In this document: in pieces, positions 1 through 64,000 of the stretch | Layout of the letters: each line of letters begins with the position of its first letter | Position numbering within the stretch: position 1 is the stretch's first letter | From: Mesorhizobium sp. YIM 152430 | GTDB taxonomy: Bacteria; Pseudomonadota; Alphaproteobacteria; Rhizobiales; Rhizobiaceae | Direction of reading: 5' to 3' | Assembly: GCF_029210365.1 (NCBI RefSeq) | Contig: NZ_JARGES010000020.1 | Location: forward strand, 124,001-188,000 | DNA: 64,000 bases | Translations under genes and position numbers: made by a program | Notes under the pieces: model-generated | What the model saw: the letters and a program-made list of their open reading frames with translations, nothing else | Told to the model about the DNA's origin: nothing | Databases searched by the model: none

Positions 1-692
1 AAGATCAGCGTCCGACCTTCCGCTGGATCGGCATCGAACCCCATCAAGGCGCGCTCGAACTCGGGAACGACGGCCGTCAGGACAAAGACGAGAACGCCCA
101 TCGCCGCAACGAGGACGAAAAGCGGATAGGCGAGCGAGGCGGAAATCCGCCGCCGCAGCTCTTCTGAGCGCTTGCGCTCGCGTGCGACGATCGAAAGGGT
201 TTCAGAAAGCCGCCCGTTGGCCTCCGCGATGGCGACCATGCTTACATAGGAAGGCGGGAAGAGCCTGGGATGATGCGCGAGCGCGTCCGCGAAGCGCTCG
301 CCCGAGCGCACCGACGCTGACAGTGCCCGCATCGTGGCGGCAAGCGCGCCTTTCTCGCCCGCCGATGCGATCGTCGTCAGAGCCTTGTCGAGCGTCATGC
401 CCGAGGAGAGAAGAATGGCAAGGTCCTCTGTCGCCACGGTGATCGCCGGCGCGGCAACGGCACGTCGCAAGCCGCTGTCGCGCCTGAGGGGTGCGCTTTC
501 CTCGGTCTCGACGCCAAGTTCGATCGGCATGAGCGCGAGCCGTTCGAGTTCTCCCAGCGCCCTGTCCCGCGTATCGGCTTCGAGCGAGCCCGCGACGATC
601 CGCCCGCCCGCCGCCATGGCCTTGTAGCGATAGAGCTGGCGGCCGGGGGCCGCGCGTCGCCAGGCCGCAGGGTGACGGGCGATCTGGTTCAT
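1..692 (-). CDS. gspF: Type II secretion inner-membrane protein GspF, partial (N-terminal 230 residues)
   Basis: GspF is the polytopic platform protein of the type II secretion machine; it couples the cytoplasmic ATPase GspE to the pseudopilus. The first residues (LYRYKAMAAGGRIVAGSLEA) are the standard cytoplasmic start of the family. A T2SSF domain follows, with the typical EDLAILLSSGMTLDKAL stretch near residues 75-95 and the first membrane helix near residues 188-212. The reading frame is open to the window edge, so the remaining roughly 170 residues lie outside. The ATG at 692 overlaps the stop of the upstream lipoprotein gene as ATGA, so the two are co-transcribed. PilC/TadC-type relatives are possible, but the N-terminus fits GspF best. 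Confidence 0.87.
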   Translation of the reverse strand, partial: MNQIARHPAAWRRAAPGRQLYRYKAMAAGGRIVAGSLEADTRDRALGELERLALMPIELGVETEESAPLRRDSGLRRAVAAPAITVATEDLAILLSSGMTLDKALTTIASAGEKGALAATMRALSASVRSGERFADALAHHPRLFPPSYVSMVAIAEANGRLSETLSIVARERKRSEELRRRISASLAYPLFVLVAAMGVLVFVLTAVVPEFERALMGFDADPAEGRTLI

Positions 693-1108
693 CTTCGTGG
701 AACCCTGCCGAAGACTTCGCGGCACCGCTGCACGTCCCACCAGTCGCGGTCGCCGCGGTGGGTGCGGATGTCGACGATGAATCCGTTGGGCGCGGTCAGG
801 ATCTCGACCCGGCATTCGAGAAGCGGGTTGTAGCCCTGGATGCGGTAGCCCCGCCACCAGGCGGTGTTGCCGATGAGGTCGACCGTACCGCGGTCGCCTG
901 GCTTGTAGCCGCTGTCGCGACCCGAGAACCACAGATAGGCGCGGCCCTCCTTGCCCATGGCATAGGACGAGACCGGACCTCCCCATTCGATGAAGAACGA
1001 TTCGACCGGCGTCCCGATATAGGACGAGCGCAGACGGTTGTTCGTGTCCGCCGAACTGCAGCCGGCAGCCATAGCCAGGACCGCCACGATTACGGTCAGC
1101 CGGCACAT
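689..1108 (-). CDS. Small secreted lipoprotein upstream of gspF
   Basis: A 139-residue protein. The ATG at 1108 is chosen because a perfect AGGAGG lies four bases upstream and because it gives a short lipoprotein signal: a hydrophobic stretch ending in the lipobox LAMAAGC with Cys17 as the lipidation site. Longer starts exist up to 1225 but place an unusual tail before the signal. The mature part is small and rich in Trp, Tyr and Gly (IEWGGPVSSYAMG, AYLWFSG) and has two further cysteines (LLECRV and QRCREV) that could form a disulfide. The WG-PxSxY pattern recalls small SmpA/OmlA-like or pilotin-like lipoproteins. Tight coupling to gspF suggests a pilotin or assembly role, but that is inference; I do not recognise a named family. 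Confidence 0.7.
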   Translation of the reverse strand: MCRLTVIVAVLAMAAGCSSADTNNRLRSSYIGTPVESFFIEWGGPVSSYAMGKEGRAYLWFSGRDSGYKPGDRGTVDLIGNTAWWRGYRIQGYNPLLECRVEILTAPNGFIVDIRTHRGDRDWWDVQRCREVFGRVPRR

Positions 1109-1406
1109 CGTCCCTCCTATCGTCGACATCTTTTGCATGTCATTCCTTTCCAGTTTCGACATCATACGCTTGCCTCTCCCGAACGGAAGCTGATCGCCTA
1201 AATTGATTAGACCAATGGCCCACACCTCGTCGCCATTAGTCGCCTCTAGATGAGACGGTAGTCCTGACAGTTCGTCAGACCTTGGCGACTGTCCTCATCC
1301 TTGAGCAAAGATCAAAATGGGGCACTGGTTTACTTCGCACCCGTCAGTCAAGCCGGGAACTCACCCGTTCTCCCCGATGCGTGCGAATCACATTGCAAGG
1401 GACATC
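1109..1406. promoter_or_regulatory. Divergent intergenic region with a 5-5-5 dyad
   Basis: This 298-base gap separates the minus-strand lipoprotein gene from the plus-strand copper-oxidase operon and must hold both promoters. The clearest element is the dyad CTGAC-AGTTC-GTCAG at 1264-1278, about 130 bases before the oxidase start; it could bind a dimeric regulator. I see no convincing CueR or CopY-type copper site and no other gene. Confidence 0.3.
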
Positions 1407-2741
1407 ATGACAGACCATGCATTGACGCGGCGTGACTGGTTGAAGCTCGGGGGCGCGAGCCTGCTCGCTGCGGGAACCGCAACGGTGCCCAGTGAAGTCT
1501 TCGCTCAATACACCTGTCAGGTTTGCGACGTTCCGGCCGACGCGGCCCCGCCGCAAAAGACTTTCGAGCTCGAAATCGGCGACACCGACGCGCGCCTTGT
1601 CGATGGCGAGCGCGTGAACCTGCTGGCCTTCCGTCTTGCAAGTGCCAATGGCGCGTGGACCGTTCCCGGTCCCGTCCTGCGGGTCACCGAAGGCATGACC
1701 GTGCGCATCAAGATCACCAATCTGCGCAAGGAGATGCACGCCTTCGAGATCACCGGCATTCCTGAGAGCAAGACCGAGGTTGCACCGAACTGCTCGTGCT
1801 GGGTCCAGTTCACGGCGCCCGTCGGCGGCACCTACCTCTATCATGACGCGTTCGGGAACACGCCGCTCTATCGACTGCTCGGCCTTCACGGCGTCCTGGT
1901 CGTCGCGCCGCTCAATGGCGTCACCAAGAAAAATGCGACCAACCCGTATCCAAGCCACACGCCTTACAGTCTCGAGCTTCTGACGGCACCGCAGCGCAAC
2001 AATATCACCAAGCTCTTCAACGCTTTGGGAACGACGGAGCGGTTCCTCGGCGGCCCGGAAGGCAAGTGGGTGCCATGCACCGACGACGAAGACTATTCCC
2101 ATCAGGAGAAGGTCTGGGTGATGCAGGAGATCGATCCGCGCTTCCAGGCGCTGGTCGTGCGCGGCCAGCAACTGTTGTCGGCACCGCAACTCACCGGCGA
2201 CGTCGTCAACAATTTCGTGCCGCGCTATTTCCAGCTCAACAACCGCAGCGGCTTCGACCTCAATAAAGGTGAGGATATCTGTCCTGACAACTATATCGGG
2301 GAGCCGACCTTGATCCGCATGGTCAATGTCGGCATCGCCCATCACTCCCCGCACATCCACGGCAACCACGTATTCCGGCTATCACAGGCTGACCTCGATC
2401 CAGCATCGCCCACTTTCGGTCAGGTCCAGGTCGCGGACAACATCTTCGAGGTCGACACCTGGTCGATGTGGCCTATGGAACGACGCGACATATTGCTGCC
2501 CTTCGAAATCCCACCCGACATCCCCTACAAGCCACTGCTCGCGACCGATCCTCAGGGCATCCAGTTCGACCGGATGGTCGCCCGCCAGGCCAAGGAGCCG
2601 TTCCCGCTCCGCTACGTCGTTCACGATCATGTCGAGATGGCGACGACCGCCGGCGGTGGCAACTATCCGCAGGGCATGGTCACCCACTGGGAGATCATGG
2701 GCGGGCTCGGCGGACGGAAACTGCAGACGGCGCGGCTTTGA
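1407..2741 (+). CDS. Multicopper-oxidase-like protein A (Tat-exported, lacks type 1 Cys)
   Basis: A 444-residue cupredoxin-fold protein. The ATG at 1407 starts a twin-arginine signal (RRDWLKLGG, cleavage probably after EVFA); the longer in-frame start at 1317 has no such logic. The last domain keeps the canonical copper loop HSPHIHG (about residues 313-319), while the loop that is normally HCH reads HDH (about 406-408). The type 1 copper cysteine is therefore missing. The first domain has lost its usual pairs: HxHG became HAFEI and HxH became YHDAF. On its own it is not a complete blue oxidase. The next gene, in the same frame after one stop and 15 bases, carries the missing motifs, so the two probably work as a pair. 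An alternative is a copper-binding scaffold without oxidase activity. Confidence 0.82.
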   Translation: MTDHALTRRDWLKLGGASLLAAGTATVPSEVFAQYTCQVCDVPADAAPPQKTFELEIGDTDARLVDGERVNLLAFRLASANGAWTVPGPVLRVTEGMTVRIKITNLRKEMHAFEITGIPESKTEVAPNCSCWVQFTAPVGGTYLYHDAFGNTPLYRLLGLHGVLVVAPLNGVTKKNATNPYPSHTPYSLELLTAPQRNNITKLFNALGTTERFLGGPEGKWVPCTDDEDYSHQEKVWVMQEIDPRFQALVVRGQQLLSAPQLTGDVVNNFVPRYFQLNNRSGFDLNKGEDICPDNYIGEPTLIRMVNVGIAHHSPHIHGNHVFRLSQADLDPASPTFGQVQVADNIFEVDTWSMWPMERRDILLPFEIPPDIPYKPLLATDPQGIQFDRMVARQAKEPFPLRYVVHDHVEMATTAGGGNYPQGMVTHWEIMGGLGGRKLQTARL

Positions 2742-2756
2742 CGGAAGGCAAGAAAA

Positions 2757-3980
2757 ATGGCTGATGAGCTTACGACAGCGGCCGCATTGACGGCACTCGG
2801 CGGCGCGTTGGTCGCGACCTCGGCAGCATCCGCGCAGACGACGCTACCCCCGCCGGGACCGAAATCGACGGGCACGCCTGGTCCTGGTGAGTATGCCGGC
2901 GGCCAAGTTCGCTTCGATCGCACCGGCATCGGCGCCAACCTCACCTTTGGCAATTTCGGCTGCACCGTCTTCAAGGAAAACGCCAACACGCCCGACTGGA
3001 TGACGGCGAACGTCTATTTCGTGCGCAAGGTGCGCAACATGGACATCCGTATGCCCGACGGACGAGACCTGCGCTGCTGGATCTTCGAGGACACCCTTCG
3101 AACGAGCGGCAAGCGTGAACAATTGCCATCCGCAACGATCCGCGTTCAGGAAGACGACCTCGTCCATGTCAAGCTGGAGTCGAGCAAGGGATCGCATACG
3201 ATCCACCATCACGGCATAGAGCCGACGACCATGAATGACGGCGTCGGACATGTCTCGATGGAGATCACGGGCAGTTATATCTACCAGTGGCAGCCGAAGA
3301 AGGCCGGAACCTATTTCTATCATTGCCACAAGAACACCGTAACTCATTTCGAGATGGGTCTTTATGGGATGCTCATCGTCGATCCGAAGCCGGATGCCCA
3401 GGGTCTTGTCCGCGCCTACGAGGACGGACCGCACTATGATGTCGAGGCGATCTGGGCGCTGGACGACATGGATCCGCGGTGGCACCGCATTACTGACGAC
3501 GACCACGACGTCGGTCTTTGCGGCGACGATTCCGGGCTCAACATCTTCGAGCCGAAATACTTTCTCCTGAGCGGCACGCCATCGCGTCCGGGTGTCAACG
3601 TCACGAAGCAGAAGGTCGTGGCCAATGCTGGCGAGCAGATTCTGATCCGCCTCCTCAACGCCAGCTATTCGCTTCTTGCGGTCACGTTCGAGAGCTTGCG
3701 CGTCCAGATCATCGCGGTCGACGGGCACCCGTTGAACCGCCCCTGGAACCGGCCCGTTACCGTCCCCCCCGGCGAAACGATCTATCTGTCGAGTGCGCAG
3801 CGCTACGACATCATGATCGACACCTCCCTGCCGGCGAACAACAAGAAGAAGTACAAGGGCGTCAACCCGGTCACCTTCGAATTCCAGCACTGGATCACAC
3901 GCAAGCGCCACAACGCTGGCGACCCGCTCTACGATGGCATCGTGCGCACCACGATCGAGTTCCCGGGATGGTCGGCATGA
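2757..3980 (+). CDS. Multicopper-oxidase-like protein B (type 1 copper site in its first cupredoxin domain)
   Basis: A 407-residue two-cupredoxin protein. Domain 1 has HTIHHHG (residues 147-153) and YHCHKNTVTHFEMGLYG (from residue 188), giving Cys190, His197 and Met200 as likely type 1 copper ligands and His pairs for a trinuclear site. The second half has the non-ligand middle-domain look (QRYDIMIDT) and no further copper loop. The N-terminus is hydrophobic and ends in SAASAQ, like the end of a signal peptide, but it has no twin arginine and no positive start. It may ride out with protein A or use an unrecognised signal. The start has GGAAGG nine bases upstream. The stop overlaps the following SCO gene as ATGA. 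Confidence 0.83.
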   Translation: MADELTTAAALTALGGALVATSAASAQTTLPPPGPKSTGTPGPGEYAGGQVRFDRTGIGANLTFGNFGCTVFKENANTPDWMTANVYFVRKVRNMDIRMPDGRDLRCWIFEDTLRTSGKREQLPSATIRVQEDDLVHVKLESSKGSHTIHHHGIEPTTMNDGVGHVSMEITGSYIYQWQPKKAGTYFYHCHKNTVTHFEMGLYGMLIVDPKPDAQGLVRAYEDGPHYDVEAIWALDDMDPRWHRITDDDHDVGLCGDDSGLNIFEPKYFLLSGTPSRPGVNVTKQKVVANAGEQILIRLLNASYSLLAVTFESLRVQIIAVDGHPLNRPWNRPVTVPPGETIYLSSAQRYDIMIDTSLPANNKKKYKGVNPVTFEFQHWITRKRHNAGDPLYDGIVRTTIEFPGWSA

Positions 3981-4651
3981 GACGGATTCGAACGGCTTTC
4001 GTCGCGTTTGCCGCCGCCGTGATATGCGCGGACGCCAGTCCGTCGCTCGCGCATGACCGCACGACCCACGGCAAGCTGATGCACGAGGAAGCGGCGCAGA
4101 TCCGTGTCGATCCCGACTACAAGCCGCCGGACCCCGCAAGTCTCGGCGGAAGCTGGGATCTCGTCGACCACAATGGCAACCTCGTCACCGACAAGAACTT
4201 TCGCGGCAAGTGGATGCTGATCTTCTTCGGCTTCGCCGGTTGCCGCGAGGCATGTCCGGGCGCGCTGATGACGATGGGCGAGGCGATCGACCAACTCGGT
4301 CCTGACGGCAAGGCCATTCAGCCGCTCTTCGTCGATTTCTCGATGGAGGAACCGGATTATCTGGGCCTTGCCCAGTTCGTCTCCAATTTCCATCCGCGAA
4401 TGATCGGCCTGACCGGCGATCGCAAGCAGACCTTCCAGGCCGTCCGCAAGTTCAAGGTGCGCCGCGAATATGCGATGACCAACTTCTCCTCGAAGGAGAC
4501 CGGACCGCGCATCAACCACACAACCTATATCTACGTGATCGATCCGGAGGGCAGAACGCGCGGCTATTTCCACGATTCCCTGCCCGTCGAGGGCTATGTC
4601 GACGAGATTCGCTATCATCTGGCGCGTTACGAGGCGGAAGAACGCCAATGA
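3977..4651 (+). CDS. SCO1/SenC-family copper chaperone, first copy
   Basis: A 224-residue thioredoxin-fold protein with a cleavable signal (ending about ASPSLAHD). SCO proteins deliver copper, or supply thiol chemistry, during assembly of cupredoxin and CuA sites in the periplasm. The copper motif CxxxC is present as GCREACPG, and the third ligand is the histidine in INHTTYIYVID. The CREAC variant differs from the more usual CPxxC of the neighbouring copy. The ATG overlaps the stop of oxidase protein B (ATGA) and its own stop overlaps the second SCO gene, so it is the third gene of the operon. The likely client is the oxidase pair. Confidence 0.88.
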   Translation: MRRIRTAFVAFAAAVICADASPSLAHDRTTHGKLMHEEAAQIRVDPDYKPPDPASLGGSWDLVDHNGNLVTDKNFRGKWMLIFFGFAGCREACPGALMTMGEAIDQLGPDGKAIQPLFVDFSMEEPDYLGLAQFVSNFHPRMIGLTGDRKQTFQAVRKFKVRREYAMTNFSSKETGPRINHTTYIYVIDPEGRTRGYFHDSLPVEGYVDEIRYHLARYEAEERQ

Positions 4652-5232
4652 CGATCCGCAGCCTGTTCGTTTCGGGCGTCGCAGCCGCGCTGCTTGCAAG
4701 CGGTCCGCTCGCGCGCGCCGGCGCCGTCGACGACCATGGCCGGCCGCGCGGCGTCGACCTGGCAACCCTCGGCCGGCTCACGACCCAGGACGGCTCGCCC
4801 TTTGCGACCGCCGCGCTTCGCGGCAAACCGACGATCCTCTTCTTCGGCTACACGCACTGCCCCGAGGTCTGCCCGGCGACGCTTCTCGAAATGACGACCT
4901 ACCTGCGCGAGCTCGGCGAGGAAGCCGATCGCGTCAACGTCATCTTCGTCACCGTCGATCCCGAGCGCGACACGGTCGAGACGCTGGCGCCCTATCTCTC
5001 CAACTTCGACCCGCGCATTGTCGGCCTCACCGGCAGTATCGAGAATGTCGATGCGGTGGTGAAGGCTTTCGGCGCGACGCGCTTCGAAAGCACGACCGGC
5101 GGCGCATATTACAGCGTCAACCATACCGCATCGACGTTCCTGATCGATCGCTATGGCCTCCTTGCGCGCATCGTCGACTATGGCGACGACCGCGAACTGG
5201 CGAAGAGCGCCGCGCGCCTTCTCGCGCAATAG
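4648..5232 (+). CDS. SCO1/SenC-family copper chaperone, second copy
   Basis: A 194-residue SCO protein with a signal peptide (MTIRSLFVSGVAAALLASG). It has the classical copper motif YTHCPEVCP and the distal histidine in VNHTASTFLID, all on a thioredoxin fold (FVTVDPERDTVE is the usual central strand). The start overlaps the previous stop as ATGA. Two adjacent SCO genes with different motif contexts suggest division of labour, for example one copper donor and one thiol reductase, or one chaperone for each oxidase subunit; this is inference. Confidence 0.9.
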   Translation: MTIRSLFVSGVAAALLASGPLARAGAVDDHGRPRGVDLATLGRLTTQDGSPFATAALRGKPTILFFGYTHCPEVCPATLLEMTTYLRELGEEADRVNVIFVTVDPERDTVETLAPYLSNFDPRIVGLTGSIENVDAVVKAFGATRFESTTGGAYYSVNHTASTFLIDRYGLLARIVDYGDDRELAKSAARLLAQ

Positions 5233-5315
5233 CTGCAATCGGCGAGCGCGCGGAGATTGCCGACCGACCCTCTCCACCCTATTCTCGTTTCCTTGGGGGG
5301 CATAGGGAGGAACCG

Positions 5316-5936
5316 ATGAAAACCTTGGCCATAGCCCTCGTCTGCGCAGGCGCCTTCGCGGCAGTTCCCGCTTTCGCACAGGATGGCGACCTCAGCTTCT
5401 TTGTGACCAGCAGTGGACCCGGCGACGGCGCCAATCTTGGCGGCCTCGAAGGCGCCGACGCCCATTGCACCTCGCTTGCCGAAGCGGCCGGCGTGACCGG
5501 CAAGACCTGGGCAGCTTATCTGAGCACGTCCGACGCCAATGCCCGCGACCGCATCGGGGCCGGCCCCTGGGTCAACGCCAGGGGCGAGACAATCGCCGAC
5601 AGCGTCGACGCGCTCCATGGCGACGGCAACGCGATCACCAAGGAGACCGCGCTCGACGAAAGGGGCGAGACGGTCAATGGCCGCGGCGACGAGCCGAACC
5701 GCCACGACATCCTGACGGGGTCGCTGCCCGACGGCACCGCGCATGACGCGACCTGCGAGAATTGGACGGCGAGCGGCGACGGTAGCGCGATGGTCGGTCA
5801 TCACGACCGCATGGGCCTCGACGATTCCGACGCGGCGAAGTCGTGGAATTCCTCGCATCCCTCGCGCGGCTGTGGCCAGGAAGCACTTCGCGGCACCGGC
5901 GGCGATGGCCTGTTCTACTGCTTCGCGGTGGAGTGA
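5316..5936 (+). CDS. Secreted lectin-like / collagen-XV-endostatin-fold protein
   Basis: A 206-residue protein with a clear Sec signal (MKTLAIALVCAGAFAAVPAFAQ) and a strong ribosome site (AGGGAGG, six bases before the ATG). The mature part begins SFFVTSSGPGDGANLGGLEGAD and contains repeated Cys, Trp and Gly positions (AHCTSLAEAAG, TCENWTASG, GCGQEALRG, FYCFAV). This matches the family usually annotated as DUF1554 or lectin-like with an endostatin-type fold. The function is unknown; it probably binds a ligand in the periplasm or at the cell surface. It follows the second SCO gene by 83 bases and precedes a strong terminator, so it is probably the last gene of the copper-oxidase operon. Confidence 0.75.
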   Translation: MKTLAIALVCAGAFAAVPAFAQDGDLSFFVTSSGPGDGANLGGLEGADAHCTSLAEAAGVTGKTWAAYLSTSDANARDRIGAGPWVNARGETIADSVDALHGDGNAITKETALDERGETVNGRGDEPNRHDILTGSLPDGTAHDATCENWTASGDGSAMVGHHDRMGLDDSDAAKSWNSSHPSRGCGQEALRGTGGDGLFYCFAVE

Positions 5937-5965
5937 CCCCGCGCCTAATGATCCGTCAACCAACC

Positions 5966-5999
5966 AAAACCGCCCGGTTTTTTTCCGGGCGGTTTTTGT
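5966..5999. terminator. Bidirectional intrinsic terminator
   Basis: A perfect stem of AAAACCGCCCGG pairs with CCGGGCGGTTTT around a seven-base T loop. It reads as stem plus T-tract on the plus strand and the same on the minus strand. It sits between convergent genes (lectin-like protein ending at 5936 and hlyD ending at 6011) and can serve both. Confidence 0.93.
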
Positions 6000-6010
6000 G
6001 GTTTTGTTTT

Positions 6011-7342
6011 TCATCGTTCCTTGAGAGCTCTTTGGAACTGGTCCGTGATTGGTTTTGCGAGGTAGGAGAGTGCTGTTCTTTGTTGGGTTTGGACGAATGT
6101 TTCGACGGGCATTCCGGGGATGAGGTGTTTTCCGTCGAGTTTGTCGAGTTGGCCGGGATCGAGTTCGATGTCGGCGAGGTAGTAGATGTCGCCGGTTGCG
6201 GGGTCTCGGGTTGTTGCGGGGGAGACGTGGGCGACCTTGGCGGTGAGTTCGGGGGTTGTTCTCTGGTTGAAGGCGGAGAAGCGCAGGCGCGCGGCCTGGC
6301 CTGCGGCGACCTGGTCGATGGCGGCGGGAGCGATTTTGGCTTCGATCTTGAGCCTTGCGTCGAGCGGCACGATGGTGGCGAGGATTTCGGCCGGGCTGAT
6401 GACGCCGCCGATGGTGTTGACGTTGAGTTCGTTGATGGTTCCGGCGATCGGCGCCTTGATGTCGGTGCGCGCGAGACGGTCATTGGCGGCGGTCTGGCGT
6501 TCCTTGAGTTCGGCAAGGCGGGTTTCGACCAGCGAGAGTTCGCGCTGCGCCTCGGTGCGGGCGTTCTCGTCGATGGCGATGATCTGCAGGCGGATCTCGC
6601 TCATGCGCGACCTGGCGCGGGCGATGGCGGCGTCGATCTCGCCGCTTTCGCCCTTGAGGCGGGCGCGGTCGCGGGCGCCGGCCGAGGCGCGCGAGCCTTC
6701 GACGAGGCCCTTGTCGGCAAGCCCCTTGATCTTGACGTATTCGTCCTCGACGAGGACGAGTTCGTCGTCCTTGGCCAGTTGCTGGGACTTCAGGCCGGTG
6801 ATCTCCTCGCCGGTCTGGGCGATGGACAGTTCGAGTTGCTGCTTCTGGCTTTCGCGGTGGGCGCGGTTGCCCGCGAACAGCCGCATCTCGCCCTTGACCA
6901 GCATGGCGACCTTTGCCTCGCCTTGGTCTATGTCGGGCCCGAGGATGAGGGCTCCCTGGCCGTCGCGTTCGGCGATCAGACGGGCGCGGCGCACTGCCAG
7001 TTCATCGATCTGGGTGCGCAGGATCGCAAGTTCCGCCCGGGTCTGGGCGTCCTCGAGGCGGATCAGGATGTCGCCTTCGCGCACATGGTCGCCTTCGCGC
7101 ACGGCGATATCCGAGACGATGCCGCCGTCGCGGTGCTGGATGGTCTTCAGATTCTGATCGACGGCGACGACGCCCTGGGCAATGACGGCGCCCGACAATT
7201 GCGCGGTGGCGGCCCAGCCGCCGGCCCCGCCGATCAGGAGGAGGGCGAGCGCGGCGCCGGTGAGCATCCGCCCGCCCATCTTGTAGCTGGCCGTTCCGGC
7301 CGGGTTGCGGTCCGGCGTGGAGCTCGTCGTCGTGGTTGCCAT
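6011..7342 (-). CDS. HlyD-family type I secretion periplasmic adaptor
   Basis: A 443-residue membrane fusion protein linking an ABC exporter to a TolC-type outer-membrane channel. One membrane helix lies at about residues 26-46, followed by a barrel-sandwich half-motif (VREGDHVREGDILIRLEDAQ), a long coiled-coil hairpin (about 95-290) and the second half-motif with ADIKAPIAG-like residues (RTDIKAPIAGTINEL). The ATG at 7342 is preferred because AAGGAAGAG lies just upstream; a GTG at 7372 overlapping the previous stop is the alternative. It is the last gene of the type I secretion operon. No TolC homologue is visible here, so the channel must be encoded elsewhere. Confidence 0.9.
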   Translation of the reverse strand: MATTTTSSTPDRNPAGTASYKMGGRMLTGAALALLLIGGAGGWAATAQLSGAVIAQGVVAVDQNLKTIQHRDGGIVSDIAVREGDHVREGDILIRLEDAQTRAELAILRTQIDELAVRRARLIAERDGQGALILGPDIDQGEAKVAMLVKGEMRLFAGNRAHRESQKQQLELSIAQTGEEITGLKSQQLAKDDELVLVEDEYVKIKGLADKGLVEGSRASAGARDRARLKGESGEIDAAIARARSRMSEIRLQIIAIDENARTEAQRELSLVETRLAELKERQTAANDRLARTDIKAPIAGTINELNVNTIGGVISPAEILATIVPLDARLKIEAKIAPAAIDQVAAGQAARLRFSAFNQRTTPELTAKVAHVSPATTRDPATGDIYYLADIELDPGQLDKLDGKHLIPGMPVETFVQTQQRTALSYLAKPITDQFQRALKER

Positions 7343-7368
7343 CTGGCTCTTCCTTGTCCTGTTGCCGG

Positions 7369-9798
7369 TCACGCCGTCTCGACCATGACGAGAACGTGGC
7401 GTCCGTCGATGATGATGGTGGTCTCGTAGGTGTCGTCCCGATTGAAGTCCGCCTCGATGATGGTGCGGGCATATCCGTCGAGTTCCTCGATACGGGTGCG
7501 CACCGCGAAGTCATTCTCGTCCACTTTTTTGCCGTAGACCTTCTCGAACTGATCCTCGAGATCGTCGAAGACCTTTTCGAAGAGGTCGTATTTGTTCATG
7601 CGGATGCGGTCGCCCGCCTTGAAGTCGTGGATCTCGAAGACCAGCGGCTGCGTGGTGTTTTCGCCGGGGCCGAGAAACTCGAACACGTTCTCGCCCGCCC
7701 CGCCATAAAGCGCGACCTCGTCGGTGCCGACGATGAAGTGGTCGTCGCCCGCCCCGCCGATCACGGTCTCGAAGCCGGTGATCGTGTCGCAGCCGATCTC
7801 GATGCCGCTGGCCCGGCCCTGATCCAGGTCGATCAGGAGATTGCCGGTGGCGGCGGAGTAGTCGAGCGTATCGCAGCCCTCACCGCCGTCATAATGGTCA
7901 TCGGCCCCGTCCATCGCGGCGATCACCGTGTCGTTGCCGGCGCCCGCAAGGATGGTGTCGGCGCCCTGTCCATCCTCGATGATGTCGTCGCCATCACCCG
8001 CCTCGACATGGTCGTCGCCGGCGCCGGCGACGATGTGGTCGTTTCCTGCGCTGCCGACGATGATGTCGTCGCCCGCCCCCGCGATCACCTTCTCGAAGCC
8101 GGCGATCGTGTCGCAGCCGATTTCCACGCCCTGCGCGGTGCCCAGTTCCAGGTCGATGGCCAGCTTCAACTGGGCCAGCGAGTAGTCGAGCGTGTCGTAG
8201 CCGCAACCGCCGTCATAAAGATCGTCATCGCCGTCCATCGCCGCCAGCACCGTGTCGTCGCCGGCCCCGCCCAGAACGATGTCGGACCCTGCCCCGTCGG
8301 ACAGGAAGTCGTCGCCCTCGCCGCCCTCGAGCCGGTCATTGCCCGCACCGCCGAACAGGCGATCATTGCCGCTGCCGCCAAACAGCCGGTCGTCGCCGGC
8401 CCCGCCGTCGAGATGGTCGTCGCCTTCGTCACCATAAAGGACGTCGTTGCCGGCGCCGCCGAACAGCATGTCGTTGCCGGTCCCGCCCGACAGGAAGTCG
8501 TCGCCGTCCTCACCATAAAGGATGTCATCGCCCGCCTCGCCGAACAGGCGGTCATTGCCCGCACCGCCCCACACGATGTCGTTGCCGCGGCCGGCAAACA
8601 CGACGTCGTCGCCCGGTCCGGCAAAGACCGTGTCGTCGCCGTCCCCGGCAAGGATGTGGTCGTTGCCCGCCCCGCCATGGATGACGTCGTTGCCGGCGCG
8701 CCCGTCGATCACATCGTCGCCGTCGCCGCCCTCGATGTCGTCTGCGCAATTGGAACCGGCGATCACATCGTCGCCGTCCGTGCCCGCGAACCGGCCCCGC
8801 TCGAGGACCGTGAAGTGGGCGCTCTGGAGCACCGACAGCGCGCCGTCCGTTATGGTGTAGGAAAGCGTCACCGGGCCGTAGCCGAACGGGGCCGCCTGGA
8901 AGGACCAGCCGGCATCGGTCGGCGTCAAGGTGCCGGAGGAGGCCGAAAGCCCGGTGATCGTCAGGACATCGCCGTCCGGGTCGCTCGCCCCGCGCAAAAG
9001 GTCCAGCAGCCCGATCCCCAAAATGGCACAGGCGGTGATGTCGTAGAGATAGACGGGACCGGCAACGCGCGGCGCGCGATTGGCGGCCTCCTGGTCGTCC
9101 TCGTTCTCGTCCTCCTCCTCGTCGTCATCGCACGGTCCGCCGGTGCCCGGCCCGGCACAGGCCGGATCGTCGGGATTGCCGGGGCCGGGACCCGGCCCGG
9201 GCGTATCGGGATTGCCGGGATTGTCCGGGTTGCCCGGATTGCCCGGATTGCCGCTGCCGCCCGGACCGCCTGCAGGCGGCGTCTCCCCGCCCGGTCCTGA
9301 CGGCCTTGACCCGCCGCCGCCCACGAAGTCGGGAAGATTGTCGTTGGTGGCGCGCAGGATCTGGCGGTAGGGCTCGACCAAAGTGAAGGCATCGGGCTCG
9401 GCGCCGGGGAAGAAGAAGTCCACATCCGGTGACGCGATCAGGTCGAACCTGGCCGGCGGCTGCAAGGTGACCAGGGTCCCGCCCGAGAAGACGCCGGGCC
9501 CTTGATCGGCGCCCGGCGTGCCGGTGGCAAGCTCATCTGGCGCCGGCTGGGCTTCGGTCTGGGTGATCCCGGCGACCTGGGGGTCGCCCTTGTCCGCCGC
9601 CTCGAAGTTCCCCTGATCGTCCTCGGCCGGCCGCGTCCAGCCGGGGAAGATCGACTTCAGATAAAGGCCGATCCCCATCAGGAAGAGGAAGAATGCATAA
9701 GGCGTCTTCGACTTCTCATGCGCGTTCTTCAGGATATAGGCCTCGGCCGGGTCGGCGGGCCGGGTCTCGGACTGCGTCGCCTTTGCGGTGATGATCAT
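7369..9798 (-). CDS. RTX calcium-binding protein with N-terminal membrane segment
   Basis: An 809-residue protein. Residues 33-50 (AFFLFLMGIGLYLKSIF) form a probable membrane helix. A Gly/Pro/Asn linker (about 163-213), an acidic run (about 223-234), a cadherin-like region (about 250-335) and about thirty RTX nonapeptides (GGxGxDxxx, about 336-690) follow. It contains an internal duplication: a block with DTLDYS..IEIGCDTI.GFE occurs near residues 520-583 and again near 633-686. RTX repeats fold when they bind calcium outside the cell and usually mark type I substrates, yet a near-N-terminal helix is unusual in a secreted substrate. The start overlaps the ABC gene stop (ATGA). It may be anchored and act as an exporter accessory or a surface-retained protein. 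Confidence 0.85.
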   Translation of the reverse strand: MIITAKATQSETRPADPAEAYILKNAHEKSKTPYAFFLFLMGIGLYLKSIFPGWTRPAEDDQGNFEAADKGDPQVAGITQTEAQPAPDELATGTPGADQGPGVFSGGTLVTLQPPARFDLIASPDVDFFFPGAEPDAFTLVEPYRQILRATNDNLPDFVGGGGSRPSGPGGETPPAGGPGGSGNPGNPGNPDNPGNPDTPGPGPGPGNPDDPACAGPGTGGPCDDDEEEDENEDDQEAANRAPRVAGPVYLYDITACAILGIGLLDLLRGASDPDGDVLTITGLSASSGTLTPTDAGWSFQAAPFGYGPVTLSYTITDGALSVLQSAHFTVLERGRFAGTDGDDVIAGSNCADDIEGGDGDDVIDGRAGNDVIHGGAGNDHILAGDGDDTVFAGPGDDVVFAGRGNDIVWGGAGNDRLFGEAGDDILYGEDGDDFLSGGTGNDMLFGGAGNDVLYGDEGDDHLDGGAGDDRLFGGSGNDRLFGGAGNDRLEGGEGDDFLSDGAGSDIVLGGAGDDTVLAAMDGDDDLYDGGCGYDTLDYSLAQLKLAIDLELGTAQGVEIGCDTIAGFEKVIAGAGDDIIVGSAGNDHIVAGAGDDHVEAGDGDDIIEDGQGADTILAGAGNDTVIAAMDGADDHYDGGEGCDTLDYSAATGNLLIDLDQGRASGIEIGCDTITGFETVIGGAGDDHFIVGTDEVALYGGAGENVFEFLGPGENTTQPLVFEIHDFKAGDRIRMNKYDLFEKVFDDLEDQFEKVYGKKVDENDFAVRTRIEELDGYARTIIEADFNRDDTYETTIIIDGRHVLVMVETA

Positions 9799-11546
9799 GC
9801 CGATACACGCGCGGATACGCGGGCGCGCGCCTCCTTGCGTTGCGGTTGCGGCTGCGGCTGCGGCTGGCCGATGATCTCGTCCTTCGGCCCGAACGCGGCG
9901 AGCCGGCCGGCCTGGATCACAGCGATCATGTCGATGGCGGCAAGCGCGCTCGGCCGGTGAGCGACCACGACCGCGATGCCGCCGCGCGCCTTGACGGCCT
10001 CGATCGCCGCCGTCAGCGCCGCCTCGCCCTCCGCGTCGAGGTTCGAGTTCGGCTCGTCGAGCACGACCAGGAACGGATCGCCGTAGAGCGCCCGGGCCAG
10101 CCCGATGCGCTGGCGCTGGCCGCCCGACAGCGCCATGCCCTGCGGCCCCAGCGCCGTGTGGTAGCCTTCCGGAAGACGCACGATCATCTCGTGCACGCCC
10201 GCCGCCCGCGCCGCCGCCACGATCGCCCGCGGCTCGGCCTGCGGGTCGAGACGCGCGATGTTCTCCTGGATGTCCCCGTCGAGCAGCGCGACGTCCTGGG
10301 GCAGATAGCCGACATGGCGTCCGAGCGCTTCGCCATCCCATTGCGAAAGTTCCGCCTCGTCGAGCCGCACCGCCCCGCGCAGCGTCGGCCAGATGCCGGT
10401 CAGCGCGCGCACCAGCGTCGTCTTGCCCCCGCCCGACGGGCCGATGACGCCGAGCGCCTGCCCGGCCTTCATCTCGAAGGCGACATCGCTCAAAAGCACC
10501 CGGCCCGAACCCGGCGCGGCCACCGTGATCCCCTCCACCCGCAGCGAGGCCGCCGGGGCCGGCAGCGCCATCGGCGGGCGGGCGTCGGCAAGCGCGATCA
10601 CCGTCTCCTTCAGCCGGGAGAACGCCGCCCGCGCCGCAACGACGCTCTTCCAGTTGCCGATCGCAAGGTCGATCGGCGCCAGCGCCCGCGCCGAGGCCAC
10701 CGAAGCGGCGATGATCGCCCCTGGCGACAGTTCGCCCAGGATCGTCAGATACGCGCCCAGCCCCAGCACCGCCGATTGCAGGATCATCCGCAGCACCCGC
10801 GACAGTGCCCCGAACGTGCCGGAGATGTCGTTGGTGCGCGTCTGCAGGTCGAGATGGTCCTCATTGGCCCGCGCGAACCGCGTCACCGCGCGCCTCTGGA
10901 ACCCCATCGCCTTGACGATGTCGGCATTGCGCGCGTTCGAATCCGCGATCGTGTTGCGCGCCACCAGCGCCTGCTGCGTCGAGCCCGACAGCCGCCGCGT
11001 CAACAGCTCCGTGACCACCGTCAGGACGGTCAGCACGAAGGCGCCGCCAAGCGTCAGCGCGCCAAGCAACGGATGCAGCATGTAGACGAAGATCAGGAAC
11101 ACCGGCACGAAGGGCAGGTCGAACAGCGCCATCGGACCCTGGCTGCCCAGAAAGCCGCGCACCGTGTCGACGTCCCGGCCACGCTCCAGGGCCTCCGCCG
11201 TCGAAAAGCCGAAGCGCGGCATGTCGATCGCCACCTCGTGCGCCAAAGGCGCGATCCGCGCGTCCAGCCGCGCCCCCACACGCACCAGGATCTGCGAGCG
11301 GATCACGTCGAACAGGCCCTGGAACACGTAAAGCCCGATCGCCAGGATCGAGATCGCCACCAAAGTCGGCATCGACCCGCTCGTCAGCGCCCGGTCGTAG
11401 ATCTGCAGCATGTAGAAGGCGCCCGTCAGCGCCAGGATGTTGATGACGCCGGACACCGTGAACAGATAGGCCACGATGCCGCGCATCCCTTTCGTCAGCT
11501 GTTCCACCTTGCGACGCGCCGTCGCGCTCTTTGCATTCTTGCCCAT
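9795..11546 (-). CDS. Type I secretion ABC permease/ATPase, PrtD family
   Basis: A 583-residue exporter half-transporter: membrane domain about residues 25-300, nucleotide-binding domain about 330-560 with Walker A GPSGGGKTT, signature LSGGQRQR and Walker B FLVVLDEPNSNLD. It lacks the N-terminal C39-like peptidase domain, as expected for the PrtD/AprD class that exports RTX proteins with C-terminal signals. The C-terminus carries a (QP)4 run encoded by a GGCTGC hexanucleotide repeat near 9843-9866. It lies between two RTX genes, so the haem peroxidase upstream is its most likely cargo. It forms the inner-membrane part of the pump together with the HlyD protein. Confidence 0.93.
   Translation of the reverse strand: MGKNAKSATARRKVEQLTKGMRGIVAYLFTVSGVINILALTGAFYMLQIYDRALTSGSMPTLVAISILAIGLYVFQGLFDVIRSQILVRVGARLDARIAPLAHEVAIDMPRFGFSTAEALERGRDVDTVRGFLGSQGPMALFDLPFVPVFLIFVYMLHPLLGALTLGGAFVLTVLTVVTELLTRRLSGSTQQALVARNTIADSNARNADIVKAMGFQRRAVTRFARANEDHLDLQTRTNDISGTFGALSRVLRMILQSAVLGLGAYLTILGELSPGAIIAASVASARALAPIDLAIGNWKSVVAARAAFSRLKETVIALADARPPMALPAPAASLRVEGITVAAPGSGRVLLSDVAFEMKAGQALGVIGPSGGGKTTLVRALTGIWPTLRGAVRLDEAELSQWDGEALGRHVGYLPQDVALLDGDIQENIARLDPQAEPRAIVAAARAAGVHEMIVRLPEGYHTALGPQGMALSGGQRQRIGLARALYGDPFLVVLDEPNSNLDAEGEAALTAAIEAVKARGGIAVVVAHRPSALAAIDMIAVIQAGRLAAFGPKDEIIGQPQPQPQPQRKEARARVSARVSA
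9843..9866. repeat. Short hexanucleotide tandem repeat inside the ABC exporter gene
   Basis: Four near-perfect units of the type GGCTGC encode the Gln-Pro run near the C-terminus of the exporter. Such tracts can vary in copy number by slippage; six-base units would keep the reading frame. Confidence 0.6.
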
Positions 11547-11615
11547 GGCAGTGACCCCGAACCCATGATGACCACTTTACGCATCCGATCCCCCCATCCG
11601 GCGGGACCGGCAGAT

Positions 11616-11645
11616 GTCCTGCCGGCAGTTCCCCGCCGGCAGGAC
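11616..11645. promoter_or_regulatory. Intercistronic hairpin after the RTX peroxidase gene
   Basis: GTCCTGCCGGC and GCCGGCAGGAC form a perfect 11-bp stem with an eight-base loop, 17 bases after the peroxidase stop and about 70 bases before the ABC exporter start. No T-tract follows on the minus strand, so it is more likely an RNA-stabilising or partial-attenuation element than a full terminator. Confidence 0.6.
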
Positions 11646-11662
11646 GGCCTTGGCCCCAAACC

Positions 11663-14600
11663 CTAGAGATGGAAGTCGTCGGCGCTCAGATTGTGCGAGC
11701 CCTTGATCGCGAACTTGTAGTCGGCCTGCGCGCCCCCGCTCGTGTTGAGATGCACGATCGTGTAGTCGCCATCCTCACGCGCCTCGTGGCTGACCATCAA
11801 TTGGCCCCGCCCCGTAAACGCCTCCCCCGTCACCAGCGAGAAGGATTGCCGGCCCGCAAGGCACGCATTGGCATCGGCCATCGAAAGGTCGATCCGGTCG
11901 CCGGGCGCAAAGCCCAGGATCGTGTCGCCGTCGGCATCGGCCGCCGACAGGAAGCGGAACGTGTCATGCCCGTCGGGACCGGACCCCCCGCCATCCATCA
12001 CATTGACCGCACGGCTCGCCGTGATCGTGTCGCTGCCCGAGCCGGTGATGATGTTCTCGAACCCCCAGATCGTGTCGCTGCCGGTCTGCACCGAGAACAC
12101 ATGGCCGCGGCCCATGAAGCCAGTCCCCAGATCGGCAATGATGTCGGCCGTGATCGACGACATGTCGAGCGTGTCGTTGCCCCAGTCGCCGTCCCCGTCG
12201 CCGCCGTAATAGACGTCGTCGCCATCGCCGGCCTCCGCCACCACCCGGTCGTCGCCCGCCCCCGCAAACACGATGTCGTTGCCCGCGCCGGCATTGATCC
12301 AGTCATTGCCCGCACCGCCATAGATCCGGTCGTTGCCGCCATCGCCGAACAGCGTGTCGTTGCCCGCGCCGCCGAAGATGTCGTCATTGCCGTCGCCGCC
12401 ATGGATCACGTCGCGGCCATCGTCCCCGAACAAATAGTCATTGCCCGCGCCGCCAAGGATCACGTCGTCACCGGCGCCCCCAAGGATCGTGTCGTCACCG
12501 CCATGCCCGATCAGCGTGTCATTGCCCGACGTCCCGATCAGAACATCCGCAGACGCAGTGCCGACCTGGTAAAGCGGACCCGTTCCCGCCGCAGGGCCCG
12601 GAACAACCGCCCCCCCATCGCCCGCACCGCACGAGTCGTCATCATCATCATCATCGTCGTCGTCGTGATGATCGTCGTCGTCCCAATCGTCGTCGTCGTC
12701 ATCGTCGTCCGCCCACGCATACTCCTCCTCGCGGTCCTTCACCTTCACCTTCGGACGACCGCCAGGACCCGCCGCAAACGAAACCGAATGCGTCCCGTCG
12801 CTCAAAACCGTAATCCCGCCAACCGTCGACGCAGAAAAAGCCGAAAGCTCAGACCCCGCAGGCAACTCGATAACATCCTGAGGACGCAAAGAACCCAAAA
12901 TCGTGTCATTCCCACCATTCGAACGGAAAACAACACGATGCGCAGATCGGAGGGCAGATATGTCAATCACGTCATCGCCAGAAGAACCCTCGATCCGGAT
13001 GGTGTTTTCGAGAAGGGTCGTGTTGGTGAAGTCGCCCACGATCTCGAACGTGTCCCCGCCGCCGCCGCCATGGATCACGATCTCTTCGATCCCTCGCAAC
13101 TGAGCGATGACGGAGCCGAAATTCGTCCCGTTCCGCGTAACGATGATCTCGGCATCGGGATCGAAGTTGACGTTGGTGGTCGACGCATTCAAATTCTGAT
13201 TGCTGAATTCGATCCACTCCTGCCGCGTCCAGATGGTGTAGTGTTCCTGCGTCGCATTGCCGTTGACGACGAACGTGTCGATGCCTTCGCCACCGTCGAT
13301 GCGGTCGCGGCCATCATCATTCTCGCCCGGTGCGTTGGCGTTCCAGATGATCGTATCGTCGCCGGCGCCGCCATCGATCGTGTCTGCACCGCCATCGCCT
13401 TGAATTATATCATCGCCTTCATCGCCGAAGATCGTGTCGGCACCCCCGCCGCCGTAAATCGTGTCATTGCCGGCGCCGCCATGGATCGTATCCGCGCCGC
13501 CGTCCCCATGAATCTCGTCGTCGCCGTCATCTCCGAAAATCGTATCGTTGCCGCCCCCTCCACGGATGCTGTCATCGCCGGCACCGCCATGGATCAAGTC
13601 GGCGCCGCCTAGGCCGAAGATGTCGTCCGAACCGTCTGTGCCGATGATCGTATCCGCCCCACCCGTGCCGTTGAGGACCAGGCCGATCGGACCGAAATCC
13701 CGAACGATCTCTTCCGGGTTGCCAGAGCCGTCTATGAAGGTGACGACGAGGCGCAGCGGCATGTTTGCGTAGGTCCCCAGAAGGAACAATGACGGCCCGG
13801 TGCCTCCGGGAATCTGGGTCCATCCATTGATTCCGAAGACCTGCCAAGAGATGGACGTCGTCCCTTCCGTGATGCCGTCCGGGTCCGAGACGCTGTCAAG
13901 GTCGAGCACGAGATCGCTGCCCACGATCGCCCGTCCCGCCACCTCGATCGGATTCGGCGCGCGGTTGGCGGAGATCGTCATGTCGGCGAATCTGATCCGC
14001 TCAATATTGTAAAGGGTGTCGCGCCCGTCGGACTGACGGTTGCGTCCGGTAATCGGATCGACCGCGCCCGCCGTCTGCGTGATGTGCTCGACGATGATGC
14101 TGCCATCAGCATTGTAGGTGATTTCGTAATTGGCCCGAACGTCCCAGTAAACGGCGGTGTCGATGCCGCTGTCGTCCCAGAGAATCTCGCGCACGATGTG
14201 CAACTGGCTTGGATTGATCGCGCCTTCGACCATCCATGTGGTCAGCGGTTTGGTGACGCCGTTGATGGTCACCGCATCCTTCAGGCTGTCGACCGTGGCG
14301 ATCTCGTTTTCCTCGGTGTTTTGCTCGCCATAGCCCACGATACGGATGCGAACGTTCAGCCAGGCATCGCCGTCGATGATGTCGTCGCCGCCGCGCCCTT
14401 CGAACGTGTCGCTGCCGCCACCGCCGAGCAGGATGTTGCCGTGGGCGAATATCTTCTTGGTAACGCCCGAACCGTCGGCCCAATATTCCCCGTCGACCAG
14501 CATTTCGGCCTTGACGATCTGACTCAGTCCGGAAATGCGTGCGATCGCGGCCTCGTCCAGCTCGTTGTGACGGAAATTTCCCTCCGGGGTCGGGTCGAAA

Positions 14601-17600
14601 ATGACGTCGACGCCGTCTTCGAAGGTGCGATCGTCGCCGCGGATGACATCGTCGTGAATCCAGCCCGACACCGCCTCGACCTGGTCATAGCGATCACGCA
14701 GCACCTCGGCAGGCAAGGTGTCGAAGATGGGAAAGTTCATGTCGGCGTCGCCGGAGGTCGGCTGCCCCTTGAAGATCACCCAGTCGTGACCCCATACGCC
14801 GATGAACTTCTGGATGCCCTCGCCGGCAAACATGATGTCGTCGCCGGAATCGGCATCATAGTCCGTGTCGCCGCTGCCGCCGTTAAGCACGTCGTGTCCG
14901 ACGATGGTGGAATTGAAGAATATGTCGCCATTGTCGCCGACGACGCCGTCGAAGCGGCCGCCAGCCTCGATCCAGTCGTCACCTTCATTGCCGAACAGAA
15001 CGTCAAATCCGTCGCCACCCAGCATGAAATCGTCGCCGGTGCCGCCGCGCATCTCCCCGCCGTCCTTGCCGGCGACCAGGAAGTCCTTGCCCGAGCCGCC
15101 AAAGACGAGGTTGGTTCCGCTGCCTGCGTGGATGACGTCATTGCCCGCCCCGCCCTTGAGCATCGCGACCGCGCCGATATCGGTTCCCGTGCTGGTGATG
15201 ATGTCGTCGCCGTCGCCGCCGTCGACATGGTCGACGCCGTTGCCGACCTCGATACGGTCATTGCCGCCGAAGCCCCAGATCGTGTCGTCGCCCCCGCCCG
15301 AGATGATGTGATCGTCGCCTTCCGTGCCGGCGATCGTGATGTGGTCGAAGCCATTGTAGCGGAAGAAGGCGACCCCGCCGTTTTCCTCTGCGGTCTTGCG
15401 CTCGACCAGCCTTGAGACAGCCTGGAGGAAGGGATTGGAGTGCTCGGGATCGGCAAGCCCTGTCAGCATCATCTGCTTGTCGAAATCGACATAGAAGACA
15501 TGGTCGGATGCGAAGAACACGTTGTCCGGCAGGGCAAAGCCGGTCGCGCCGAGATCTGTGTTGCGCATGATCATCTTGGCCAGGGAGTTCTGCTCGAGCT
15601 CGGTGCCAAGATTCAGGCCTTGCGTGCGCGACAGGTAGTAGAACCGGTCGCCGTCCTGAAGGTTTTCGAGCTGCAACTCGAAAACGAACGAGAACGTAGA
15701 GCCGAGCATACCACCAAACAGCATCTTGCGCTCGGCAAGACCGCCGATCCAAAGATCGATATCGTCGACGCCGGTCTGGGCAGCCGGCGCATTCAACCAG
15801 GCAAGCCGCGCGGCCTTTTCTGCCGCCGTCTCGTCAGGCGAGCCGAAGACGAGCGTCATGGCTGCGTCGCGCTTGCCCTCGATCGTGGTCGCAGCCGTAA
15901 TTATCGAATGACGGCCATATGCAGCGATGAAATTGACGATCGATGCGGGATTGGCCAGATGGAGGGCGAAGTCCGACCAGCTTTCGTATGGCTTCAGGCG
16001 CGTGTCGCCGTCGGTCATCTCCATGAACTGCGCGCGCGCCTGGTTGAGCGTCGGCATACCGGTTTCACGGCCACGCGCGATATTGATGGCCGCCAGATCG
16101 AGCGGCAGTCCAACCAGTTCGTTCCGCAGAACGTTTGTCACGAACTCGTCGATCTCGTTGCCGACCTGTCCGCTCATGCCGCGCATGATCGCGCCGGCGG
16201 CCTGCGCCTGCGTCATCCCGTTGTCGCTGAATTGCATAGGATTCAGGAATGCCCCGAACAGGTCGATGTCGTCCCGTTCACCGTTCGAGTTCACGCGTTC
16301 GACGGTCTCGTTCAGCATCGAGTGACCGAAGCGATAGACGACATGGGCGAACTCGGCGAAGATCGCCGGATTGATGTCGACGATTGTCTTCCCGGCCTGG
16401 ATGTCGAAAATGTCGATGTCGGGCTGGATCGAGCGGGCGAATTCTTCGAAGACGAGATGCTGATACTGCATTTCGGTGGTGAACCGGCCGACCTGGAACA
16501 ACCGCTCGCCATGCCATTGCAGTTGCCCGATCGCCTCATCCGTCGTCGGCAGTTCGGCAACCGGAACGCGAAGCCAGCTATTGAGGAAGGCTAGATCGCC
16601 CGTATCCAGAATGACGGTCTTCGTGTGCTCGATCAGACGATTATGTTCGGCGTGGAAGACGAAATGGATCGCAGACAGCGCAATGTTCTCGTTGCCGCGC
16701 CCGTCACCGGTGATGAAATGCTTGTCCAGCTTTTCATTGTCGTAGAAGCGGTTCGGATTGATGTAGCGCGGATTTGCGGCGCTTTCGTCAAGGGCCGGAT
16801 CGAAGTCAGGATGAATGGCAACGAATTCGAGCTGGCGCAGCAGATGGGCCTCGGGGTCAGGTCCGTTGGCGGGCGGCTGGTACCCCGCCACATAATTGGG
16901 GTTCTCGATAAGCGTGACCCCCATGCCGACGACGTCGTCGTGGTCGGCATACATCTTCTGGCCACGCGAATTGAACAGCGCCGCGTCATGCGCGATGTCG
17001 TCGAGAAACGCGATACCGGTTCTGGCTGCGCCTTCTTCATGCGGATTGAGCGGCGCGTCCGGATGGCCCTCCTTGTAGATGGCCTGCCCGCCTCCAGTGA
17101 GACCGACCATCAACTGGGCAAATCCATTTTCGCCCGGGATAAAATTGCCATACGCATCCACGGCGACGACCGGCACGTTCAGAACGTCGGCGTCCTGAAG
17201 GTCGATGCCGAGCATCTCCTTTGCCTGCTTCTTGACGTCCCCCCAGGTTGCCAGTCCCCCGCTCGGCGATTCCAGCAGATGGCCGGTGGCGACAGGCTTG
17301 CCATCGACGAGTTTGTATTCGCGCAGGAAGACCTGATGCGAGGCGTTGGACGTGTAGGTCTGGTTCTGGTCGATCCAGGGCGTGACCGCATTGCCCGCAG
17401 CGTCGCCGGTCGTCACGCGCGTCAGAACCATGAAATTGGTATGCGGCGTTGCAGGATTGTAAAGCGGATCGTCCGGCGAGAGCGGCATGTAGACCGTGCC
17501 GTTTCCGCCCTTTGCCACCAGGTCGAGGCCGTGGTCGAAGAACTGGCCGAAGATGGTGAAAATGGAATTATACGATGCGGACAGACCCTCGTCGGGTGCC

Positions 17601-18328
17601 TTGTTGGGAATGAGTACGGTCAGGCCGTCCATCTGGATGTCGTGATCGTCGAGCAAGTCGGCAAGCGCTTGCCGGGCCTGCACGAGTTCGCTGCCGCCGG
17701 CCATGGCGGTTTCCAGTTGCGTTTGGCGCTCGGCCAGAGCGGCTACATAAAATGGACGCAGGAACTCCGTTTCCGGCGTCAATGCGTCGATGTTCGCCTG
17801 GATGACGGCGATCTGGCTTTGAAGCAGCGCGATCGTGTCAGGCAACGTTTCGGAATTCCCCTCCGCAGCCTTGACTGCCTTGTGGGCGGCCACGATTGCG
17901 GAAACCACGTCAAGCAGGTCCTGACCTTCGAGCCCGGAATCTCTCAATGCGGCAGCAATCGCAGCCGGATTGTCGAGGGTCTGATCGACGATCAAATTGG
18001 AGATGAGCCTCGGTTCATAGTCGACGACCGAACCGGACTGGCCGTAATCATTGTTGTTGTTGTTGGTCGCGTGCGCATAGGCCGAGCCCATGCTCCCGCT
18101 CCCGGTCCGATGGTCGGCATTGGTCAGTGGCAGGAAGGGTTGCTGCGATGCGCCCCACTGCTCGCGTCCGGCAACCAGGTTGTTGTAGCTGCCGTCCACG
18201 GTACGCAGACCGTAGGGCAGAAGGGGATGCTCGATAAGGTCTGTCAGCGGTGTGCCCGACGCGTGCTGTTCCGCGATGACAATCTGCTTCAAGATGAATT
18301 CGAGGTCGTGACGAACGAGCGTAACCAT
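11663..18328 (-). CDS. Giant RTX animal-type haem peroxidase (MopA-like), type I secretion substrate
   Basis: A 2221-residue secreted enzyme. The ATG at 18328 has AAGGGAG upstream; the longer frame to 18421 lacks a site. The N-terminal half is an animal haem peroxidase domain: distal His in GQFFDHGLDL (about residue 265), IHFVFHAEHNRL, proximal His in RFGHSM (about 667), and LPLDLAAINIARGRETGMP. RTX blocks follow at about 1005-1175, 1560-1680 and 1930-2110, with a poly-Asp tract interrupted by two His (about 1870-1900). There is no Sec signal, as expected for type I export; the exporter is downstream. Bacterial relatives include MopA, an Mn(II)-oxidising peroxidase of Aurantimonas and Erythrobacter. 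Function here (Mn oxidation, halide or superoxide chemistry, defence) is inferred. Confidence 0.9.
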   Translation of the reverse strand: MVTLVRHDLEFILKQIVIAEQHASGTPLTDLIEHPLLPYGLRTVDGSYNNLVAGREQWGASQQPFLPLTNADHRTGSGSMGSAYAHATNNNNNDYGQSGSVVDYEPRLISNLIVDQTLDNPAAIAAALRDSGLEGQDLLDVVSAIVAAHKAVKAAEGNSETLPDTIALLQSQIAVIQANIDALTPETEFLRPFYVAALAERQTQLETAMAGGSELVQARQALADLLDDHDIQMDGLTVLIPNKAPDEGLSASYNSIFTIFGQFFDHGLDLVAKGGNGTVYMPLSPDDPLYNPATPHTNFMVLTRVTTGDAAGNAVTPWIDQNQTYTSNASHQVFLREYKLVDGKPVATGHLLESPSGGLATWGDVKKQAKEMLGIDLQDADVLNVPVVAVDAYGNFIPGENGFAQLMVGLTGGGQAIYKEGHPDAPLNPHEEGAARTGIAFLDDIAHDAALFNSRGQKMYADHDDVVGMGVTLIENPNYVAGYQPPANGPDPEAHLLRQLEFVAIHPDFDPALDESAANPRYINPNRFYDNEKLDKHFITGDGRGNENIALSAIHFVFHAEHNRLIEHTKTVILDTGDLAFLNSWLRVPVAELPTTDEAIGQLQWHGERLFQVGRFTTEMQYQHLVFEEFARSIQPDIDIFDIQAGKTIVDINPAIFAEFAHVVYRFGHSMLNETVERVNSNGERDDIDLFGAFLNPMQFSDNGMTQAQAAGAIMRGMSGQVGNEIDEFVTNVLRNELVGLPLDLAAINIARGRETGMPTLNQARAQFMEMTDGDTRLKPYESWSDFALHLANPASIVNFIAAYGRHSIITAATTIEGKRDAAMTLVFGSPDETAAEKAARLAWLNAPAAQTGVDDIDLWIGGLAERKMLFGGMLGSTFSFVFELQLENLQDGDRFYYLSRTQGLNLGTELEQNSLAKMIMRNTDLGATGFALPDNVFFASDHVFYVDFDKQMMLTGLADPEHSNPFLQAVSRLVERKTAEENGGVAFFRYNGFDHITIAGTEGDDHIISGGGDDTIWGFGGNDRIEVGNGVDHVDGGDGDDIITSTGTDIGAVAMLKGGAGNDVIHAGSGTNLVFGGSGKDFLVAGKDGGEMRGGTGDDFMLGGDGFDVLFGNEGDDWIEAGGRFDGVVGDNGDIFFNSTIVGHDVLNGGSGDTDYDADSGDDIMFAGEGIQKFIGVWGHDWVIFKGQPTSGDADMNFPIFDTLPAEVLRDRYDQVEAVSGWIHDDVIRGDDRTFEDGVDVIFDPTPEGNFRHNELDEAAIARISGLSQIVKAEMLVDGEYWADGSGVTKKIFAHGNILLGGGGSDTFEGRGGDDIIDGDAWLNVRIRIVGYGEQNTEENEIATVDSLKDAVTINGVTKPLTTWMVEGAINPSQLHIVREILWDDSGIDTAVYWDVRANYEITYNADGSIIVEHITQTAGAVDPITGRNRQSDGRDTLYNIERIRFADMTISANRAPNPIEVAGRAIVGSDLVLDLDSVSDPDGITEGTTSISWQVFGINGWTQIPGGTGPSLFLLGTYANMPLRLVVTFIDGSGNPEEIVRDFGPIGLVLNGTGGADTIIGTDGSDDIFGLGGADLIHGGAGDDSIRGGGGNDTIFGDDGDDEIHGDGGADTIHGGAGNDTIYGGGGADTIFGDEGDDIIQGDGGADTIDGGAGDDTIIWNANAPGENDDGRDRIDGGEGIDTFVVNGNATQEHYTIWTRQEWIEFSNQNLNASTTNVNFDPDAEIIVTRNGTNFGSVIAQLRGIEEIVIHGGGGGDTFEIVGDFTNTTLLENTIRIEGSSGDDVIDISALRSAHRVVFRSNGGNDTILGSLRPQDVIELPAGSELSAFSASTVGGITVLSDGTHSVSFAAGPGGRPKVKVKDREEEYAWADDDDDDDDWDDDDHHDDDDDDDDDDSCGAGDGGAVVPGPAAGTGPLYQVGTASADVLIGTSGNDTLIGHGGDDTILGGAGDDVILGGAGNDYLFGDDGRDVIHGGDGNDDIFGGAGNDTLFGDGGNDRIYGGAGNDWINAGAGNDIVFAGAGDDRVVAEAGDGDDVYYGGDGDGDWGNDTLDMSSITADIIADLGTGFMGRGHVFSVQTGSDTIWGFENIITGSGSDTITASRAVNVMDGGGSGPDGHDTFRFLSAADADGDTILGFAPGDRIDLSMADANACLAGRQSFSLVTGEAFTGRGQLMVSHEAREDGDYTIVHLNTSGGAQADYKFAIKGSHNLSADDFHL
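12636..12720. repeat. Trinucleotide (ATC/GTC) tract encoding poly-Asp
   Basis: A run of GTC/ATC triplets on the plus strand encodes about 25 aspartates broken by Trp and two His on the minus strand. It lies just before the last RTX block of the peroxidase. Mixed GAT/GAC codons argue for selection on the peptide, not only slippage. Confidence 0.8.
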
Positions 18329-18624
18329 GACTGTCTCCCTTGACCTGTTGGTCTCCTGATCCCCCAGGGAGGTTGCCGCGGCGCGCTCGTCGAACGATCG
18401 CTCGCGGATGGTCCATCCCATGTGGCCTCATAGTGAGTGCAGCCCACATCGCGCATAATGACGTTAGGTCTGACGAATGAATTCACCCTATGGGGAAGCG
18501 AAGTCGAGGTAGTCGACTGCGACCAGCCTTGACTTTAGTCGAGGCGGAAACATGCCTTTTGGCCATGGTTGCCTAACGATTTCGCCTGTAATCTGCGATT
18601 GATCGTCATTCGAAGGACAGGAAA
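18329..18624. promoter_or_regulatory. Divergent promoter region with AGTCGAGG repeats
   Basis: This 296-base gap separates the peroxidase/export operon from the sensor-kinase gene. AGTCGAGG occurs at 18502-18509 and 18537-18544 in the same orientation, 35 bases apart, and the 8-bp palindrome AGTCGACT lies between them at 18511-18518. These are candidate binding sites for the adjacent NarL-type regulator. No ORF of note is seen. Confidence 0.4.
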
Positions 18625-20034
18625 GTGGCTCTAGCGGATTTCGACTTGCCCCGGCTCAGCTTCCCTGCATGGCGTTTGCAGATGAGCCTGCGCGCCCGGT
18701 TCGCGATTGCCGGGGGCGCGCTGATGCTGACCGCCATGGTGCTCGGCGGGCTCTACATAACGCACACGGCAACGCAAAAGTCGATCGAGAGCAGGGCCGC
18801 CTCGACCGGCCTTCTCGTCAGCCGGCTGCTCGACCCCTATGTCGACGCATTGAGCGTGGCGCGGATGCTGAGCTTCGACGAACGCGGTTCGCTCGACGCC
18901 CTTCTCGGCTCGCAGCATCTGAGCGCCCGTTTCCCCCACCTCGACATCTGGGATCAGGACGGCAGGATCATCTATTCCCGCTCGGACAACATCATGGGGT
19001 TGAGCTTCGCCTCGTCCGCCGCACTTACGTCGGCCTTCGCCGGCGACTTTTCCGCTCGCCTGACCGACCTGTCCGCCGGCGAGCACAGGCTGCGCGGCTT
19101 CGAGAAGCAGTTCCTCGAAATCTACATACCGCTTCGTGATGCCGTTTCCGGCGAGATCGTCGCAGTTGCCGAGATCCACGAGATCACCGACGACCTCGAC
19201 GCCAAGATCGCCTTCATCCAGCGCCAGGTCTGGATCGTTCTCGCCTTGTCCACTCTCCTGCTGATGAGCTCGCTCTACGGCATCGTTGCCCAGGGCACGC
19301 GTACCATCGCCCTCCAGCACGAGCGCCTCCAGCGCCAGCTCTGCGAGCTTCGCACCGCGCATCAGGAGATCGAACAGCTCAACCGGCGCGTCCAGAGGGC
19401 CTCGCGCCAGTTCGCCCGCAACAACGAGCGAATGCTCAGGCAGGTGGGGGCGGATCTCCATGACGGTCCCGCGCAACTGATCGCTCTCGCGGCCATGAAG
19501 GTCGGCCGCATCACCGAGTTCGACCTGAATGACCAGCGCGCCGAAGCGAGCCGGATGAAGTCACTGCTCGACGAAGCGTTGAGCGACATCCGCGCCATCT
19601 CGAGGGGCCTGATGCTCCCCGAAATCCAGGAAATGCAGGTCGAGGCCGTCGTGCGGCGCGCTGTCAGCCTGCACGAACTGCGGACCGGCACCTCCGTCCA
19701 GTACGAATTTTCAGGCGATAACGGCATCCTGCCGGCCGCCGTCAATGTCTGCGTCTTCCGCTTCGTGCAGGAGGGCCTGGCCAACGCCTTCTGGCACGCC
19801 GACGGCCATGACCAGACAGTCGTCTGCCATGTCGGCGAATTCGAGGTCGCGCTGTCCGTCAGCGATGGCGGCGGCCTTGGCCGCACGCCACCGCGGCAAG
19901 AGGGTGGGCTTGGCCTCGGCGCCATGCGCGACCGCGTCGAGAGCCTTGGAGGAACGCTGGACGTCGGTCGAATGCCAGATGGCGGCGCGCGCGTCTCGAT
20001 CGTGCTGCCGATCAACGGGGGCGGTGAGGAATGA
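18625..20034 (+). CDS. NarL-type sensor histidine kinase
   Basis: A 469-residue membrane kinase. The start is GTG at 18625 with GGACAGG just upstream; an ATG at 18682 is a weaker alternative. Helix 1 spans about residues 27-48, a periplasmic sensor region about 50-200 (no named domain recognised), and helix 2 about 203-223. A HisKA_3 dimerisation domain follows with the phospho-acceptor His279 in DLHDGPAQ, then a HATPase_c domain with GLGLGAMRDR near the end. HisKA_3 kinases phosphorylate LuxR-type regulators, and the next gene is one, overlapping by four bases. Divergence from the RTX/export operon suggests that it controls that operon. Confidence 0.92.
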   Translation: MALADFDLPRLSFPAWRLQMSLRARFAIAGGALMLTAMVLGGLYITHTATQKSIESRAASTGLLVSRLLDPYVDALSVARMLSFDERGSLDALLGSQHLSARFPHLDIWDQDGRIIYSRSDNIMGLSFASSAALTSAFAGDFSARLTDLSAGEHRLRGFEKQFLEIYIPLRDAVSGEIVAVAEIHEITDDLDAKIAFIQRQVWIVLALSTLLLMSSLYGIVAQGTRTIALQHERLQRQLCELRTAHQEIEQLNRRVQRASRQFARNNERMLRQVGADLHDGPAQLIALAAMKVGRITEFDLNDQRAEASRMKSLLDEALSDIRAISRGLMLPEIQEMQVEAVVRRAVSLHELRTGTSVQYEFSGDNGILPAAVNVCVFRFVQEGLANAFWHADGHDQTVVCHVGEFEVALSVSDGGGLGRTPPRQEGGLGLGAMRDRVESLGGTLDVGRMPDGGARVSIVLPINGGGEE

Positions 20035-20702
20035 AACCGGTCTCCGTCGTCGTCGTCGACGATCACTCGCTGTTCCGCGCCGGCGTGATCAGTTGCCTGG
20101 AGCGCGACCCGGCGATCCGGGTCGTTGCCGAGGGCGCGTCAGGCCGGGAGGCGGTCTCGCTTTGCGCCGCGAGCAAGCCCGATATCGCCCTGATCGACAT
20201 CTCGATGCCGGATGATGGCATTGCCGCCGTCGGCGAGATCGCCGCGATGAAGCTCGACACGCGCATCATCATGCTGACCGTATCCGAGAACGAGGACGAC
20301 GTCCTGCGCGCGCTCGACGCGGGTGCCGTCGGCTACCTGCTCAAAGGCGTGTCGGGTCCGGAATTGGTCAACGCCGTCAAGACGGTCGCAGCGGGCGAAA
20401 CCTTCGTTTCCCCGAACCTTGCCGTTCGCCTGGTCACAATCCTGGCCGGCGGCAAGCAGAAACGTCAGGTCGATGCCCTGTCGGCGCAGGAGACGCGCAC
20501 CCTCCAGTTCGTCGCCATGGGCCTGAACAATCGCGAATGTGCAGTCCAACTCGGTGTCGGCGAACAGACGGTCAAGTATCACATGACCAATATCATGAAG
20601 AAGCTCGGGGTGCGGAACCGGGTCGAAGCCGCCTTGGTCGCGCGCACCGAATGGGGCTCGCTTGACGCGCAGGCCGTTGGCGAGGCGACGGACGATCTCT
20701 AG
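20031..20702 (+). CDS. NarL/LuxR-family response regulator
   Basis: A 223-residue regulator: receiver domain about 1-120 with acidic pocket VVDDH, phospho-acceptor Asp56 (LIDISMP) and conserved Lys in YLLKG; a LuxR-type helix-turn-helix (LSAQETRTLQFVAMG, GVGEQTVKYHMTNIMKKLGV) at about 145-205. It overlaps the kinase gene (ATGA), so the two form a standard two-component pair. The likely targets are its own promoter and the divergent peroxidase operon, where AGTCGAGG repeats lie at 18502-18544. Confidence 0.93.
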   Translation: MKPVSVVVVDDHSLFRAGVISCLERDPAIRVVAEGASGREAVSLCAASKPDIALIDISMPDDGIAAVGEIAAMKLDTRIIMLTVSENEDDVLRALDAGAVGYLLKGVSGPELVNAVKTVAAGETFVSPNLAVRLVTILAGGKQKRQVDALSAQETRTLQFVAMGLNNRECAVQLGVGEQTVKYHMTNIMKKLGVRNRVEAALVARTEWGSLDAQAVGEATDDL

Positions 20703-20729
20703 CCGATGATGCCCCGATCGGAAACCGGC

Positions 20730-21173
20730 CTAGACCTGGTCCTGATCGAGTAGCTGCCGCATGGCCGTCATCGCGGTTTCGTAGCCTTTTGCTCCCAGAC
20801 CCGCGATCACCGCCGTCGCCGCCTTCGAGACGAGCGAGTTGTGATAGATCGCCTCGCGTTTGTGGATGTTGGAAATGTGCAGTTCGATGATCGGTCCGTC
20901 GAATTGCTTGAGCGCATCGAGGATGGCGATCGAGGTGAAGGTGAAGGCGGCGGGATTGATGACGATGCCCGCGCCTTCGTCGATCGCCTCGTGGATCCAG
21001 CCGATGATTTCGTGCTCGGCATTGGACTGGCAAAAGACGATTTCGCGCTTGCCGGCCGCCCTGCGGCACATCTCCTCCACCTGGCCGAGCGTCGTATGAC
21101 CGTAGATGTGTGGCTCGCGCTTGCCGAGACGATTGAGATTGGGGCCGTTGAGCACGTAGATTGGCTTGGTCAT
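20730..21173 (-). CDS. aroQ: Type II 3-dehydroquinate dehydratase homologue with altered substrate-site residues
   Basis: A 147-residue protein of the AroQ family, which dehydrates 3-dehydroquinate to 3-dehydroshikimate as a dodecamer. Conserved pieces are NGPNLNRLG, the catalytic Tyr in [19 protein letters not shown] and the catalytic His in ELHISN. Three positions differ from the usual enzyme: the His of THTS is Phe (AFTFTS), the Arg that follows REEF/REPF is Tyr (REAIYHNS), and the Glu four residues after the conserved Asp is Gln (LDALKQ). These line the substrate site in the Mycobacterium enzyme as I recall it. It lies next to a TRAP transporter and a QuiC-type enzyme, so a catabolic or altered-substrate role fits better than the biosynthetic housekeeping role. 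Confidence 0.85.
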
Positions 21174-21187
21174 GTCGGTTCCAGATG

Positions 21188-22480
21188 TCAGCCCTGGTAA
21201 CCGAACTGGCGCGGCAGCCAGAGGACCAGGTCGGGAAAGAGCGTGATGATCCCGAGGGCAAAAAGCAGCGTTGCGATCATGGGAACGAGATCCTTCATGA
21301 TGGCGCGAAGTGGCGCCCGCGTGATGCTCTGCATCACGAAGATGAGCATCCCGTAGGGTGGGGTGACGAGGCCGATCATGATGTTGACCACCGCCACGAC
21401 CCCGAAATGGACCGGGTCGATGCCGAGGGCGGCCGCGGTCGGGATGAAGACCGGCACGATGATCAGGAGGATGGCCGTGCCTTCGAGCAGCGCGCCCAAC
21501 AGCAGCAGGATCACGTTGACCAGCAGCAGGAACTGCACCGGCGTCAGATTGTATTCGGCCAGATATATGCGCAGGGCCTGCGGAATGTTCTCGGCGGTCA
21601 CGACATAGTTGAACACCAGCGCGCCTGCGATCAACATGCCGATGGCGACGGAGGAGCGCGCGCTGCGGACGAGCCCGGAATAGAAGGTGCCGACGCTGAT
21701 GCTGCGATATAGCACGATCGAGATCACGAAGGCATAGGCGGCGGCGACGGCGGCAGCTTCCGTGGGGGTGACGACGCCCGAATAGATGCCGCCCAGAAGC
21801 ACCACGGGCATCATCAGCGCGGGAAAGGACCCGAGCGTCAGCGCGGGCAGTTCGCGCAGCGGCACCGGTTCTTCGACGGGGAAGCCCCGCGCGCGCGACA
21901 TGTAGACGACGAGCACCATGAGCAGCACGCCCATGATGAGACCGGGCACGATGCCCGCCAGGAACAGGTAGCCGATCGAGGCACCGGACACGAGCGCGTA
22001 GAGCACCATCGGGATCGAGGGCGGGATGATCGGGCCGATCACTGCGGCGCTTGCGGTCAGTGCTGCCGCAAAGCTGCGCGTGTAGCGCCCGTCCCTGGTC
22101 ATCATGTTGGCAATGATGCGGCCCGAACCGGCTGCGTCGGCCAGCGCCGAGCCGGACATGCCGGAAAAGATGATCGACTGGACGATGTTGACATGTGCCA
22201 GGCCGCCGCGGAACCGCCCGACAAGCGCATTGCAAAAGCGCAGGAGGCGGTCGGTCATCGAGCCCATGTTCATGATCTCGGCCGCCAGGATGAAGAGCGG
22301 CACGGCCAGGATCACGTAGCCGGTGAACATGGAATTCAGGAGACGCTCCGCGACGAGGCCCATGTCCTGTCCGCGCATGAACAGGTAAAGGATCGATCCC
22401 GAAATCATCGACAGGCCGATCGGAAGGCCCAGGATCGCGAGAAAGCCGATGAGGATGACGGCCGCGGTAAAGGGATCCAT
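21188..22480 (-). CDS. TRAP transporter large membrane subunit (DctM family)
   Basis: A 430-residue polytopic protein with about twelve membrane segments and the DctM family hallmarks ([48 protein letters not shown]). It forms the sodium-driven channel of a tripartite carboxylate transporter. The ATG at 22480 follows AGGAGACCTTG and shares one base with the DctQ stop (TGATG), indicating translational coupling. Neighbouring enzymes act on quinate/shikimate-type acids, so such a ring acid is the likely cargo. Confidence 0.95.
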
Positions 22481-23007
22481 CAAGGTCTCCTGGATGCGTC
22501 GGCGTCTTCGTCGATCTCGGGCACGAGCGGATCATGGCCGCGCAGGACCTGGACCGTGAGCCATGCATAGCGGATCACGATCGCGACGGCGAAGACGACA
22601 TAGATCGAGAACAGCCAGTCGAAGCGGATGCGCAGATAGGCCGTCCGCTGGACCCGCATGAATGTGACGTAGTCCCAGATGGCGGGAAGCGACAGAAGGA
22701 ACAGGCCGATCAGGACCAGCGCGAAGATGACGAACATCAACCGCCGGATCGCCGCCGGCACCGCGCCGTAGAGGATGTCGAAGCGGATTTCCTCGCGCTC
22801 GCGGGTCACGAAAGCCGCGCCCCAGAGGACGAGCCACATCCACATGATCGTGGAGAGCTCCGAAGCCCATCCCGCCGGCCAGTTCAAGACGTAGCGGTAA
22901 AGGATCGTCAGAAGGAAGGACCCGAACATCACGGCAAGCATCATTGCCGCGACGAATTCGGCACCTCGCGAAAGCCAGGTAGACGCCTTGCTGATGTGCT
23001 GGCGCAT
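22480..23007 (-). CDS. TRAP transporter small membrane subunit (DctQ family)
   Basis: A 175-residue protein with four membrane helices (about residues 18-38, 50-68, 88-110 and 133-155) and the family's conserved pair of segments ([32 protein letters not shown]). It bridges the binding protein and the DctM subunit. The start has TGAGG eight bases upstream and lies 18 bases after an intercistronic hairpin. Confidence 0.93.
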
Positions 23008-23025
23008 CGCAAATCCTCAGGCGGG

Positions 23026-23049
23026 CCCGCCGCCCTGATGGGCGGCGGG
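23026..23049. promoter_or_regulatory. Intercistronic hairpin between dctP and dctQ
   Basis: CCCGCCGCCC and GGGCGGCGGG form a perfect 10-bp GC stem with loop TGAT, 12 bases after the binding-protein stop. It has no T-tract. It probably protects or partly terminates the upstream message so that the binding protein is made in excess. Confidence 0.65.
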
Positions 23050-23061
23050 AGGCCACACTTG

Positions 23062-24048
23062 TCAGAGCGCGTTGATGCGCTCCACCATGCCTTCCGGCCA
23101 GTCCGCCGAGATGGGCGCGGAAAGATAGCGCTCCTGGGCGTAGGTGCGGAAGGCGTCGATATTGGGCACGTAAACCTCGACGCCCTGTTCGCGAACGAAC
23201 TCGGCGAGTTCCTCTTCCCGACGCTGATGCTCCGCGGCGCTCCAGGCCATGGCCTCGTCGGCTGCGGCCTGGAAGGAGGCCTGCTGTTCCTCGCTCATGG
23301 CGTCCCATGTGGTCTTGGAGACGGTCAGCAGGTCGAAGGCAACGAGGTGCGAGGTGAGGGCGATCTGCGACATGACTTCATAAAAGCGCATGTTCTCGAC
23401 ATTTGGCAGCGGGTTGTCCTGGCCGTCGATCGCGCCCGTCTGCATCCCGGTATAAACTTCGGCATAGGCCATCGCGGTCGGACTGGCGCCGAGTGACTCG
23501 CCCAAGAACTGCCAGGCTTCGCCGGGCGGCATACGCAGGCGGATGCCGGCCATGTCTTCCGGCGTCTCGATCTTGCGATCGGGAACGAGACCGACATGGC
23601 GCGTGCCGAAAAAGGTGGGTCCGAGGATGTGGATGCCGAGCTGGTCCTCGGCCATCGCCCGCATTTCGGCGCCCGCGTCGCTGGCAAAGAAGGTCATGAG
23701 ATGATCGGCGTCACGGAAAAGATAAGCCGAGGTCAGGATCGACCAGGCGGGAATCTGGTTGGCGATATCCTGCGGGGCGATGTTGCCCATTTCGAGATTG
23801 CCGCGCTGCAACGCGACGAGCTCGGTGCCCTGGCTGAAAAGCGTGCCGCCATAGTGCATCTCGAGCGAGAAGTCGTCGGCTACCGCCTCTGCCAGCCGCT
23901 CCATCATGCGGGCGCGGATGTCCTGTTCGGAGAACACCGCCGAGAAGCGAAGCGTCTGCGCATCCTGCGCCATGGCGCCGGTGGAAATGCACGCGGCCAT
24001 CATGGCGGCACCTGCGGCCATGAGCGTACGTCTGGTCAATCCTGTCAT
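23062..24048 (-). CDS. TRAP transporter solute-binding protein (DctP family)
   Basis: A 328-residue periplasmic protein with a Tat-like or Sec signal (LTRRTLMAAGAAMMAACIS...AMAQ). The ATG at 24048 is set by GGGAGG seven bases upstream. The family pattern is present: LRFSAVFSEQDIRARMMERLAE at the start, the carboxylate-binding Arg region IRLRMPPGEAWQFLGESLGASP, and YTGMQTGAIDGQDNP. It captures the substrate for the DctQ/DctM subunits. The neighbouring aroQ, aroE-like and quiC genes make quinate, shikimate or dehydroshikimate plausible ligands; the sequence alone does not decide which. Confidence 0.93.
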   Translation of the reverse strand: MTGLTRRTLMAAGAAMMAACISTGAMAQDAQTLRFSAVFSEQDIRARMMERLAEAVADDFSLEMHYGGTLFSQGTELVALQRGNLEMGNIAPQDIANQIPAWSILTSAYLFRDADHLMTFFASDAGAEMRAMAEDQLGIHILGPTFFGTRHVGLVPDRKIETPEDMAGIRLRMPPGEAWQFLGESLGASPTAMAYAEVYTGMQTGAIDGQDNPLPNVENMRFYEVMSQIALTSHLVAFDLLTVSKTTWDAMSEEQQASFQAAADEAMAWSAAEHQRREEELAEFVREQGVEVYVPNIDAFRTYAQERYLSAPISADWPEGMVERINAL

Positions 24049-24263
24049 GTCAACCTCCCTGGAAACAGTCTCGCCGGCAGCGCCCGATGGGTCGGGCAAT
24101 CCGCCACGATGCCAAGTCATGCCATTAGCTGCACGACAGATCAATAGGCGTTCTCAAAAACATCGGGTATTATCGATTTCGTCATTTGGTTTGAAGACGT
24201 TTGCCGCATATTGCCCGGCGCTCGGCTTCTTGGCATGAGAGGGCTGAACGAGGATCAACCCCG
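24049..24263. promoter_or_regulatory. Divergent promoter region between dctP and the first gntR gene
   Basis: A 215-base gap, markedly richer in A and T than its surroundings in the part nearest the regulator gene (about 24135-24220). It should hold the TRAP operon promoter on the minus strand and the regulator promoter on the plus strand. I see no clear dyad and no other gene. Confidence 0.35.
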
Positions 24264-24938
24264 ATGGCGCTGCCCGTCTCCAATTCCGACACAGCCGGCG
24301 AGAATGCCTATCGGCGTATCCGCCACGACATCATCTTCGGCCGATTGGCACCCGGATCGAGGCTGCGTCTCGAGCGGCTGAAGGAGCCTTATCTGGCCAG
24401 CGTCAGCACGCTGCGCGAAATCCTGTTCAGGCTGTCCTCGGAAGGGCTGGTCGTCGCCGAAGGCCAGCGCGGCTTCGAGGTGGCGCCGGTCTCGCAGCAG
24501 AATTTCCGGGAGGTCGCGGCGATGCGCGACCTGCTTGAGGGACATGCCCTGCGCGAATCGTTCCGACGTGGCGACGTCGACTGGGAAGGCGAGGTGGTGG
24601 CGGCCCATCACAAGCTCGCACGGATGGAGCGGCTGATGCTCGCCGGAGAGCGAGAGGACCCTGCGATCTGGAAGCGTTACGACTGGGAATTCCACCACGC
24701 GCTGATATCGGCCTGCGGGTCGGCGGCGCTTCTGGCCGCCCACGCCCAAATCTTCGACCGGTATTTGCGCTACCAGATCATCGCGGTCATCTTTCGCGGT
24801 GAAAGCGCCATGGAAGAACACAGGCAATTGCGGCAACACGCCCTCGATCGCGATGCCGATTCCGCGGTAAACGTCCTGAAAAGTCACATCGGAGCCTGCG
24901 TGGCGCACACGCTGGAGCATGGTCTCCTCGACGCCTGA
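24264..24938 (+). CDS. GntR/FadR-type (FCD) regulator, copy 1
   Basis: A 224-residue regulator: winged helix at about residues 10-78 (AYRRIRHDIIFGRLAPGSRL, STLREILFRLSSEGLV, GQRGFEVAPVS) and an all-helical FCD effector domain with metal-binding type residues (Asp/His in YDWEFHHALISACGS; further His residues towards the C-terminus). Such proteins repress catabolic operons until a small carboxylate binds. It is divergent from the TRAP operon and followed 45 bases later by a close paralogue with nearly identical DNA-binding helices. The two may bind the same sites with different effectors. Confidence 0.92.
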   Translation: MALPVSNSDTAGENAYRRIRHDIIFGRLAPGSRLRLERLKEPYLASVSTLREILFRLSSEGLVVAEGQRGFEVAPVSQQNFREVAAMRDLLEGHALRESFRRGDVDWEGEVVAAHHKLARMERLMLAGEREDPAIWKRYDWEFHHALISACGSAALLAAHAQIFDRYLRYQIIAVIFRGESAMEEHRQLRQHALDRDADSAVNVLKSHIGACVAHTLEHGLLDA

Positions 24939-24983
24939 CCCTTCCTCGTTGCGCCGGATGCGGGCGCGACCTATCACTGACGG

Positions 24984-25670
24984 ATGAAGAACGTGCAGGC
25001 AGACGAAGATACCGGTGCCCTCCTGACCATCGGCGAGAACGCCTATCGCCGCATCCGGTCCGACATCATTTTTGGCCGTCTGGCGCCCGGCCAAAAGCTG
25101 AAGCTCGAGCGGCTGCGGGATTCCTACGGCGCCAGCATCAGCACGCTGCGCGAGATACTCAACCGTTTGTCCTCCGAAGGGCTGGTCGTGGCAGAAGGCC
25201 AGCGCGGCTTCGAGGTCACGCCCGTCTCGGTGGAGAACCTGAAGGAGATCGCATCCCTGCGCCTCCTGCTGGAAACCCATGCGCTGCGCGAATCCTTTGC
25301 CGCCGGCGACATGGAGTGGGAGGGACGGGTCGTCTCCGCCCACCATAAACTCGCTCGACTCGAGCAGCGGATGCGCGATGGCGATCGCGACGACACCGAA
25401 CTGTGGAAGCGTTATGACTGGGAGTTCCACCAGGCGCTCATCTCGGCCTGCGGGTCGCAGGTTCTGATGGACACGCACGCCGCAGTCTTCGACAAATATC
25501 TGCGCTATCAGATGATCGCCCTGTCCTTTCGCGGCGACATAGCGGCACGCGAACACCAGATCCTGCATGACGCCGCGCTGGAGCGTGACGCCCGGACGGC
25601 ATGTGATGTCTTGCAGCGTCATGTCGAGGGCGGCGTCGCACACGCATTGGCAACTGGAACCATTGGCTGA
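24984..25670 (+). CDS. GntR/FadR-type (FCD) regulator, copy 2
   Basis: A 228-residue paralogue of the preceding gene. The winged helix (AYRRIRSDIIFGRLAPGQKL, STLREILNRLSSEGLV, GQRGFEVTPVS) is almost the same, while the FCD domain has diverged more in its second half. The shared YDWEFH.ALISACGS core keeps the presumed metal and effector site. A tandem duplication is the simplest origin. It probably regulates the downstream aroE-like/quiC operon; the dyad CATAC-C-GTATG at 25685-25695, between the two, is a candidate operator. Confidence 0.92.
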   Translation: MKNVQADEDTGALLTIGENAYRRIRSDIIFGRLAPGQKLKLERLRDSYGASISTLREILNRLSSEGLVVAEGQRGFEVTPVSVENLKEIASLRLLLETHALRESFAAGDMEWEGRVVSAHHKLARLEQRMRDGDRDDTELWKRYDWEFHQALISACGSQVLMDTHAAVFDKYLRYQMIALSFRGDIAAREHQILHDAALERDARTACDVLQRHVEGGVAHALATGTIG

Positions 25671-25684
25671 TGCCGGATGAAGTG

Positions 25685-25695
25685 CATACCGTATG
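25685..25695. promoter_or_regulatory. Candidate GntR operator dyad
   Basis: CATAC-C-GTATG is a perfect 5-1-5 palindrome in an AT-rich stretch about 90 bases before the aroE-like start, just after the second regulator gene. Size and symmetry suit a FadR-type dimer. Assignment to these regulators is inference. Confidence 0.4.
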
Positions 25696-25781
25696 ATAAA
25701 TATCAAAATATGTGTTGAAGCTGCTGTTGTCGGCGGTTACTCTTTGCGCGTCGGATTTGCCGACTGACGAAGGAGTAGGTC

Positions 25782-26633
25782 GTGACGGTCACGCGCCTCG
25801 GCCTCATAGGCGACAACATCGCACGCTCGCGCTCGCCGCGCCTCCATATCGAGGCCGGCAGGTTGTGCGGCTTGGAAGTCACGTATGAGCGGCTCATCCC
25901 GCGTGATATGGGGCTCGACTTTTCCGCCGTGTTCGAGCGCTGCGCCAGCGAAGGCTTTGCCGGCATCAACATCACATACCCCTACAAGGAAGAAGTGGTG
26001 TCGCGCCTGCATGTGCCCGATCCCGCCACGGCGGTGATCAAGGCGTGCAACACGGTGGTGTTCGGCCAAGCCGCGCCGGAAGGCCACAACACCGATTGTT
26101 CGGGCTTCGTCTCGGCCTTCCGTGCAAGGTTCGGCAGCGGAGCTCCAGGCAGGGTCGCGATGGCCGGTGCCGGCGGGGTGGGCAAGGCGGTCGCCTTCGC
26201 GCTCGCACGGCTCGGTGCCAGCGAATTGCGCATCTTCGATCGGGATGCCGCGAAGGCGCAGGGCCTCGTCGATGCGCTCGTAGAGGCACGGACAGGCATT
26301 CGCGTCGTGGTGGCGCCCTCGATCGAGGACGCCGTGCTGAAAGTCGACGGCCTCGTCAATTCGACGCCTCTCGGCATGGTGGGCTATCCCGGAACCGCGA
26401 TCCCGGCCGCGATGATCGATGGCGCGTCGTGGGCGTTCGATGCGGTCTACACACCGGTCGACACGCAGTTCCTTCGCGATGCCTCGGACCGCGGCGTCGA
26501 GATCATCAGCGGGTACGAACTCTTCTTCCACCAGGGGATCGACGCCTTTTCGATCTTCACCGGCCGGCGGGTCGATGCCGCGGCCCTGCGGGCAGCGCTT
26601 GCAAGCGAAGAATTGGCCTCGGCATCACCATGA
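25782..26633 (+). CDS. Shikimate/quinate dehydrogenase-like enzyme (AroE family)
   Basis: A 283-residue oxidoreductase starting at GTG 25782 with GAAGGAGTAGG upstream. All family landmarks are present: SRSPRLH for the substrate, the catalytic Lys in NITYPYKEEV, the catalytic Asp in GHNTDCSGF, and the nucleotide loop GAGGVGKA. Members interconvert shikimate and 3-dehydroshikimate (or quinate and 3-dehydroquinate) with NAD(P). After the loop the second strand reads LRIFDRD; an acidic residue there is more usual in NAD-using enzymes, consistent with a catabolic direction. Its stop overlaps the quiC start (ATGA). A second, biosynthetic aroE is expected elsewhere in the genome. Confidence 0.88.
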   Translation: MTVTRLGLIGDNIARSRSPRLHIEAGRLCGLEVTYERLIPRDMGLDFSAVFERCASEGFAGINITYPYKEEVVSRLHVPDPATAVIKACNTVVFGQAAPEGHNTDCSGFVSAFRARFGSGAPGRVAMAGAGGVGKAVAFALARLGASELRIFDRDAAKAQGLVDALVEARTGIRVVVAPSIEDAVLKVDGLVNSTPLGMVGYPGTAIPAAMIDGASWAFDAVYTPVDTQFLRDASDRGVEIISGYELFFHQGIDAFSIFTGRRVDAAALRAALASEELASASP

Positions 26634-28525
26634 AGACATCGATCGCAACGGTCTGTCTCAGCGGCGACCTCGCCGAAAAGCTCGCCGCGATCTCGGCGGC
26701 CGGTTTCGACGGGGTGGAGATCTTCGAGCAGGACTTCCTGACCTTCGACGGAAGCCCGCGCGAGGCGGGCCGCATGATCCGCGATCATGGGCTCGAGATC
26801 ACGCTGTTCCAGCCCTTCCGCGACTTCGAAGGACTGCCCGAGCCGCAGCGCGGCCGCGCCTTCGACCGGGCGGAGCGCAAGTTCGACCTGATGGAGGAAC
26901 TCGGCACCGATCTCGTGCTGATCTGCTCCAACGTCTCGCCGGCGGCCCTTGGCGGCATCGACCGCGCGGCCGGCGACCTTCGCGAGCTCGGCGAGCGGGC
27001 GCAAAAGCGTGGCTTGCGCGTCGGCTTCGAGGCGCTTGCCTGGGGGCGGCACGTCAATGACCATCGCGATGCCTGGGAGATCGTGCGCCGCGCCGATCAT
27101 TCCTCGATCGGGCTCATCCTCGATTCCTTCCACACGCTGGCACGCAGCATCGACGTCCAGTCGATCCGCTCGATTCCCGGTGACCGCATCTTCATCGTGC
27201 AGCTTGCCGACGCGCCGAAGATCGAGATGGATCTGTTGCAGTGGAGTCGCCACCTGCGCAACATGCCGGGACAGGGCGACCTGGCCGTGGTCGACTTCAT
27301 GCGATCGGTGGTGGCGACCGGATATGACGGTCCGATCTCGCTGGAGGTTTTCAACGACCAGTTCAGAGGCGGTTCGCCCAAATCGGTCGCGGTCGACGGC
27401 AAGCGCTCGCTGGTCTGGCTCATGGACGAGGTCCGGCGCAGCGAACCTGCGCTTTCCTCTCAAATCGGCGACCTCCCCGCACTGCCCGATCGCATCGCGG
27501 TCGAGGGGGTCGAGTTCATCGAGTTCGCCGCGGACGAGAACGAGGCGCGTTCTCTGCTTGCCCTGCTGCGGACGATGGGCTTCCAGGTGCGCGGCCGTCA
27601 TCGCAACCGGGACGTCACGCTCCTGCGTCAGGGCGACATCAACATAGTCATCAACACCGAGAAGGAAGGCTTCGCCCATTCCTCATGGCTCGTTCACGGC
27701 ACCTCGGCCTACGCCATCGGCCTGAGGGTGGAGGACGCGGCAGCAACCGTCCGTCGTGCGCGCGCGCTCGGCGCCGAGCCTTTTTCGGAGGCGCGTGGCG
27801 AGGGCGAACTGCTCATCCCGGCGATTCGTGGCATTGGCGGTGGCGTGATCTACTTCATCGACGGCAAGAGCGAACTGTCGAGGGTCTGGGACGTGGAATT
27901 TGAACTCGTCGATCCCGACGCCCCCGAGGCGGGGCTTCGATTGGTGGACCATGTGGCTCAGACGATGGATTACGAAGAGATGCTGTCCTGGGCGCTCTTC
28001 TATACCTCGATCTTCAGGTTGCGGAAGCTGCCGATGGTCGATGTGGTGGATCCAGGCGGGCTGGTGCGCAGTCAGGTCATCGAGAACGAGGAAGGTTCGT
28101 TGCGGCTGACGCTGAACGGGGCCGAAAACCGCAAGACGCTGGCAGGTCATTTCGTGGCCGAAAGCTTCGGCTCGTCCGTACAGCATCTGGCGCTCGCCAG
28201 CGACGACATCTTTGCAACGGCCGAGGCGATGTACGAACTCGGCTTCAAGCCGCTCGACATTCCTCGCAATTATTATGACGATCTGGAAGCCCGTCTCGGG
28301 CTGGAACCCGAAATGGTCGACCGGATGGCGCAGTTGGGCATCCTCTACGACCGCGACGAGGCGGGCGAATATTTCCAGTTCTACAGCCAGATCCACGGCG
28401 AAGGCTTCTTCTTCGAGATCGTGGAACGGCGCGGGGGTTATCGCGGCTATGGCGCGCCCAACGCGCCATTCCGCATCGCGGCGCAGCGTCGCGAGCTGCC
28501 ACCGAAGGGTATGCCGCGGGTGTAA
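26630..28525 (+). CDS. quiC: 3-dehydroshikimate dehydratase, QuiC1-type fusion (TIM barrel plus HPPD-like domain)
   Basis: A 631-residue protein. Residues 1-270 form a xylose-isomerase-like TIM barrel (GFDGVEIFEQDFL, LVLICSNVSP, IGLILDSFHTL, DGPISLEVFND). Residues from about 285 to 631 are a vicinal-oxygen-chelate region like 4-hydroxyphenylpyruvate dioxygenase (VEFIEFAADENEARSL, LVDHVAQTMDYEEM, GEGFFFEIVERRGGY). This architecture defines the QuiC1 class, which dehydrates 3-dehydroshikimate to protocatechuate. It overlaps the aroE-like gene, so the pair would take shikimate or quinate intermediates into the protocatechuate pathway. The C-terminal domain is probably structural or regulatory in this family. 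Confidence 0.9.
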   Translation: MKTSIATVCLSGDLAEKLAAISAAGFDGVEIFEQDFLTFDGSPREAGRMIRDHGLEITLFQPFRDFEGLPEPQRGRAFDRAERKFDLMEELGTDLVLICSNVSPAALGGIDRAAGDLRELGERAQKRGLRVGFEALAWGRHVNDHRDAWEIVRRADHSSIGLILDSFHTLARSIDVQSIRSIPGDRIFIVQLADAPKIEMDLLQWSRHLRNMPGQGDLAVVDFMRSVVATGYDGPISLEVFNDQFRGGSPKSVAVDGKRSLVWLMDEVRRSEPALSSQIGDLPALPDRIAVEGVEFIEFAADENEARSLLALLRTMGFQVRGRHRNRDVTLLRQGDINIVINTEKEGFAHSSWLVHGTSAYAIGLRVEDAAATVRRARALGAEPFSEARGEGELLIPAIRGIGGGVIYFIDGKSELSRVWDVEFELVDPDAPEAGLRLVDHVAQTMDYEEMLSWALFYTSIFRLRKLPMVDVVDPGGLVRSQVIENEEGSLRLTLNGAENRKTLAGHFVAESFGSSVQHLALASDDIFATAEAMYELGFKPLDIPRNYYDDLEARLGLEPEMVDRMAQLGILYDRDEAGEYFQFYSQIHGEGFFFEIVERRGGYRGYGAPNAPFRIAAQRRELPPKGMPRV

Positions 28526-28605
28526 TCGGCAGTGGCGTCGCCCCAAGTTCCAGTCGCGCGCGATGGCCGGTTCCGGCGAAGCTGTCAGACAGCCACAAGT
28601 CTATA

Positions 28606-28642
28606 GTTCGGGAACCCGGCGCCGCCCGTTGCGTTCCCGAAC
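28606..28642. promoter_or_regulatory. Paired dyads GTTCGGGAAC / GTTCCCGAAC
   Basis: The two 10-mers (28606-28615 and 28633-28642) are each self-symmetric (GTTC-N2-GAAC) and are also perfect reverse complements of each other. They can act as two operator sites 27 bases apart or as a 10-bp RNA stem with a 17-base loop. They lie between quiC and the next transporter operon, 47 bases before its start. Confidence 0.5.
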
Positions 28643-28688
28643 AGGGAGCATTGCAACAATATCCGCATAATCGTCGAAGGGAGAAGCG

Positions 28689-30245
28689 ATGAAACGCCTG
28701 ATAGCCGCCGTCGCGGTTGGATGCGCCATGACAGTCACGCCGGCTGCTCATGCTCAAACCCCGCCCAACGTGCTGGTCGTCGGCCAGATCGCCGAACCCC
28801 AGTCGCTAGATCCGCATGTCGCGACCGCAACCAATGATTTCCGCATTCTCATGAACATCTATGAAGGGCTGGTGCGCTTCGGGAACGGAACGCTGGAGGT
28901 CGAGCCGGCACTGGCGGAGAGCTGGGAGATTTCGCAGGACGGGCTGTCCTACACGTTCCAGCTTCGCCAGGGCGTCTCCTTCCATGACGGCACGCCGTTC
29001 AATGCCGAAGCGGTGAAATTCAACTTCGAGCGAATGCTGGACGAGGCGCATCCGTTCCATGGTACGGGGCCGTTCCCGCTCTCGTTCAACTTCTCAGCCG
29101 TCGAAGACGTGACGGCAGTCGACGACATGACGGTCGAATTCACGCTCAGCGAGCCGTTCGCGCCCTTCCTGTCCAATCTCGCTTATCCCACCGGGCTGAT
29201 CGTTTCGCCCGCAGCCGTCGAGCAGTTCGGCGAGGATTACGGGCGCAACCCCTCCGGCACCGGGCCGTTCCGCTTCGCCGAATGGCAGGCGAACCAGCGC
29301 GTCGTCATCGCGGCGAGCCCCGATTATTGGGATGGCCCTCCCACGCTCGAAGCGGTTGTCTTCCGTCCGATCACCGATGCCAATACGCGCATGGCCGAAA
29401 TGCTTGCGGGCGGTCTCGACATCATGGTCGAGGCACCGCCGGATTCCATGGCCCAGTTCCGCGACGCGCCGGATTTCAACGCGCATGAGCAGGCCGGTCC
29501 TCATGTCTGGTATCTCATCCTCAACATGAAGGAAGGGCCGTTCGAGAGCCAGGCGGTCCGGCAGGCCGTGAACTTCGCCGTGAACAAGGAAGCGCTGGTC
29601 AACGACGTTCTTCAGGGAACGGCCGAGATATCCGCAGGCCCCGTGCCGCCGGCTTTCGCATGGGCCTATAATGAGGAGGTCGATCCCTACCCCTACGACC
29701 CCGACCGCGCCCGCGAACTGCTCGAGGAAGGTGGATATGAGGGCGAGGAAATCGTCTTCTACGTCACCGAGGGCGGCTCGGGTATGCTCGATCCGGTGGC
29801 GATGGGGACCGCGATCCAGGCGGACCTTGCTGCCGTCGGCATGAATGTCCGCATCGAGACCTATGAATGGAACACCTTCCTCGGGCAGGTGAATCCCGGT
29901 CTCGAAGGAAAGGCGCAGATGGCGCAGATGGCCTGGATGACCAACGATCCGGACACGCTGCCCTTCCTGACGCTGCGCACGGCCGCATGGCCGCAGGAAG
30001 GCGGCTTCAATTCGGGCTATTATTCCAACCCGGATGTCGACGAGATGCTCGATCGGGCCCGCAGGGCGACCGATCCGGAAGAGCGCGCGGCTCTCTATCG
30101 AGACGTGCAGGCGATCGTCCATGACGAGGCACCGTGGCTGTTCGTGGCCAACTGGGTGCAAGGCGCCGTCACCACCGCCAACATCGAAGGGTTCACACTT
30201 CAGCCGTCCTTCTTCCTGATGCTCAAGAACGTGGTGAAGAACTGA
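28689..30245 (+). CDS. ABC importer solute-binding protein, peptide/opine/nickel family (SBP_bac_5)
   Basis: A 518-residue periplasmic protein with a Sec signal (MKRLIAAVAVGCAMTVTPAAHAQ) and a GAAGGGAGAAGCG ribosome site. The SBP_bac_5 signature is clear: EPQSLDPHVATA, PALAESWEISQDGLSYTFQL, GVSFHDGTPFNAEAVKFNFERM, NPSGTGPFRFAEWQ, and VRQAVNFAVNKEALV. It delivers peptides, opines or related solutes to the membrane components encoded directly downstream. Its position just after quiC hints at a ring acid or conjugate, but this family does not reveal its ligand from sequence. A 13-bp hairpin starts four bases after its stop. Confidence 0.93.
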   Translation: MKRLIAAVAVGCAMTVTPAAHAQTPPNVLVVGQIAEPQSLDPHVATATNDFRILMNIYEGLVRFGNGTLEVEPALAESWEISQDGLSYTFQLRQGVSFHDGTPFNAEAVKFNFERMLDEAHPFHGTGPFPLSFNFSAVEDVTAVDDMTVEFTLSEPFAPFLSNLAYPTGLIVSPAAVEQFGEDYGRNPSGTGPFRFAEWQANQRVVIAASPDYWDGPPTLEAVVFRPITDANTRMAEMLAGGLDIMVEAPPDSMAQFRDAPDFNAHEQAGPHVWYLILNMKEGPFESQAVRQAVNFAVNKEALVNDVLQGTAEISAGPVPPAFAWAYNEEVDPYPYDPDRARELLEEGGYEGEEIVFYVTEGGSGMLDPVAMGTAIQADLAAVGMNVRIETYEWNTFLGQVNPGLEGKAQMAQMAWMTNDPDTLPFLTLRTAAWPQEGGFNSGYYSNPDVDEMLDRARRATDPEERAALYRDVQAIVHDEAPWLFVANWVQGAVTTANIEGFTLQPSFFLMLKNVVKN

Positions 30246-30249
30246 TGGC

Positions 30250-30287
30250 TTCGGCCCGCTTTGCCGGCATGGCGAAAGCGGGCCGAA
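30250..30287. promoter_or_regulatory. Intercistronic hairpin after the SBP_bac_5 gene
   Basis: TTCGGCCCGCTTT (30250-30262) pairs perfectly with AAAGCGGGCCGAA (30275-30287), and the 12-base loop can form three more pairs. It sits four bases after the binding-protein stop and four bases before the permease start. It could occlude or moderate translation of the permease as well as protect the upstream message. Confidence 0.7.
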
Positions 30288-30291
30288 CCGG

Positions 30292-31251
30292 ATGTCTGCG
30301 ACCATGGCGACTTATGTAGCGAAACGGCTTCTGGCGGTCATACCCGTGCTTTTGGGGTTGTCGATCATCGTCTTTCTGATGATGACGCTGATACCGGGCG
30401 ACCCGGCGACGGCGATCCTCGGCAACTACGCGACGCCGGAAAACGTTGCCCGGCTGAACGCGCAGCTCGGCCTCGACAAGCCCTTGCCCCAGCAATACCT
30501 GATCTGGCTCGGCAATCTGCTTCAGGGCGATCTGGGCCGATCCTTCGCCCTCAACCGCCCGGTCCTCGATGAGGTCATGGAGCGCTTTTCGGCAACGCTC
30601 GTCCTCGCTGGCGCGGCGCTCCTGCTGTGCGCCGTGCTGGGCCTCATAGCGGGCATTGTCTCGGCCGTGAACCAGTTCGGCTGGGCCGACCGCATCATCA
30701 CCTTGTTCGTGCTGATCGGCATCTCGACACCGTCCTTCTTTCTCGGCCTGATGCTGATCCTCGGCTTCGCCGTGAACCTGCGCTGGTTTCCGCCAAGCGG
30801 CATGTACGCGATCTATGGCGGCGGCGACCTGCCCGACCTTCTCTACCATCTGGTCCTGCCCGCATTCACGCTGGCAGCCGTGGCGACAGGCGTGATCGCG
30901 CGCCTGACGCGCACCGCGATGCTCGAAGTGCTGCGCCAGGATTTCATCCGCACCGCGCGCGCCAAGGGCGTCAGCGAGCGCCGCGTGATCTGTGTCCATG
31001 CCTTCAAGGCCGCACTCGTCAGCGTCATTCCGGTGATCGGCATTCAGGCCGGCTTCGTGCTCGGAGGGGCGGTCTATATCGAGACCGTGTTCCAGTGGCC
31101 GGGCATCGGCGCCATGCTGGTCAACGCGATCTCGACGCGAGACATCCTGCTCGTCCAGGGCGGCGTGCTGGTGGTCGCCGCAAGCTACGTGCTCTTCAAT
31201 CTCGCGGCCGACGTGGCGCAGTCACTGCTCGATCCGAGGCTGAGGCGATGA
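30292..31251 (+). CDS. Peptide/opine-type ABC importer permease (DppB/GsiC family)
   Basis: A 319-residue inner-membrane permease with six helices and the BPD_transp_1 loop (VLRQDFIRTARAKGVSERRV). The N-terminus (YVAKRLLAVIPVLLGLSIIVFLMM) is the normal first helix of DppB proteins. The ATG at 30292 or the one at 30304 could be used; neither has a strong ribosome site, because the hairpin at 30250-30287 occupies the leader. The stop overlaps the next start (ATGA). Confidence 0.93.
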   Translation: MSATMATYVAKRLLAVIPVLLGLSIIVFLMMTLIPGDPATAILGNYATPENVARLNAQLGLDKPLPQQYLIWLGNLLQGDLGRSFALNRPVLDEVMERFSATLVLAGAALLLCAVLGLIAGIVSAVNQFGWADRIITLFVLIGISTPSFFLGLMLILGFAVNLRWFPPSGMYAIYGGGDLPDLLYHLVLPAFTLAAVATGVIARLTRTAMLEVLRQDFIRTARAKGVSERRVICVHAFKAALVSVIPVIGIQAGFVLGGAVYIETVFQWPGIGAMLVNAISTRDILLVQGGVLVVAASYVLFNLAADVAQSLLDPRLRR

Positions 31252-33164
31252 GCGGCGTGATCTCTACCCGTCGCGCCTCCGACCGCCCCGATGCGGTTCG
31301 CTTAATGTTGAACAACAGGCTGGCGACCGGCGGCCTTGTCGTCCTCGTCGCGATGGTGACGCTGGCTCTGCTCACGCCGCTGCTGCCTTTGCACGACCCG
31401 AACGCGACCTCGCCCGCCGACCGGCTGATGCGACCGCTGTCCGAAGGTCATCTGCTCGGCACGGACGCGCTCGGACGCGACATCTTCTCCCGGCTCGTCT
31501 GGGGGCTGCGGGTCACTCTCGCGGTGGGTCTTTCGGCAACGCTGATCGCCGCCTTCGTCGGTTCGGCCGTCGGTCTCGTAGCCGGCTATGCGGGCGGACG
31601 CACGGACAATGTGCTGATGCGCGGCATCGACATGCTGATGGCGTTTCCCTACATCCTGCTGGCGCTGGCCATCGTCGCCGTTCTCGGGCCAGGGCTGATC
31701 AACGCGCTCTACGCGATCGCCGTGGTCAACATCCCCTTCTTCGCCCGCAACATACGCGGCGTCACGCTCGGTCTCGCGCGGCGCGATTTCGTGGATGCCG
31801 CGCGGCTGTCGGGAAAGAGCCATGCCCGCATCCTTTCCACCGAGATCCTGCCGAACGTCGCCCCCGTCATCGTCGTCACCATGTCGACCACGGTCGGCTG
31901 GATGATCCTCGAGACGGCGGGGCTCTCCTTTCTCGGGCTTGGCGCGCAGCCGCCGCAGGCCGATCTCGGCTCCATGCTGGGCGATGGGCGCCGGGTGCTG
32001 TTCAACGCCCCGCATGTTGCCTTGATTCCCGGCATCGCCATCTTCCTTTTGGTAATGAGCATCAACCTGTTCGGCGACGGCGTGCGGGACGTGCTCGATC
32101 CGCGCCTGAAATCGGGGGCTCTGACGCGGCCGATCGGACGCACGGCGATCGACCGCAGTGCCACGGACGCGCCTATCGCAAAGTCGGGAAACGTGCTCGA
32201 CGTATCCGGTCTGAAAGCGCAGTTTGATGTTGGGTCGCGGACCCTTCATGCCGTGGATGGAGTCGACCTGTCGCTTGCACCGGGCGAGACTCTCGGCATC
32301 GTCGGGGAATCGGGTTCGGGAAAGTCCGTGACGGCCATGGCGATCATGGGTCTCGTGCCTACGCCGCCGGGCCGCATCGCCGGCGGTGCGATCCAGTTAA
32401 ACGGCGAGGACTTGCTTGCGGCCACCGACGAACGCATCCGCCAGTTGCGCGGCGGCGCTGTCAGCCACGTCTTCCAGGATCCGCTTTCCACGCTTCACCC
32501 GCTCTTCACGGTCGGCGACCAGATTGTCGAGGCGATCCGCGCGCACCAGCCGTTGAACCACCGCAAGGCGCGGGAACGGGCAAGGGAATTGCTGGCGCTG
32601 GTGCGGATCCCGAATGCGCAAAGCCGGCTCGACGCCTATCCGCACGAATTGTCGGGCGGGATGCGCCAGCGCGTGGTCATCGCCATGGCGCTTGCGAACG
32701 ACGCCGGATTGCTGATCGCCGACGAGCCGACGACGGCGCTCGACGTGACCGTGCAGGCGCAGATTTTGACCCTGATAAACCGGCTGCGCCGCGACAAGGG
32801 CGCATCGATCCTGTTCATCACCCACGATTTCGGCGTGGTTTCGGCAATCTGCGATCGTGTGGCCGTGATGTATGCGGGCCGGATCGTCGAGACTGGCACC
32901 ACCGCGCAGATTCTGAACGATCCGGCGCATCCCTATACGCGCAAGCTCATCGATTGCGTGCCCGTGCTGGGCAAGCCGGACCGCAGGCTTGATGCCATCG
33001 AAGGCTTGCCGCCTCCGGCGGACGACCTGCCGGACGGATGCGCTTTCGCGCCCCGCTGCCCCTACGCTCGGCCGGACTGCCGCAAGGACGACGTTCCGCT
33101 GTTCGACCTCGGCGACGAGCGCGGCGCCCGCTGCCTCTTCCCCCTTGCGGGGCACGCATCATGA
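31248..33164 (+). CDS. Fused ABC importer permease plus ATPase (DppC-DppD type)
   Basis: A 638-residue natural fusion. Residues 1-285 form a DppC permease (LLGTDALGRDIFSRL, DFVDAARLSGKSHARIL). Residues about 305-638 form a DppD ATPase with Walker A GESGSGKS, signature LSGGMRQR, Walker B LLIADEPTTALD and the C-terminal oligopeptide-transporter Cys motif (CAFAPRCPYARPDC). The join has no stop, and the linker SATDAPIAKSGN is short. Such fusions occur sporadically in this transporter class and fix a 1:1 permease/ATPase ratio. The start and stop both overlap the neighbouring genes. Confidence 0.92.
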   Translation: MSGVISTRRASDRPDAVRLMLNNRLATGGLVVLVAMVTLALLTPLLPLHDPNATSPADRLMRPLSEGHLLGTDALGRDIFSRLVWGLRVTLAVGLSATLIAAFVGSAVGLVAGYAGGRTDNVLMRGIDMLMAFPYILLALAIVAVLGPGLINALYAIAVVNIPFFARNIRGVTLGLARRDFVDAARLSGKSHARILSTEILPNVAPVIVVTMSTTVGWMILETAGLSFLGLGAQPPQADLGSMLGDGRRVLFNAPHVALIPGIAIFLLVMSINLFGDGVRDVLDPRLKSGALTRPIGRTAIDRSATDAPIAKSGNVLDVSGLKAQFDVGSRTLHAVDGVDLSLAPGETLGIVGESGSGKSVTAMAIMGLVPTPPGRIAGGAIQLNGEDLLAATDERIRQLRGGAVSHVFQDPLSTLHPLFTVGDQIVEAIRAHQPLNHRKARERARELLALVRIPNAQSRLDAYPHELSGGMRQRVVIAMALANDAGLLIADEPTTALDVTVQAQILTLINRLRRDKGASILFITHDFGVVSAICDRVAVMYAGRIVETGTTAQILNDPAHPYTRKLIDCVPVLGKPDRRLDAIEGLPPPADDLPDGCAFAPRCPYARPDCRKDDVPLFDLGDERGARCLFPLAGHAS

Positions 33165-34171
33165 CCGCGCCCCTCATTCGGATCGATGCGGTTGAACGCA
33201 TCTTCGGCGGTGGCCGCACGCTGTTCGGCCGTATGAAGCCCGGCGTTCATGCGGTGCAGAACGTGTCGCTCGATATCTATCCCGGCGAGACGCTGGGCAT
33301 CGTCGGCGAGTCCGGCTGCGGGAAATCGACGCTGGCGCGCATTCTGATCGGGTTGGACGCACCAACGGGCGGGACCGTCCGCTTCAAGGGCGAGGACATC
33401 GCCGCGATCACGCGTAAGGATTTCAACCGCGTCGCACGGCGCATCCAGTATGTGTTTCAGGATCCGGTCTCCTCGCTCAATCCGCGCAAGACCGTCCGCG
33501 CCATCCTCGAAGCGCCGCTGAAACGGCTGCGCGGTTTGGGGCGCAGGGAGCGCGAGGCGAGGCTGAACGAATTGCTCGACGCGGTGAACTTGCGGACCGA
33601 ATTCCTCGAACGCTACCCGCATGAGTTTTCCGGCGGGCAGGCGCAACGCATCGCCATCGCCCGCGCTCTGGCGGCCGGCCCGGACCTGATCGTCCTGGAC
33701 GAGCCCGTTTCCGCGCTCGACGTATCCGTGCAGGCCCAGGTGCTCAATCTGCTGGAAGATCTGAAGGGTCGCTTCGGCCTGACCTACGTCTTCATCAGCC
33801 ATGACCTGTCGGTGGTCGAAAGCGTCAGCGACCGCGTCGCGGTGATGTATTTCGGGCGCATTGCTGAAATAGGCCCCTCGCGCTCGATCTTCGCCGATCC
33901 GCACCATCACTACACCAGGCTTCTTCTGGATACCGCACCCGCCCCCGGCCGGCCGCTCCACGCGCCGGGCACGGAAGGCGATCTTCCCGACCCCTACGAC
34001 CCGCCGAAGGGCTGCGCCTTTGCCGCACGCTGCCCGGCAGCCGATGAACTTTGCCGATCGGAACGGCCGGGTCTCGATGCAGCGGTCGCGAACGAAGGGC
34101 ATTCGGCGGCCTGCTTCCATCCTCCGGGGAAAGCAGCGGCCGGCAGGCATTCCCGGAACGAAAAGACGTGA
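33161..34171 (+). CDS. Peptide/opine-type ABC importer ATPase (DppF family)
   Basis: A 336-residue ATPase: Walker A GESGCGKST, Q-loop YVFQDPVSSLNP, signature FSGGQAQR, Walker B LIVLDEPVSALD and the C-terminal Cys motif (CAFAARCPAADELC). It pairs with the ATPase half of the upstream fusion to power uptake. The ATG at 33161 overlaps the previous stop. It ends the operon; a hairpin without T-tract (GGCGGTCC/GGACCGCC, 34186-34206) follows. Confidence 0.93.
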   Translation: MTAPLIRIDAVERIFGGGRTLFGRMKPGVHAVQNVSLDIYPGETLGIVGESGCGKSTLARILIGLDAPTGGTVRFKGEDIAAITRKDFNRVARRIQYVFQDPVSSLNPRKTVRAILEAPLKRLRGLGRREREARLNELLDAVNLRTEFLERYPHEFSGGQAQRIAIARALAAGPDLIVLDEPVSALDVSVQAQVLNLLEDLKGRFGLTYVFISHDLSVVESVSDRVAVMYFGRIAEIGPSRSIFADPHHHYTRLLLDTAPAPGRPLHAPGTEGDLPDPYDPPKGCAFAARCPAADELCRSERPGLDAAVANEGHSAACFHPPGKAAAGRHSRNEKT

Positions 34172-34185
34172 TTCCTGTTTGCTCC

Positions 34186-34206
34186 GGCGGTCCTTTTCGG
34201 ACCGCC
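34186..34206. terminator. Hairpin after the peptide-importer operon
   Basis: GGCGGTCC and GGACCGCC form an 8-bp stem with loop TTTTC, 15 bases after the last importer gene. No T-run follows, so termination may be partial or need Rho. Confidence 0.45.
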
Positions 34207-34313
34207 CGGCGTGCGGCATTCGCGCATGGCCACGGGACACGCACGCCTCGCACCAGCTTCGAGGCGAAGAATGGCTGCAACACAGGCCGTCCGACTGCCG
34301 CCCGGCCATCAAA

Positions 34314-34328
34314 TTAACCAGTTGTTAA
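34314..34328 (+). promoter_or_regulatory. CtrA-type box upstream of minCDE
   Basis: TTAA-CCAGTTG-TTAA is an exact match to the alphaproteobacterial CtrA consensus TTAA-N7-TTAA and is extended by CCAT. A further TTAACCA half-site lies at 34360-34366 next to the start codon. It is centred about 48 bases before the minC ATG, a position suited to controlling the promoter. CtrA control of the min genes has been reported in Sinorhizobium. Confidence 0.75.
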
Positions 34329-34368
34329 CCATTCTTGCCTACACCGAAACAACCGAAAATTAACCAAG

Positions 34369-35112
34369 ATGACCAACGTGTTAACCCAAGCCCGGCCGAT
34401 CCGCCTCAAGGGTCGCTCCTTTCTTGCGCTGGTACTGACCCCGGAGCTTCCCTTCGAGGACTGGGTGGCAAGGCTCGACGATCTGGCCGCGCGTTCGGCG
34501 GGTTTCTTCCTGCGCCGCCCCATCGTCCTCGACGTCAGCGGCCTTCCGATCGACCGCGCGCAACTGCGCGAGATGGTCGACATGCTGGCGACGCGCAACG
34601 TGCGGATCATGGGCATCGAGGGCGCCCGCCCGTCCTGGCTTGATTCGGGTCTGCCGCCCGCGCTGACGGACGGCCGCCCGGCCTCCGACATCGAGGCGCC
34701 GGCCACGCAGGCCGAAGCGGCGCCGGCCGAGGACGAAGCCGACGAACCGGCAACCGATCAGCCTGCGCACGAGGTCAGGGGAGCCCCGTCGCTGATGGTC
34801 ACCCAGCCGGTGCGATCCGGCCAGTCCGTCATCTTTCCGGAGGGCGACGTGACGGTCGTCGGGTCGGTCGCATCGGGCGCGGAGATCGTCGCCGGCGGAT
34901 CGATCCACGTCTACGGAACGCTGCGCGGCAGGGCGATGGCCGGAACGATGGGCAACGCGGCCGCGCGCATCTTCTGCCGCAAGCTGGAAGCCGAACTGAT
35001 CGCAATCGACGGCTTCTACAAGACGGCGGAAGACATGGAGCCGGACCTGCGCGGACGCGCCGTGCAGATCTGGCTCGAAGGAGACAAGATCGTGGCCGGA
35101 ACACTGGGCTGA
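34369..35112 (+). CDS. minC: Septum-site inhibitor MinC
   Basis: A 247-residue cell-division inhibitor that blocks FtsZ polymers away from midcell. Residues 1-100 are the FtsZ-binding MinC_N domain (LKGRSFLALVLTPE, PIVLDVSGLP). An Ala/Glu-rich linker spans about 105-140, and the MinC_C beta-helix spans about 143-247 (SGQSVIFPEGDVTVVGSVASGAEI split over two strands, GSIHVYGTLRGRAMAG), which binds MinD. It is the first gene of minCDE. There is little leader and no obvious ribosome site before the ATG, so translation may be leaderless or nearly so. Confidence 0.95.
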   Translation: MTNVLTQARPIRLKGRSFLALVLTPELPFEDWVARLDDLAARSAGFFLRRPIVLDVSGLPIDRAQLREMVDMLATRNVRIMGIEGARPSWLDSGLPPALTDGRPASDIEAPATQAEAAPAEDEADEPATDQPAHEVRGAPSLMVTQPVRSGQSVIFPEGDVTVVGSVASGAEIVAGGSIHVYGTLRGRAMAGTMGNAAARIFCRKLEAELIAIDGFYKTAEDMEPDLRGRAVQIWLEGDKIVAGTLG

Positions 35113-35134
35113 GGCGATGGAACAGGAGAGGTCA

Positions 35135-35950
35135 ATGGGCAAGGTTATCGTGGTGACATCGGGCAAGGGAGGCGTCGGCAAGACCACGTCGACCGCAGCT
35201 CTCGGCGCGGCTCTGGCGCAGGGCGGCGCCAAGGTCGTGGTGGTCGATTTCGACGTCGGCCTGCGCAATCTGGATCTGGTGATGGGCGCCGAGCGGCGCG
35301 TCGTCTACGATTTGGTCAACGTAATCCAGGGCGATGCGAAGCTGACGCAGGCGCTGATCCGCGACAAGCGGCTCCAGACGCTCTATCTGCTGCCTGCCTC
35401 GCAGACGCGCGACAAGGACAATCTCACGCCCGAGGGCGTCGAGAAGGTCATCGCCGCCCTGCGCAAGAATTTCGACTGGGTGATCTGCGACAGCCCGGCC
35501 GGCATCGAGCGCGGGGCCACGCTCGCGATGCGTCATGCCGACATCGCCATCGTCGTGACCAACCCGGAAGTGTCCTCGGTGCGCGATTCGGACCGCATCA
35601 TCGGCCTGCTCGATTCCAAGACGGTCAAGGCCGAGCGTGGCGAGCAGATGGACAAGCACCTGCTCCTGACGCGCTACGACCCCGCGCGGGCCGAGCGAGG
35701 CGACATGCTCAAGGTCGACGACGTGCTCGAAATCCTGTCGATCCCGCTGCTGGGCATCATCCCTGAAAGCATGGACGTCCTCAGGGCTTCCAATGTCGGC
35801 GCGCCGGTCACGCTTTCGGACGATCGCAGCGCGCCGGCGCTCGCCTATTTCGATGCCGCACGCCGGCTCAACGGCGAGACCATTCCGGTCACCGTTCCGG
35901 GTGAAAAGCGCGGCTTCTTCGGCAAGTTCTTCGGAAGGAAGGCGGCATGA
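35135..35950 (+). CDS. minD: Septum-site ATPase MinD
   Basis: A 271-residue membrane-cycling ATPase that recruits MinC. The ATG at 35135 is preferred over 35117 because AGGAGAGG lies just upstream and the protein then begins in the family manner ([18 protein letters not shown]). The deviant Walker A with signature Lys11 is intact, as are [13 protein letters not shown] and [13 protein letters not shown]. The C-terminal amphipathic membrane anchor is GFFGKFFGR. The stop overlaps minE (ATGA). Confidence 0.97.
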
Positions 35951-36219
35951 GCATTTTTCGTTTCTTTTCCAAGCCCAGTTCCGCGCCGGCCGCACGCGAG
36001 CGCCTGCAGGTCCTGCTCGCCCATGAGCGCGCATCGGCGGGCGATTCGGAGTTGGTCACCGTGCTTCGCGACGAGATTCTCGCCGTCATCGCCAAGCACA
36101 TGCAGATCGACAGCGACAAGGTGAACGTCACCATGGAGCGCGGCGCCCAGGTCTCCACGCTCGCCGTCGACGTCGAGATTCCGTTCGACGCCGGAAAGAA
36201 GAAGAAAAAGGCGGCCTGA
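35947..36219 (+). CDS. minE: Topological specificity factor MinE
   Basis: A 90-residue protein. The N-terminal membrane and MinD-contact segment (SIFRFFSKP then [14 protein letters not shown]) and the C-terminal dimer domain ([27 protein letters not shown]) are typical. It stimulates the MinD ATPase and drives pole-to-pole oscillation. It overlaps minD by four bases. Confidence 0.97.
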
Positions 36220-36273
36220 CCGGGTCCCTGGGATGTCGATACGCCGCGCCTTGAAGGAAAGAAGGGAATTGAT

Positions 36274-36480
36274 ATGACCCGACTGCAACTCCTCGAACGG
36301 CTGAAGTCGCTGCAACAGATGCCTGCGCACCACAAGCGCGACATTACCACCGTCAGCGCCATGCTTTCCACCGTGGCGCTGGCAAGGCATGTGGAGCTTT
36401 GCGAAATCGCCGCCGGCGCCACGCCGCTTTCCGCCGGACGGCCCGAAACGACAGGCCACGGATCAAGCCTGCGGAACTGA
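36274..36480 (+). CDS. Small conserved-looking protein after minE
   Basis: A 68-residue ORF with AAGGGAATTGAT before its ATG. The first half is amphipathic and helical (LQLLERLKSLQQ, ALARHVELCEIA); the second half looks disordered. It lies 54 bases after minE and 22 bases before a terminator, so it would be the last gene of the min transcript. I recognise no family. The good ribosome site and the terminator placement favour a real gene. Confidence 0.5.
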   Translation: MTRLQLLERLKSLQQMPAHHKRDITTVSAMLSTVALARHVELCEIAAGATPLSAGRPETTGHGSSLRN

Positions 36481-36502
36481 TACCGCTGGGTTCCTGAAAA
36501 CC

Positions 36503-36526
36503 GGCCGCCTTCCGGGGCGGCCTTTT
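36503..36526 (+). terminator. Intrinsic terminator of the min operon
   Basis: GGCCGCC and GGCGGCC form a 7-bp GC stem with loop TTCCGG, followed by TTTT on the plus strand. It lies between the small ORF and the convergent cyclodeaminase-like gene. Confidence 0.8.
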
Positions 36527-36574
36527 CATGCAGCCCGCCCGCGAATTTCAGAACGGACACGCCGCCCCGTGCGG

Positions 36575-37510
36575 TCAGGCCCGGCCGACCGCCAGACGTG
36601 CGGCGGCGAGATCCAGCAATGAGAAGCCGGCCGACTTGAAGAAGGTGATTTCGCCGTCCGACGCGCGTCCGCGATGCGTGCCCCGCGCAAGTTCGGCAAG
36701 ATCCGCCTTGATGTCGGTTTCGGCGATCAGCCCGGACGCCAGCGGCTGCGCCAGATCGCCAGCCTTCATCGCGCCAGGGCGGAAATCGACGAACAGGCTC
36801 GCCTTTGCCACCAGCGCATCGTCGCTTTCGCGCATGTCGTCCTTGAACGCCCCGATCAGATCGACATGGGTGCCCGGCTGCACATTCGCGCCGAGGATCA
36901 GCGGCGCGGTCGAGCTCGTCACCGACGAGACCACGTCCGCCGCGCCGATTGCCGCGCCGAGATCGTCCGCGACATGGGCGACGATCCCTTGCGCGGCAAG
37001 CGTGGCGACCACCGCCTCGGCTCTTTCGGCGCTGCGTCCGTAGATCTCGATCCGTTCATAGACGCGCACGCTCGCATGGGCGGCGGCGACCTTGGCGGAA
37101 AGCTGACCGGTTCCGACGACGAGAAGGCGCTTTGCGTCCGGTCGGGCGAGGAAGCTTGCGGCGAGCGCGGATGAGGCCGCCGTGCGGCGCGCCGTCAGTT
37201 CGTCGCCCTCGATGACGGCTTGCAACCGCCCGTCCGCACCGGAGAACAGCGCATAGCTGGCATTGATCGTCGACATTCCCTTCGCCCCGTTTTCGGGGAA
37301 GAAGGTGACGAGTTTGACGCCGAGCGATTCGCCCTCGACCCAGGCCGGCATGACGAGCAGGTTCGACATGCCGCCGCCTGGCATGGGGATCGAAATGTTC
37401 GAGCGTTCCGGCGATGTCACCCGGCCGGCCTTGAGTTCGGTCTCGATCGCGCCGATCAGTTCGGCCCAACCCAGCCGTTCCGCAAGTTCATGTTCGCCGA
37501 TCATCTGCAT
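36575..37510 (-). CDS. Ornithine cyclodeaminase / mu-crystallin family oxidoreductase
   Basis: A 311-residue NAD(P)-dependent protein. It has the family's substrate-side Arg/Lys region (SNISIPMPGGGMSNLLVMPAW, LGVKLVTFFPEN) and the Rossmann loop LLVVGTGQLSAKVAAAH. Members include ornithine cyclodeaminase, alanine dehydrogenase, ketimine reductases and delta-1-pyrroline-2-carboxylate reductase; the sequence does not decide between them. It lies 108 bases downstream of a LigK-like aldolase on the same strand. An imine or ketimine reductase acting on a keto acid would fit that context, but this is inference. The start has AAAGGAC upstream. Confidence 0.85.
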   Translation of the reverse strand: MQMIGEHELAERLGWAELIGAIETELKAGRVTSPERSNISIPMPGGGMSNLLVMPAWVEGESLGVKLVTFFPENGAKGMSTINASYALFSGADGRLQAVIEGDELTARRTAASSALAASFLARPDAKRLLVVGTGQLSAKVAAAHASVRVYERIEIYGRSAERAEAVVATLAAQGIVAHVADDLGAAIGAADVVSSVTSSTAPLILGANVQPGTHVDLIGAFKDDMRESDDALVAKASLFVDFRPGAMKAGDLAQPLASGLIAETDIKADLAELARGTHRGRASDGEITFFKSAGFSLLDLAAARLAVGRA

Positions 37511-37618
37511 CTGGTTGTCCTTTGGCTTCTGTCCGCCCGTTCAACGACGGCAGACAGAAGCACGTCAAGCCCCGCGCGAAAGACTGACGAGCGGCGGCAT
37601 CGCTCGGCCGGTAAACTG

Positions 37619-38290
37619 TCAGATGTATTTCAGACCCTTGGCGGCGAGTTTTTCGCGCATGTCGTAGATGTCGAGGCCGAGTTCGCCGGCGGCCATGCGC
37701 GCACGCTTGTCGTCCTCCGCCGCCACGCGCGCTTCCGCCTTGTCGGCGACCTCCGCCGCCAGTTCGCGCCGCACGACGCACACGCCGTCGTCATCGGCGA
37801 CGATGACGTCGCCCGGATGAACCAGCGCGCCCGCGCAGACCACCGGAACGTTGACCGAGCCGAGCGTTTCCTTGACCGTCCCTTGCGCGAAGATCGCCTT
37901 CGACCAGACCGGGAACCGCATGTCGGTCAAATCCGAAACGTCGCGCACACCCGCATCGATGACGAGGCCCCGGCAGCCCCGCGCAATCGCGGAAGTTGCG
38001 AGCAGATCCCCGAAATAGCCATCCTCGCACGGGCTCGTCGGTGCGAGCAGCAGGATGTCGCCCGGCGACAACTGCTCGATCGCCACATGGATCATCCAGT
38101 TGTCGCCGGGCGGCGCCGAGATCGTCACTGCGCTTCCCGCGATCCGCGCACCGCGATAGATCGGGCGCATATGGCTGGCGAGAAGCCCTGTTCGGCCCTG
38201 CGCCTCATGCACGGTGGCGACTCCACAGGCAGCCAGCCGGTCGATGACGCCCCCTTCAGCCCGTTCGATATTCCGTACGACGACGCCCAT
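37619..38290 (-). CDS. RraA-family aldolase, LigK/GalC-like (4-carboxy-4-hydroxy-2-oxoadipate aldolase / oxaloacetate decarboxylase)
   Basis: A 223-residue protein of the RraA fold. The full-length pattern matches LigK-type class II aldolases as I recall them: [43 protein letters not shown], the metal/substrate segment [11 protein letters not shown], and [23 protein letters not shown]. These split 4-carboxy-4-hydroxy-2-oxoadipate into pyruvate and oxaloacetate at the end of the protocatechuate 4,5-cleavage and gallate pathways. The upstream enzymes of such a route appear at 50805-59639. A generic RraA-like aldolase is the alternative. Confidence 0.8.
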
Positions 38291-38374
38291 GCTTCCCGTT
38301 CCGTTCGTTCCCGGTTAGAGATGCGCCGCAAGATGCGCTTGCTCAACGTAATAATCGGCCGATCCCCATAAGCA

Positions 38375-39106
38375 TCACCGGTCGCCGACCGTCAGCGCGA
38401 TACGATCGGCGGCAAAGCGGCTGCGCGAGACCTGGATCGGACGCCCGTCATGGGCATTCACCGCCTCCACCATCAGCACCGGTGCGCCTTCGGCAAGCCG
38501 CAGCGTTCCCGCATCGCGCGACGACGCCCGCCGTGCCGTGATCCGCGTCGATGCCCGCACATAGTCGGCCATGCCGACCGCCTCGAACGATTTCGAAATC
38601 GAGCCTGTCGCGCGCAGGAGTGCGCCGATTTCAGGAAATCCGACCGCCTCGAACCAGTGCGTCGCGACCGAAACCGGCATCTGGTCGGCAAAGCCGATCG
38701 TGTCGAGCCGCACGAGTTCGGCGCCCTCGTCGAGTCCGAGCAGAGCAGCGAGGCGCGCACTCGCAGGCTCGCGCGTTTCGTCGAGAACGAGCGTCTTCAG
38801 ATCGCTCGCCTGTCCGTCGAGCCCCTCGGAAAAGCGTGTCCGACGCCCGATCGGATAGGACAGGCGGTCCTGAGCGGCGACGAACGTCCCTCGCCCCTGT
38901 TCGCTGCGCAAGAGCCCTTCGCGCACGAGATCAGCGATCGCCGCCCGCACGGTATGGCGATTGATCCCGAAACGGAGCGCAAGTTCGCTCTCCGACGGCA
39001 GGCGTTGGGAATCGCTGAAGACACCACCATCGATCATGTCGCGCAGCCGGTCCGCGACCTGGCGCCACATGGCGATGCCTCCTGCCCGTCGGATCGTCCC
39101 CTCCAT
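38375..39106 (-). CDS. phnF: GntR/UTRA regulator of phosphonate genes (PhnF)
   Basis: A 243-residue repressor: GntR winged helix at about residues 12-82 (WRQVADRLRDMI, LPSESELALRFGINRHTVRAAI, EQGRGTFVA) and a UTRA effector domain at about 95-240 (LVRLDTIGFADQMPVSVATHWF). It is divergent from phnGHIJKL. A perfect dyad TTGTCT-N8-AGACAA lies 14 bases before the phnG start and is the probable operator. Its ligand in this family is thought to be a phosphonate or a C-P lyase intermediate. Confidence 0.93.
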   Translation of the reverse strand: MEGTIRRAGGIAMWRQVADRLRDMIDGGVFSDSQRLPSESELALRFGINRHTVRAAIADLVREGLLRSEQGRGTFVAAQDRLSYPIGRRTRFSEGLDGQASDLKTLVLDETREPASARLAALLGLDEGAELVRLDTIGFADQMPVSVATHWFEAVGFPEIGALLRATGSISKSFEAVGMADYVRASTRITARRASSRDAGTLRLAEGAPVLMVEAVNAHDGRPIQVSRSRFAADRIALTVGDR

Positions 39107-39118
39107 CGAAACCGCCCT

Positions 39119-39136
39119 TCGTCATCGGGCTGTCAC
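39119..39136 (+). promoter_or_regulatory. Pho-box-like site upstream of phnG
   Basis: TCGTCAT-CGGG-CTGTCAC has the 7-4-7 direct-repeat spacing of a PhoB box (consensus CTGTCAT-N4-CTGTCAT). It lies about 80 bases before the phnG start, upstream of the PhnF-like dyad. A very similar site precedes phnD at 44431-44448. Confidence 0.65.
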
Positions 39137-39166
39137 GAAGCGCCCGTAATGCACTCCATCATATGG

Positions 39167-39186
39167 TTGTCTAGAAAACCAGACAA
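39167..39186. promoter_or_regulatory. Candidate PhnF operator
   Basis: TTGTCT-AGAAAACC-AGACAA is a perfect 6-8-6 inverted repeat between phnF and phnG, downstream of the Pho-box-like site. Bound repressor here would block transcription of the C-P lyase operon near its start. Confidence 0.65.
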
Positions 39187-39199
39187 GTGGAGAGCCGCC

Positions 39200-39658
39200 T
39201 TGCAGGAGAAAGTCATCGACCAGAACGAGCGCCGCCGCTTGATGGCCATCGTCGCCCGTGCGCCGCGAACGGCCATCGAAGAGGCGCTTGTCGCTTTCGG
39301 CCCGCTGCCCCCGCACCGCGAACTGCGCAAGGCGCAGACCGGCCTCGTGACCCTGCGCGGACGGATCGGCGGCGGCGGCGCCGCCTTCAATCTTGGCGAG
39401 GCGACGGTCACGCGCACCTCGATCAGGCTTGAGACGGGCGAGATCGGCCATGCCTATGCGCTTGGCCGCGACGCGAAAAAAGCGCGACTGTCCGCGCTGA
39501 TCGACGCCGCTTTCCAGAGCCCGGTGCTGCATGAGCGGATTGTCGGCAAGGTCTTCGAGCCGCTCGCCCGCAACGAAGCTGACGATGAGCGGCAGAAGGC
39601 CGAGGAAACGGCTGCGACCAAAGTCGATTTTTTCACCCTGGTCCGTGGAGAGGATTGA
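39200..39658 (+). CDS. phnG: C-P lyase core subunit PhnG
   Basis: A 152-residue subunit of the carbon-phosphorus lyase core complex that attaches ribose triphosphate to phosphonates with PhnHIJ. TTG at 39200 is chosen because GGAGAG lies five bases upstream and because the family motif MAIVARAP then begins 15 residues in, as usual. An ATG at 39149 would place the coding start before the operator dyad. LGEATVTRTSIRL and GHAYALGRDAKKARLSALIDA are family landmarks. The stop shares a base with phnH (TGATG). Confidence 0.9.
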   Translation: MQEKVIDQNERRRLMAIVARAPRTAIEEALVAFGPLPPHRELRKAQTGLVTLRGRIGGGGAAFNLGEATVTRTSIRLETGEIGHAYALGRDAKKARLSALIDAAFQSPVLHERIVGKVFEPLARNEADDERQKAEETAATKVDFFTLVRGED

Positions 39659-40269
39659 TGACGGCCTCAATATCGGCCCTCGAAGGCGGCTTTTCCGATC
39701 CGGTCTTCGATGCACAGGCGACTTTTCGTGCCGTGATGGACGCGATGGCAGAGCCAGGAACCCGCAGGCCGGCAAAGGCCGTTGCATTACCGCCCGTCGC
39801 CCTGTCGCCGACCGCCGCTGCGCTCGCGCTGACGCTGTGCGACCAGGACACGGCGCTCTGGCTGGACACGTCGCTGGCCGACGAACCGGTCGTCGCCTGG
39901 CTTCGCTTCCAGACCGGCGCGACCATTGTCGACGACCCGGCACAAGCCCACTTCGCCTTCGTCGCCGACCCGGCCTCGATGCCGCGCCTCGATGCCTTCG
40001 CGCAGGGCAGCCAGGACTATCCGGATCGCTCGACGACCCTCGTCATGATCGTCGACGCACTCGAAAACGGGGTGCCGCTTCGCCTCGCGGGGCCTGGAAT
40101 TGAAACCAGTTCGAGCCTCGCGCCGACCGCCTTGCCGGACGATTTCGCGTCGCAGTGGCGCGACAACGGCGCGCGTTTCCCGCGGGGCGTCGATCTCGTT
40201 TTCGCAGCGGCCGATGCGATTGCCTGCCTGCCACGCACGACGCGCATTCTCGAACCGATGGAGGCGTGA
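39658..40269 (+). CDS. phnH: C-P lyase core subunit PhnH
   Basis: A 203-residue protein. The family signature is clear (GFSDPVFDAQATFRAVMDAMAEPG, split around PVFDAQ; ALALTLCDQDTALWLD; LRLAGPGIE; FPRGVDLVF). PhnH is a PLP-transferase-like fold without PLP and belongs to the GHIJ core. It is translationally coupled to phnG through TGATG and followed three bases later by phnI. Confidence 0.95.
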   Translation: MTASISALEGGFSDPVFDAQATFRAVMDAMAEPGTRRPAKAVALPPVALSPTAAALALTLCDQDTALWLDTSLADEPVVAWLRFQTGATIVDDPAQAHFAFVADPASMPRLDAFAQGSQDYPDRSTTLVMIVDALENGVPLRLAGPGIETSSSLAPTALPDDFASQWRDNGARFPRGVDLVFAAADAIACLPRTTRILEPMEA

Positions 40270-40272
40270 GTC

Positions 40273-41361
40273 ATGTATGTTGCCGTCAAGGGCGGTGAGG
40301 CCGCCATCCGCAACGCGCACCGCCTGCTCGCCGACCGGCGCCGCGGCGATCCAACGGTTCCCGCGCTCCACCTGTCGCAGATCGTCGAACAGCTTGCGCT
40401 CGGCGTCGACCGCGTCATGGCCGAAGGCGCTCTTTACGATCGCGAACTCGCCGGCCTTGCGCTGATGCAGGCGCGCGGCGACATGATCGAGGCGATCTTC
40501 CTCGTGCGCGCCTACCGCACGACCCTGCCGCGCTTCGGCTATACGCTTCCCGTCGACACCGGAGCCATGCGGATCGAGCGTCGTATCTCGGCGACTTTCA
40601 AGGATTTGCCTGGCGGGCAGGTGCTTGGCCCGACCTTCGACTACACGCACCGCCTGCTCGAACCCGAACTCGCCGAAGGCGCGAAGCCGCCCGCGCCAGA
40701 GCGGCGTGAAGCCGTCGCCGAAGCCTCGCCGCGCGTCACCGATCTCCTCGGCCATGACGGCCTGATCGAAGCGGATGGAACCGGCGATGGTGAGATCACC
40801 GACATCACCCGCACGCCGATGGAGTTTCCGCTGCCGCGCGACGGCCGGCTTCAGGCGCTGTCGCGCGGCGACGAAGGCTTCCTGCTCGCGCTCGCCTATT
40901 CGACGCAGCGCGGCTATGCCCGCTCGCATCCCTTCGTCGGCGAAATCCGCATCGGCGAGGTCGAAATCGAGCTCGAAGTTCCCGAATTGCCCTTCCCCGC
41001 GCCGCTCGGCCGAGTCCGGCTGACCGAATGCCAGATGGTCAACCAGTTCAAGGGCTCGGCCAAGGCGCCGCCGCAGTTCACGCGCGGCTACGGGCTCGTC
41101 TTCGGCCAGTCGGAGCGCAAGGCGATGGCGATGGCGCTTTGCGACCGGGCGTTGCGCGCGGCAGAATTCGGCGAGGACATCGTCGCGGCTGCGCAAGACG
41201 AGGAATTCGTCATCTCGCATTCCGACAACGTCCAGGCGACCGGCTTCGTCGAGCATCTGAAACTGCCGCATTACGTCGACTTCCAGGCTGAACTCGACCT
41301 CGTGCGGCGAATGCGCGCCGAACGGCAGGATGTCACCGAAACGAGAGAGGCGGCCGAATGA
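40273..41361 (+). CDS. phnI: C-P lyase core subunit PhnI
   Basis: A 362-residue subunit with the nucleosidase/transfer activity of the core complex. Typical stretches are MYVAVKGGEAAIRNAHRLL, DRVMAEGALYDRELAGLALMQ, GYARSHPFVGEIRIG and RGYGLVFGQSERKAMAMALCD. It overlaps phnJ (ATGA). Length and conservation are normal for the family. Confidence 0.96.
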   Translation: MYVAVKGGEAAIRNAHRLLADRRRGDPTVPALHLSQIVEQLALGVDRVMAEGALYDRELAGLALMQARGDMIEAIFLVRAYRTTLPRFGYTLPVDTGAMRIERRISATFKDLPGGQVLGPTFDYTHRLLEPELAEGAKPPAPERREAVAEASPRVTDLLGHDGLIEADGTGDGEITDITRTPMEFPLPRDGRLQALSRGDEGFLLALAYSTQRGYARSHPFVGEIRIGEVEIELEVPELPFPAPLGRVRLTECQMVNQFKGSAKAPPQFTRGYGLVFGQSERKAMAMALCDRALRAAEFGEDIVAAAQDEEFVISHSDNVQATGFVEHLKLPHYVDFQAELDLVRRMRAERQDVTETREAAE

Positions 41362-42245
41362 ACGCGCTGACGGGTTCGATTGCGAGCTACAACTTCGCCT
41401 ATCTCGACGAGCAGACCAAGCGGATGATCCGCCGCGCGATCCTCAAGGCGATCGCCATTCCCGGCTATCAGGTGCCGTTCGCATCGAGGGAGATGCCGAT
41501 GCCCTATGGCTGGGGCACCGGCGGCGTCCAGGTTACGGCTTCCATCATCGGGCCGGACGATGTGCTGAAGGTCATCGACCAAGGCGCCGACGACACCACC
41601 AATGCCGTCTCCATCCGAGCCTTCTTCCAGAAAGTCGCAAACGTTGCCGTCACGACGAAGACGGATGACGCAAAGATCATCCAGACGCGCCACCGCATAC
41701 CCGAAAAGCCGCTGAAGGCGGGGCAGATATTGGTCTACCAAGTGCCGATTCCCGAGCCGCTGCGCTTTCTCGAGCCACGCGAGACCGAAACCCGCAAGAT
41801 GCACGCGCTCGAAGAATACGGACTGATGCACGTCAAGCTCTACGAGGACATCGCCACCCATGGCCGCATCGCCACCACCTATGCCTATCCGGTCAAGGTC
41901 GAGGGCCGCTATGTGATGGACCCGTCGCCGACGCCGAAATTCGACAATCCGAAGATGCACATGTCGCCCGCTCTCCAGCTTTTCGGCGCCGGCCGGGAAA
42001 AACGCATCTACGCCCTGCCCCCTTTCACACGGGTCGAAAGCCTCGACTTCGACGATCACCCCTTCGCGGTCCAGACCTTCGAAAAGCCCTGCGCGCTCTG
42101 CGGCGCACATGGCGTCTATCTCGACGAAGTCATCCTCGATGATAGCGGCGGCCACATGTTCGTCTGCTCGGACACCGACCATTGCGGGGGCCGGCAGGCT
42201 GACGGCCATCGCGGCGAAATGGCGGGAGTATCGATCCATGGATGA
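41358..42245 (+). CDS. phnJ: C-P lyase radical-SAM subunit PhnJ
   Basis: A 295-residue radical S-adenosylmethionine enzyme that breaks the carbon-phosphorus bond. The unusual C-terminal cysteine set is intact: Cys245, Cys248, Cys270 and Cys276, with the same spacing as Cys241/244/266/272 of the E. coli protein. The N-terminus (SYNFAYLDEQTKRMIRRAILKAIAIPGYQVPF as two blocks) is typical. It overlaps the start of phnK by eight bases. Confidence 0.97.
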   Translation: MNALTGSIASYNFAYLDEQTKRMIRRAILKAIAIPGYQVPFASREMPMPYGWGTGGVQVTASIIGPDDVLKVIDQGADDTTNAVSIRAFFQKVANVAVTTKTDDAKIIQTRHRIPEKPLKAGQILVYQVPIPEPLRFLEPRETETRKMHALEEYGLMHVKLYEDIATHGRIATTYAYPVKVEGRYVMDPSPTPKFDNPKMHMSPALQLFGAGREKRIYALPPFTRVESLDFDDHPFAVQTFEKPCALCGAHGVYLDEVILDDSGGHMFVCSDTDHCGGRQADGHRGEMAGVSIHG

Positions 42246-43011
42246 ACCTCTCCTCCATGTCTCCAACCTTTCCAAATCCTATGGCTCGCGCATCGGCTGC
42301 GAAGACGTCTCCTTCGAGCTCTGGCCCGGCGAGGTTCTCGCGGTCGTCGGCGAATCCGGCTCCGGCAAGACCACGCTGCTCAACGTCGTGTCGACCCGGC
42401 TCGAACCGACCGCCGGCAGCGTCTCCTACCGGATGCGCGACGGCGGGTGGCGCGACATCAATCGCATGAGCGAGGCCGAGCGCCGTTTCCTCATGCGCAC
42501 CGACTGGGGTTTCGTCCACCAGAATCCGGCCGAGGGGCTGCGCATGTCGGTTTCGGCCGGTGCCAATGTCGGCGAACGCCTGATGGCCATCGGCGACCGG
42601 CACTACGGCAACATCCGCGCATCGGCCATCGACTGGCTGGGCCGTGTCGAGATCGCCGGGGATCGCATCGACGACCAGCCCCGCGCCTTTTCCGGCGGAA
42701 TGCGTCAGCGATTGCAGATCGCGCGCAATCTCGTCACCCGTCCGCGGCTGATCTTCATGGACGAGCCGACCGGCGGCCTCGACGTTTCGGTTCAGGCGCG
42801 CCTCCTGGATCTGTTGCGCGGCCTCGTTGCCGATATGGGTCTTGCCGCGATCGTCGTCACCCACGACCTCGCCGTCGCGCGCCTCCTGTCGCATCGGATG
42901 ATGGTGATGAAGGATGGCCGCGTGATCGAGCACGGACTTACCGACCGCGTTCTCGACGACCCGCGCGCGCCCTACACCCAGCTTCTCGTCTCCTCGATTT
43001 TGCAGGTGTGA
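42238..43011 (+). CDS. phnK: C-P lyase ATPase subunit PhnK
   Basis: A 257-residue ABC-type ATPase that docks on the PhnGHIJ core instead of driving transport: Walker A GESGSGKTT, signature FSGGMRQR, Walker B LIFMDEPTGGLD. The ATG at 42238 has GGGAG upstream and lies inside the end of phnJ. An out-of-frame longer start at 42109 is not needed. Confidence 0.94.
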   Translation: MDEPLLHVSNLSKSYGSRIGCEDVSFELWPGEVLAVVGESGSGKTTLLNVVSTRLEPTAGSVSYRMRDGGWRDINRMSEAERRFLMRTDWGFVHQNPAEGLRMSVSAGANVGERLMAIGDRHYGNIRASAIDWLGRVEIAGDRIDDQPRAFSGGMRQRLQIARNLVTRPRLIFMDEPTGGLDVSVQARLLDLLRGLVADMGLAAIVVTHDLAVARLLSHRMMVMKDGRVIEHGLTDRVLDDPRAPYTQLLVSSILQV

Positions 43012-43015
43012 TCGC

Positions 43016-43723
43016 ATGAAATCCCACCCCCTAGCTGCCTCCGGCCTCGCCAAGTCCTTCACCATGCACCTGCGCGGCGGCATCCTGCTACCCGTCGTCG
43101 AGAATGCCTCCTTCACGCTCAAGGCCGGCGAATGCGCCGTCCTCGCCGGGCCGTCGGGTGTCGGCAAGAGTTCGATCCTGAAGATGCTCTACGGCAATTA
43201 CGCTGTCGACGCCGGCTCCATCCGCATCGCTCACCAGGGCGACATTGTCGACCTCGCCGACGCCACTCCGCGCCAAATCCTCGCCGTCCGGCGCGACACG
43301 CTCGGCTATGTCAGCCAGTTCCTGCGCGTCGTGCCGCGCGTCGCGGCGCTCGATGTCGTCGCCGAGCCGCTGACCGCGCGCGGCGCTTCGATCGGCGAAG
43401 CGCGCGAGAAGGCGGCAGGTCTGCTCGCCCGGCTCAATCTGCCCGAACGCCTCTGGCACCTGCCGCCCGCGACCTTTTCCGGCGGCGAGCAGCAGCGCGT
43501 CAACATCGCGCGCGGCTTCATCACCGACCATCCCGTGCTTCTTCTTGACGAGCCGACCGCCTCGCTCGACGCCGCGAACCGCGCGGTGGTCATCGATATG
43601 ATCGGCGAGAAGAAGCGCCGGGGCGCTGCGATGCTCGGTATCTTCCACGATACCGACGTGCGCGACTCCATCGCCGACCGGCTGATCGACGTGACGGCAT
43701 TCGCGCCGCGGCAGGCCGCGTGA
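43016..43723 (+). CDS. phnL: C-P lyase ATPase subunit PhnL
   Basis: A 235-residue ABC-type ATPase: Walker A GPSGVGKSS, the family-specific YVSQFLRVVPRV, signature FSGGEQQR, Walker B LLLDEPTASLD. It is required with PhnK for C-P lyase function in vivo. It starts four bases after phnK and its stop shares a base with the acyltransferase start (TGATG). Confidence 0.95.
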   Translation: MKSHPLAASGLAKSFTMHLRGGILLPVVENASFTLKAGECAVLAGPSGVGKSSILKMLYGNYAVDAGSIRIAHQGDIVDLADATPRQILAVRRDTLGYVSQFLRVVPRVAALDVVAEPLTARGASIGEAREKAAGLLARLNLPERLWHLPPATFSGGEQQRVNIARGFITDHPVLLLDEPTASLDAANRAVVIDMIGEKKRRGAAMLGIFHDTDVRDSIADRLIDVTAFAPRQAA

Positions 43724-44337
43724 TGGCGCGGCTTCCCGAAACCGGCTTCGTTCACGCAACCGCCGAGATTCGCAACTCGACGCTCGGCCGCTACACCGAA
43801 GTGCGTGAGCGCACGCGCATCGTTGATTCCACGCTTGGCGACTATTCCTACATTGTCGAGGACGGGCAGGTCTGGTGCACCGAGATCGGTAAGTTCTCCA
43901 ACATCGCCGCCGCCTGCCGCATCAACGCCCCGAACCATCCTGTAGCGCGCGCCTCGCTCCACCATTTCACCTATCGGGCGGGAAATTACTGGACCGATGT
44001 CGAGGACGACGAAACCTTCTTCGACTGGCGCCGTGCAGCGAAGGTCACGATCGGTCACGATACCTGGCTCGGCCATGGCTCGATCATCCTGCCCGGCGTC
44101 ACGATCGGCACCGGCGCCGTTGTTGGCGCGGGCGCGGTCGTGACAAAGGACGTTTCGTCCTTCGCCATCGTTGCCGGCGTGCCCGCGCGCCCGATCCGTT
44201 CGCGCTTCGACGAGGCGACCGCCGAACGGCTTCTGGCCCTTGCTTGGTGGGACTGGGACCATACGCGTCTGCGCGCCGCGCTCGACGATTTCCGCAAGCT
44301 GCCCATAGCTGCATTTCTCGAAAAGCACGAAGCCTGA
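43723..44337 (+). CDS. Left-handed beta-helix acyltransferase in the phn operon
   Basis: A 204-residue hexapeptide-repeat protein (xenobiotic/chloramphenicol acetyltransferase-like). Hexapeptide rungs run about residues 12-55 and 108-150 (IGHDTWLGHGSIILPGVTIG), with a loop holding the presumed catalytic His (NAPNHPVARASLHHF). Such genes recur in phn operons of rhizobia, and here the gene is coupled to phnL. By context it may N-acetylate aminoalkylphosphonates or a reaction intermediate, a role played by the unrelated PhnO in E. coli; that is inference. Confidence 0.85.
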   Translation: MARLPETGFVHATAEIRNSTLGRYTEVRERTRIVDSTLGDYSYIVEDGQVWCTEIGKFSNIAAACRINAPNHPVARASLHHFTYRAGNYWTDVEDDETFFDWRRAAKVTIGHDTWLGHGSIILPGVTIGTGAVVGAGAVVTKDVSSFAIVAGVPARPIRSRFDEATAERLLALAWWDWDHTRLRAALDDFRKLPIAAFLEKHEA

Positions 44338-44430
44338 GCGTTCGGTGGAGCGGCGATGAAAGGCGCTCACCTGGCACCTTTTCGTGCATTCGGCCAAACT
44401 CCATGCAGGCCGATCCCGTATCACCGTGAA

Positions 44431-44448
44431 TCGTCATCGAACCGTCAG
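44431..44448 (+). promoter_or_regulatory. Pho-box-like site upstream of phnD
   Basis: TCGTCAT-CGAA-CCGTCAG has 7-4-7 spacing and shares TCGTCAT-CG with the site before phnG. It lies in the 221-base gap between the acyltransferase gene and phnD and marks a second phosphate-controlled promoter. The rest of the gap shows no gene or strong hairpin. Confidence 0.6.
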
Positions 44449-44558
44449 AAAAGCGTAATCGCCTTGTAGTGTTGGCTGACTAAACCTCCCTCGACAGGCC
44501 GGGGGACGCCCCGGGCCGGTCCCGAATTCACCGGAAACCTCAGCTTGGGAGCTTTGGC

Positions 44559-45488
44559 ATGTTCGCTCTTTTGACCCGCACCACCTGTGCCGCGGCAATC
44601 GCCGCCGCCGCATTGTCCACCCCCGTCCTTGCGCAGGACTGGAAAGCCGATCTGCCGGCCTTCCGCGTTGGCCTTCTCGGCGGCGAAAACGAAGCCGACC
44701 GCCTGCGCAAGAACGATTGCATGGTCGAGCAACTGGGCGAACTGCTCGGCGTGCCAGTCGAGCTGTATCCCGCCTCCGACTATGCCGGCGTCATGCAGGG
44801 TCTCGTATCGGGGCAGCTCGATGCGGCCCAGCTCGGCGCCTCGGCCTATGCAGGCATCTACCTGCAGGACCCCGAAGCCGTCGAACCCATCTTCGTCGCC
44901 CTCGAGGCCGACGGGTCGGACGGCTATTATGCGATGATGTACGCCAAATCCGACTCCGGTATCGAGAATATCGAGCAGATGGAAGGCAAGTCGCTCGCCT
45001 TTGCCGATCCAAACTCGACGTCGGGCTATCTCGTGCCCAAGGCCGAGCTGGAAGCAGCCGAAATCGACATTGAAGAGTACTTCTCCTCGACCGGCTTCGG
45101 CGGCGGTCACGAACAGGCCGTCGTCGCCGTCCTTAACGGCCAGTACGACGCCGGCGTAACATGGACGTCGGGTGTCGGTGAAGCGGCGGACGGCTTCTCG
45201 CGCGGCGCATTGCGCTCGATGGTGGACAAGAACCTTCTCGACATGTCCGATCTCAGCATCATCTGGCAGTCGAACCTGATCCCGAACGGCCCGTGGGTAG
45301 TGCGCAAGGCGCTCGCCGACGAGCCCAAGCAGATCGCCATCGACTGGATGGAAGCGCTCCACGAGACCGACCGCCAGTGCTACATCGACGTCTCGCAGGG
45401 CGAAGGCCAGGGCTTCAAGCGCGTCGATCATTCCTTCTTTGAGGGCGTTGTCGCCATGCGTCAACGCGAGCTCGAAGGCTCCCGTTAA
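44559..45488 (+). CDS. phnD: Phosphonate ABC importer binding protein PhnD
   Basis: A 309-residue periplasmic protein with a Sec signal ending about TPVLAQ. Family landmarks: [80 protein letters not shown]. It captures phosphonates for PhnC and the two PhnE permeases. A 14-bp hairpin follows its stop. It heads the transport half of the phn cluster behind its own Pho-box-like site. Confidence 0.95.
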
Positions 45489-45505
45489 TCCTCCCAAAGG
45501 ATAGT

Positions 45506-45537
45506 AGCAGGTCCGCATCGCAAGATGCGGGCCTGCT
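45506..45537. promoter_or_regulatory. Intercistronic hairpin between phnD and phnC
   Basis: A 14-bp stem (AGCAGGTCCGCATC with GATGCGGGCCTGCT, one T-G wobble) closes on the tetraloop GCAA, a stable GNRA loop. It starts 17 bases after the phnD stop. It probably stabilises the phnD message, or partly ends transcription, giving more binding protein than ATPase and permeases. Confidence 0.7.
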
Positions 45538-45577
45538 TCGCTTCAAACACGGCCCAGCCGACCGGCAGGAGAGACCC

Positions 45578-46432
45578 ATGCTGAAAATCGACAATCTCAC
45601 CAAGTCTTTCAAGGACAGCAAGGCCGTGGACGGCATTTCCCTATCCATCCCCGACGGCCAAATGGTCGGCATCATCGGTCGCTCGGGCGCTGGCAAGTCC
45701 ACGCTTTTGCGCATGATCAACCGTCTTGCCGAGCCGAGCAAGGGTCGGATCGATTTCGCCGGGCAGGACGTGACGGCACTCAGGGGCCGGGAGCTTCTGC
45801 AATGGCGCGCGACCTGCGCGATGGTGTTCCAGCAGTTCAATCTCGTCGGCCGTCTTGACGTGATCACCAATGTCCTGACCGGACGGCTTTACTATCACGG
45901 TCTGGTCGCCAGCCTGCTCCAGCATTTCACCGCCGCCGAGCGCGCCTTCGCCATCCGCGCGCTCGACCGCCTCGGCATGGCCCACACCGCGCTCCAGCAG
46001 GCCGACACCCTGTCCGGCGGCCAGATGCAGCGCGTGGCTATCGCCCGCGCCCTTGTGCAGGAGCCGAAGATCGTCCTCGCAGACGAGCCCATCGCTTCGC
46101 TCGACCCGCTCAACGCCAAGGTGGTGATGGACGCGCTGCGCACCATCAATCGCGAGGACGGCATCACCGTCATCTGCAACCTCCATACCCTCGACACAGC
46201 CCGCAACTATTGCGACCGCATCATCGGCTTGGCGGAAGGCAAAGTTGTCTTCGACGGCAATCCGGGCCAGCTCACCCAGCGCATGGCGCGCGAGATTTAT
46301 GGTGCGGAGGCCGAGGAAGCGTTCCAGGAAGGCATGACGTCGACGGCATTGGGCGGCGAGCCGGCCAAGCCGCGCCTGTCGGAAGCCGACCTGAAGAACA
46401 CGCAGGCCGACGCCCGCGCGATGGCGGGGTGA
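45578..46432 (+). CDS. phnC: Phosphonate ABC importer ATPase PhnC
   Basis: A 284-residue ATPase: Walker [11 protein letters not shown]-loop [18 protein letters not shown] (typical of PhnC), signature LSGGQMQR, Walker [13 protein letters not shown]. It powers phosphonate uptake. CDS start has CAGGAGAG upstream. About 35 extra residues at the C-terminus (from [10 protein letters not shown]) are not part of the ATPase core. Confidence 0.95.
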
Positions 46433-46436
46433 TCCG

Positions 46437-47357
46437 ATGACCGACGCTGCAATGTCCCGTATCGGCGAAGACGCCGTCTCCACCTTCGAGCGCCACCGCG
46501 CCGACCTCGTCCGCCAGCGTCGCACGATGAATCTCGTCTTCATCGCCGGTTTCGTCGCAGTGCTTGCGGCGTCGATCTACATTTCGCGCTTCTACCCGGA
46601 ACGCCTCGCCTCCGGCCTGCCGCGCATCTTCGATTATTTCGGCACCGTCATGCCGAATCTCGAGCTCGACAAGCTCTTTCTGCCGCGCGGCGACAACGGT
46701 CGTGCGGTTCCCGGATCGATCACCTACTGGTACTCGGACTTCTGGCTTTACGCCCGCCTGATTGGTGAGACGATCCTGATGGCGCTGACGGCGACGATCA
46801 TCGGCGCGGCGGCGGCTCTCGTCCTGAGCTTCCCCGCAGCGCGCAATCTTGCACCCACGCGCACATTCTTCTGGGCGGCACGACGTTTGCTCGAAATCTG
46901 TCGCGGCATCCCCGAAATTCTCATCGCGCTGATCCTCGTTTTCGCGGTCGGCGTCGGCCCGCTCGCAGGCGTCATCGCCATCGCGGTTCACACGGCCGGC
47001 GCGCTCGGCAAGCTGTTCGCCGAAGTCAACGAGAACGCCTCGATGCGCCCCGTCGAGGGCATTCGCGGCGTCGGCGGCAACTGGTTCGAGGAGATGCGCT
47101 TCGGCGTCCTGCCGCAGGTTTTGCCGAACTTCATCTCCTACACATTGCTGCGTTTCGAGATCAATGTCCGCGCCTCCTCCATCGTCGGCTTCGTCGGCGC
47201 CGGCGGCATCGGCTCCGAGCTCAATCGCGTCATCAGCCTTTATTCGGACGACCGCGTCGTCGCAGTCCTGCTGCTCGTCGTCCTGACCGTGACGCTGATC
47301 GACCTCCTGTCTGAGCGCCTTCGCACCCACTTCATCGGCAAGGAGAACCTCGCATGA
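46437..47357 (+). CDS. phnE: Phosphonate ABC importer permease PhnE, first copy
   Basis: A 306-residue permease with the BPD_transp_1 fold. The EAA-type loop is VEGIRGVGGNWFEEMRFGVLPQV and the membrane-entry segment is ISRFYPERLASGLP, typical of PhnE. The start is four bases after phnC, and the stop overlaps the second phnE (ATGA). Two PhnE proteins form a heterodimeric channel in many rhizobia. Confidence 0.94.
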   Translation: MTDAAMSRIGEDAVSTFERHRADLVRQRRTMNLVFIAGFVAVLAASIYISRFYPERLASGLPRIFDYFGTVMPNLELDKLFLPRGDNGRAVPGSITYWYSDFWLYARLIGETILMALTATIIGAAAALVLSFPAARNLAPTRTFFWAARRLLEICRGIPEILIALILVFAVGVGPLAGVIAIAVHTAGALGKLFAEVNENASMRPVEGIRGVGGNWFEEMRFGVLPQVLPNFISYTLLRFEINVRASSIVGFVGAGGIGSELNRVISLYSDDRVVAVLLLVVLTVTLIDLLSERLRTHFIGKENLA

Positions 47358-48211
47358 GCGCCGCCACGCTGTCCGCCCTCGACACGCACATGGTCGCCGA
47401 CGCGCGCGCGGCGCATCCCGGCGCGTTCGGCTCGCCTGCGCGGCGCGCGATCGGTTGGGCCATCGCCGCCGCGGTGCTTGCCTATGTCGCAGGCTCGCTC
47501 TGGTATTTCGAGATCTGGAAACTTGCCTACGCATCCGACCGCGCGATCCGCCTGATCGCAGCGCTTTTCGTCTGGAAGGACATGGCAACCTGGCAATTCG
47601 CCAACATCTATATCGGCATCGCGCAGACGCTTGCCATGGCGTTTCTCGGCACGCTTCTCGGCTCGATCGCCGCGCTCGGCATCGGCTTTCTGGCCGCCCG
47701 AAACACAATGCCGGTCACTGTCTTCCGCCAGATCGTGCGCCGCTTCCTGGATATCCTGCGCGGCGTCGACCAACTCGTCTGGGGCCTCGTCTTCGTGCGC
47801 GCCGTCGGTCTCGGCCCACTCGCCGGCGTCCTCGCCATCTTCGTCTCCGACATGGGCACCTTGTCGAAGCTTTATTCCGAAGCGATCGAGAACATCGACC
47901 GCAAACAGGTCGAAGGCATACGCGCCACCGGCGCCTCGCCGCTGAAGGTGGTGCGCTACGGTTACCTGCCGCAGGTGCTGCCGGTCTTCATCTCGCAGTC
48001 GCTCTATTTCTTCGAATCCTCGACCCGCAGCGCGACCGTACTCGGCATCGTCGGCGCGGGCGGCATCGGCATGATCATCATCGAGCGCTTCCGCGCCAAC
48101 CTGTTCGACCAGGTTGCCTTCGTGGTTCTCAACGTGCTCGTCTGCATCTTCGTCATCGACTGGCTGTCGCGAAAGATCCGCGAGCGCTTCATTGGCGAAA
48201 CCGCGCATTGA
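47354..48211 (+). CDS. phnE: Phosphonate ABC importer permease PhnE, second copy
   Basis: A 285-residue paralogue of the preceding permease, with loop VEGIRATGASPLKVVRYGYLPQV and the conserved RGVDQLVWGLVFVRAVGLGPLAGVLAI region (as RRFLDILRGVDQ then VWGLVFV). It pairs with the first copy in the membrane. It ends the transport operon; a 69-base gap with one CTGTCAT half-site (48235-48241) follows. Confidence 0.94.
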   Translation: MSAATLSALDTHMVADARAAHPGAFGSPARRAIGWAIAAAVLAYVAGSLWYFEIWKLAYASDRAIRLIAALFVWKDMATWQFANIYIGIAQTLAMAFLGTLLGSIAALGIGFLAARNTMPVTVFRQIVRRFLDILRGVDQLVWGLVFVRAVGLGPLAGVLAIFVSDMGTLSKLYSEAIENIDRKQVEGIRATGASPLKVVRYGYLPQVLPVFISQSLYFFESSTRSATVLGIVGAGGIGMIIIERFRANLFDQVAFVVLNVLVCIFVIDWLSRKIRERFIGETAH

Positions 48212-48280
48212 GTTGCCACGATTGCTTCGCGGAACTGTCATGCGAATCGGCTAGGGCGATCCACTTTCAGGAGTTCGAGG

Positions 48281-48970
48281 ATGCGCTACGCGATCTATTT
48301 CACACCCGGCGAGGCCGATCCGCTGACGCGCGCTGCCGAACGGTGGATCGGCCGCAGCGCATTTTCCGACGCGGTGCCAGCGCCGCTCGACGCCGACCTC
48401 GCCTTCCACACCGCCTCCGCGCGCCGCTACGGTTTCCATGCGACGCTGAAGGCCCCCTTCTACCTGGCTGAAGACCGCAGCGAAGCCGAAGTCGTCGATG
48501 CTTTCGACCGCTGGACTGCCATTCGCGAACCCTTCATCGGCCCGCGCCTCGTCATTGGCCAGATCGACGGCTTCTTCGCCCTCGTGCCGGAAACGCGGAG
48601 CGCCGATCTCGACGCCCTTGCCCGCGACCTGACCGTCGATTTCGACATCTTCCGCGCGCCGGCGAGCGAAGCCGAGATCGCGCGCCGCAACCCCGAGCGC
48701 CTGACCACCCGCCAGGTCCGCCATCTGCATGAATGGGGCTACCCCTATGTGATGGAAGATTTCCGCTTCCACATGACGCTGACCGGACGTGTCGCCGGCG
48801 AGGAAGCCGCGCAGCTTCGCCGGCGTCTCGAAGGCCATTTCGGCGCGCTCCTGGATGCTCCCGTCGCCTTCGCCTCGCTTGCGCTCTTCGTCGAGCCCGA
48901 GCCCGGCGCGCCCTTCACCGTCCGGGCGTTTCGCCCGCTCGGCCATGAACTTGCACGAAAGACCGCCTGA
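48281..48970 (+). CDS. DUF1045 protein, 2H-phosphoesterase-like, phosphonate-associated
   Basis: A 229-residue protein with the two HxT/S motifs of the 2H phosphoesterase superfamily: FHATLKAP (about residue 48) and FHMTLTG (about residue 163). DUF1045 genes are found almost only with phn genes. A phosphodiesterase acting on cyclic ribose phosphates, such as the C-P lyase product, fits the fold and context. The start has AGGAG upstream; phnM follows after one base. Confidence 0.85.
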   Translation: MRYAIYFTPGEADPLTRAAERWIGRSAFSDAVPAPLDADLAFHTASARRYGFHATLKAPFYLAEDRSEAEVVDAFDRWTAIREPFIGPRLVIGQIDGFFALVPETRSADLDALARDLTVDFDIFRAPASEAEIARRNPERLTTRQVRHLHEWGYPYVMEDFRFHMTLTGRVAGEEAAQLRRRLEGHFGALLDAPVAFASLALFVEPEPGAPFTVRAFRPLGHELARKTA

Positions 48971-48971
48971 C

Positions 48972-50111
48972 ATGCCGACCGAAACCATCTTTTCCAATGC
49001 CCGCATCGTCCTTGCCGACCGCATCGTCGAAGGCTCGGTGCGCATCGTCGACGGACGCATCTCCGACATCGATGCCGGCGCCAGCGGGGTCGGCGAGGAT
49101 TTCGGCGGCGACTATCTCCTGCCCGGCCTTGTCGAACTCCACACCGATCACCTCGAAGGCCATTTCGCGCCGCGCCCCGGCGTGCGCTGGAATGCCGTCG
49201 CGGCCGTCCAGGCGCACGACGCGCAGATCGCGACCTCCGGCATCACAACCGTCTTCGATTGCCTGCGCATGGGGTCCGACGAGGATGGCGGCTTTACGCC
49301 CGGCGAGATGCGGCTTCTGGCGGACGCGATCGAGACGGCGCAGGTCGAGAGTCGCCTGCGCGCCGACCATTTCCTGCATCTGCGCTGCGAGGTGTCCTCA
49401 CCCGACGTCCTTGCCGCGTTCGACGGCTTCCGCGCCGATCCGCGCGTGCGCCTCGCCTCGCTGATGGACCACGCGCCCGGCCAGCGCCAGTTCCAGACGA
49501 TGGGGCAGTATACGCTCTACTACAAGACCAAGCGGGGCCTTACCGACGACCAGTTCGAGCGTTTCGTGGCGCAAAGGCAGGAGCAGTCCGCGCGCTATTC
49601 CGCGCCACATCGCCGCGCCATCGGCGAGCATTGCCGCACGGCCGGCGTCACGCTCGCCAGCCATGACGACGCGACGCTCGCCCATGTCGACGAGGCGGTC
49701 GAGGACGGCGTGCGGCTGGCCGAGTTCCCGACTTCCCTCGAGGCCGCCCGTGCGTCGCACGACGCCGGCATGAGCGTCCTGATGGGCGCGCCCAACGTCG
49801 TTCGCGGCGGCTCGCATTCGGGCAACATCGCCGCGCGCGATCTCGCTGAGGCCGGCATCCTCGACGTCCTCTCGTCCGACTATATCCCGTCCAGCCTCTT
49901 GCAGGCGGCATTCCGGCTTGCCGAAGACATTGAGAAGATTTCACTGCCTGAGGCCGTAGCGTTGGTTTCCGCCACGCCTGCCCGCACCGTCGGCATGGAG
50001 GACCGGGGCCAGATCGAGGCCGGCCGCCGCGCCGACCTGATCCGCGTCGACAACATGGCCGGCCTGCCCATCGTCCGCTCCGTCTGGCGTGAGGGCAGGC
50101 GCGTCGCATGA
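48972..50111 (+). CDS. phnM: RPnTP pyrophosphatase PhnM (amidohydrolase family)
   Basis: A 379-residue metal-dependent hydrolase that removes pyrophosphate from ribose-phosphonate triphosphate before C-P cleavage. Metal motif LHTDHLEGHF at about residues 56-65, further ligands in LASLMDHAPGQRQF, LASHDDATLAHV and LSSDYIPSSLLQ. It starts one base after the DUF1045 stop and overlaps phnN (ATGA). Confidence 0.95.
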   Translation: MPTETIFSNARIVLADRIVEGSVRIVDGRISDIDAGASGVGEDFGGDYLLPGLVELHTDHLEGHFAPRPGVRWNAVAAVQAHDAQIATSGITTVFDCLRMGSDEDGGFTPGEMRLLADAIETAQVESRLRADHFLHLRCEVSSPDVLAAFDGFRADPRVRLASLMDHAPGQRQFQTMGQYTLYYKTKRGLTDDQFERFVAQRQEQSARYSAPHRRAIGEHCRTAGVTLASHDDATLAHVDEAVEDGVRLAEFPTSLEAARASHDAGMSVLMGAPNVVRGGSHSGNIAARDLAEAGILDVLSSDYIPSSLLQAAFRLAEDIEKISLPEAVALVSATPARTVGMEDRGQIEAGRRADLIRVDNMAGLPIVRSVWREGRRVA

Positions 50112-50677
50112 CGGCTGGATTTCCGATCGAAAGCGGCGCCTTCATCGCCGTCGTCGGACCCAGCGGCGCCGGCAAGGATTCCGTCATGCGCTTTGCCCGC
50201 GAGACGTTGGCGGCCGATCCGCGCGTCCATTTCGTCCGCCGCGTCATCACCCGCCCGCACGACAAGACCGGCGAGGATCACCTACCGGTCGACGAAGCGA
50301 AATTCCAGACGATGCGCGACAATGGATGCTTCGCCCTCGACTGGCAGGCGCATGGCAAGCGCTACGGCATCCCGGTCGAGGTCGACGCGATCGTCGCTGG
50401 CGGTCAGGTCGTCGTCGCCAATCTGTCGCGCACCGTCCTCTGCGATTTGCCTGCCCGCTACCGCCGCCCGCTCGTCGTCGAGATCAGCGCCGCGCCGGAG
50501 ATCCTGGCAAACCGCATCGCCGCGCGCGGACGCGAACCGGAGGCAGAGATCGCATTGCGTCTCAGCCGCAGGCTTGCCGTCGAAACATTCCCCGGCACGA
50601 TCGTCATCGACAATGGCGGCCCGATCGAAGTGGCCGGACGTGCCTTCGCCGACCTGATCCGCCGCCAACTGTCTTGA
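50108..50677 (+). CDS. phnN: Ribose 1,5-bisphosphate phosphokinase PhnN
   Basis: A 189-residue guanylate-kinase-like enzyme that makes PRPP from ribose 1,5-bisphosphate, recycling the C-P lyase sugar. Walker A is GPSGAGKDS; RRVITRPHD and EDHLPVDEAKFQTMRDNG follow the usual order. It overlaps phnM and is the last phn gene. Confidence 0.95.
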   Translation: MTAGFPIESGAFIAVVGPSGAGKDSVMRFARETLAADPRVHFVRRVITRPHDKTGEDHLPVDEAKFQTMRDNGCFALDWQAHGKRYGIPVEVDAIVAGGQVVVANLSRTVLCDLPARYRRPLVVEISAAPEILANRIAARGREPEAEIALRLSRRLAVETFPGTIVIDNGGPIEVAGRAFADLIRRQLS

Positions 50678-50755
50678 CTTATGCAGCGGCGACGATCAGG
50701 GCGCCCTCGTCCGGCCGCGTTATGCCGGAAGGCCCGTTTCGAATGTGACAGCCGG

Positions 50756-50769
50756 TCCCTTGCAAGGGA
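50756..50769. promoter_or_regulatory. 14-bp palindrome upstream of the O-demethylase gene
   Basis: TCCCTTGCAAGGGA is a perfect palindrome 35 bases before the ligM-like start, in the 127-base gap after phnN. Its place suits an operator for the aromatic operon, for the LysR protein at the end of the cluster or another dimeric regulator. Confidence 0.45.
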
Positions 50770-50804
50770 TATCTCTCCGACGAGTTGGTCAGGGAGGAAA
50801 ACCG

Positions 50805-52205
50805 ATGGGCGCACGCAATCTGGAGGACGTGTTGCGGCAGAGCGGCGACACGGTCGGCCTTCTGCGCAATTCGAAGATCGGCATGTATGTCTATCCGGTC
50901 GTCGCCGCCGAATTTACGAACTGGCGCGACGAACAGCGCGCCTGGCGCGACAGCGCCGTCCTCTTCGACCAGTCGCACCACATGGCCGAGTTGATGGTGG
51001 AGGGCGCGGATTCCGGCCCGTTCCTCGAAAGCCTGTCGATCAACTCCTTCAAGGGCTTTTCCGTCGACAAGGCCAAGCATTACGTGCCGGTCGGCCCGTC
51101 CGGCCACGTCATCGGCGACGTCATCCTCTTCCACCTCGACGAGAACCGGTATCTGCTCGTCGGCCGCGCTCCGACCGTCAACTGGGTCGAATACAACGCC
51201 TCCCTCGGCAGGCACGACGTCAAGGTCACCCGCGACGACCGTTCGCCCTCCCGCCCCGACGGCAAGAAGGTCGACCGCCGCCACTACCGCTTCCAGATCC
51301 AGGGGCCAAACGCGACCGCCATTCTCGAAAAGCTGAATGGCGGACCGATCCCCGAGATCAAGTTCTTCAACATGGACCGCATCACGATCGCCGGCCGCAA
51401 GGTGCGCGCGCTGCGCCACGGCATGGCCGGCGCGCCGGGCCTCGAGATCTGGGGACCCTATGAGGAGAAGGACGAGATCCAGGCCGCCATCGTCGAGGCC
51501 GGCAAGGGCCACGACCTCTACCAGGTCGGCAGCCGCGCCTATTCGACCAACACCCTCGAATCCGGCTGGATCCCCTCGCCCCTTCCCGCGATCTATTCCG
51601 GCGAGGAGATGCGCGCCTACCGCGAATGGCTGCCCGCCAACGGCTACGAGGCGACCGGCTCGATCGGCGGCTCCTACGTTTCCGCTGACATTGAGGACTA
51701 CTATACCACGCCCTACGAACTCGGTTACGGCTTCTACGTGAAGTTCGACCACGACTTCGTCGGCCGCGCGGCGATCGAGAAGATGGACCCGAAGACGCAG
51801 CGCAAGAAGGTCACCTTCGAGTGGAACGACGAGGATGTGATGAAGATCATCCATTCGAGCTTCCGCAACGGCGAGGAAAACTACAAATGGATCGACCTGC
51901 CGCAGCCCAACTACGCCTCCTCCTCCTTCGACAGGGTCGAGAGAGACGGCAGGCTCGTCGGCCTGTCCATGTTCAACGGCTATTCCTTCAATGAGCGCGC
52001 CATGCTTTCGCTCGGCATCGTCGATCCCGATGTGAATGTCGGCGACGTGCTGACGCTCGTCTGGGGCGAGCCCGACGGCGGCACCGGCAAGACCTCGACC
52101 GAACGCCACAAGCAGGCCGAAATCCGAGTCCGCGTCTCGCCCGTCCCCTATGCCCGCGAGGCGCGCGAGAACTACGTGGATAGCTGGCGCACGCGCTCAG
52201 GCTGA
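50805..52205 (+). CDS. Tetrahydrofolate-dependent aromatic O-demethylase, LigM/DesA-like (GcvT fold)
   Basis: A 466-residue aminomethyltransferase-fold protein, close to the length I recall for LigM. The GcvT parts are clear: WRDSAVLFDQSHHMAELMVEGAD, YLLVGRAPTVNWVEYN, GLEIWGPYEEKDEI, LESGWIPSPLPAIYSGEEM, and GRAAIEKM. LigM and DesA move the methyl group of vanillate, 3-O-methylgallate or syringate to tetrahydrofolate. The ATG at 50805 has GGGAGG upstream. It heads a cluster with GalB- and GalD-like enzymes and a dioxygenase, which supports an aromatic substrate. A sarcosine or dimethylglycine role is the alternative. Confidence 0.78.
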   Translation: MGARNLEDVLRQSGDTVGLLRNSKIGMYVYPVVAAEFTNWRDEQRAWRDSAVLFDQSHHMAELMVEGADSGPFLESLSINSFKGFSVDKAKHYVPVGPSGHVIGDVILFHLDENRYLLVGRAPTVNWVEYNASLGRHDVKVTRDDRSPSRPDGKKVDRRHYRFQIQGPNATAILEKLNGGPIPEIKFFNMDRITIAGRKVRALRHGMAGAPGLEIWGPYEEKDEIQAAIVEAGKGHDLYQVGSRAYSTNTLESGWIPSPLPAIYSGEEMRAYREWLPANGYEATGSIGGSYVSADIEDYYTTPYELGYGFYVKFDHDFVGRAAIEKMDPKTQRKKVTFEWNDEDVMKIIHSSFRNGEENYKWIDLPQPNYASSSFDRVERDGRLVGLSMFNGYSFNERAMLSLGIVDPDVNVGDVLTLVWGEPDGGTGKTSTERHKQAEIRVRVSPVPYAREARENYVDSWRTRSG

Positions 52206-52342
52206 GCGCGCGCGAAACGGACTGTAGCCAAAGCTTATGCCGCCGGCCTCCCTTTCGATTGGCGGTTGCAGACCTTCCCCGATACGCCGAAACTGGGGTC
52301 CGGTTGCCGCGCCTGGCGGCCGGCCCAAGGGAGGAAAAAAGA

Positions 52343-53518
52343 ATGAAGACGAAGATGATGTTCGCCACGCTACTGGCCGCGGGCCTGTCGTGGTCCGTGC
52401 AGGCAAGTGCGCAGGAAACCGTCAAGATCGGCGTCATCCTGCCCTATTCCGGTCCGTTCGCGGACGCCGCCAACCAGTTGCAGGCCGGCATCGACCTCTA
52501 CATCGCCAAGCATGGCAGCGAAGTCGCCGGAAAGACGATCGAACTGGTCAAGAAGGACACGGGCGGCCCGGCCCCGGACGTCGCCCAGCGCCTCGCGCAG
52601 GAACTCGTCGTGCGTGACGGCGTCGACATCATCGCCGGCTTCGCGCTGACGCCGGAAGCCCTCGGCGCCGCGCCGGTCGCGACCGAGGCGCAGAAGCTGA
52701 TGGTCGTCATGAATGCGGCGACATCGATCGTCGTCGAGCAGTCGGACTACATCGTCCGCACCGGCGTCACCATCCCGCAACTGAATACCGCGTTCGGCCA
52801 GTGGGCGTTCGAATCCGGCGTCCAGGAAGCCTATACGCTCGTCGCCGATTACGGTCCCGGCCATGATGCCGAAAAGGCATTTGCGGCGGGCTTCACGGAA
52901 GCGGGCGGGACGATCGTCGGCGCCGACCGCACCCCGGTCGCCAATCCCGATTTCTCGGCCTTCGTCCAGCGCGTTCGCGACGCCAACCCGGAAGCCGTCT
53001 ACATCTTCGTGCCGGGCGGCGCCCAGCCGGCAGCCATCGGCAAGGCGCTGGCCGACCGTGGTCTCGCCCCGCCGGAGACGAAGATCTTCGCGCAGGGCGA
53101 ACTCACCCACCCCGAGGCGCTCGAAAGCATGGGCGACACGGCCGCTGGCATCATCACCACCTACCACTATTCGCTCGAGCGCGACGATCCGCTCAACAAC
53201 GAGTTCCGCGAAGCCTATCGCGAAGCCAATGGCGGCCGCTCGCCCGACCTGTTCTCGATCGGCGGCTATGACGGAATGCATCTGATCTACGAGGCGCTGA
53301 AGGCAACCGAGGGCGATACGTCCGGCGATGCGTTGGTCGAGGCGGCCAAGGGCATGGCGTGGGACAGCCCGCGCGGGCCGATGTCGATCGACCCGGAGAC
53401 GCGCGACGTCGTGCAGACCGTCTACATCCGCGAGGTGCAGGAGGTCGACGGCGAACTGCAGAACGTCATCATTCACGAAATTCCTGACGTGAAGGATCCG
53501 CTGCACGGAACCCAGTGA
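52343..53518 (+). CDS. Liv-type ABC importer binding protein (probable aromatic acid uptake)
   Basis: A 391-residue periplasmic binding protein of the branched-chain amino acid class (Peripla_BP_6) with a Sec signal ending QASAQ and a strong AAGGGAGG site. Landmarks: VKIGVILPYSGPFADAANQLQ, KKDTGGPAPDVAQRLAQELV, DIIAGFALTPEALGAAPVA, FSIGGYDGMHLIYEAL. This class often imports aromatic acids when linked with aromatic catabolic genes, as here. The 137-base gap before it shows no clear operator. Confidence 0.92.
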   Translation: MKTKMMFATLLAAGLSWSVQASAQETVKIGVILPYSGPFADAANQLQAGIDLYIAKHGSEVAGKTIELVKKDTGGPAPDVAQRLAQELVVRDGVDIIAGFALTPEALGAAPVATEAQKLMVVMNAATSIVVEQSDYIVRTGVTIPQLNTAFGQWAFESGVQEAYTLVADYGPGHDAEKAFAAGFTEAGGTIVGADRTPVANPDFSAFVQRVRDANPEAVYIFVPGGAQPAAIGKALADRGLAPPETKIFAQGELTHPEALESMGDTAAGIITTYHYSLERDDPLNNEFREAYREANGGRSPDLFSIGGYDGMHLIYEALKATEGDTSGDALVEAAKGMAWDSPRGPMSIDPETRDVVQTVYIREVQEVDGELQNVIIHEIPDVKDPLHGTQ

Positions 53519-53546
53519 CGCGACGATCGATCGGGCCGGCGCGTAG

Positions 53547-54407
53547 ATGAGCAACCTCGTCATCGTCCTCTTCGACGGGTTCGCCTTCGGGATGCTTCTG
53601 TTCGTCCTGTCGGTGGGCCTGTCGGTGACGCTGGGCATGATGAACTTCATCAACCTGGCGCACGGTGCCTTCGGCATGTTGGGCGGCTACGTGACCGTCA
53701 TCGTCATGCGCCAGCTCGGCCTTCCCTTCGTGGTCGCTTTGCCGGCTGCCTTTATATCGGCGGCCGTCCTCAGCATCGTCATCGAGCGTACGCTGTTTCG
53801 CCGGCTCTACCGGGCCGGCGAACTCAACCAGGTTCTGTTCACCATCGGCATCGTCTTCGTGGCGACGGCGGTCGCGACCTGGTTCTTCGGCACGGTGCAA
53901 CAGCCGATCCGGCTGCCCGCCTGGTTGCGCGGCACGGTCGAGATCGGCGGCATCCGCTTCGGCACCTACCGCATTTTCCTCATCGCCATCGCGCTCGCCA
54001 TCACCGCGCTGCTCGTCTTCGGCATCGAACGCACGCGCCTCGGCGCGCAGATCCGGGCCGCCGTCGACAACCAGCGCGTCGCGCAGGGCCTCGGCCTCAA
54101 TGTCGAGCGCGTGTTCGGCATCACCTTCGCGCTCGGCAGCGGCCTTGCCGGCCTCGGCGGGGCGCTGGCGATCGAAATCGTGGGCCTCGATCCGTCTTTC
54201 GCCTTCCACTACCTCGTCTACGTCCTGATCGTCGTCTCCGTCGGCGGCCTCGGCTCCATCACCGGCTCCTTCGTCGGTGCCGCGCTGCTCGGGATCGGCG
54301 ACGTCGCCGGCAAATATTTCGTCCCCGAGATCGGCTCGTTCCTGATCTATCTGATCCTCGTCGCCGTGCTCTTGTGGCGGCCGCTCGGCCTGTTCGGGAG
54401 GCGGTGA
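53547..54407 (+). CDS. Liv-type ABC importer permease (LivH family)
   Basis: A 286-residue permease with about eight helices. Landmarks: LGMMNFINLAHGAFGMLGGYV near the start, IRAAVDNQRVAQGLGLNVERVF (as two blocks around VAQGLG) and LGSGLAGLGGALA. It follows the binding protein by 28 bases and precedes LivM by three bases. Confidence 0.95.
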   Translation: MSNLVIVLFDGFAFGMLLFVLSVGLSVTLGMMNFINLAHGAFGMLGGYVTVIVMRQLGLPFVVALPAAFISAAVLSIVIERTLFRRLYRAGELNQVLFTIGIVFVATAVATWFFGTVQQPIRLPAWLRGTVEIGGIRFGTYRIFLIAIALAITALLVFGIERTRLGAQIRAAVDNQRVAQGLGLNVERVFGITFALGSGLAGLGGALAIEIVGLDPSFAFHYLVYVLIVVSVGGLGSITGSFVGAALLGIGDVAGKYFVPEIGSFLIYLILVAVLLWRPLGLFGRR

Positions 54408-54410
54408 GCT

Positions 54411-55397
54411 ATGCACGACGTTGCACCCACAACCACGCCCCACGCCTGGCTCGCCCGCCAGAGCCGCTGGTCATGGTTCGAGATCGTCTTCTGGCTGGCG
54501 ACGCTCCTGCCCTTCTTCCTGTTCCCGACCTACCTGACCCTGGCGAGCCAGATCGCCATCGCAGCCCTTTTCGCGATCTCCGTCGACCTGATCCTCGGCT
54601 ATGCGGGCATCGTCACGCTCGGCCATGCGCTGTTCTTCGGTCTCGGCGCCTATACGGTCGGTCTTCTCAGCGCCAGACTCGGCTGGGGGGAGCCGATTTC
54701 CGGCCTCATCCTTGCCGGTGCCGTGGCCGGCTTCGTCGGCTTCGTGGCGAGCTATCTGATCGTGCGCGTCCAGCATCTGGCTTTGATCATGGTTACGCTC
54801 GGCCTCGGCTTCCTCGCCTATGAACTCGCCAATGCGATGACCTGGCTGACCGGCGGCACCGACGGGCTGCGCGGCGTCAGGATGTGGGAAATCTTCGGCA
54901 CGTTCCGCTTCGATCTGTGGGGCTATACGGCCTATACCTACTCTCTGGCCGTGCTGTTCCTCGGCTTCCTCGTCAGCCGCACCATCGTCAACTCGTCCTT
55001 CGGCCTCGCTCTTCGCGGCATTCGCGAGAATGTCGGCCGTATGCCGGCGATCGGCTCGGACCATGCCTGGCACCTGCGCAAGATCTACACGATCTCCGCC
55101 GCCCTCGCCGGCATTGCCGGCGGCTTGCTGACGCAGACGACCAGCACGGTCGGCCTCGACGTGCTGAGCTTCCAGAGGTCGGCCGACGTGGTGGTGATGC
55201 TCATCCTCGGCGGCACCGGCAGGCTCTACGGCGCGATCCTCGGCGCGATCATCTTCCTCGTCGCCCGCGACCAGCTCGCCGGTGTCAATCCGCAATACTG
55301 GTATTTCTGGATCGGGCTTCTGCTGATGGTCGTGGTGCTCTTCATGCCGAAGGGCATTCTCGGCTTCCTTGCGAAGCTGGCAGGAAGGCGCGGCTGA
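54411..55397 (+). CDS. Liv-type ABC importer permease (LivM family)
   Basis: A 328-residue permease. Landmarks: LILGYAGIVTLGHALFFGLGAY, ALRGIRENVGRMPAIGSD and YTISAALAGIAGGLL. It forms the channel with the LivH-type protein. Its stop shares one base with the LivG start (TGATG). Confidence 0.95.
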   Translation: MHDVAPTTTPHAWLARQSRWSWFEIVFWLATLLPFFLFPTYLTLASQIAIAALFAISVDLILGYAGIVTLGHALFFGLGAYTVGLLSARLGWGEPISGLILAGAVAGFVGFVASYLIVRVQHLALIMVTLGLGFLAYELANAMTWLTGGTDGLRGVRMWEIFGTFRFDLWGYTAYTYSLAVLFLGFLVSRTIVNSSFGLALRGIRENVGRMPAIGSDHAWHLRKIYTISAALAGIAGGLLTQTTSTVGLDVLSFQRSADVVVMLILGGTGRLYGAILGAIIFLVARDQLAGVNPQYWYFWIGLLLMVVVLFMPKGILGFLAKLAGRRG

Positions 55398-56161
55398 TGG
55401 CGGACACGCAGCCGATGATGCTGAAAACCGACGCGCTGAGCAAGAATTTCGGCGCGCTACAGGTCGCCCGCGACGTGTCGCTGACGCTGCCGCGCGGCTG
55501 CCGCTACGCGCTGATCGGCCCCAACGGCGCCGGCAAGACGACGCTGATCAACCTGATCACCGGCCGCCTCAAGCCGGATTCGGGGACCATCGCGCTCGAT
55601 GGCGAGGACATCACCGCCACGCCCGCCGCTGTCCGCGTGCGCAAGGGCCTCGCCCGGACCTTCCAGATCAACACGCTCTTTCCCGAACTGACGCCGATCG
55701 AAGCGGTGACGCTGGCGGTCAGCGAACGCGAAGCCGTCGCCGGCCAGTTCTGGCGACGCCTGTCGACCCAGACCGAGGCGATCGACGAAGCGTTCGCCAT
55801 TCTTTCCGGTCTGCGCCTCGCGGACGTCGCGACCCGGCCGACGCGCATCCTCGCATATGGCCAGCAGCGCCTTCTGGAAATCGCGCTGGCGCTCGCCACG
55901 CGGCCCAAGGCTCTGCTCCTCGACGAGCCCGCCGCCGGCGTGCCGAAGGATGAGAGCGCGATGCTCTTTTCAGTCCTCGCCGGTCTGCCGGAGGACATTT
56001 CGGTGCTCTTCATCGAGCACGACATGAACATCGTCTTCCGCTTCGCCACCCGCATCATCGTCCTGGTGAGCGGCGGCGTGCTGGTCGAGGACACGACGGC
56101 GAACATCCGCACCGACGCGCGCGTGCGTGACGTCTATCTGGGGCACGGCGCCCATGGCTGA
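55397..56161 (+). CDS. Liv-type ABC importer ATPase (LivG family)
   Basis: A 254-residue ATPase: Walker A GPNGAGKTT, QINTLFPELTPIEAV, Walker B ALLLDEPAAGVP. The signature loop reads LAYGQQR, a departure from the usual LSYGEQR/LSGGQ. LivG-type ATPases tolerate Tyr at this place; the Ala for Ser is less common. It pairs with the LivF protein and overlaps its start by eight bases. Confidence 0.93.
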   Translation: MADTQPMMLKTDALSKNFGALQVARDVSLTLPRGCRYALIGPNGAGKTTLINLITGRLKPDSGTIALDGEDITATPAAVRVRKGLARTFQINTLFPELTPIEAVTLAVSEREAVAGQFWRRLSTQTEAIDEAFAILSGLRLADVATRPTRILAYGQQRLLEIALALATRPKALLLDEPAAGVPKDESAMLFSVLAGLPEDISVLFIEHDMNIVFRFATRIIVLVSGGVLVEDTTANIRTDARVRDVYLGHGAHG

Positions 56162-56891
56162 TGCGATCCTCGAATTCCGGGAGGTCAGCGCCGGCTACGG
56201 CTCCGGCATCGTCCTCGACCATGTGACCTTCGCCGTGCCGGAGAGCGGCAGCCTGGCCCTGCTCGGCCGCAACGGCGTCGGCAAGACGACATTGATCCTG
56301 ACGGCGATGGGATTTCTGCCGCTCACGGGCGGAAGCATTCATTGTCGCGGCCAGGACATCTCCAAAGCGCCGGCACACCGGCGCGCGCAACTCGGCCTCG
56401 GATGGGTCCCGCAGGAGCGCGACATCTTCCCCTCGCTCTCCGTCGAGGAGAACCTGACCGTCGCCGCCCGCTCCGGCCGGTGGATGCTCGATGCAATCTG
56501 GGAACTCTTCCCGCGCCTGAAGGAGCGCCGCGGCAACATGGGCAACCAGTTGTCCGGCGGCGAGCAGCAGATGCTCACCATCGGCCGCACGCTGATGACC
56601 AATCCCGCCGTCCTCCTGCTCGACGAACCGCTCGAGGGTCTTGCGCCGATCATCGTCGAGGAACTGACCGCCGCCATCCGCGAAATGGCACAGAACGAGG
56701 GCATGGCGCTCGTCCTCGTCGAGCAGCACGCCGACGTCGCGCTCGCGCTGACCGAAGACGCGCTCGTCATCGAGCGCGGCGCCATCGCCCATCGCGCGAA
56801 GTCGCAGGCGCTCCTGAACGATCGCGCGACGCTCGAGCGCTATGTCGGCATGAATCTCGATGTCGACGAATCGGCATCCCGAAAGGCATGA
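56154..56891 (+). CDS. Liv-type ABC importer ATPase (LivF family)
   Basis: A 245-residue ATPase: Walker A GRNGVGKTT, Q-loop WVPQERDIFPSLSVEEN, signature LSGGEQQM, Walker B VLLLDEPLEGLAP. The ATG at 56154 lies inside the end of livG; the longer start at 56127 is less typical. It overlaps the dioxygenase start (ATGA), tying transport and catabolism into one transcript. Confidence 0.94.
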   Translation: MADAILEFREVSAGYGSGIVLDHVTFAVPESGSLALLGRNGVGKTTLILTAMGFLPLTGGSIHCRGQDISKAPAHRRAQLGLGWVPQERDIFPSLSVEENLTVAARSGRWMLDAIWELFPRLKERRGNMGNQLSGGEQQMLTIGRTLMTNPAVLLLDEPLEGLAPIIVEELTAAIREMAQNEGMALVLVEQHADVALALTEDALVIERGAIAHRAKSQALLNDRATLERYVGMNLDVDESASRKA

Positions 56892-57862
56892 ACATGAACG
56901 AGCCCTGTTTCGACGTCGCCCATCTCGGCCATGTCGAACTCCTGACCGACAAATTCGAGGAAAGCCTCGACTTCTTCGTCAATGTCTACGGGCTGACGGA
57001 AGCCGGCCGCGAGGGCTCTTCGGTCTATCTGCGCGCCTGGGACGATTACGAGTTCCATTCGCTGAAGCTGACCGCATCGAACACGACCGGCATGGCGCAC
57101 TGCGCCTACCGCACCTCGTCGCAGGGCGCGCTCGAACGGCGCGTTGCCATCATCGAGAAGATGGGCCTCGGAATCGGTTGGACCGACGGCGACCTCGGCC
57201 ACGGCCGTTCCTACCGTTTCCACAGCCCGGACGGGCACGTCTTCGAACTCTACTGGGACACGCACAAATACCAGCCGCCCGAGGCCGAACGGCCGGCGCT
57301 CAAGAACGTCGCCCAGCGCTTCCATGGCCGCGGCGCGGCGCCGCGCCGGATCGACCATTTCAACCTTCTGGCGACCGACGTGTCGAAAATTCGTGACTTC
57401 ATGGTCGAGGCGCTTGGTAGCCGCGTGACCGAGATGATCGAACTCGACAATGGCCGGATCGGCGGTTGCTGGTTCACGGTCAACAACAAGGGCTACGACA
57501 TGGCCTGCACGGAAGACCATTCCGGCACGCGCGGTCGCTTCCACCATCTGACCTACGCCGCAGACCACCGCGACGACATCCTGCGCGCCGCCGACATTTT
57601 CCTCGAAAACGGCGTCTTCATCGAGACCGGCCCGCACCGCCACGCCATCCAGGGCACCTATTTCCTGTATGTCTACGAGCCGGCCGGCAACCGCATCGAG
57701 ATCGCCAATGCCGGCGCCCGGCTCGTCCTCGATCCCGACTGGCAGACGGTCGTCTGGACGGAAGCCGAGCGCAGGAAGGGCCAGGCATGGGGGCTGAAGA
57801 CGATCGAATCCTTCCACACCCACGGCACGCCACCCGTTCCCCAAGGAGGCACCAAACAATGA
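56888..57862 (+). CDS. Type I (VOC-fold) extradiol ring-cleavage dioxygenase
   Basis: A 324-residue protein of two vicinal-oxygen-chelate modules, like BphC or catechol 2,3-dioxygenases. The C-terminal module has a plausible Fe(II) triad: His157 (RIDHFNL), His219 or His220 (FHHLTY) and Glu271 (NRIEI); the spacing matches BphC (146, 210, 260). The N-terminal module (HLGHVELLTDKFEESLDFF, GHVFELYWD) is the usual structural half. It is coupled to livF and galB by ATGA overlaps. The neighbouring genes imply a gallate, 3-O-methylgallate or protocatechuate-type substrate, which is usually cleaved by the unrelated LigAB/GalA/DesZ class. Confidence 0.85.
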   Translation: MNMNEPCFDVAHLGHVELLTDKFEESLDFFVNVYGLTEAGREGSSVYLRAWDDYEFHSLKLTASNTTGMAHCAYRTSSQGALERRVAIIEKMGLGIGWTDGDLGHGRSYRFHSPDGHVFELYWDTHKYQPPEAERPALKNVAQRFHGRGAAPRRIDHFNLLATDVSKIRDFMVEALGSRVTEMIELDNGRIGGCWFTVNNKGYDMACTEDHSGTRGRFHHLTYAADHRDDILRAADIFLENGVFIETGPHRHAIQGTYFLYVYEPAGNRIEIANAGARLVLDPDWQTVVWTEAERRKGQAWGLKTIESFHTHGTPPVPQGGTKQ

Positions 57863-58584
57863 GCACCGCCCTCGTCATCAGCGCCCACTCGGCCGATTTC
57901 GTCTGGCGCTGCGGCGGCGCGATCGCGCTCCACGCCGAAAAGGGCATCGACGTCACCATCGTCTGCCTCTCCTATGGCGAGCGCGGCGAAAGCGCCAAAC
58001 TCTGGAAGAATGCCGGCGCGACGCTCGAGGGCGTCAAGGCCGCCCGGCGCAAGGAGGCCGAAGCCGCCGCCGCCGCGCTCGGCGCAGCCGACATTCAGTT
58101 CTTCGACTGCGGCGACTATCCGCTCGAACTCGACCGCGACGCGAAATTCCGTTTGGTCGATGTCATCCGCAAGGTCCAGCCGGACTTCATGCTGTCGCAC
58201 TCGATGGAGGACCCCTACAACACCGACCATCCCTATGCGACGCGCATCGCGCTCGAATGCCGCATGATAGCGCAGGCATGGGGGCACAATCCCGGCGAGA
58301 AGGTGCTGGGCGCGCCGCAACTCTATCTGTTCGAGCCACACCAGACCGAGCAATGCGCCTGGAAGCCCGACACGATCCTCGACATCACGCCGGTCTGGAA
58401 AAAGAAGAAGGCCGCCATCGAGTGCATGGAGGGCCAGCAGCATCTCTGGGACTATTACACCAACGTCGCCGAGAACCGCGCCAACCAGTTCCGGCGCAAC
58501 TCCGGCGGTCAGGCAGGCGGGCGCGAGGCGAAATATGCCGAAGGTTTCCAGTCGATCTTCCCGCGCACCGTGGATGCGCTGTGA
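57859..58584 (+). CDS. galB: 4-oxalomesaconate hydratase, GalB-like (PIG-L/LmbE fold)
   Basis: A 241-residue zinc-hydrolase-fold protein. The canonical PIG-L motif AHPDDE is replaced by AHSADF, the variant I recall from GalB of Pseudomonas putida; the distal ligand region is NTDHPYATR. VWRCGGAIALHAEKG and CLSYGERGESAKLW also match the GalB type. GalB hydrates 4-oxalomesaconate to 4-carboxy-4-hydroxy-2-oxoadipate in gallate and protocatechuate 4,5-cleavage pathways. It is coupled to the upstream dioxygenase and downstream tautomerase. Confidence 0.85.
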   Translation: MSTALVISAHSADFVWRCGGAIALHAEKGIDVTIVCLSYGERGESAKLWKNAGATLEGVKAARRKEAEAAAAALGAADIQFFDCGDYPLELDRDAKFRLVDVIRKVQPDFMLSHSMEDPYNTDHPYATRIALECRMIAQAWGHNPGEKVLGAPQLYLFEPHQTEQCAWKPDTILDITPVWKKKKAAIECMEGQQHLWDYYTNVAENRANQFRRNSGGQAGGREAKYAEGFQSIFPRTVDAL

Positions 58585-59639
58585 TGTCGAGCGGCATCCG
58601 CGCCATGTGGATGCGCGGCGGCACGTCGAAGGGCGGCTATTTCCTCAAGAATGAGTTGCCGGCCGATCCGGCCGCGCGAGACGCCTTCCTCCTGCGCGTC
58701 ATGGGCTCGCCCGATCCGCGCCAGATCGACGGTCTCGGCGGCGCGGACCCGCTCACCTCCAAGGTCGCGATCGTCTCGCAATCGCAGCGGCCGTATGTCG
58801 ACGTCGATTATCTTTTCCTCCAAATCTTCGTCGACAAACCCATCGTCACCGACGCGCAGAATTGCGGCAACATCCTTGCCGGCATCGGCCCCTTCGCCAT
58901 CGAACGCGGCCTCGTTTCGGCCGATGACGCCGAGACGCGCGTGCGCATCTTCATGGAGAACACCGGCCAGGTCGCCGTCGCGACCGTCAAGACGCCGGAA
59001 GGCCATGTGACCTATGCCGGCGATGCCCGCATTGACGGCGTGCCCGGCACCGCCGCGCCGATCCCCATCGTCTTCAAGGACACGGCCGGCTCCTCCTGCG
59101 GCGCGCTGCTGCCCACCGGCAGCGATGTCGACAGGATCGACGGCGTGGAGGCGACCCTGATCGACAACGGAATGCCCTGCGTCGTCATGGCGGCGGCCGA
59201 CTTCGGCCTCTCCGGCACGGAAATCCCGGCCGAACTCAACGCGAATGGCGGCCTGAAGGCCCGCATTGAATCCATCCGGCTCAAGGCCGGGCCGCTGATG
59301 AATCTCGGCGACGTCGCAGAAAAATCCGTGCCCAAGATGACGCTCGTCAGCGCCGCGCAGGCGGGGGGTGCCATCTCCACCCGCACCTTCATCCCGCATG
59401 TCTGCCATCAGGCGATCGGCGTCCTCGGCGCGGTCAGCGTCGCCACCGCCTGCCTTCTTAAAAGCGGCCCGGCAGCGCGGATCGCCAAACTGCAACGTGC
59501 CCGCGACATGTTGATCTCGATCGAACACCCGACCGGCGAGTTCACCGTCACGGCGAGCCTCGACGAGGCCGGCAACCTTGCCGAAGCAGGCGTGCTTCGA
59601 ACCGCCCGCAAGCTTTTCGACGGGCTGGTCTACGACTGA
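58584..59639 (+). CDS. galD: 4-oxalomesaconate tautomerase, GalD-like (PrpF family)
   Basis: A 351-residue isomerase of the PrpF/diaminopimelate-epimerase fold. It begins MWMRGGTSKGGYFLKNELP, a strong GalD/LigU-type start, and has the active-site cysteine in AQNCGNILAG. GalD converts the keto form of 4-oxalomesaconate to the enol form used by GalB. TGATG coupling with galB and the family pairing make this assignment firm; a methylaconitate isomerase is the alternative. Confidence 0.87.
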   Translation: MSSGIRAMWMRGGTSKGGYFLKNELPADPAARDAFLLRVMGSPDPRQIDGLGGADPLTSKVAIVSQSQRPYVDVDYLFLQIFVDKPIVTDAQNCGNILAGIGPFAIERGLVSADDAETRVRIFMENTGQVAVATVKTPEGHVTYAGDARIDGVPGTAAPIPIVFKDTAGSSCGALLPTGSDVDRIDGVEATLIDNGMPCVVMAAADFGLSGTEIPAELNANGGLKARIESIRLKAGPLMNLGDVAEKSVPKMTLVSAAQAGGAISTRTFIPHVCHQAIGVLGAVSVATACLLKSGPAARIAKLQRARDMLISIEHPTGEFTVTASLDEAGNLAEAGVLRTARKLFDGLVYD

Positions 59640-59653
59640 GCCACTTCCCAAAC

Positions 59654-59668
59654 GGCATGTTGGATGCC
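59654..59668. promoter_or_regulatory. Dyad before the LysR gene
   Basis: GGCAT-GTTGG-ATGCC is a perfect 5-5-5 inverted repeat in the 41-base gap between galD and the LysR gene. It could be an autoregulatory site or a small RNA hairpin. Confidence 0.35.
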
Positions 59669-59680
59669 TAAATCCACCCC

Positions 59681-60895
59681 ATGTCGTCCTACCCCAATCT
59701 GCGCCATGTCCGGCTTTTCCAGTTCGCCGCCGAGACCAAGTCGCTGACCCGCGCGGCCGAAGCCGTGCGCGTGTCGCAGCCCGCCGCCTCGCAGGCCATC
59801 GCCAAGCTCGAAGGCCAGTTCGGCGGCGCGCTTTTCGAGCGGCGCGGTTCCGGCGTCTTCGTCACCGAGCGCGGACGTTTGCTTGCCGAGCGCGCGGCAC
59901 GCGCCCTCTCGCTCCTGCGCGAAGCCAATGAGCGCCTGGCGCGCCACGCCTCGATCGGCCGCGCGCTGGCCGTCGATCTTCTGGAAACCCACGCCACCAT
60001 CGCCCATCTGCGTGCCGTCGCCGCCTTCGCATCGACCAGCAGCTTCACCGCCGCCGCCCGCCGTCTCGAACAGGCCGAGCCTTCGGTCCAGCGCGCCGCG
60101 CGCGAACTGGAGCGCATCGGCACGGTCCCGCTCTTCGAGGGTCGGCAGAACTCGATCCGCCTGACGGCGACCGGCACCATGCTGGCGCGCGCCGCCAGCC
60201 TCGTCCTGCGCGAACTCGAAAACGCATTGGAAGATGCCCGCGAGCTCGACGGCCGCTTCACCGGCCGCGTCGTCATCGGCACCCTGCCCTTCGCCCGCAC
60301 GCAGATCGTGCCGGAGGCCATCGTCGCATGGACCGGCCGGCGCCCCGCCGCCTCCGTCGAGATCGTCGACGGCTCCTACGACACGCTCGTCCATGCGCTC
60401 GGCATCGGCGAGATCGACCTGCTGGTCGGCGCCCTGCGCTCCGCATCCGAGGCAAAGGGCATCGCGCAGGAAGCGCTTTTCGACGATCCGTTGTCGGTCG
60501 TGGTGCGTGCCGGCCATCCGCTCTGCGCGCGCCCCGAACTCTCGTTCGACGACCTCCGCGCCTATCCGTGGATACTGCCGCGCAAGGGCACGCCCACCCG
60601 CGCGATCTTCGACGAATTGGCGGCCCGGCACGGCCTCGACCGATGCGGCAGCGGCCTCGTCGAGACCGGTTCGCTGGTCGCGCTGCGCGGCCTCCTCGTC
60701 AATTCCGACCGGCTGACGCTGATGTCGCGCCGCCAGATCGCCTATGAGGAAAGGGCCGGCCACCTGATGCCGCTGAAGCTTGCGCTGCCGGCCACCGCAC
60801 GTCCTATCGGCATCACCACCCGACAAGGCTGGATGCCGACGACCTTGCAAGCCGAACTCCTCGACGCGCTGCGCGTCGCGGCAAAAGCGCTATAG
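59681..60895 (+). CDS. LysR-family regulator with two DNA-binding domains
   Basis: A 404-residue protein, about 100 residues longer than typical LysR regulators. Residues about 6-65 form one helix-turn-helix (FAAETKSLTRAAEAVRVSQP). Residues about 104-165 form a second, diverged copy (FASTSSFTAAARRLEQAEPS then LFEGRQNSIRLTATG). The effector-binding domain starts near residue 188 (GRVVIGTLPF). Regulators of this form occur with gallate or protocatechuate genes in some proteobacteria as I recall, but the arrangement is uncommon. It follows galD by 41 bases on the same strand and probably controls the aromatic operon. Confidence 0.88.
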   Translation: MSSYPNLRHVRLFQFAAETKSLTRAAEAVRVSQPAASQAIAKLEGQFGGALFERRGSGVFVTERGRLLAERAARALSLLREANERLARHASIGRALAVDLLETHATIAHLRAVAAFASTSSFTAAARRLEQAEPSVQRAARELERIGTVPLFEGRQNSIRLTATGTMLARAASLVLRELENALEDARELDGRFTGRVVIGTLPFARTQIVPEAIVAWTGRRPAASVEIVDGSYDTLVHALGIGEIDLLVGALRSASEAKGIAQEALFDDPLSVVVRAGHPLCARPELSFDDLRAYPWILPRKGTPTRAIFDELAARHGLDRCGSGLVETGSLVALRGLLVNSDRLTLMSRRQIAYEERAGHLMPLKLALPATARPIGITTRQGWMPTTLQAELLDALRVAAKAL

Positions 60896-60932
60896 TTTTC
60901 AGATGCGGTCCGCTGTTGAGGAGTAAGTCGTA

Positions 60933-61706
60933 TTGTACACCTACACATCGGTTCGATCACCACAATGGGCGGACGCTGCCCACACGGTGATCGATTGTTT
61001 CGTAAAATTCGAGCAGCTCAAGGTCGAGGTGCCATTCACGGCCAACCCCAACGATGTAGAATCACACGGACGCGAGATATTTGCCCGATGCGCGGCGGGG
61101 GATTTCGGCCAAGTCGCCCCGTATGCACCGAAGCCTGCACCTGCAGAAATTGTCAACGAGGGTGGTGTGTCCAACCTCCTGCACGGCTGGCCGGAGATCT
61201 ACGACTTCATAAGGCAAGCCAACGCTGAGGTAGCTAGAGGCACTCCAAGGGGAATCATCTTGGTTTGGTCCGCAATGATCGAGGCGGTGCTGGGAAGAAT
61301 TCTGGAGTCATTCTTGGTTGACCACGCGAAGTCCCGCGAGTTGATCTGGGATGATGCACAGAGTTCCCTCGGGACTTTTTCGGGGCGTTCGAAGGTATGC
61401 TTTGCTCTTGGGCTGATCACGCAACGCGAGTTGATGATGTGCGACAAAATTCGCGCGGTGAGGAATCTCGCGGCCCATGAGTGGAATGTCGATCTGACGA
61501 ACAAAGCATTCAGGACTAAAGCAATCCCGGCGTTGAAGGCGCTGTATGATGCCGATCCTGCGCAACAGTGGGTTTGGAACGAAAACGATCTTGAGTTCCT
61601 AGTCTTACAGGTTTACGCATCATCGTGCAGCTTCTTATTGTTCAGGCTTGCGCAGCGTTTGGTCGACATAGCGGAGGAGCGTCGACCCCAAAGGAACGAT
61701 CCGTGA
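60933..61706 (+). CDS. MltR/DUF4145-like protein with a separate N-terminal module
   Basis: A 257-residue protein of unknown function. The start is TTG at 60933 with GAGGAG nine bases upstream. Residues about 95-190 resemble MltR-like or DUF4145 proteins (WSAMIEAVLGRILESFL, KVCFALGLITQREL, IRAVRNLAAHEW). Residues about 1-60 (YTYTSVRSPQWADAAHT, VPFTANPNDVESHGREIF) form a different block that I associate with small phage tail-region proteins; this link is tentative. Its base composition is visibly richer in A and T than neighbouring genes, and codon use differs, so recent transfer is likely. It stands alone between the LysR gene and a convergent ABC-F gene. Confidence 0.7.
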   Translation: MYTYTSVRSPQWADAAHTVIDCFVKFEQLKVEVPFTANPNDVESHGREIFARCAAGDFGQVAPYAPKPAPAEIVNEGGVSNLLHGWPEIYDFIRQANAEVARGTPRGIILVWSAMIEAVLGRILESFLVDHAKSRELIWDDAQSSLGTFSGRSKVCFALGLITQRELMMCDKIRAVRNLAAHEWNVDLTNKAFRTKAIPALKALYDADPAQQWVWNENDLEFLVLQVYASSCSFLLFRLAQRLVDIAEERRPQRNDP

Positions 61707-61718
61707 ATCTTTGCCGCT

Positions 61719-63341
61719 CTAGCTGCGCAAGCCGGGCGCTTCCTGACCGGTGCTGGCGACGTATTCGGCGTAGCCGCCGCCATAGGTGCGGATGCCGTCC
61801 TCCGTCAGTTCCAGAACCCGGTTCGACAGCGCCGCGAGGAAACGCCGGTCGTGGCTGACGAACAGCATCGTGCCCTCATACTGCTGGAGCGCGGCGATCA
61901 GCATTTCCTTGGTCGCGATGTCGAGATGGTTGGTCGGCTCGTCGAGGACGAGGAAGTTCGGCGGATCGAACAGCATCTTCGCCATCACCAGCCGCGCCTT
62001 CTCGCCGCCCGAAAGCACGCGGCATTTCTTCTCGATCTCGTCGCCGGAAAAGCCGAAGCAGCCGGCAAGCGCGCGCAGCGGCGCCTGTCCCGCCTGCGGG
62101 AAGGCATCCTCCAGTGATTGCAACACCGTGCGCTCGCCTTCGAGCAGTTCCATCGCGTGTTGGGCGAAATAGCCCATCTTGACGCTTGGCCCGCGCGCGA
62201 CCGAGCCATTGTCCGGATCGGCCGTGCCGGTGACGAGCTTCAGGAGCGTCGACTTGCCGGCCCCGTTGATGCCCATCACGCACCAGCGCTCGCGCCGGCG
62301 CACCTGGAAGTCGAGCCCGTCATAGATGGTCCGGCTGCCATAGCTCTTGGAGACGTTCTTCAAGGTCGCCACGTCCTCGCCCGAGCGCGGCGCCGGCTGG
62401 AACTCGAAACGCACCGTCTGGCGGCGTTTCGGCGGCTCGACCTTGTCGATCTTGTCGAGCTTCTTCACCCGGCTCTGCACCTGCGCGGCGTGGGAAGCGC
62501 GCGCCTTGAAGCGCTCGATGAAGGCGATCTCCTTGGCCAGCATCGCCTGCTGGCGCTCGAACTGCGCCTGCTGCTGCGCATCGGTCAGCGCGCGCTGCTC
62601 CTGATAGAAGGCGTAGTCGCCCGAATAGGAGGTCAGCGAACCGGCGTCGATCTCGACGATCTTGGTGACGATCCGGTTCATGAATTCGCGGTCGTGCGAT
62701 GTCATCAACAGCGCGCCGTCGAAGCCCTGCAAAAAGGCTTCCAGCCAGATCAGGCTTTCGAGGTCGAGATGGTTGCTCGGCTCGTCGAGCAGCATCACGT
62801 CGGGCCGCATCAATAGAATCTTGGCGAGTGCGACGCGCATCTTCCAGCCGCCCGAAAGCTTGCCGACGTCGCCGTCCATCATCTCCTGGCTGAAGCCCAG
62901 CCCGGCAAGAACCTCGCGCGCCCGCCCGTCGAGCGCGTAGCCGTCGAGTTCGTCGAACCTTCCCTGCACCTCGCCATAGCGCGTGATGATCTCATCCATC
63001 TCGTCGGCCCGGTCGGGGTCGCCCATGGCGGCCTCGAGTTGCGCCATCTCGGCGGCGAGCGCGCTCACCGGCCCGACGCCGTCGATCACTTCGGCCACCG
63101 CGCTCTTGCCGGCCATGTCGCCGACATCCTGGCTGAAATAGCCGATGGTCACGCCGCGATCGAACGCAACCTGTCCCTCGTCGGGCTGTTCCTCACCGGT
63201 GATCATGCGAAAGAGCGTCGTCTTGCCGGCGCCGTTCGGTCCGACGAGACCGATCTTCTCGCCCTTCTGGAGCGCGGCCGACGCCTCGATGAAGACGATC
63301 TGCTTGCCGTTCTGCTTGCTGATATTCTCGAGACGTATCAT
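61719..63341 (-). CDS. ABC-F family ATPase
   Basis: A 540-residue soluble protein with two ABC domains (Walker A GPNGAGKTT and GINGAGKST; signatures LSGGW and LSGGEKAR; Walker B MLLDEPSNHLD and LVLDEPTNHLD) joined by a charged helical linker (about residues 245-325, FKARASHAAQVQSRVKKLDK). There are no membrane segments. ABC-F proteins act on ribosomes, in translation rescue or antibiotic protection; the subclass cannot be set by eye. The ATG at 63341 gives the usual MIRLENIS start; the longer frame is not needed. Confidence 0.94.
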   Translation of the reverse strand: MIRLENISKQNGKQIVFIEASAALQKGEKIGLVGPNGAGKTTLFRMITGEEQPDEGQVAFDRGVTIGYFSQDVGDMAGKSAVAEVIDGVGPVSALAAEMAQLEAAMGDPDRADEMDEIITRYGEVQGRFDELDGYALDGRAREVLAGLGFSQEMMDGDVGKLSGGWKMRVALAKILLMRPDVMLLDEPSNHLDLESLIWLEAFLQGFDGALLMTSHDREFMNRIVTKIVEIDAGSLTSYSGDYAFYQEQRALTDAQQQAQFERQQAMLAKEIAFIERFKARASHAAQVQSRVKKLDKIDKVEPPKRRQTVRFEFQPAPRSGEDVATLKNVSKSYGSRTIYDGLDFQVRRRERWCVMGINGAGKSTLLKLVTGTADPDNGSVARGPSVKMGYFAQHAMELLEGERTVLQSLEDAFPQAGQAPLRALAGCFGFSGDEIEKKCRVLSGGEKARLVMAKMLFDPPNFLVLDEPTNHLDIATKEMLIAALQQYEGTMLFVSHDRRFLAALSNRVLELTEDGIRTYGGGYAEYVASTGQEAPGLRS

Positions 63342-63414
63342 TCCGGGGAAACCTTGCGCACGCTGGAGCGCGGCAGATACGCGATTGGGATCGCGCGCGA
63401 AAGGGCGGGCGGCA

Positions 63415-64000
63415 CTATGGCGCAGCGACGAACGCCTGGAGTTGCCGTCGCACCACATCGATGAAGGCAAGCGGCTGGTCGACCATGACATGGTGCGCGG
63501 CGTTCACGATCACGGTCTTCGGCGCCGATGCCGCCGCGCACAACCCATCCAGATGCTCCAGATCGTCCGAATTGTAGAGCACCGAACTGGCTCCGAGCAC
63601 CAATGCCACCGGCACTTTCGAATGGGCGAACATCGCATCGAAATCATGCTTGCGGTTTCCGCGTCGCCAATGGCGTGGGTCGAACCGCCACGTCCACCCG
63701 CCCTCGACCTGTTTGAGTCCATGCCGGGCGATGTGGTCGGCGATGAAGAGATTTTCGCAGGGCTGCTCGGGCGCGAAGCGAAAGCGCGCGAGCGCTTCGG
63801 CAAGGCTCGGATAGACCCGGTGGATGCGATAGGCTTCGGGATCGGTCGACTTGCGCGCCGCCCGCGTCGCCTCGGAAAAGAGCGGCGGGTCGACGATCAC
63901 CATCCCGGCAAGCCTGTCGGCCATCCGGTCGACCAGGCGAAGCGCCGGCAGCGAGCCGAAGGAATGCGCGACGATGACGGGCTTTTGCGCAGCGTCGAAC
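63415..64000 (-). CDS. Alpha/beta hydrolase, partial (start lies beyond the window)
   Basis: The C-terminal 194 residues of an alpha/beta hydrolase. The nucleophile elbow is AHSFGS, with Ala in place of the first Gly of GxSxG. A cap region (residues rich in Phe, Arg and Trp, GGWTWRFDPRHW) follows, and the catalytic His lies in NAAHHVMVDQP near the end, with a likely acid before it (YNSDDLEHLDG). The substrate is unknown. It lies 73 bases upstream of the ABC-F gene on the same strand. Confidence 0.85.
   Translation of the reverse strand, partial: FDAAQKPVIVAHSFGSLPALRLVDRMADRLAGMVIVDPPLFSEATRAARKSTDPEAYRIHRVYPSLAEALARFRFAPEQPCENLFIADHIARHGLKQVEGGWTWRFDPRHWRRGNRKHDFDAMFAHSKVPVALVLGASSVLYNSDDLEHLDGLCAAASAPKTVIVNAAHHVMVDQPLAFIDVVRRQLQAFVAAP

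Follow-up and report, generated by a model that had tools for sequence, protein, structure and literature searches.

The locus near the start of the window (the whole stretch of 64,000 nucleotides that was analysed) raises the question of whether two adjoining genes, A and B, which each code for a protein bearing part of the copper ligands of a multicopper oxidase, together specify a single enzyme and, if so, what that enzyme might oxidise. Our answer to the first part is that their products are very probably the subunits of one multicopper oxidase with a shared active site, a judgement that leaves the substrate aside. Both open reading frames that a sequence-only reading had reported here were recovered at the same positions (Table 1). 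The true start of A is probably the codon at 1407 (MTDHALTRRDW...), as judged from its Tat motif, and the protein carries a Tat-type signal at its N-terminus (ALTRRDWLKLGG). Gene B lies in frame with A, the spacer between them consisting of one TGA and five codons. Profile PF07732, the first cupredoxin domain model of multicopper oxidases, matched both proteins and, in a profile search of the whole source genome, these two only. Pfam searches, structure searches and an AlphaFold model all placed two cupredoxin domains in each chain, and the chains proved to be paralogous across both domains (21% identity over 295 residues, E 3e-9). A single gene split by a sequencing frameshift was excluded, since A and B are paralogues that span the same two domains and are separate in dozens of loci. 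An NCBIfam search of A and B gained no specific family.

Table 1 Features of the locus; positions are counted from the first nucleotide of the window
Feature	Positions	Strand	Remarks
End of divergent type II secretion cluster, gspF	1..665	-	gspG-M, C, E, D and prepilin peptidase gene upstream of window
Gene A, Tat-signalled two-domain cupredoxin protein, 444 aa	1407..2741	+	Second domain with half trinuclear site
A loop H313-S-P-H316-I-H318-G, type 2/3 His pair of domain 2	2343..2363	+	Aligns with HAIHTHG of 3g5w domain 2
A loop H406-D407-H408, second type 3 His pair	2622..2630	+	Identical HDH in 3g5w/2zwn domain 2
Gene B, two-domain cupredoxin protein, 407 aa	2757..3980	+	First domain with type 1 site and other half-site
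B loop H147-T-I-H150-H-H152-G	3195..3215	+	From sequence, conservation and structure-based alignment
B loop H189-C190-H191-x5-H197-x2-M200, type 1 ligands and type 3 His pair	3321..3356	+	
SCO1/SenC-like copper/thiol protein	3968..4651	+	Start overlaps end of B
Second SCO1/SenC-like protein	4648..5232	+	
HlyD-type membrane fusion protein, type I secretion system	6011..7372	-	
RTX protein with cadherin-like and bacterial Ig domains	7369-10341	-	
ABC transporter, type I secretion system	9795..11546	-	Adjoins MopA-like gene
MopA-like protein, 2252 aa, animal haem peroxidase domain and RTX repeats	11663..18421	-	PF03098 1.5e-59, PF00353 2.1e-68

The copper ligands of the two proteins were found to be complementary. 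Domain 1 of B holds those of a type 1 site (H147, C190, H197 and M200) together with half of a trinuclear site (H150, H152, H189 and H191), the remaining trinuclear half (H316, H318, H406 and H408) is located in domain 2 of A, and both domain 1 of A and domain 2 of B are devoid of copper loops. The claim that HSPHIHG and HDH belong to A only, and HTIHHHG and HCH-x5-H-x2-M to B only, was thereby borne out. Conservation was counted in an alignment of 85 A and 81 B sequences: in A, H316 and H318 were present in 85/85, H313 in 83/85 and H406 and H408 in 83/83; in B, H147, H150 and H152 were present in 81/81, H189, C190, H191 and H197 in 80/80 and M200 in 72/80. A ligand pattern conserved to this degree across the alignment is not due to chance. 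All complete homologues of A lack the domain 1 half and all those of B the domain 2 half; specifically, none of the rows among the aligned homologues showed an H-x2-H-x-H loop in domain 2 of B, and four apparent copper loops in domain 1 of A belonged to N-terminally incomplete rows. The sequence-only reading had also described A as lacking a type 1 Cys, which is true of the source-genome protein but special to it, as HCH occurs at the corresponding loop in 62 of 83 A relatives, although these HCH-bearing proteins still lack the downstream type 1 His, position 412 being Ser in 74/85. H313 was considered as a spare type 1 ligand and excluded, domain 2 of the blue copper oxidase 3g5w sharing the loop H-A-I-H-T-H-G. 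The axial Met is replaced by Leu in B of Erythrobacter SD-21 and a few others; this substitution generally raises the potential of a type 1 site.

Homologues were gathered from plasmid records and then by one scan of 85,000 genomes with the A alignment; class-wide single-sequence searches for relatives of A and B returned generic oxidases only. Hosts of the pair were found among Alphaproteobacteria, Gammaproteobacteria, Actinomycetota, Nitrospirota, Desulfuromonadales, Bacillota and others (at least five phyla), and Indioceanicola profundi carries it on two plasmids. Nearly all complete loci have both genes on the same strand with A immediately 5' of B, the exceptions being mostly contig ends. 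The stop codon of A and the start codon of B share a four-base overlap in many actinobacterial loci, the two genes occupy adjoining frames in Arthrobacter FW305-BF8, and ten actinobacterial loci code for a single A-B fusion protein whose open frame spans about 790-870 codons, the fusion frame of L116 measuring 1168 codons from stop to stop. On one Arthrobacter plasmid (L065, 5737-8084) an apparent frameshift inside the N-terminal part of B interrupts the fusion, and this locus adjoins an Nramp gene and a metal-dependent regulator. Multiple copies of the pair were also observed, about seven in Skermanella aerolata (the multicopy loci listed being L082, L084-L088 and L112) and four in one Nitrospirota genome (G292).

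Across 197 Micrococcaceae genomes A and B were present in an identical set of 24 and both absent from the other 173, with no genome holding one only (Fisher 2e-31, a statistic that ignores kinship); the strict co-occurrence that the sequence-only reading had looked to as a check (24/24 vs 0/173) was thus found in this family. In the family to which Porphyrobacter AAP82 belongs, 200 genomes were scanned and both genes were detected at full score in the same three. Some Arthrobacter-group genomes contain extra copies of A without an adjacent B, B always being located elsewhere in those genomes; plasmid pTC1 carries A and no B, and one B was found without A nearby in the Micrococcaceae genome set. 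The unpaired A-type proteins of the Arthrobacter group (L066 5365-6945, G357:C1:582537, G458:C1:4504332, G471:C16:28330 and G417:C41:21579), one of which adjoins mntH, may partner B in trans or may be something else.

In order to model the complex, positions 1407-3977 were read through the stop codon as a single chain and submitted to AlphaFold with 72 aligned homologues, plasmid-record rows being excluded. The joined model reached a mean pLDDT of 84.9 and a pTM of 0.86, values to be read with the proviso that single-chain folding may favour contact between the halves; for a natural Arthrobacter fusion the mean pLDDT was 84.5 and the pTM 0.89. Foldseek comparison of both models with the PDB returned MnxG first, with clotting factors V and VIII and then ceruloplasmin ranking next. 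With VIA-align, residues 49-855 of the A-B model were superposed on ceruloplasmin residues 1-699, which we take to be its first four domains (522 residues aligned, 3.8 Å, Z 19.6). This overlay brings domain 2 of A and domain 1 of B to ceruloplasmin domains 2 and 3, one of three pseudo-equivalent cluster sites. The best 50 VIA-align rows for the natural fusion were two-domain matches only, so that its own four-domain overlay is drawn solely from Foldseek and the pTM. The predicted structure sets domain 2 of A against domain 1 of B in a ceruloplasmin/MnxG-like layout, as an active site at the A-B interface would have it, and we infer from this model that the eight cluster His converge there.

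The distribution of export signals was also uneven between the two proteins: a Tat motif was recognised in 64 of 85 A sequences, whereas the N-terminus of B had neither a Tat motif nor a hydrophobic stretch in 59/68. This asymmetry, taken with the methanotroph-type pairs described below, in which B has an export signal of its own, is what Tat co-export of a folded A-B complex predicts, because Sec takes no passenger. The N-terminus of B in the source lineage is weakly hydrophobic, with no basic residues, and the case for hitchhiking is weaker there. Methanotroph-type pairs (L119, L130, L133, L137 and L146) bear a Sec-like N-terminus on B, and A is also Sec-like in all four of them in which its start is present.

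A Tat signal on A and usually none on B could alternatively mean that A is an escort, which carries B through Tat or delivers its copper and then departs, leaving B as a lone type 1 electron carrier or self-paired. Export of copper enzymes with such an escort is known from the tyrosinase proteins MelC1/MelC2, and the adjoining SCO genes show the importance of copper delivery. Yet the four invariant His of A, placed exactly as in an oxidase half-site, would be needless in an escort, permanent A-B fusions occur, and B alone supplies four of the eight cluster His; we regard this explanation as very unlikely. Even less probable, in our estimation, is that the proteins are relics with no trinuclear cluster between them, B being a blue copper protein of the mononuclear kind and A a protein that binds copper or has a structural role. 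Ligands are indeed gone from half of each chain, and cupredoxin families can lose catalysis, as exemplified by SufI, factor V and MCORP (in part after PMC4203857), but an exactly complementary ligand set would not survive in relics, and all eight cluster His have stayed invariant in at least five phyla despite divergence at non-ligand positions. The domains in the PDB closest to domain 1 of A are those of copper nitrite reductase (NirK), of which the pair might be a divergent form; TIGR02376, however, scored only 34.8 and 39.1 bits against a cut-off of 296.3, and both type 3 HxH pairs are conserved in A-B. NirK does not possess the HxH pairs of a type 3 site. An identity as NirK was ruled out by score and ligands, and this is the reading to which we attach the least credence, the chance being almost negligible.

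Overall, one oxidase with an active site built at the A-B interface, as the sequence-only reading had proposed, is well supported by the complementarity and conservation of the ligands, the linkage of the genes, their natural fusions, their co-occurrence across genomes, the asymmetry of the export signals and the predicted arrangement. The fusions and the missing export signal of B constitute further independent support for a single shared site, and the pair looks like a real, undescribed two-part oxidase. We propose that it originated by duplication of a type C two-domain oxidase, after which A would have retained only the trinuclear half of the C-terminal domain and B that of the N-terminal domain along with the type 1 copper. 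The substrate would give up electrons to the type 1 copper of B, from where they would travel through C190 and its flanking His to an oxygen-reducing trinuclear cluster held between domain 2 of A and domain 1 of B. A would bring the Tat signal, B being exported while bound to it, the SCO proteins would probably aid copper loading, and the neighbouring type II system of many Alphaproteobacteria would probably carry the complex outside. Its enzymatic activity, export route and stoichiometry are what we infer here.

The genes surrounding the pair were compared in 30 loci. SCO-type genes, of which the window contains two, were found nearby in about 23 of these, mostly alphaproteobacterial, and PCu(A)C in six, neighbours that are as expected of a copper enzyme. 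Type II secretion genes were located at most 6 kb from the pair in about 16 of the 30, a neighbourhood which suggests that secretion to the outside may follow Tat export. The extended locus L149 (6033-16665, mostly upstream of the window) contains a complete type II cluster that is oriented divergently from the A-B operon and has a gene for cytochrome c' on its far side. A conserved Tat-signalled DUF4352-like protein is encoded just 5' of A in about 17 actinobacterial loci (L120, L123, L124, L129 and others). A large conserved secreted protein is encoded near the pair in Desulfuromonadales and Arthrobacter (L094, L101, L105, L108 and L065), with CHRD and cadherin-like domains in L094 and PKD-like domains in L065, and a MauG-type dihaem protein adjoins the pair in some Desulfuromonadales.

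With regard to the substrate, the window itself codes for a MopA-like protein in which an animal haem peroxidase domain and RTX calcium-binding repeats are both present, the architecture of MopA, and which is 46.5% identical over 1225 aa to the MopA region of Erythrobacter SD-21. By homology this protein is a candidate Mn(II) oxidase in its own right. The RTX protein with cadherin-like domains encoded near it is likely a surface or biofilm protein using the same type I system as its MopA-like neighbours. According to the accessible portion of the published account, which makes no mention of the A-B pair, MopA is a haem peroxidase Mn(II) oxidase of 2138 aa characterised in Erythrobacter SD-21 (PMC6247904). 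The gene order in SD-21 is A, B, SCO-like, regulator and a peroxidase gene whose open frame runs to 2151 aa, which is taken to be mopA, judged by strain and length. Peroxidase genes of the same kind lie close to the pair in L072, L073 and L096. Within the Micrococcaceae a long open reading frame with the same Pfam peroxidase domain was detected in 23/24 genomes with the pair versus 9/173 without it (Fisher 1e-21, ignoring kinship), and within the Alphaproteobacteria the peroxidase was present in 10/12 pair genomes versus 0/141 in a sample of the class, a comparison that likewise ignores kinship. The position of the pair beside mopA in SD-21, the source genome's own MopA-like peroxidase and this strong co-occurrence are new beyond the sequence-only reading.

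The likeliest setting for A-B, and a plausible one to which we give slightly less than an even chance, would therein be Mn(II) oxidation together with a MopA-type peroxidase. A bolder proposal, which we advance more tentatively as a possibility, is that an ancient cross-phylum two-gene oxidase, active only as the A-B complex, works with MopA in the Mn(II) oxidation of bacteria as its hitherto unrecognised copper partner. In such a partnership A-B might, for example, make or consume Mn(III), or give the haem enzyme its oxidant, and the partners would be secreted separately, A-B via Tat and type II and MopA via type I. The chances are evenly balanced that the oxidase is real and unrelated to manganese, acting on phenols, Cu(I), Fe(II) or some other substrate, and that the link with MopA reflects a shared habitat; this alternative concerns the substrate only and leaves the shared active site untouched. 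It is favoured by pairs that occur without a MopA-type peroxidase, in Desulfuromonadales, one Nitrospirota genome, Bacillus EB01 and a gammaproteobacterium, so that Mn oxidation cannot be the sole role and other substrates are possible, and by the finding that a peroxidase gene lies within about 6 kb of the pair at only 4 fetched loci. Against it stand the adjacency to mopA in SD-21 and the alike neighbourhoods in L072, L073 and L096, the contrast in peroxidase content between Micrococcaceae genomes with and without the pair, which was obtained within one family, the Nramp/MntH genes that neighbour pair genes on two Arthrobacter-group plasmids, and MnxG as the closest fold.

If true, the shared site of A-B would offer a clear example from nature of gene duplication having left an oxygen-reducing copper cluster shared by two separate proteins. 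Relatives with an intact site, split pairs and proteins that have fused again are all extant, and their coexistence makes a long-proposed step in the evolution of ceruloplasmin-type oxidases directly testable. The usual annotation is 'hypothetical' for A, or 'multicopper oxidase domain' protein for either gene, and as each gene is annotated singly, expression of one alone would yield an inactive protein. The adjacency to mopA in MopA's own strain supplies Mn(II) oxidation with a concrete new candidate on its copper side and adds to the question of what copper and haem enzymes each contribute to that process. As far as the open-access literature goes, what is new is a real and widespread heteromeric multicopper oxidase, with a link to Mn oxidation that can be tested.

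Among known systems, the closest to A-B are the type C two-domain oxidases, of which a type 1 copper in the N-terminal domain is the defining trait (PMC13151041). The sequence-only reading had placed the type 1 copper in the 'wrong' domain; this position is normal in type C (PMC13151041), and the loops of B match 3g5w and 2zwn in ligands and spacing. Like the Nitrosomonas europaea blue copper oxidase (3g5w) and a metagenome laccase (2zwn), the pair has two cupredoxin domains per chain, a type 1 copper in domain 1 (HTIH-x-HG and HCH-x5-H-x2-M) and the loops H-x2-H-x-HG and HDH in domain 2. More specifically, domain 1 of B aligned with both structures with identical ligand spacing, and domain 2 of A with that of 3g5w, including H-x2-H-x-HG, HDH being matched by sequence inspection. 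Type C enzymes are homotrimers. Their cluster is expected where domain 1 of a chain meets domain 2 of a different one, and likewise in A-B. Unlike A-B, type C enzymes are the product of one gene with both half-sites in each chain; since the half-sites of A-B are on separate paralogues, only the interface of A domain 2 with B domain 1 can be active. By sequence comparison A and B make up a type C two-domain oxidase whose parts are spread over two chains and, as the pair departs from the rule of both half-sites per chain, it is filed as a type C variant. In a tree, A, B and the intact type C-like oxidases formed three supported groups (100/100, 100/99 and 96/88), which indicates that the A/B split is old and probably a single event.

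In bacterial six-domain oxidases the cluster is located between domains 2 and 3 (PMC3600357), and the ligands of A and B would occupy the same domains of an A1-A2-B1-B2 chain. MnxG, the Bacillus Mn oxidase (9bxa), was the top Foldseek match of both joined models. Unlike MnxG and the ceruloplasmin-type six-domain oxidases, A-B has four domains and usually two genes, and its type 1 copper is in the third domain (B1), as opposed to domain 2 in the bacterial six-domain enzymes. A search of the open-access literature for split, heteromeric or four-domain multicopper oxidases found only the fungal heterodimeric laccases. Those of the Pleurotus POXA3 type are described as heterodimeric. In these laccases the large subunit is already a whole oxidase, and no copper ligands come from the small one. 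Lastly, MopA is a haem enzyme, unlike the copper protein A-B, and its likeness to the pair is one of genomic partnership only, its gene lying downstream of A-B-SCO in SD-21.
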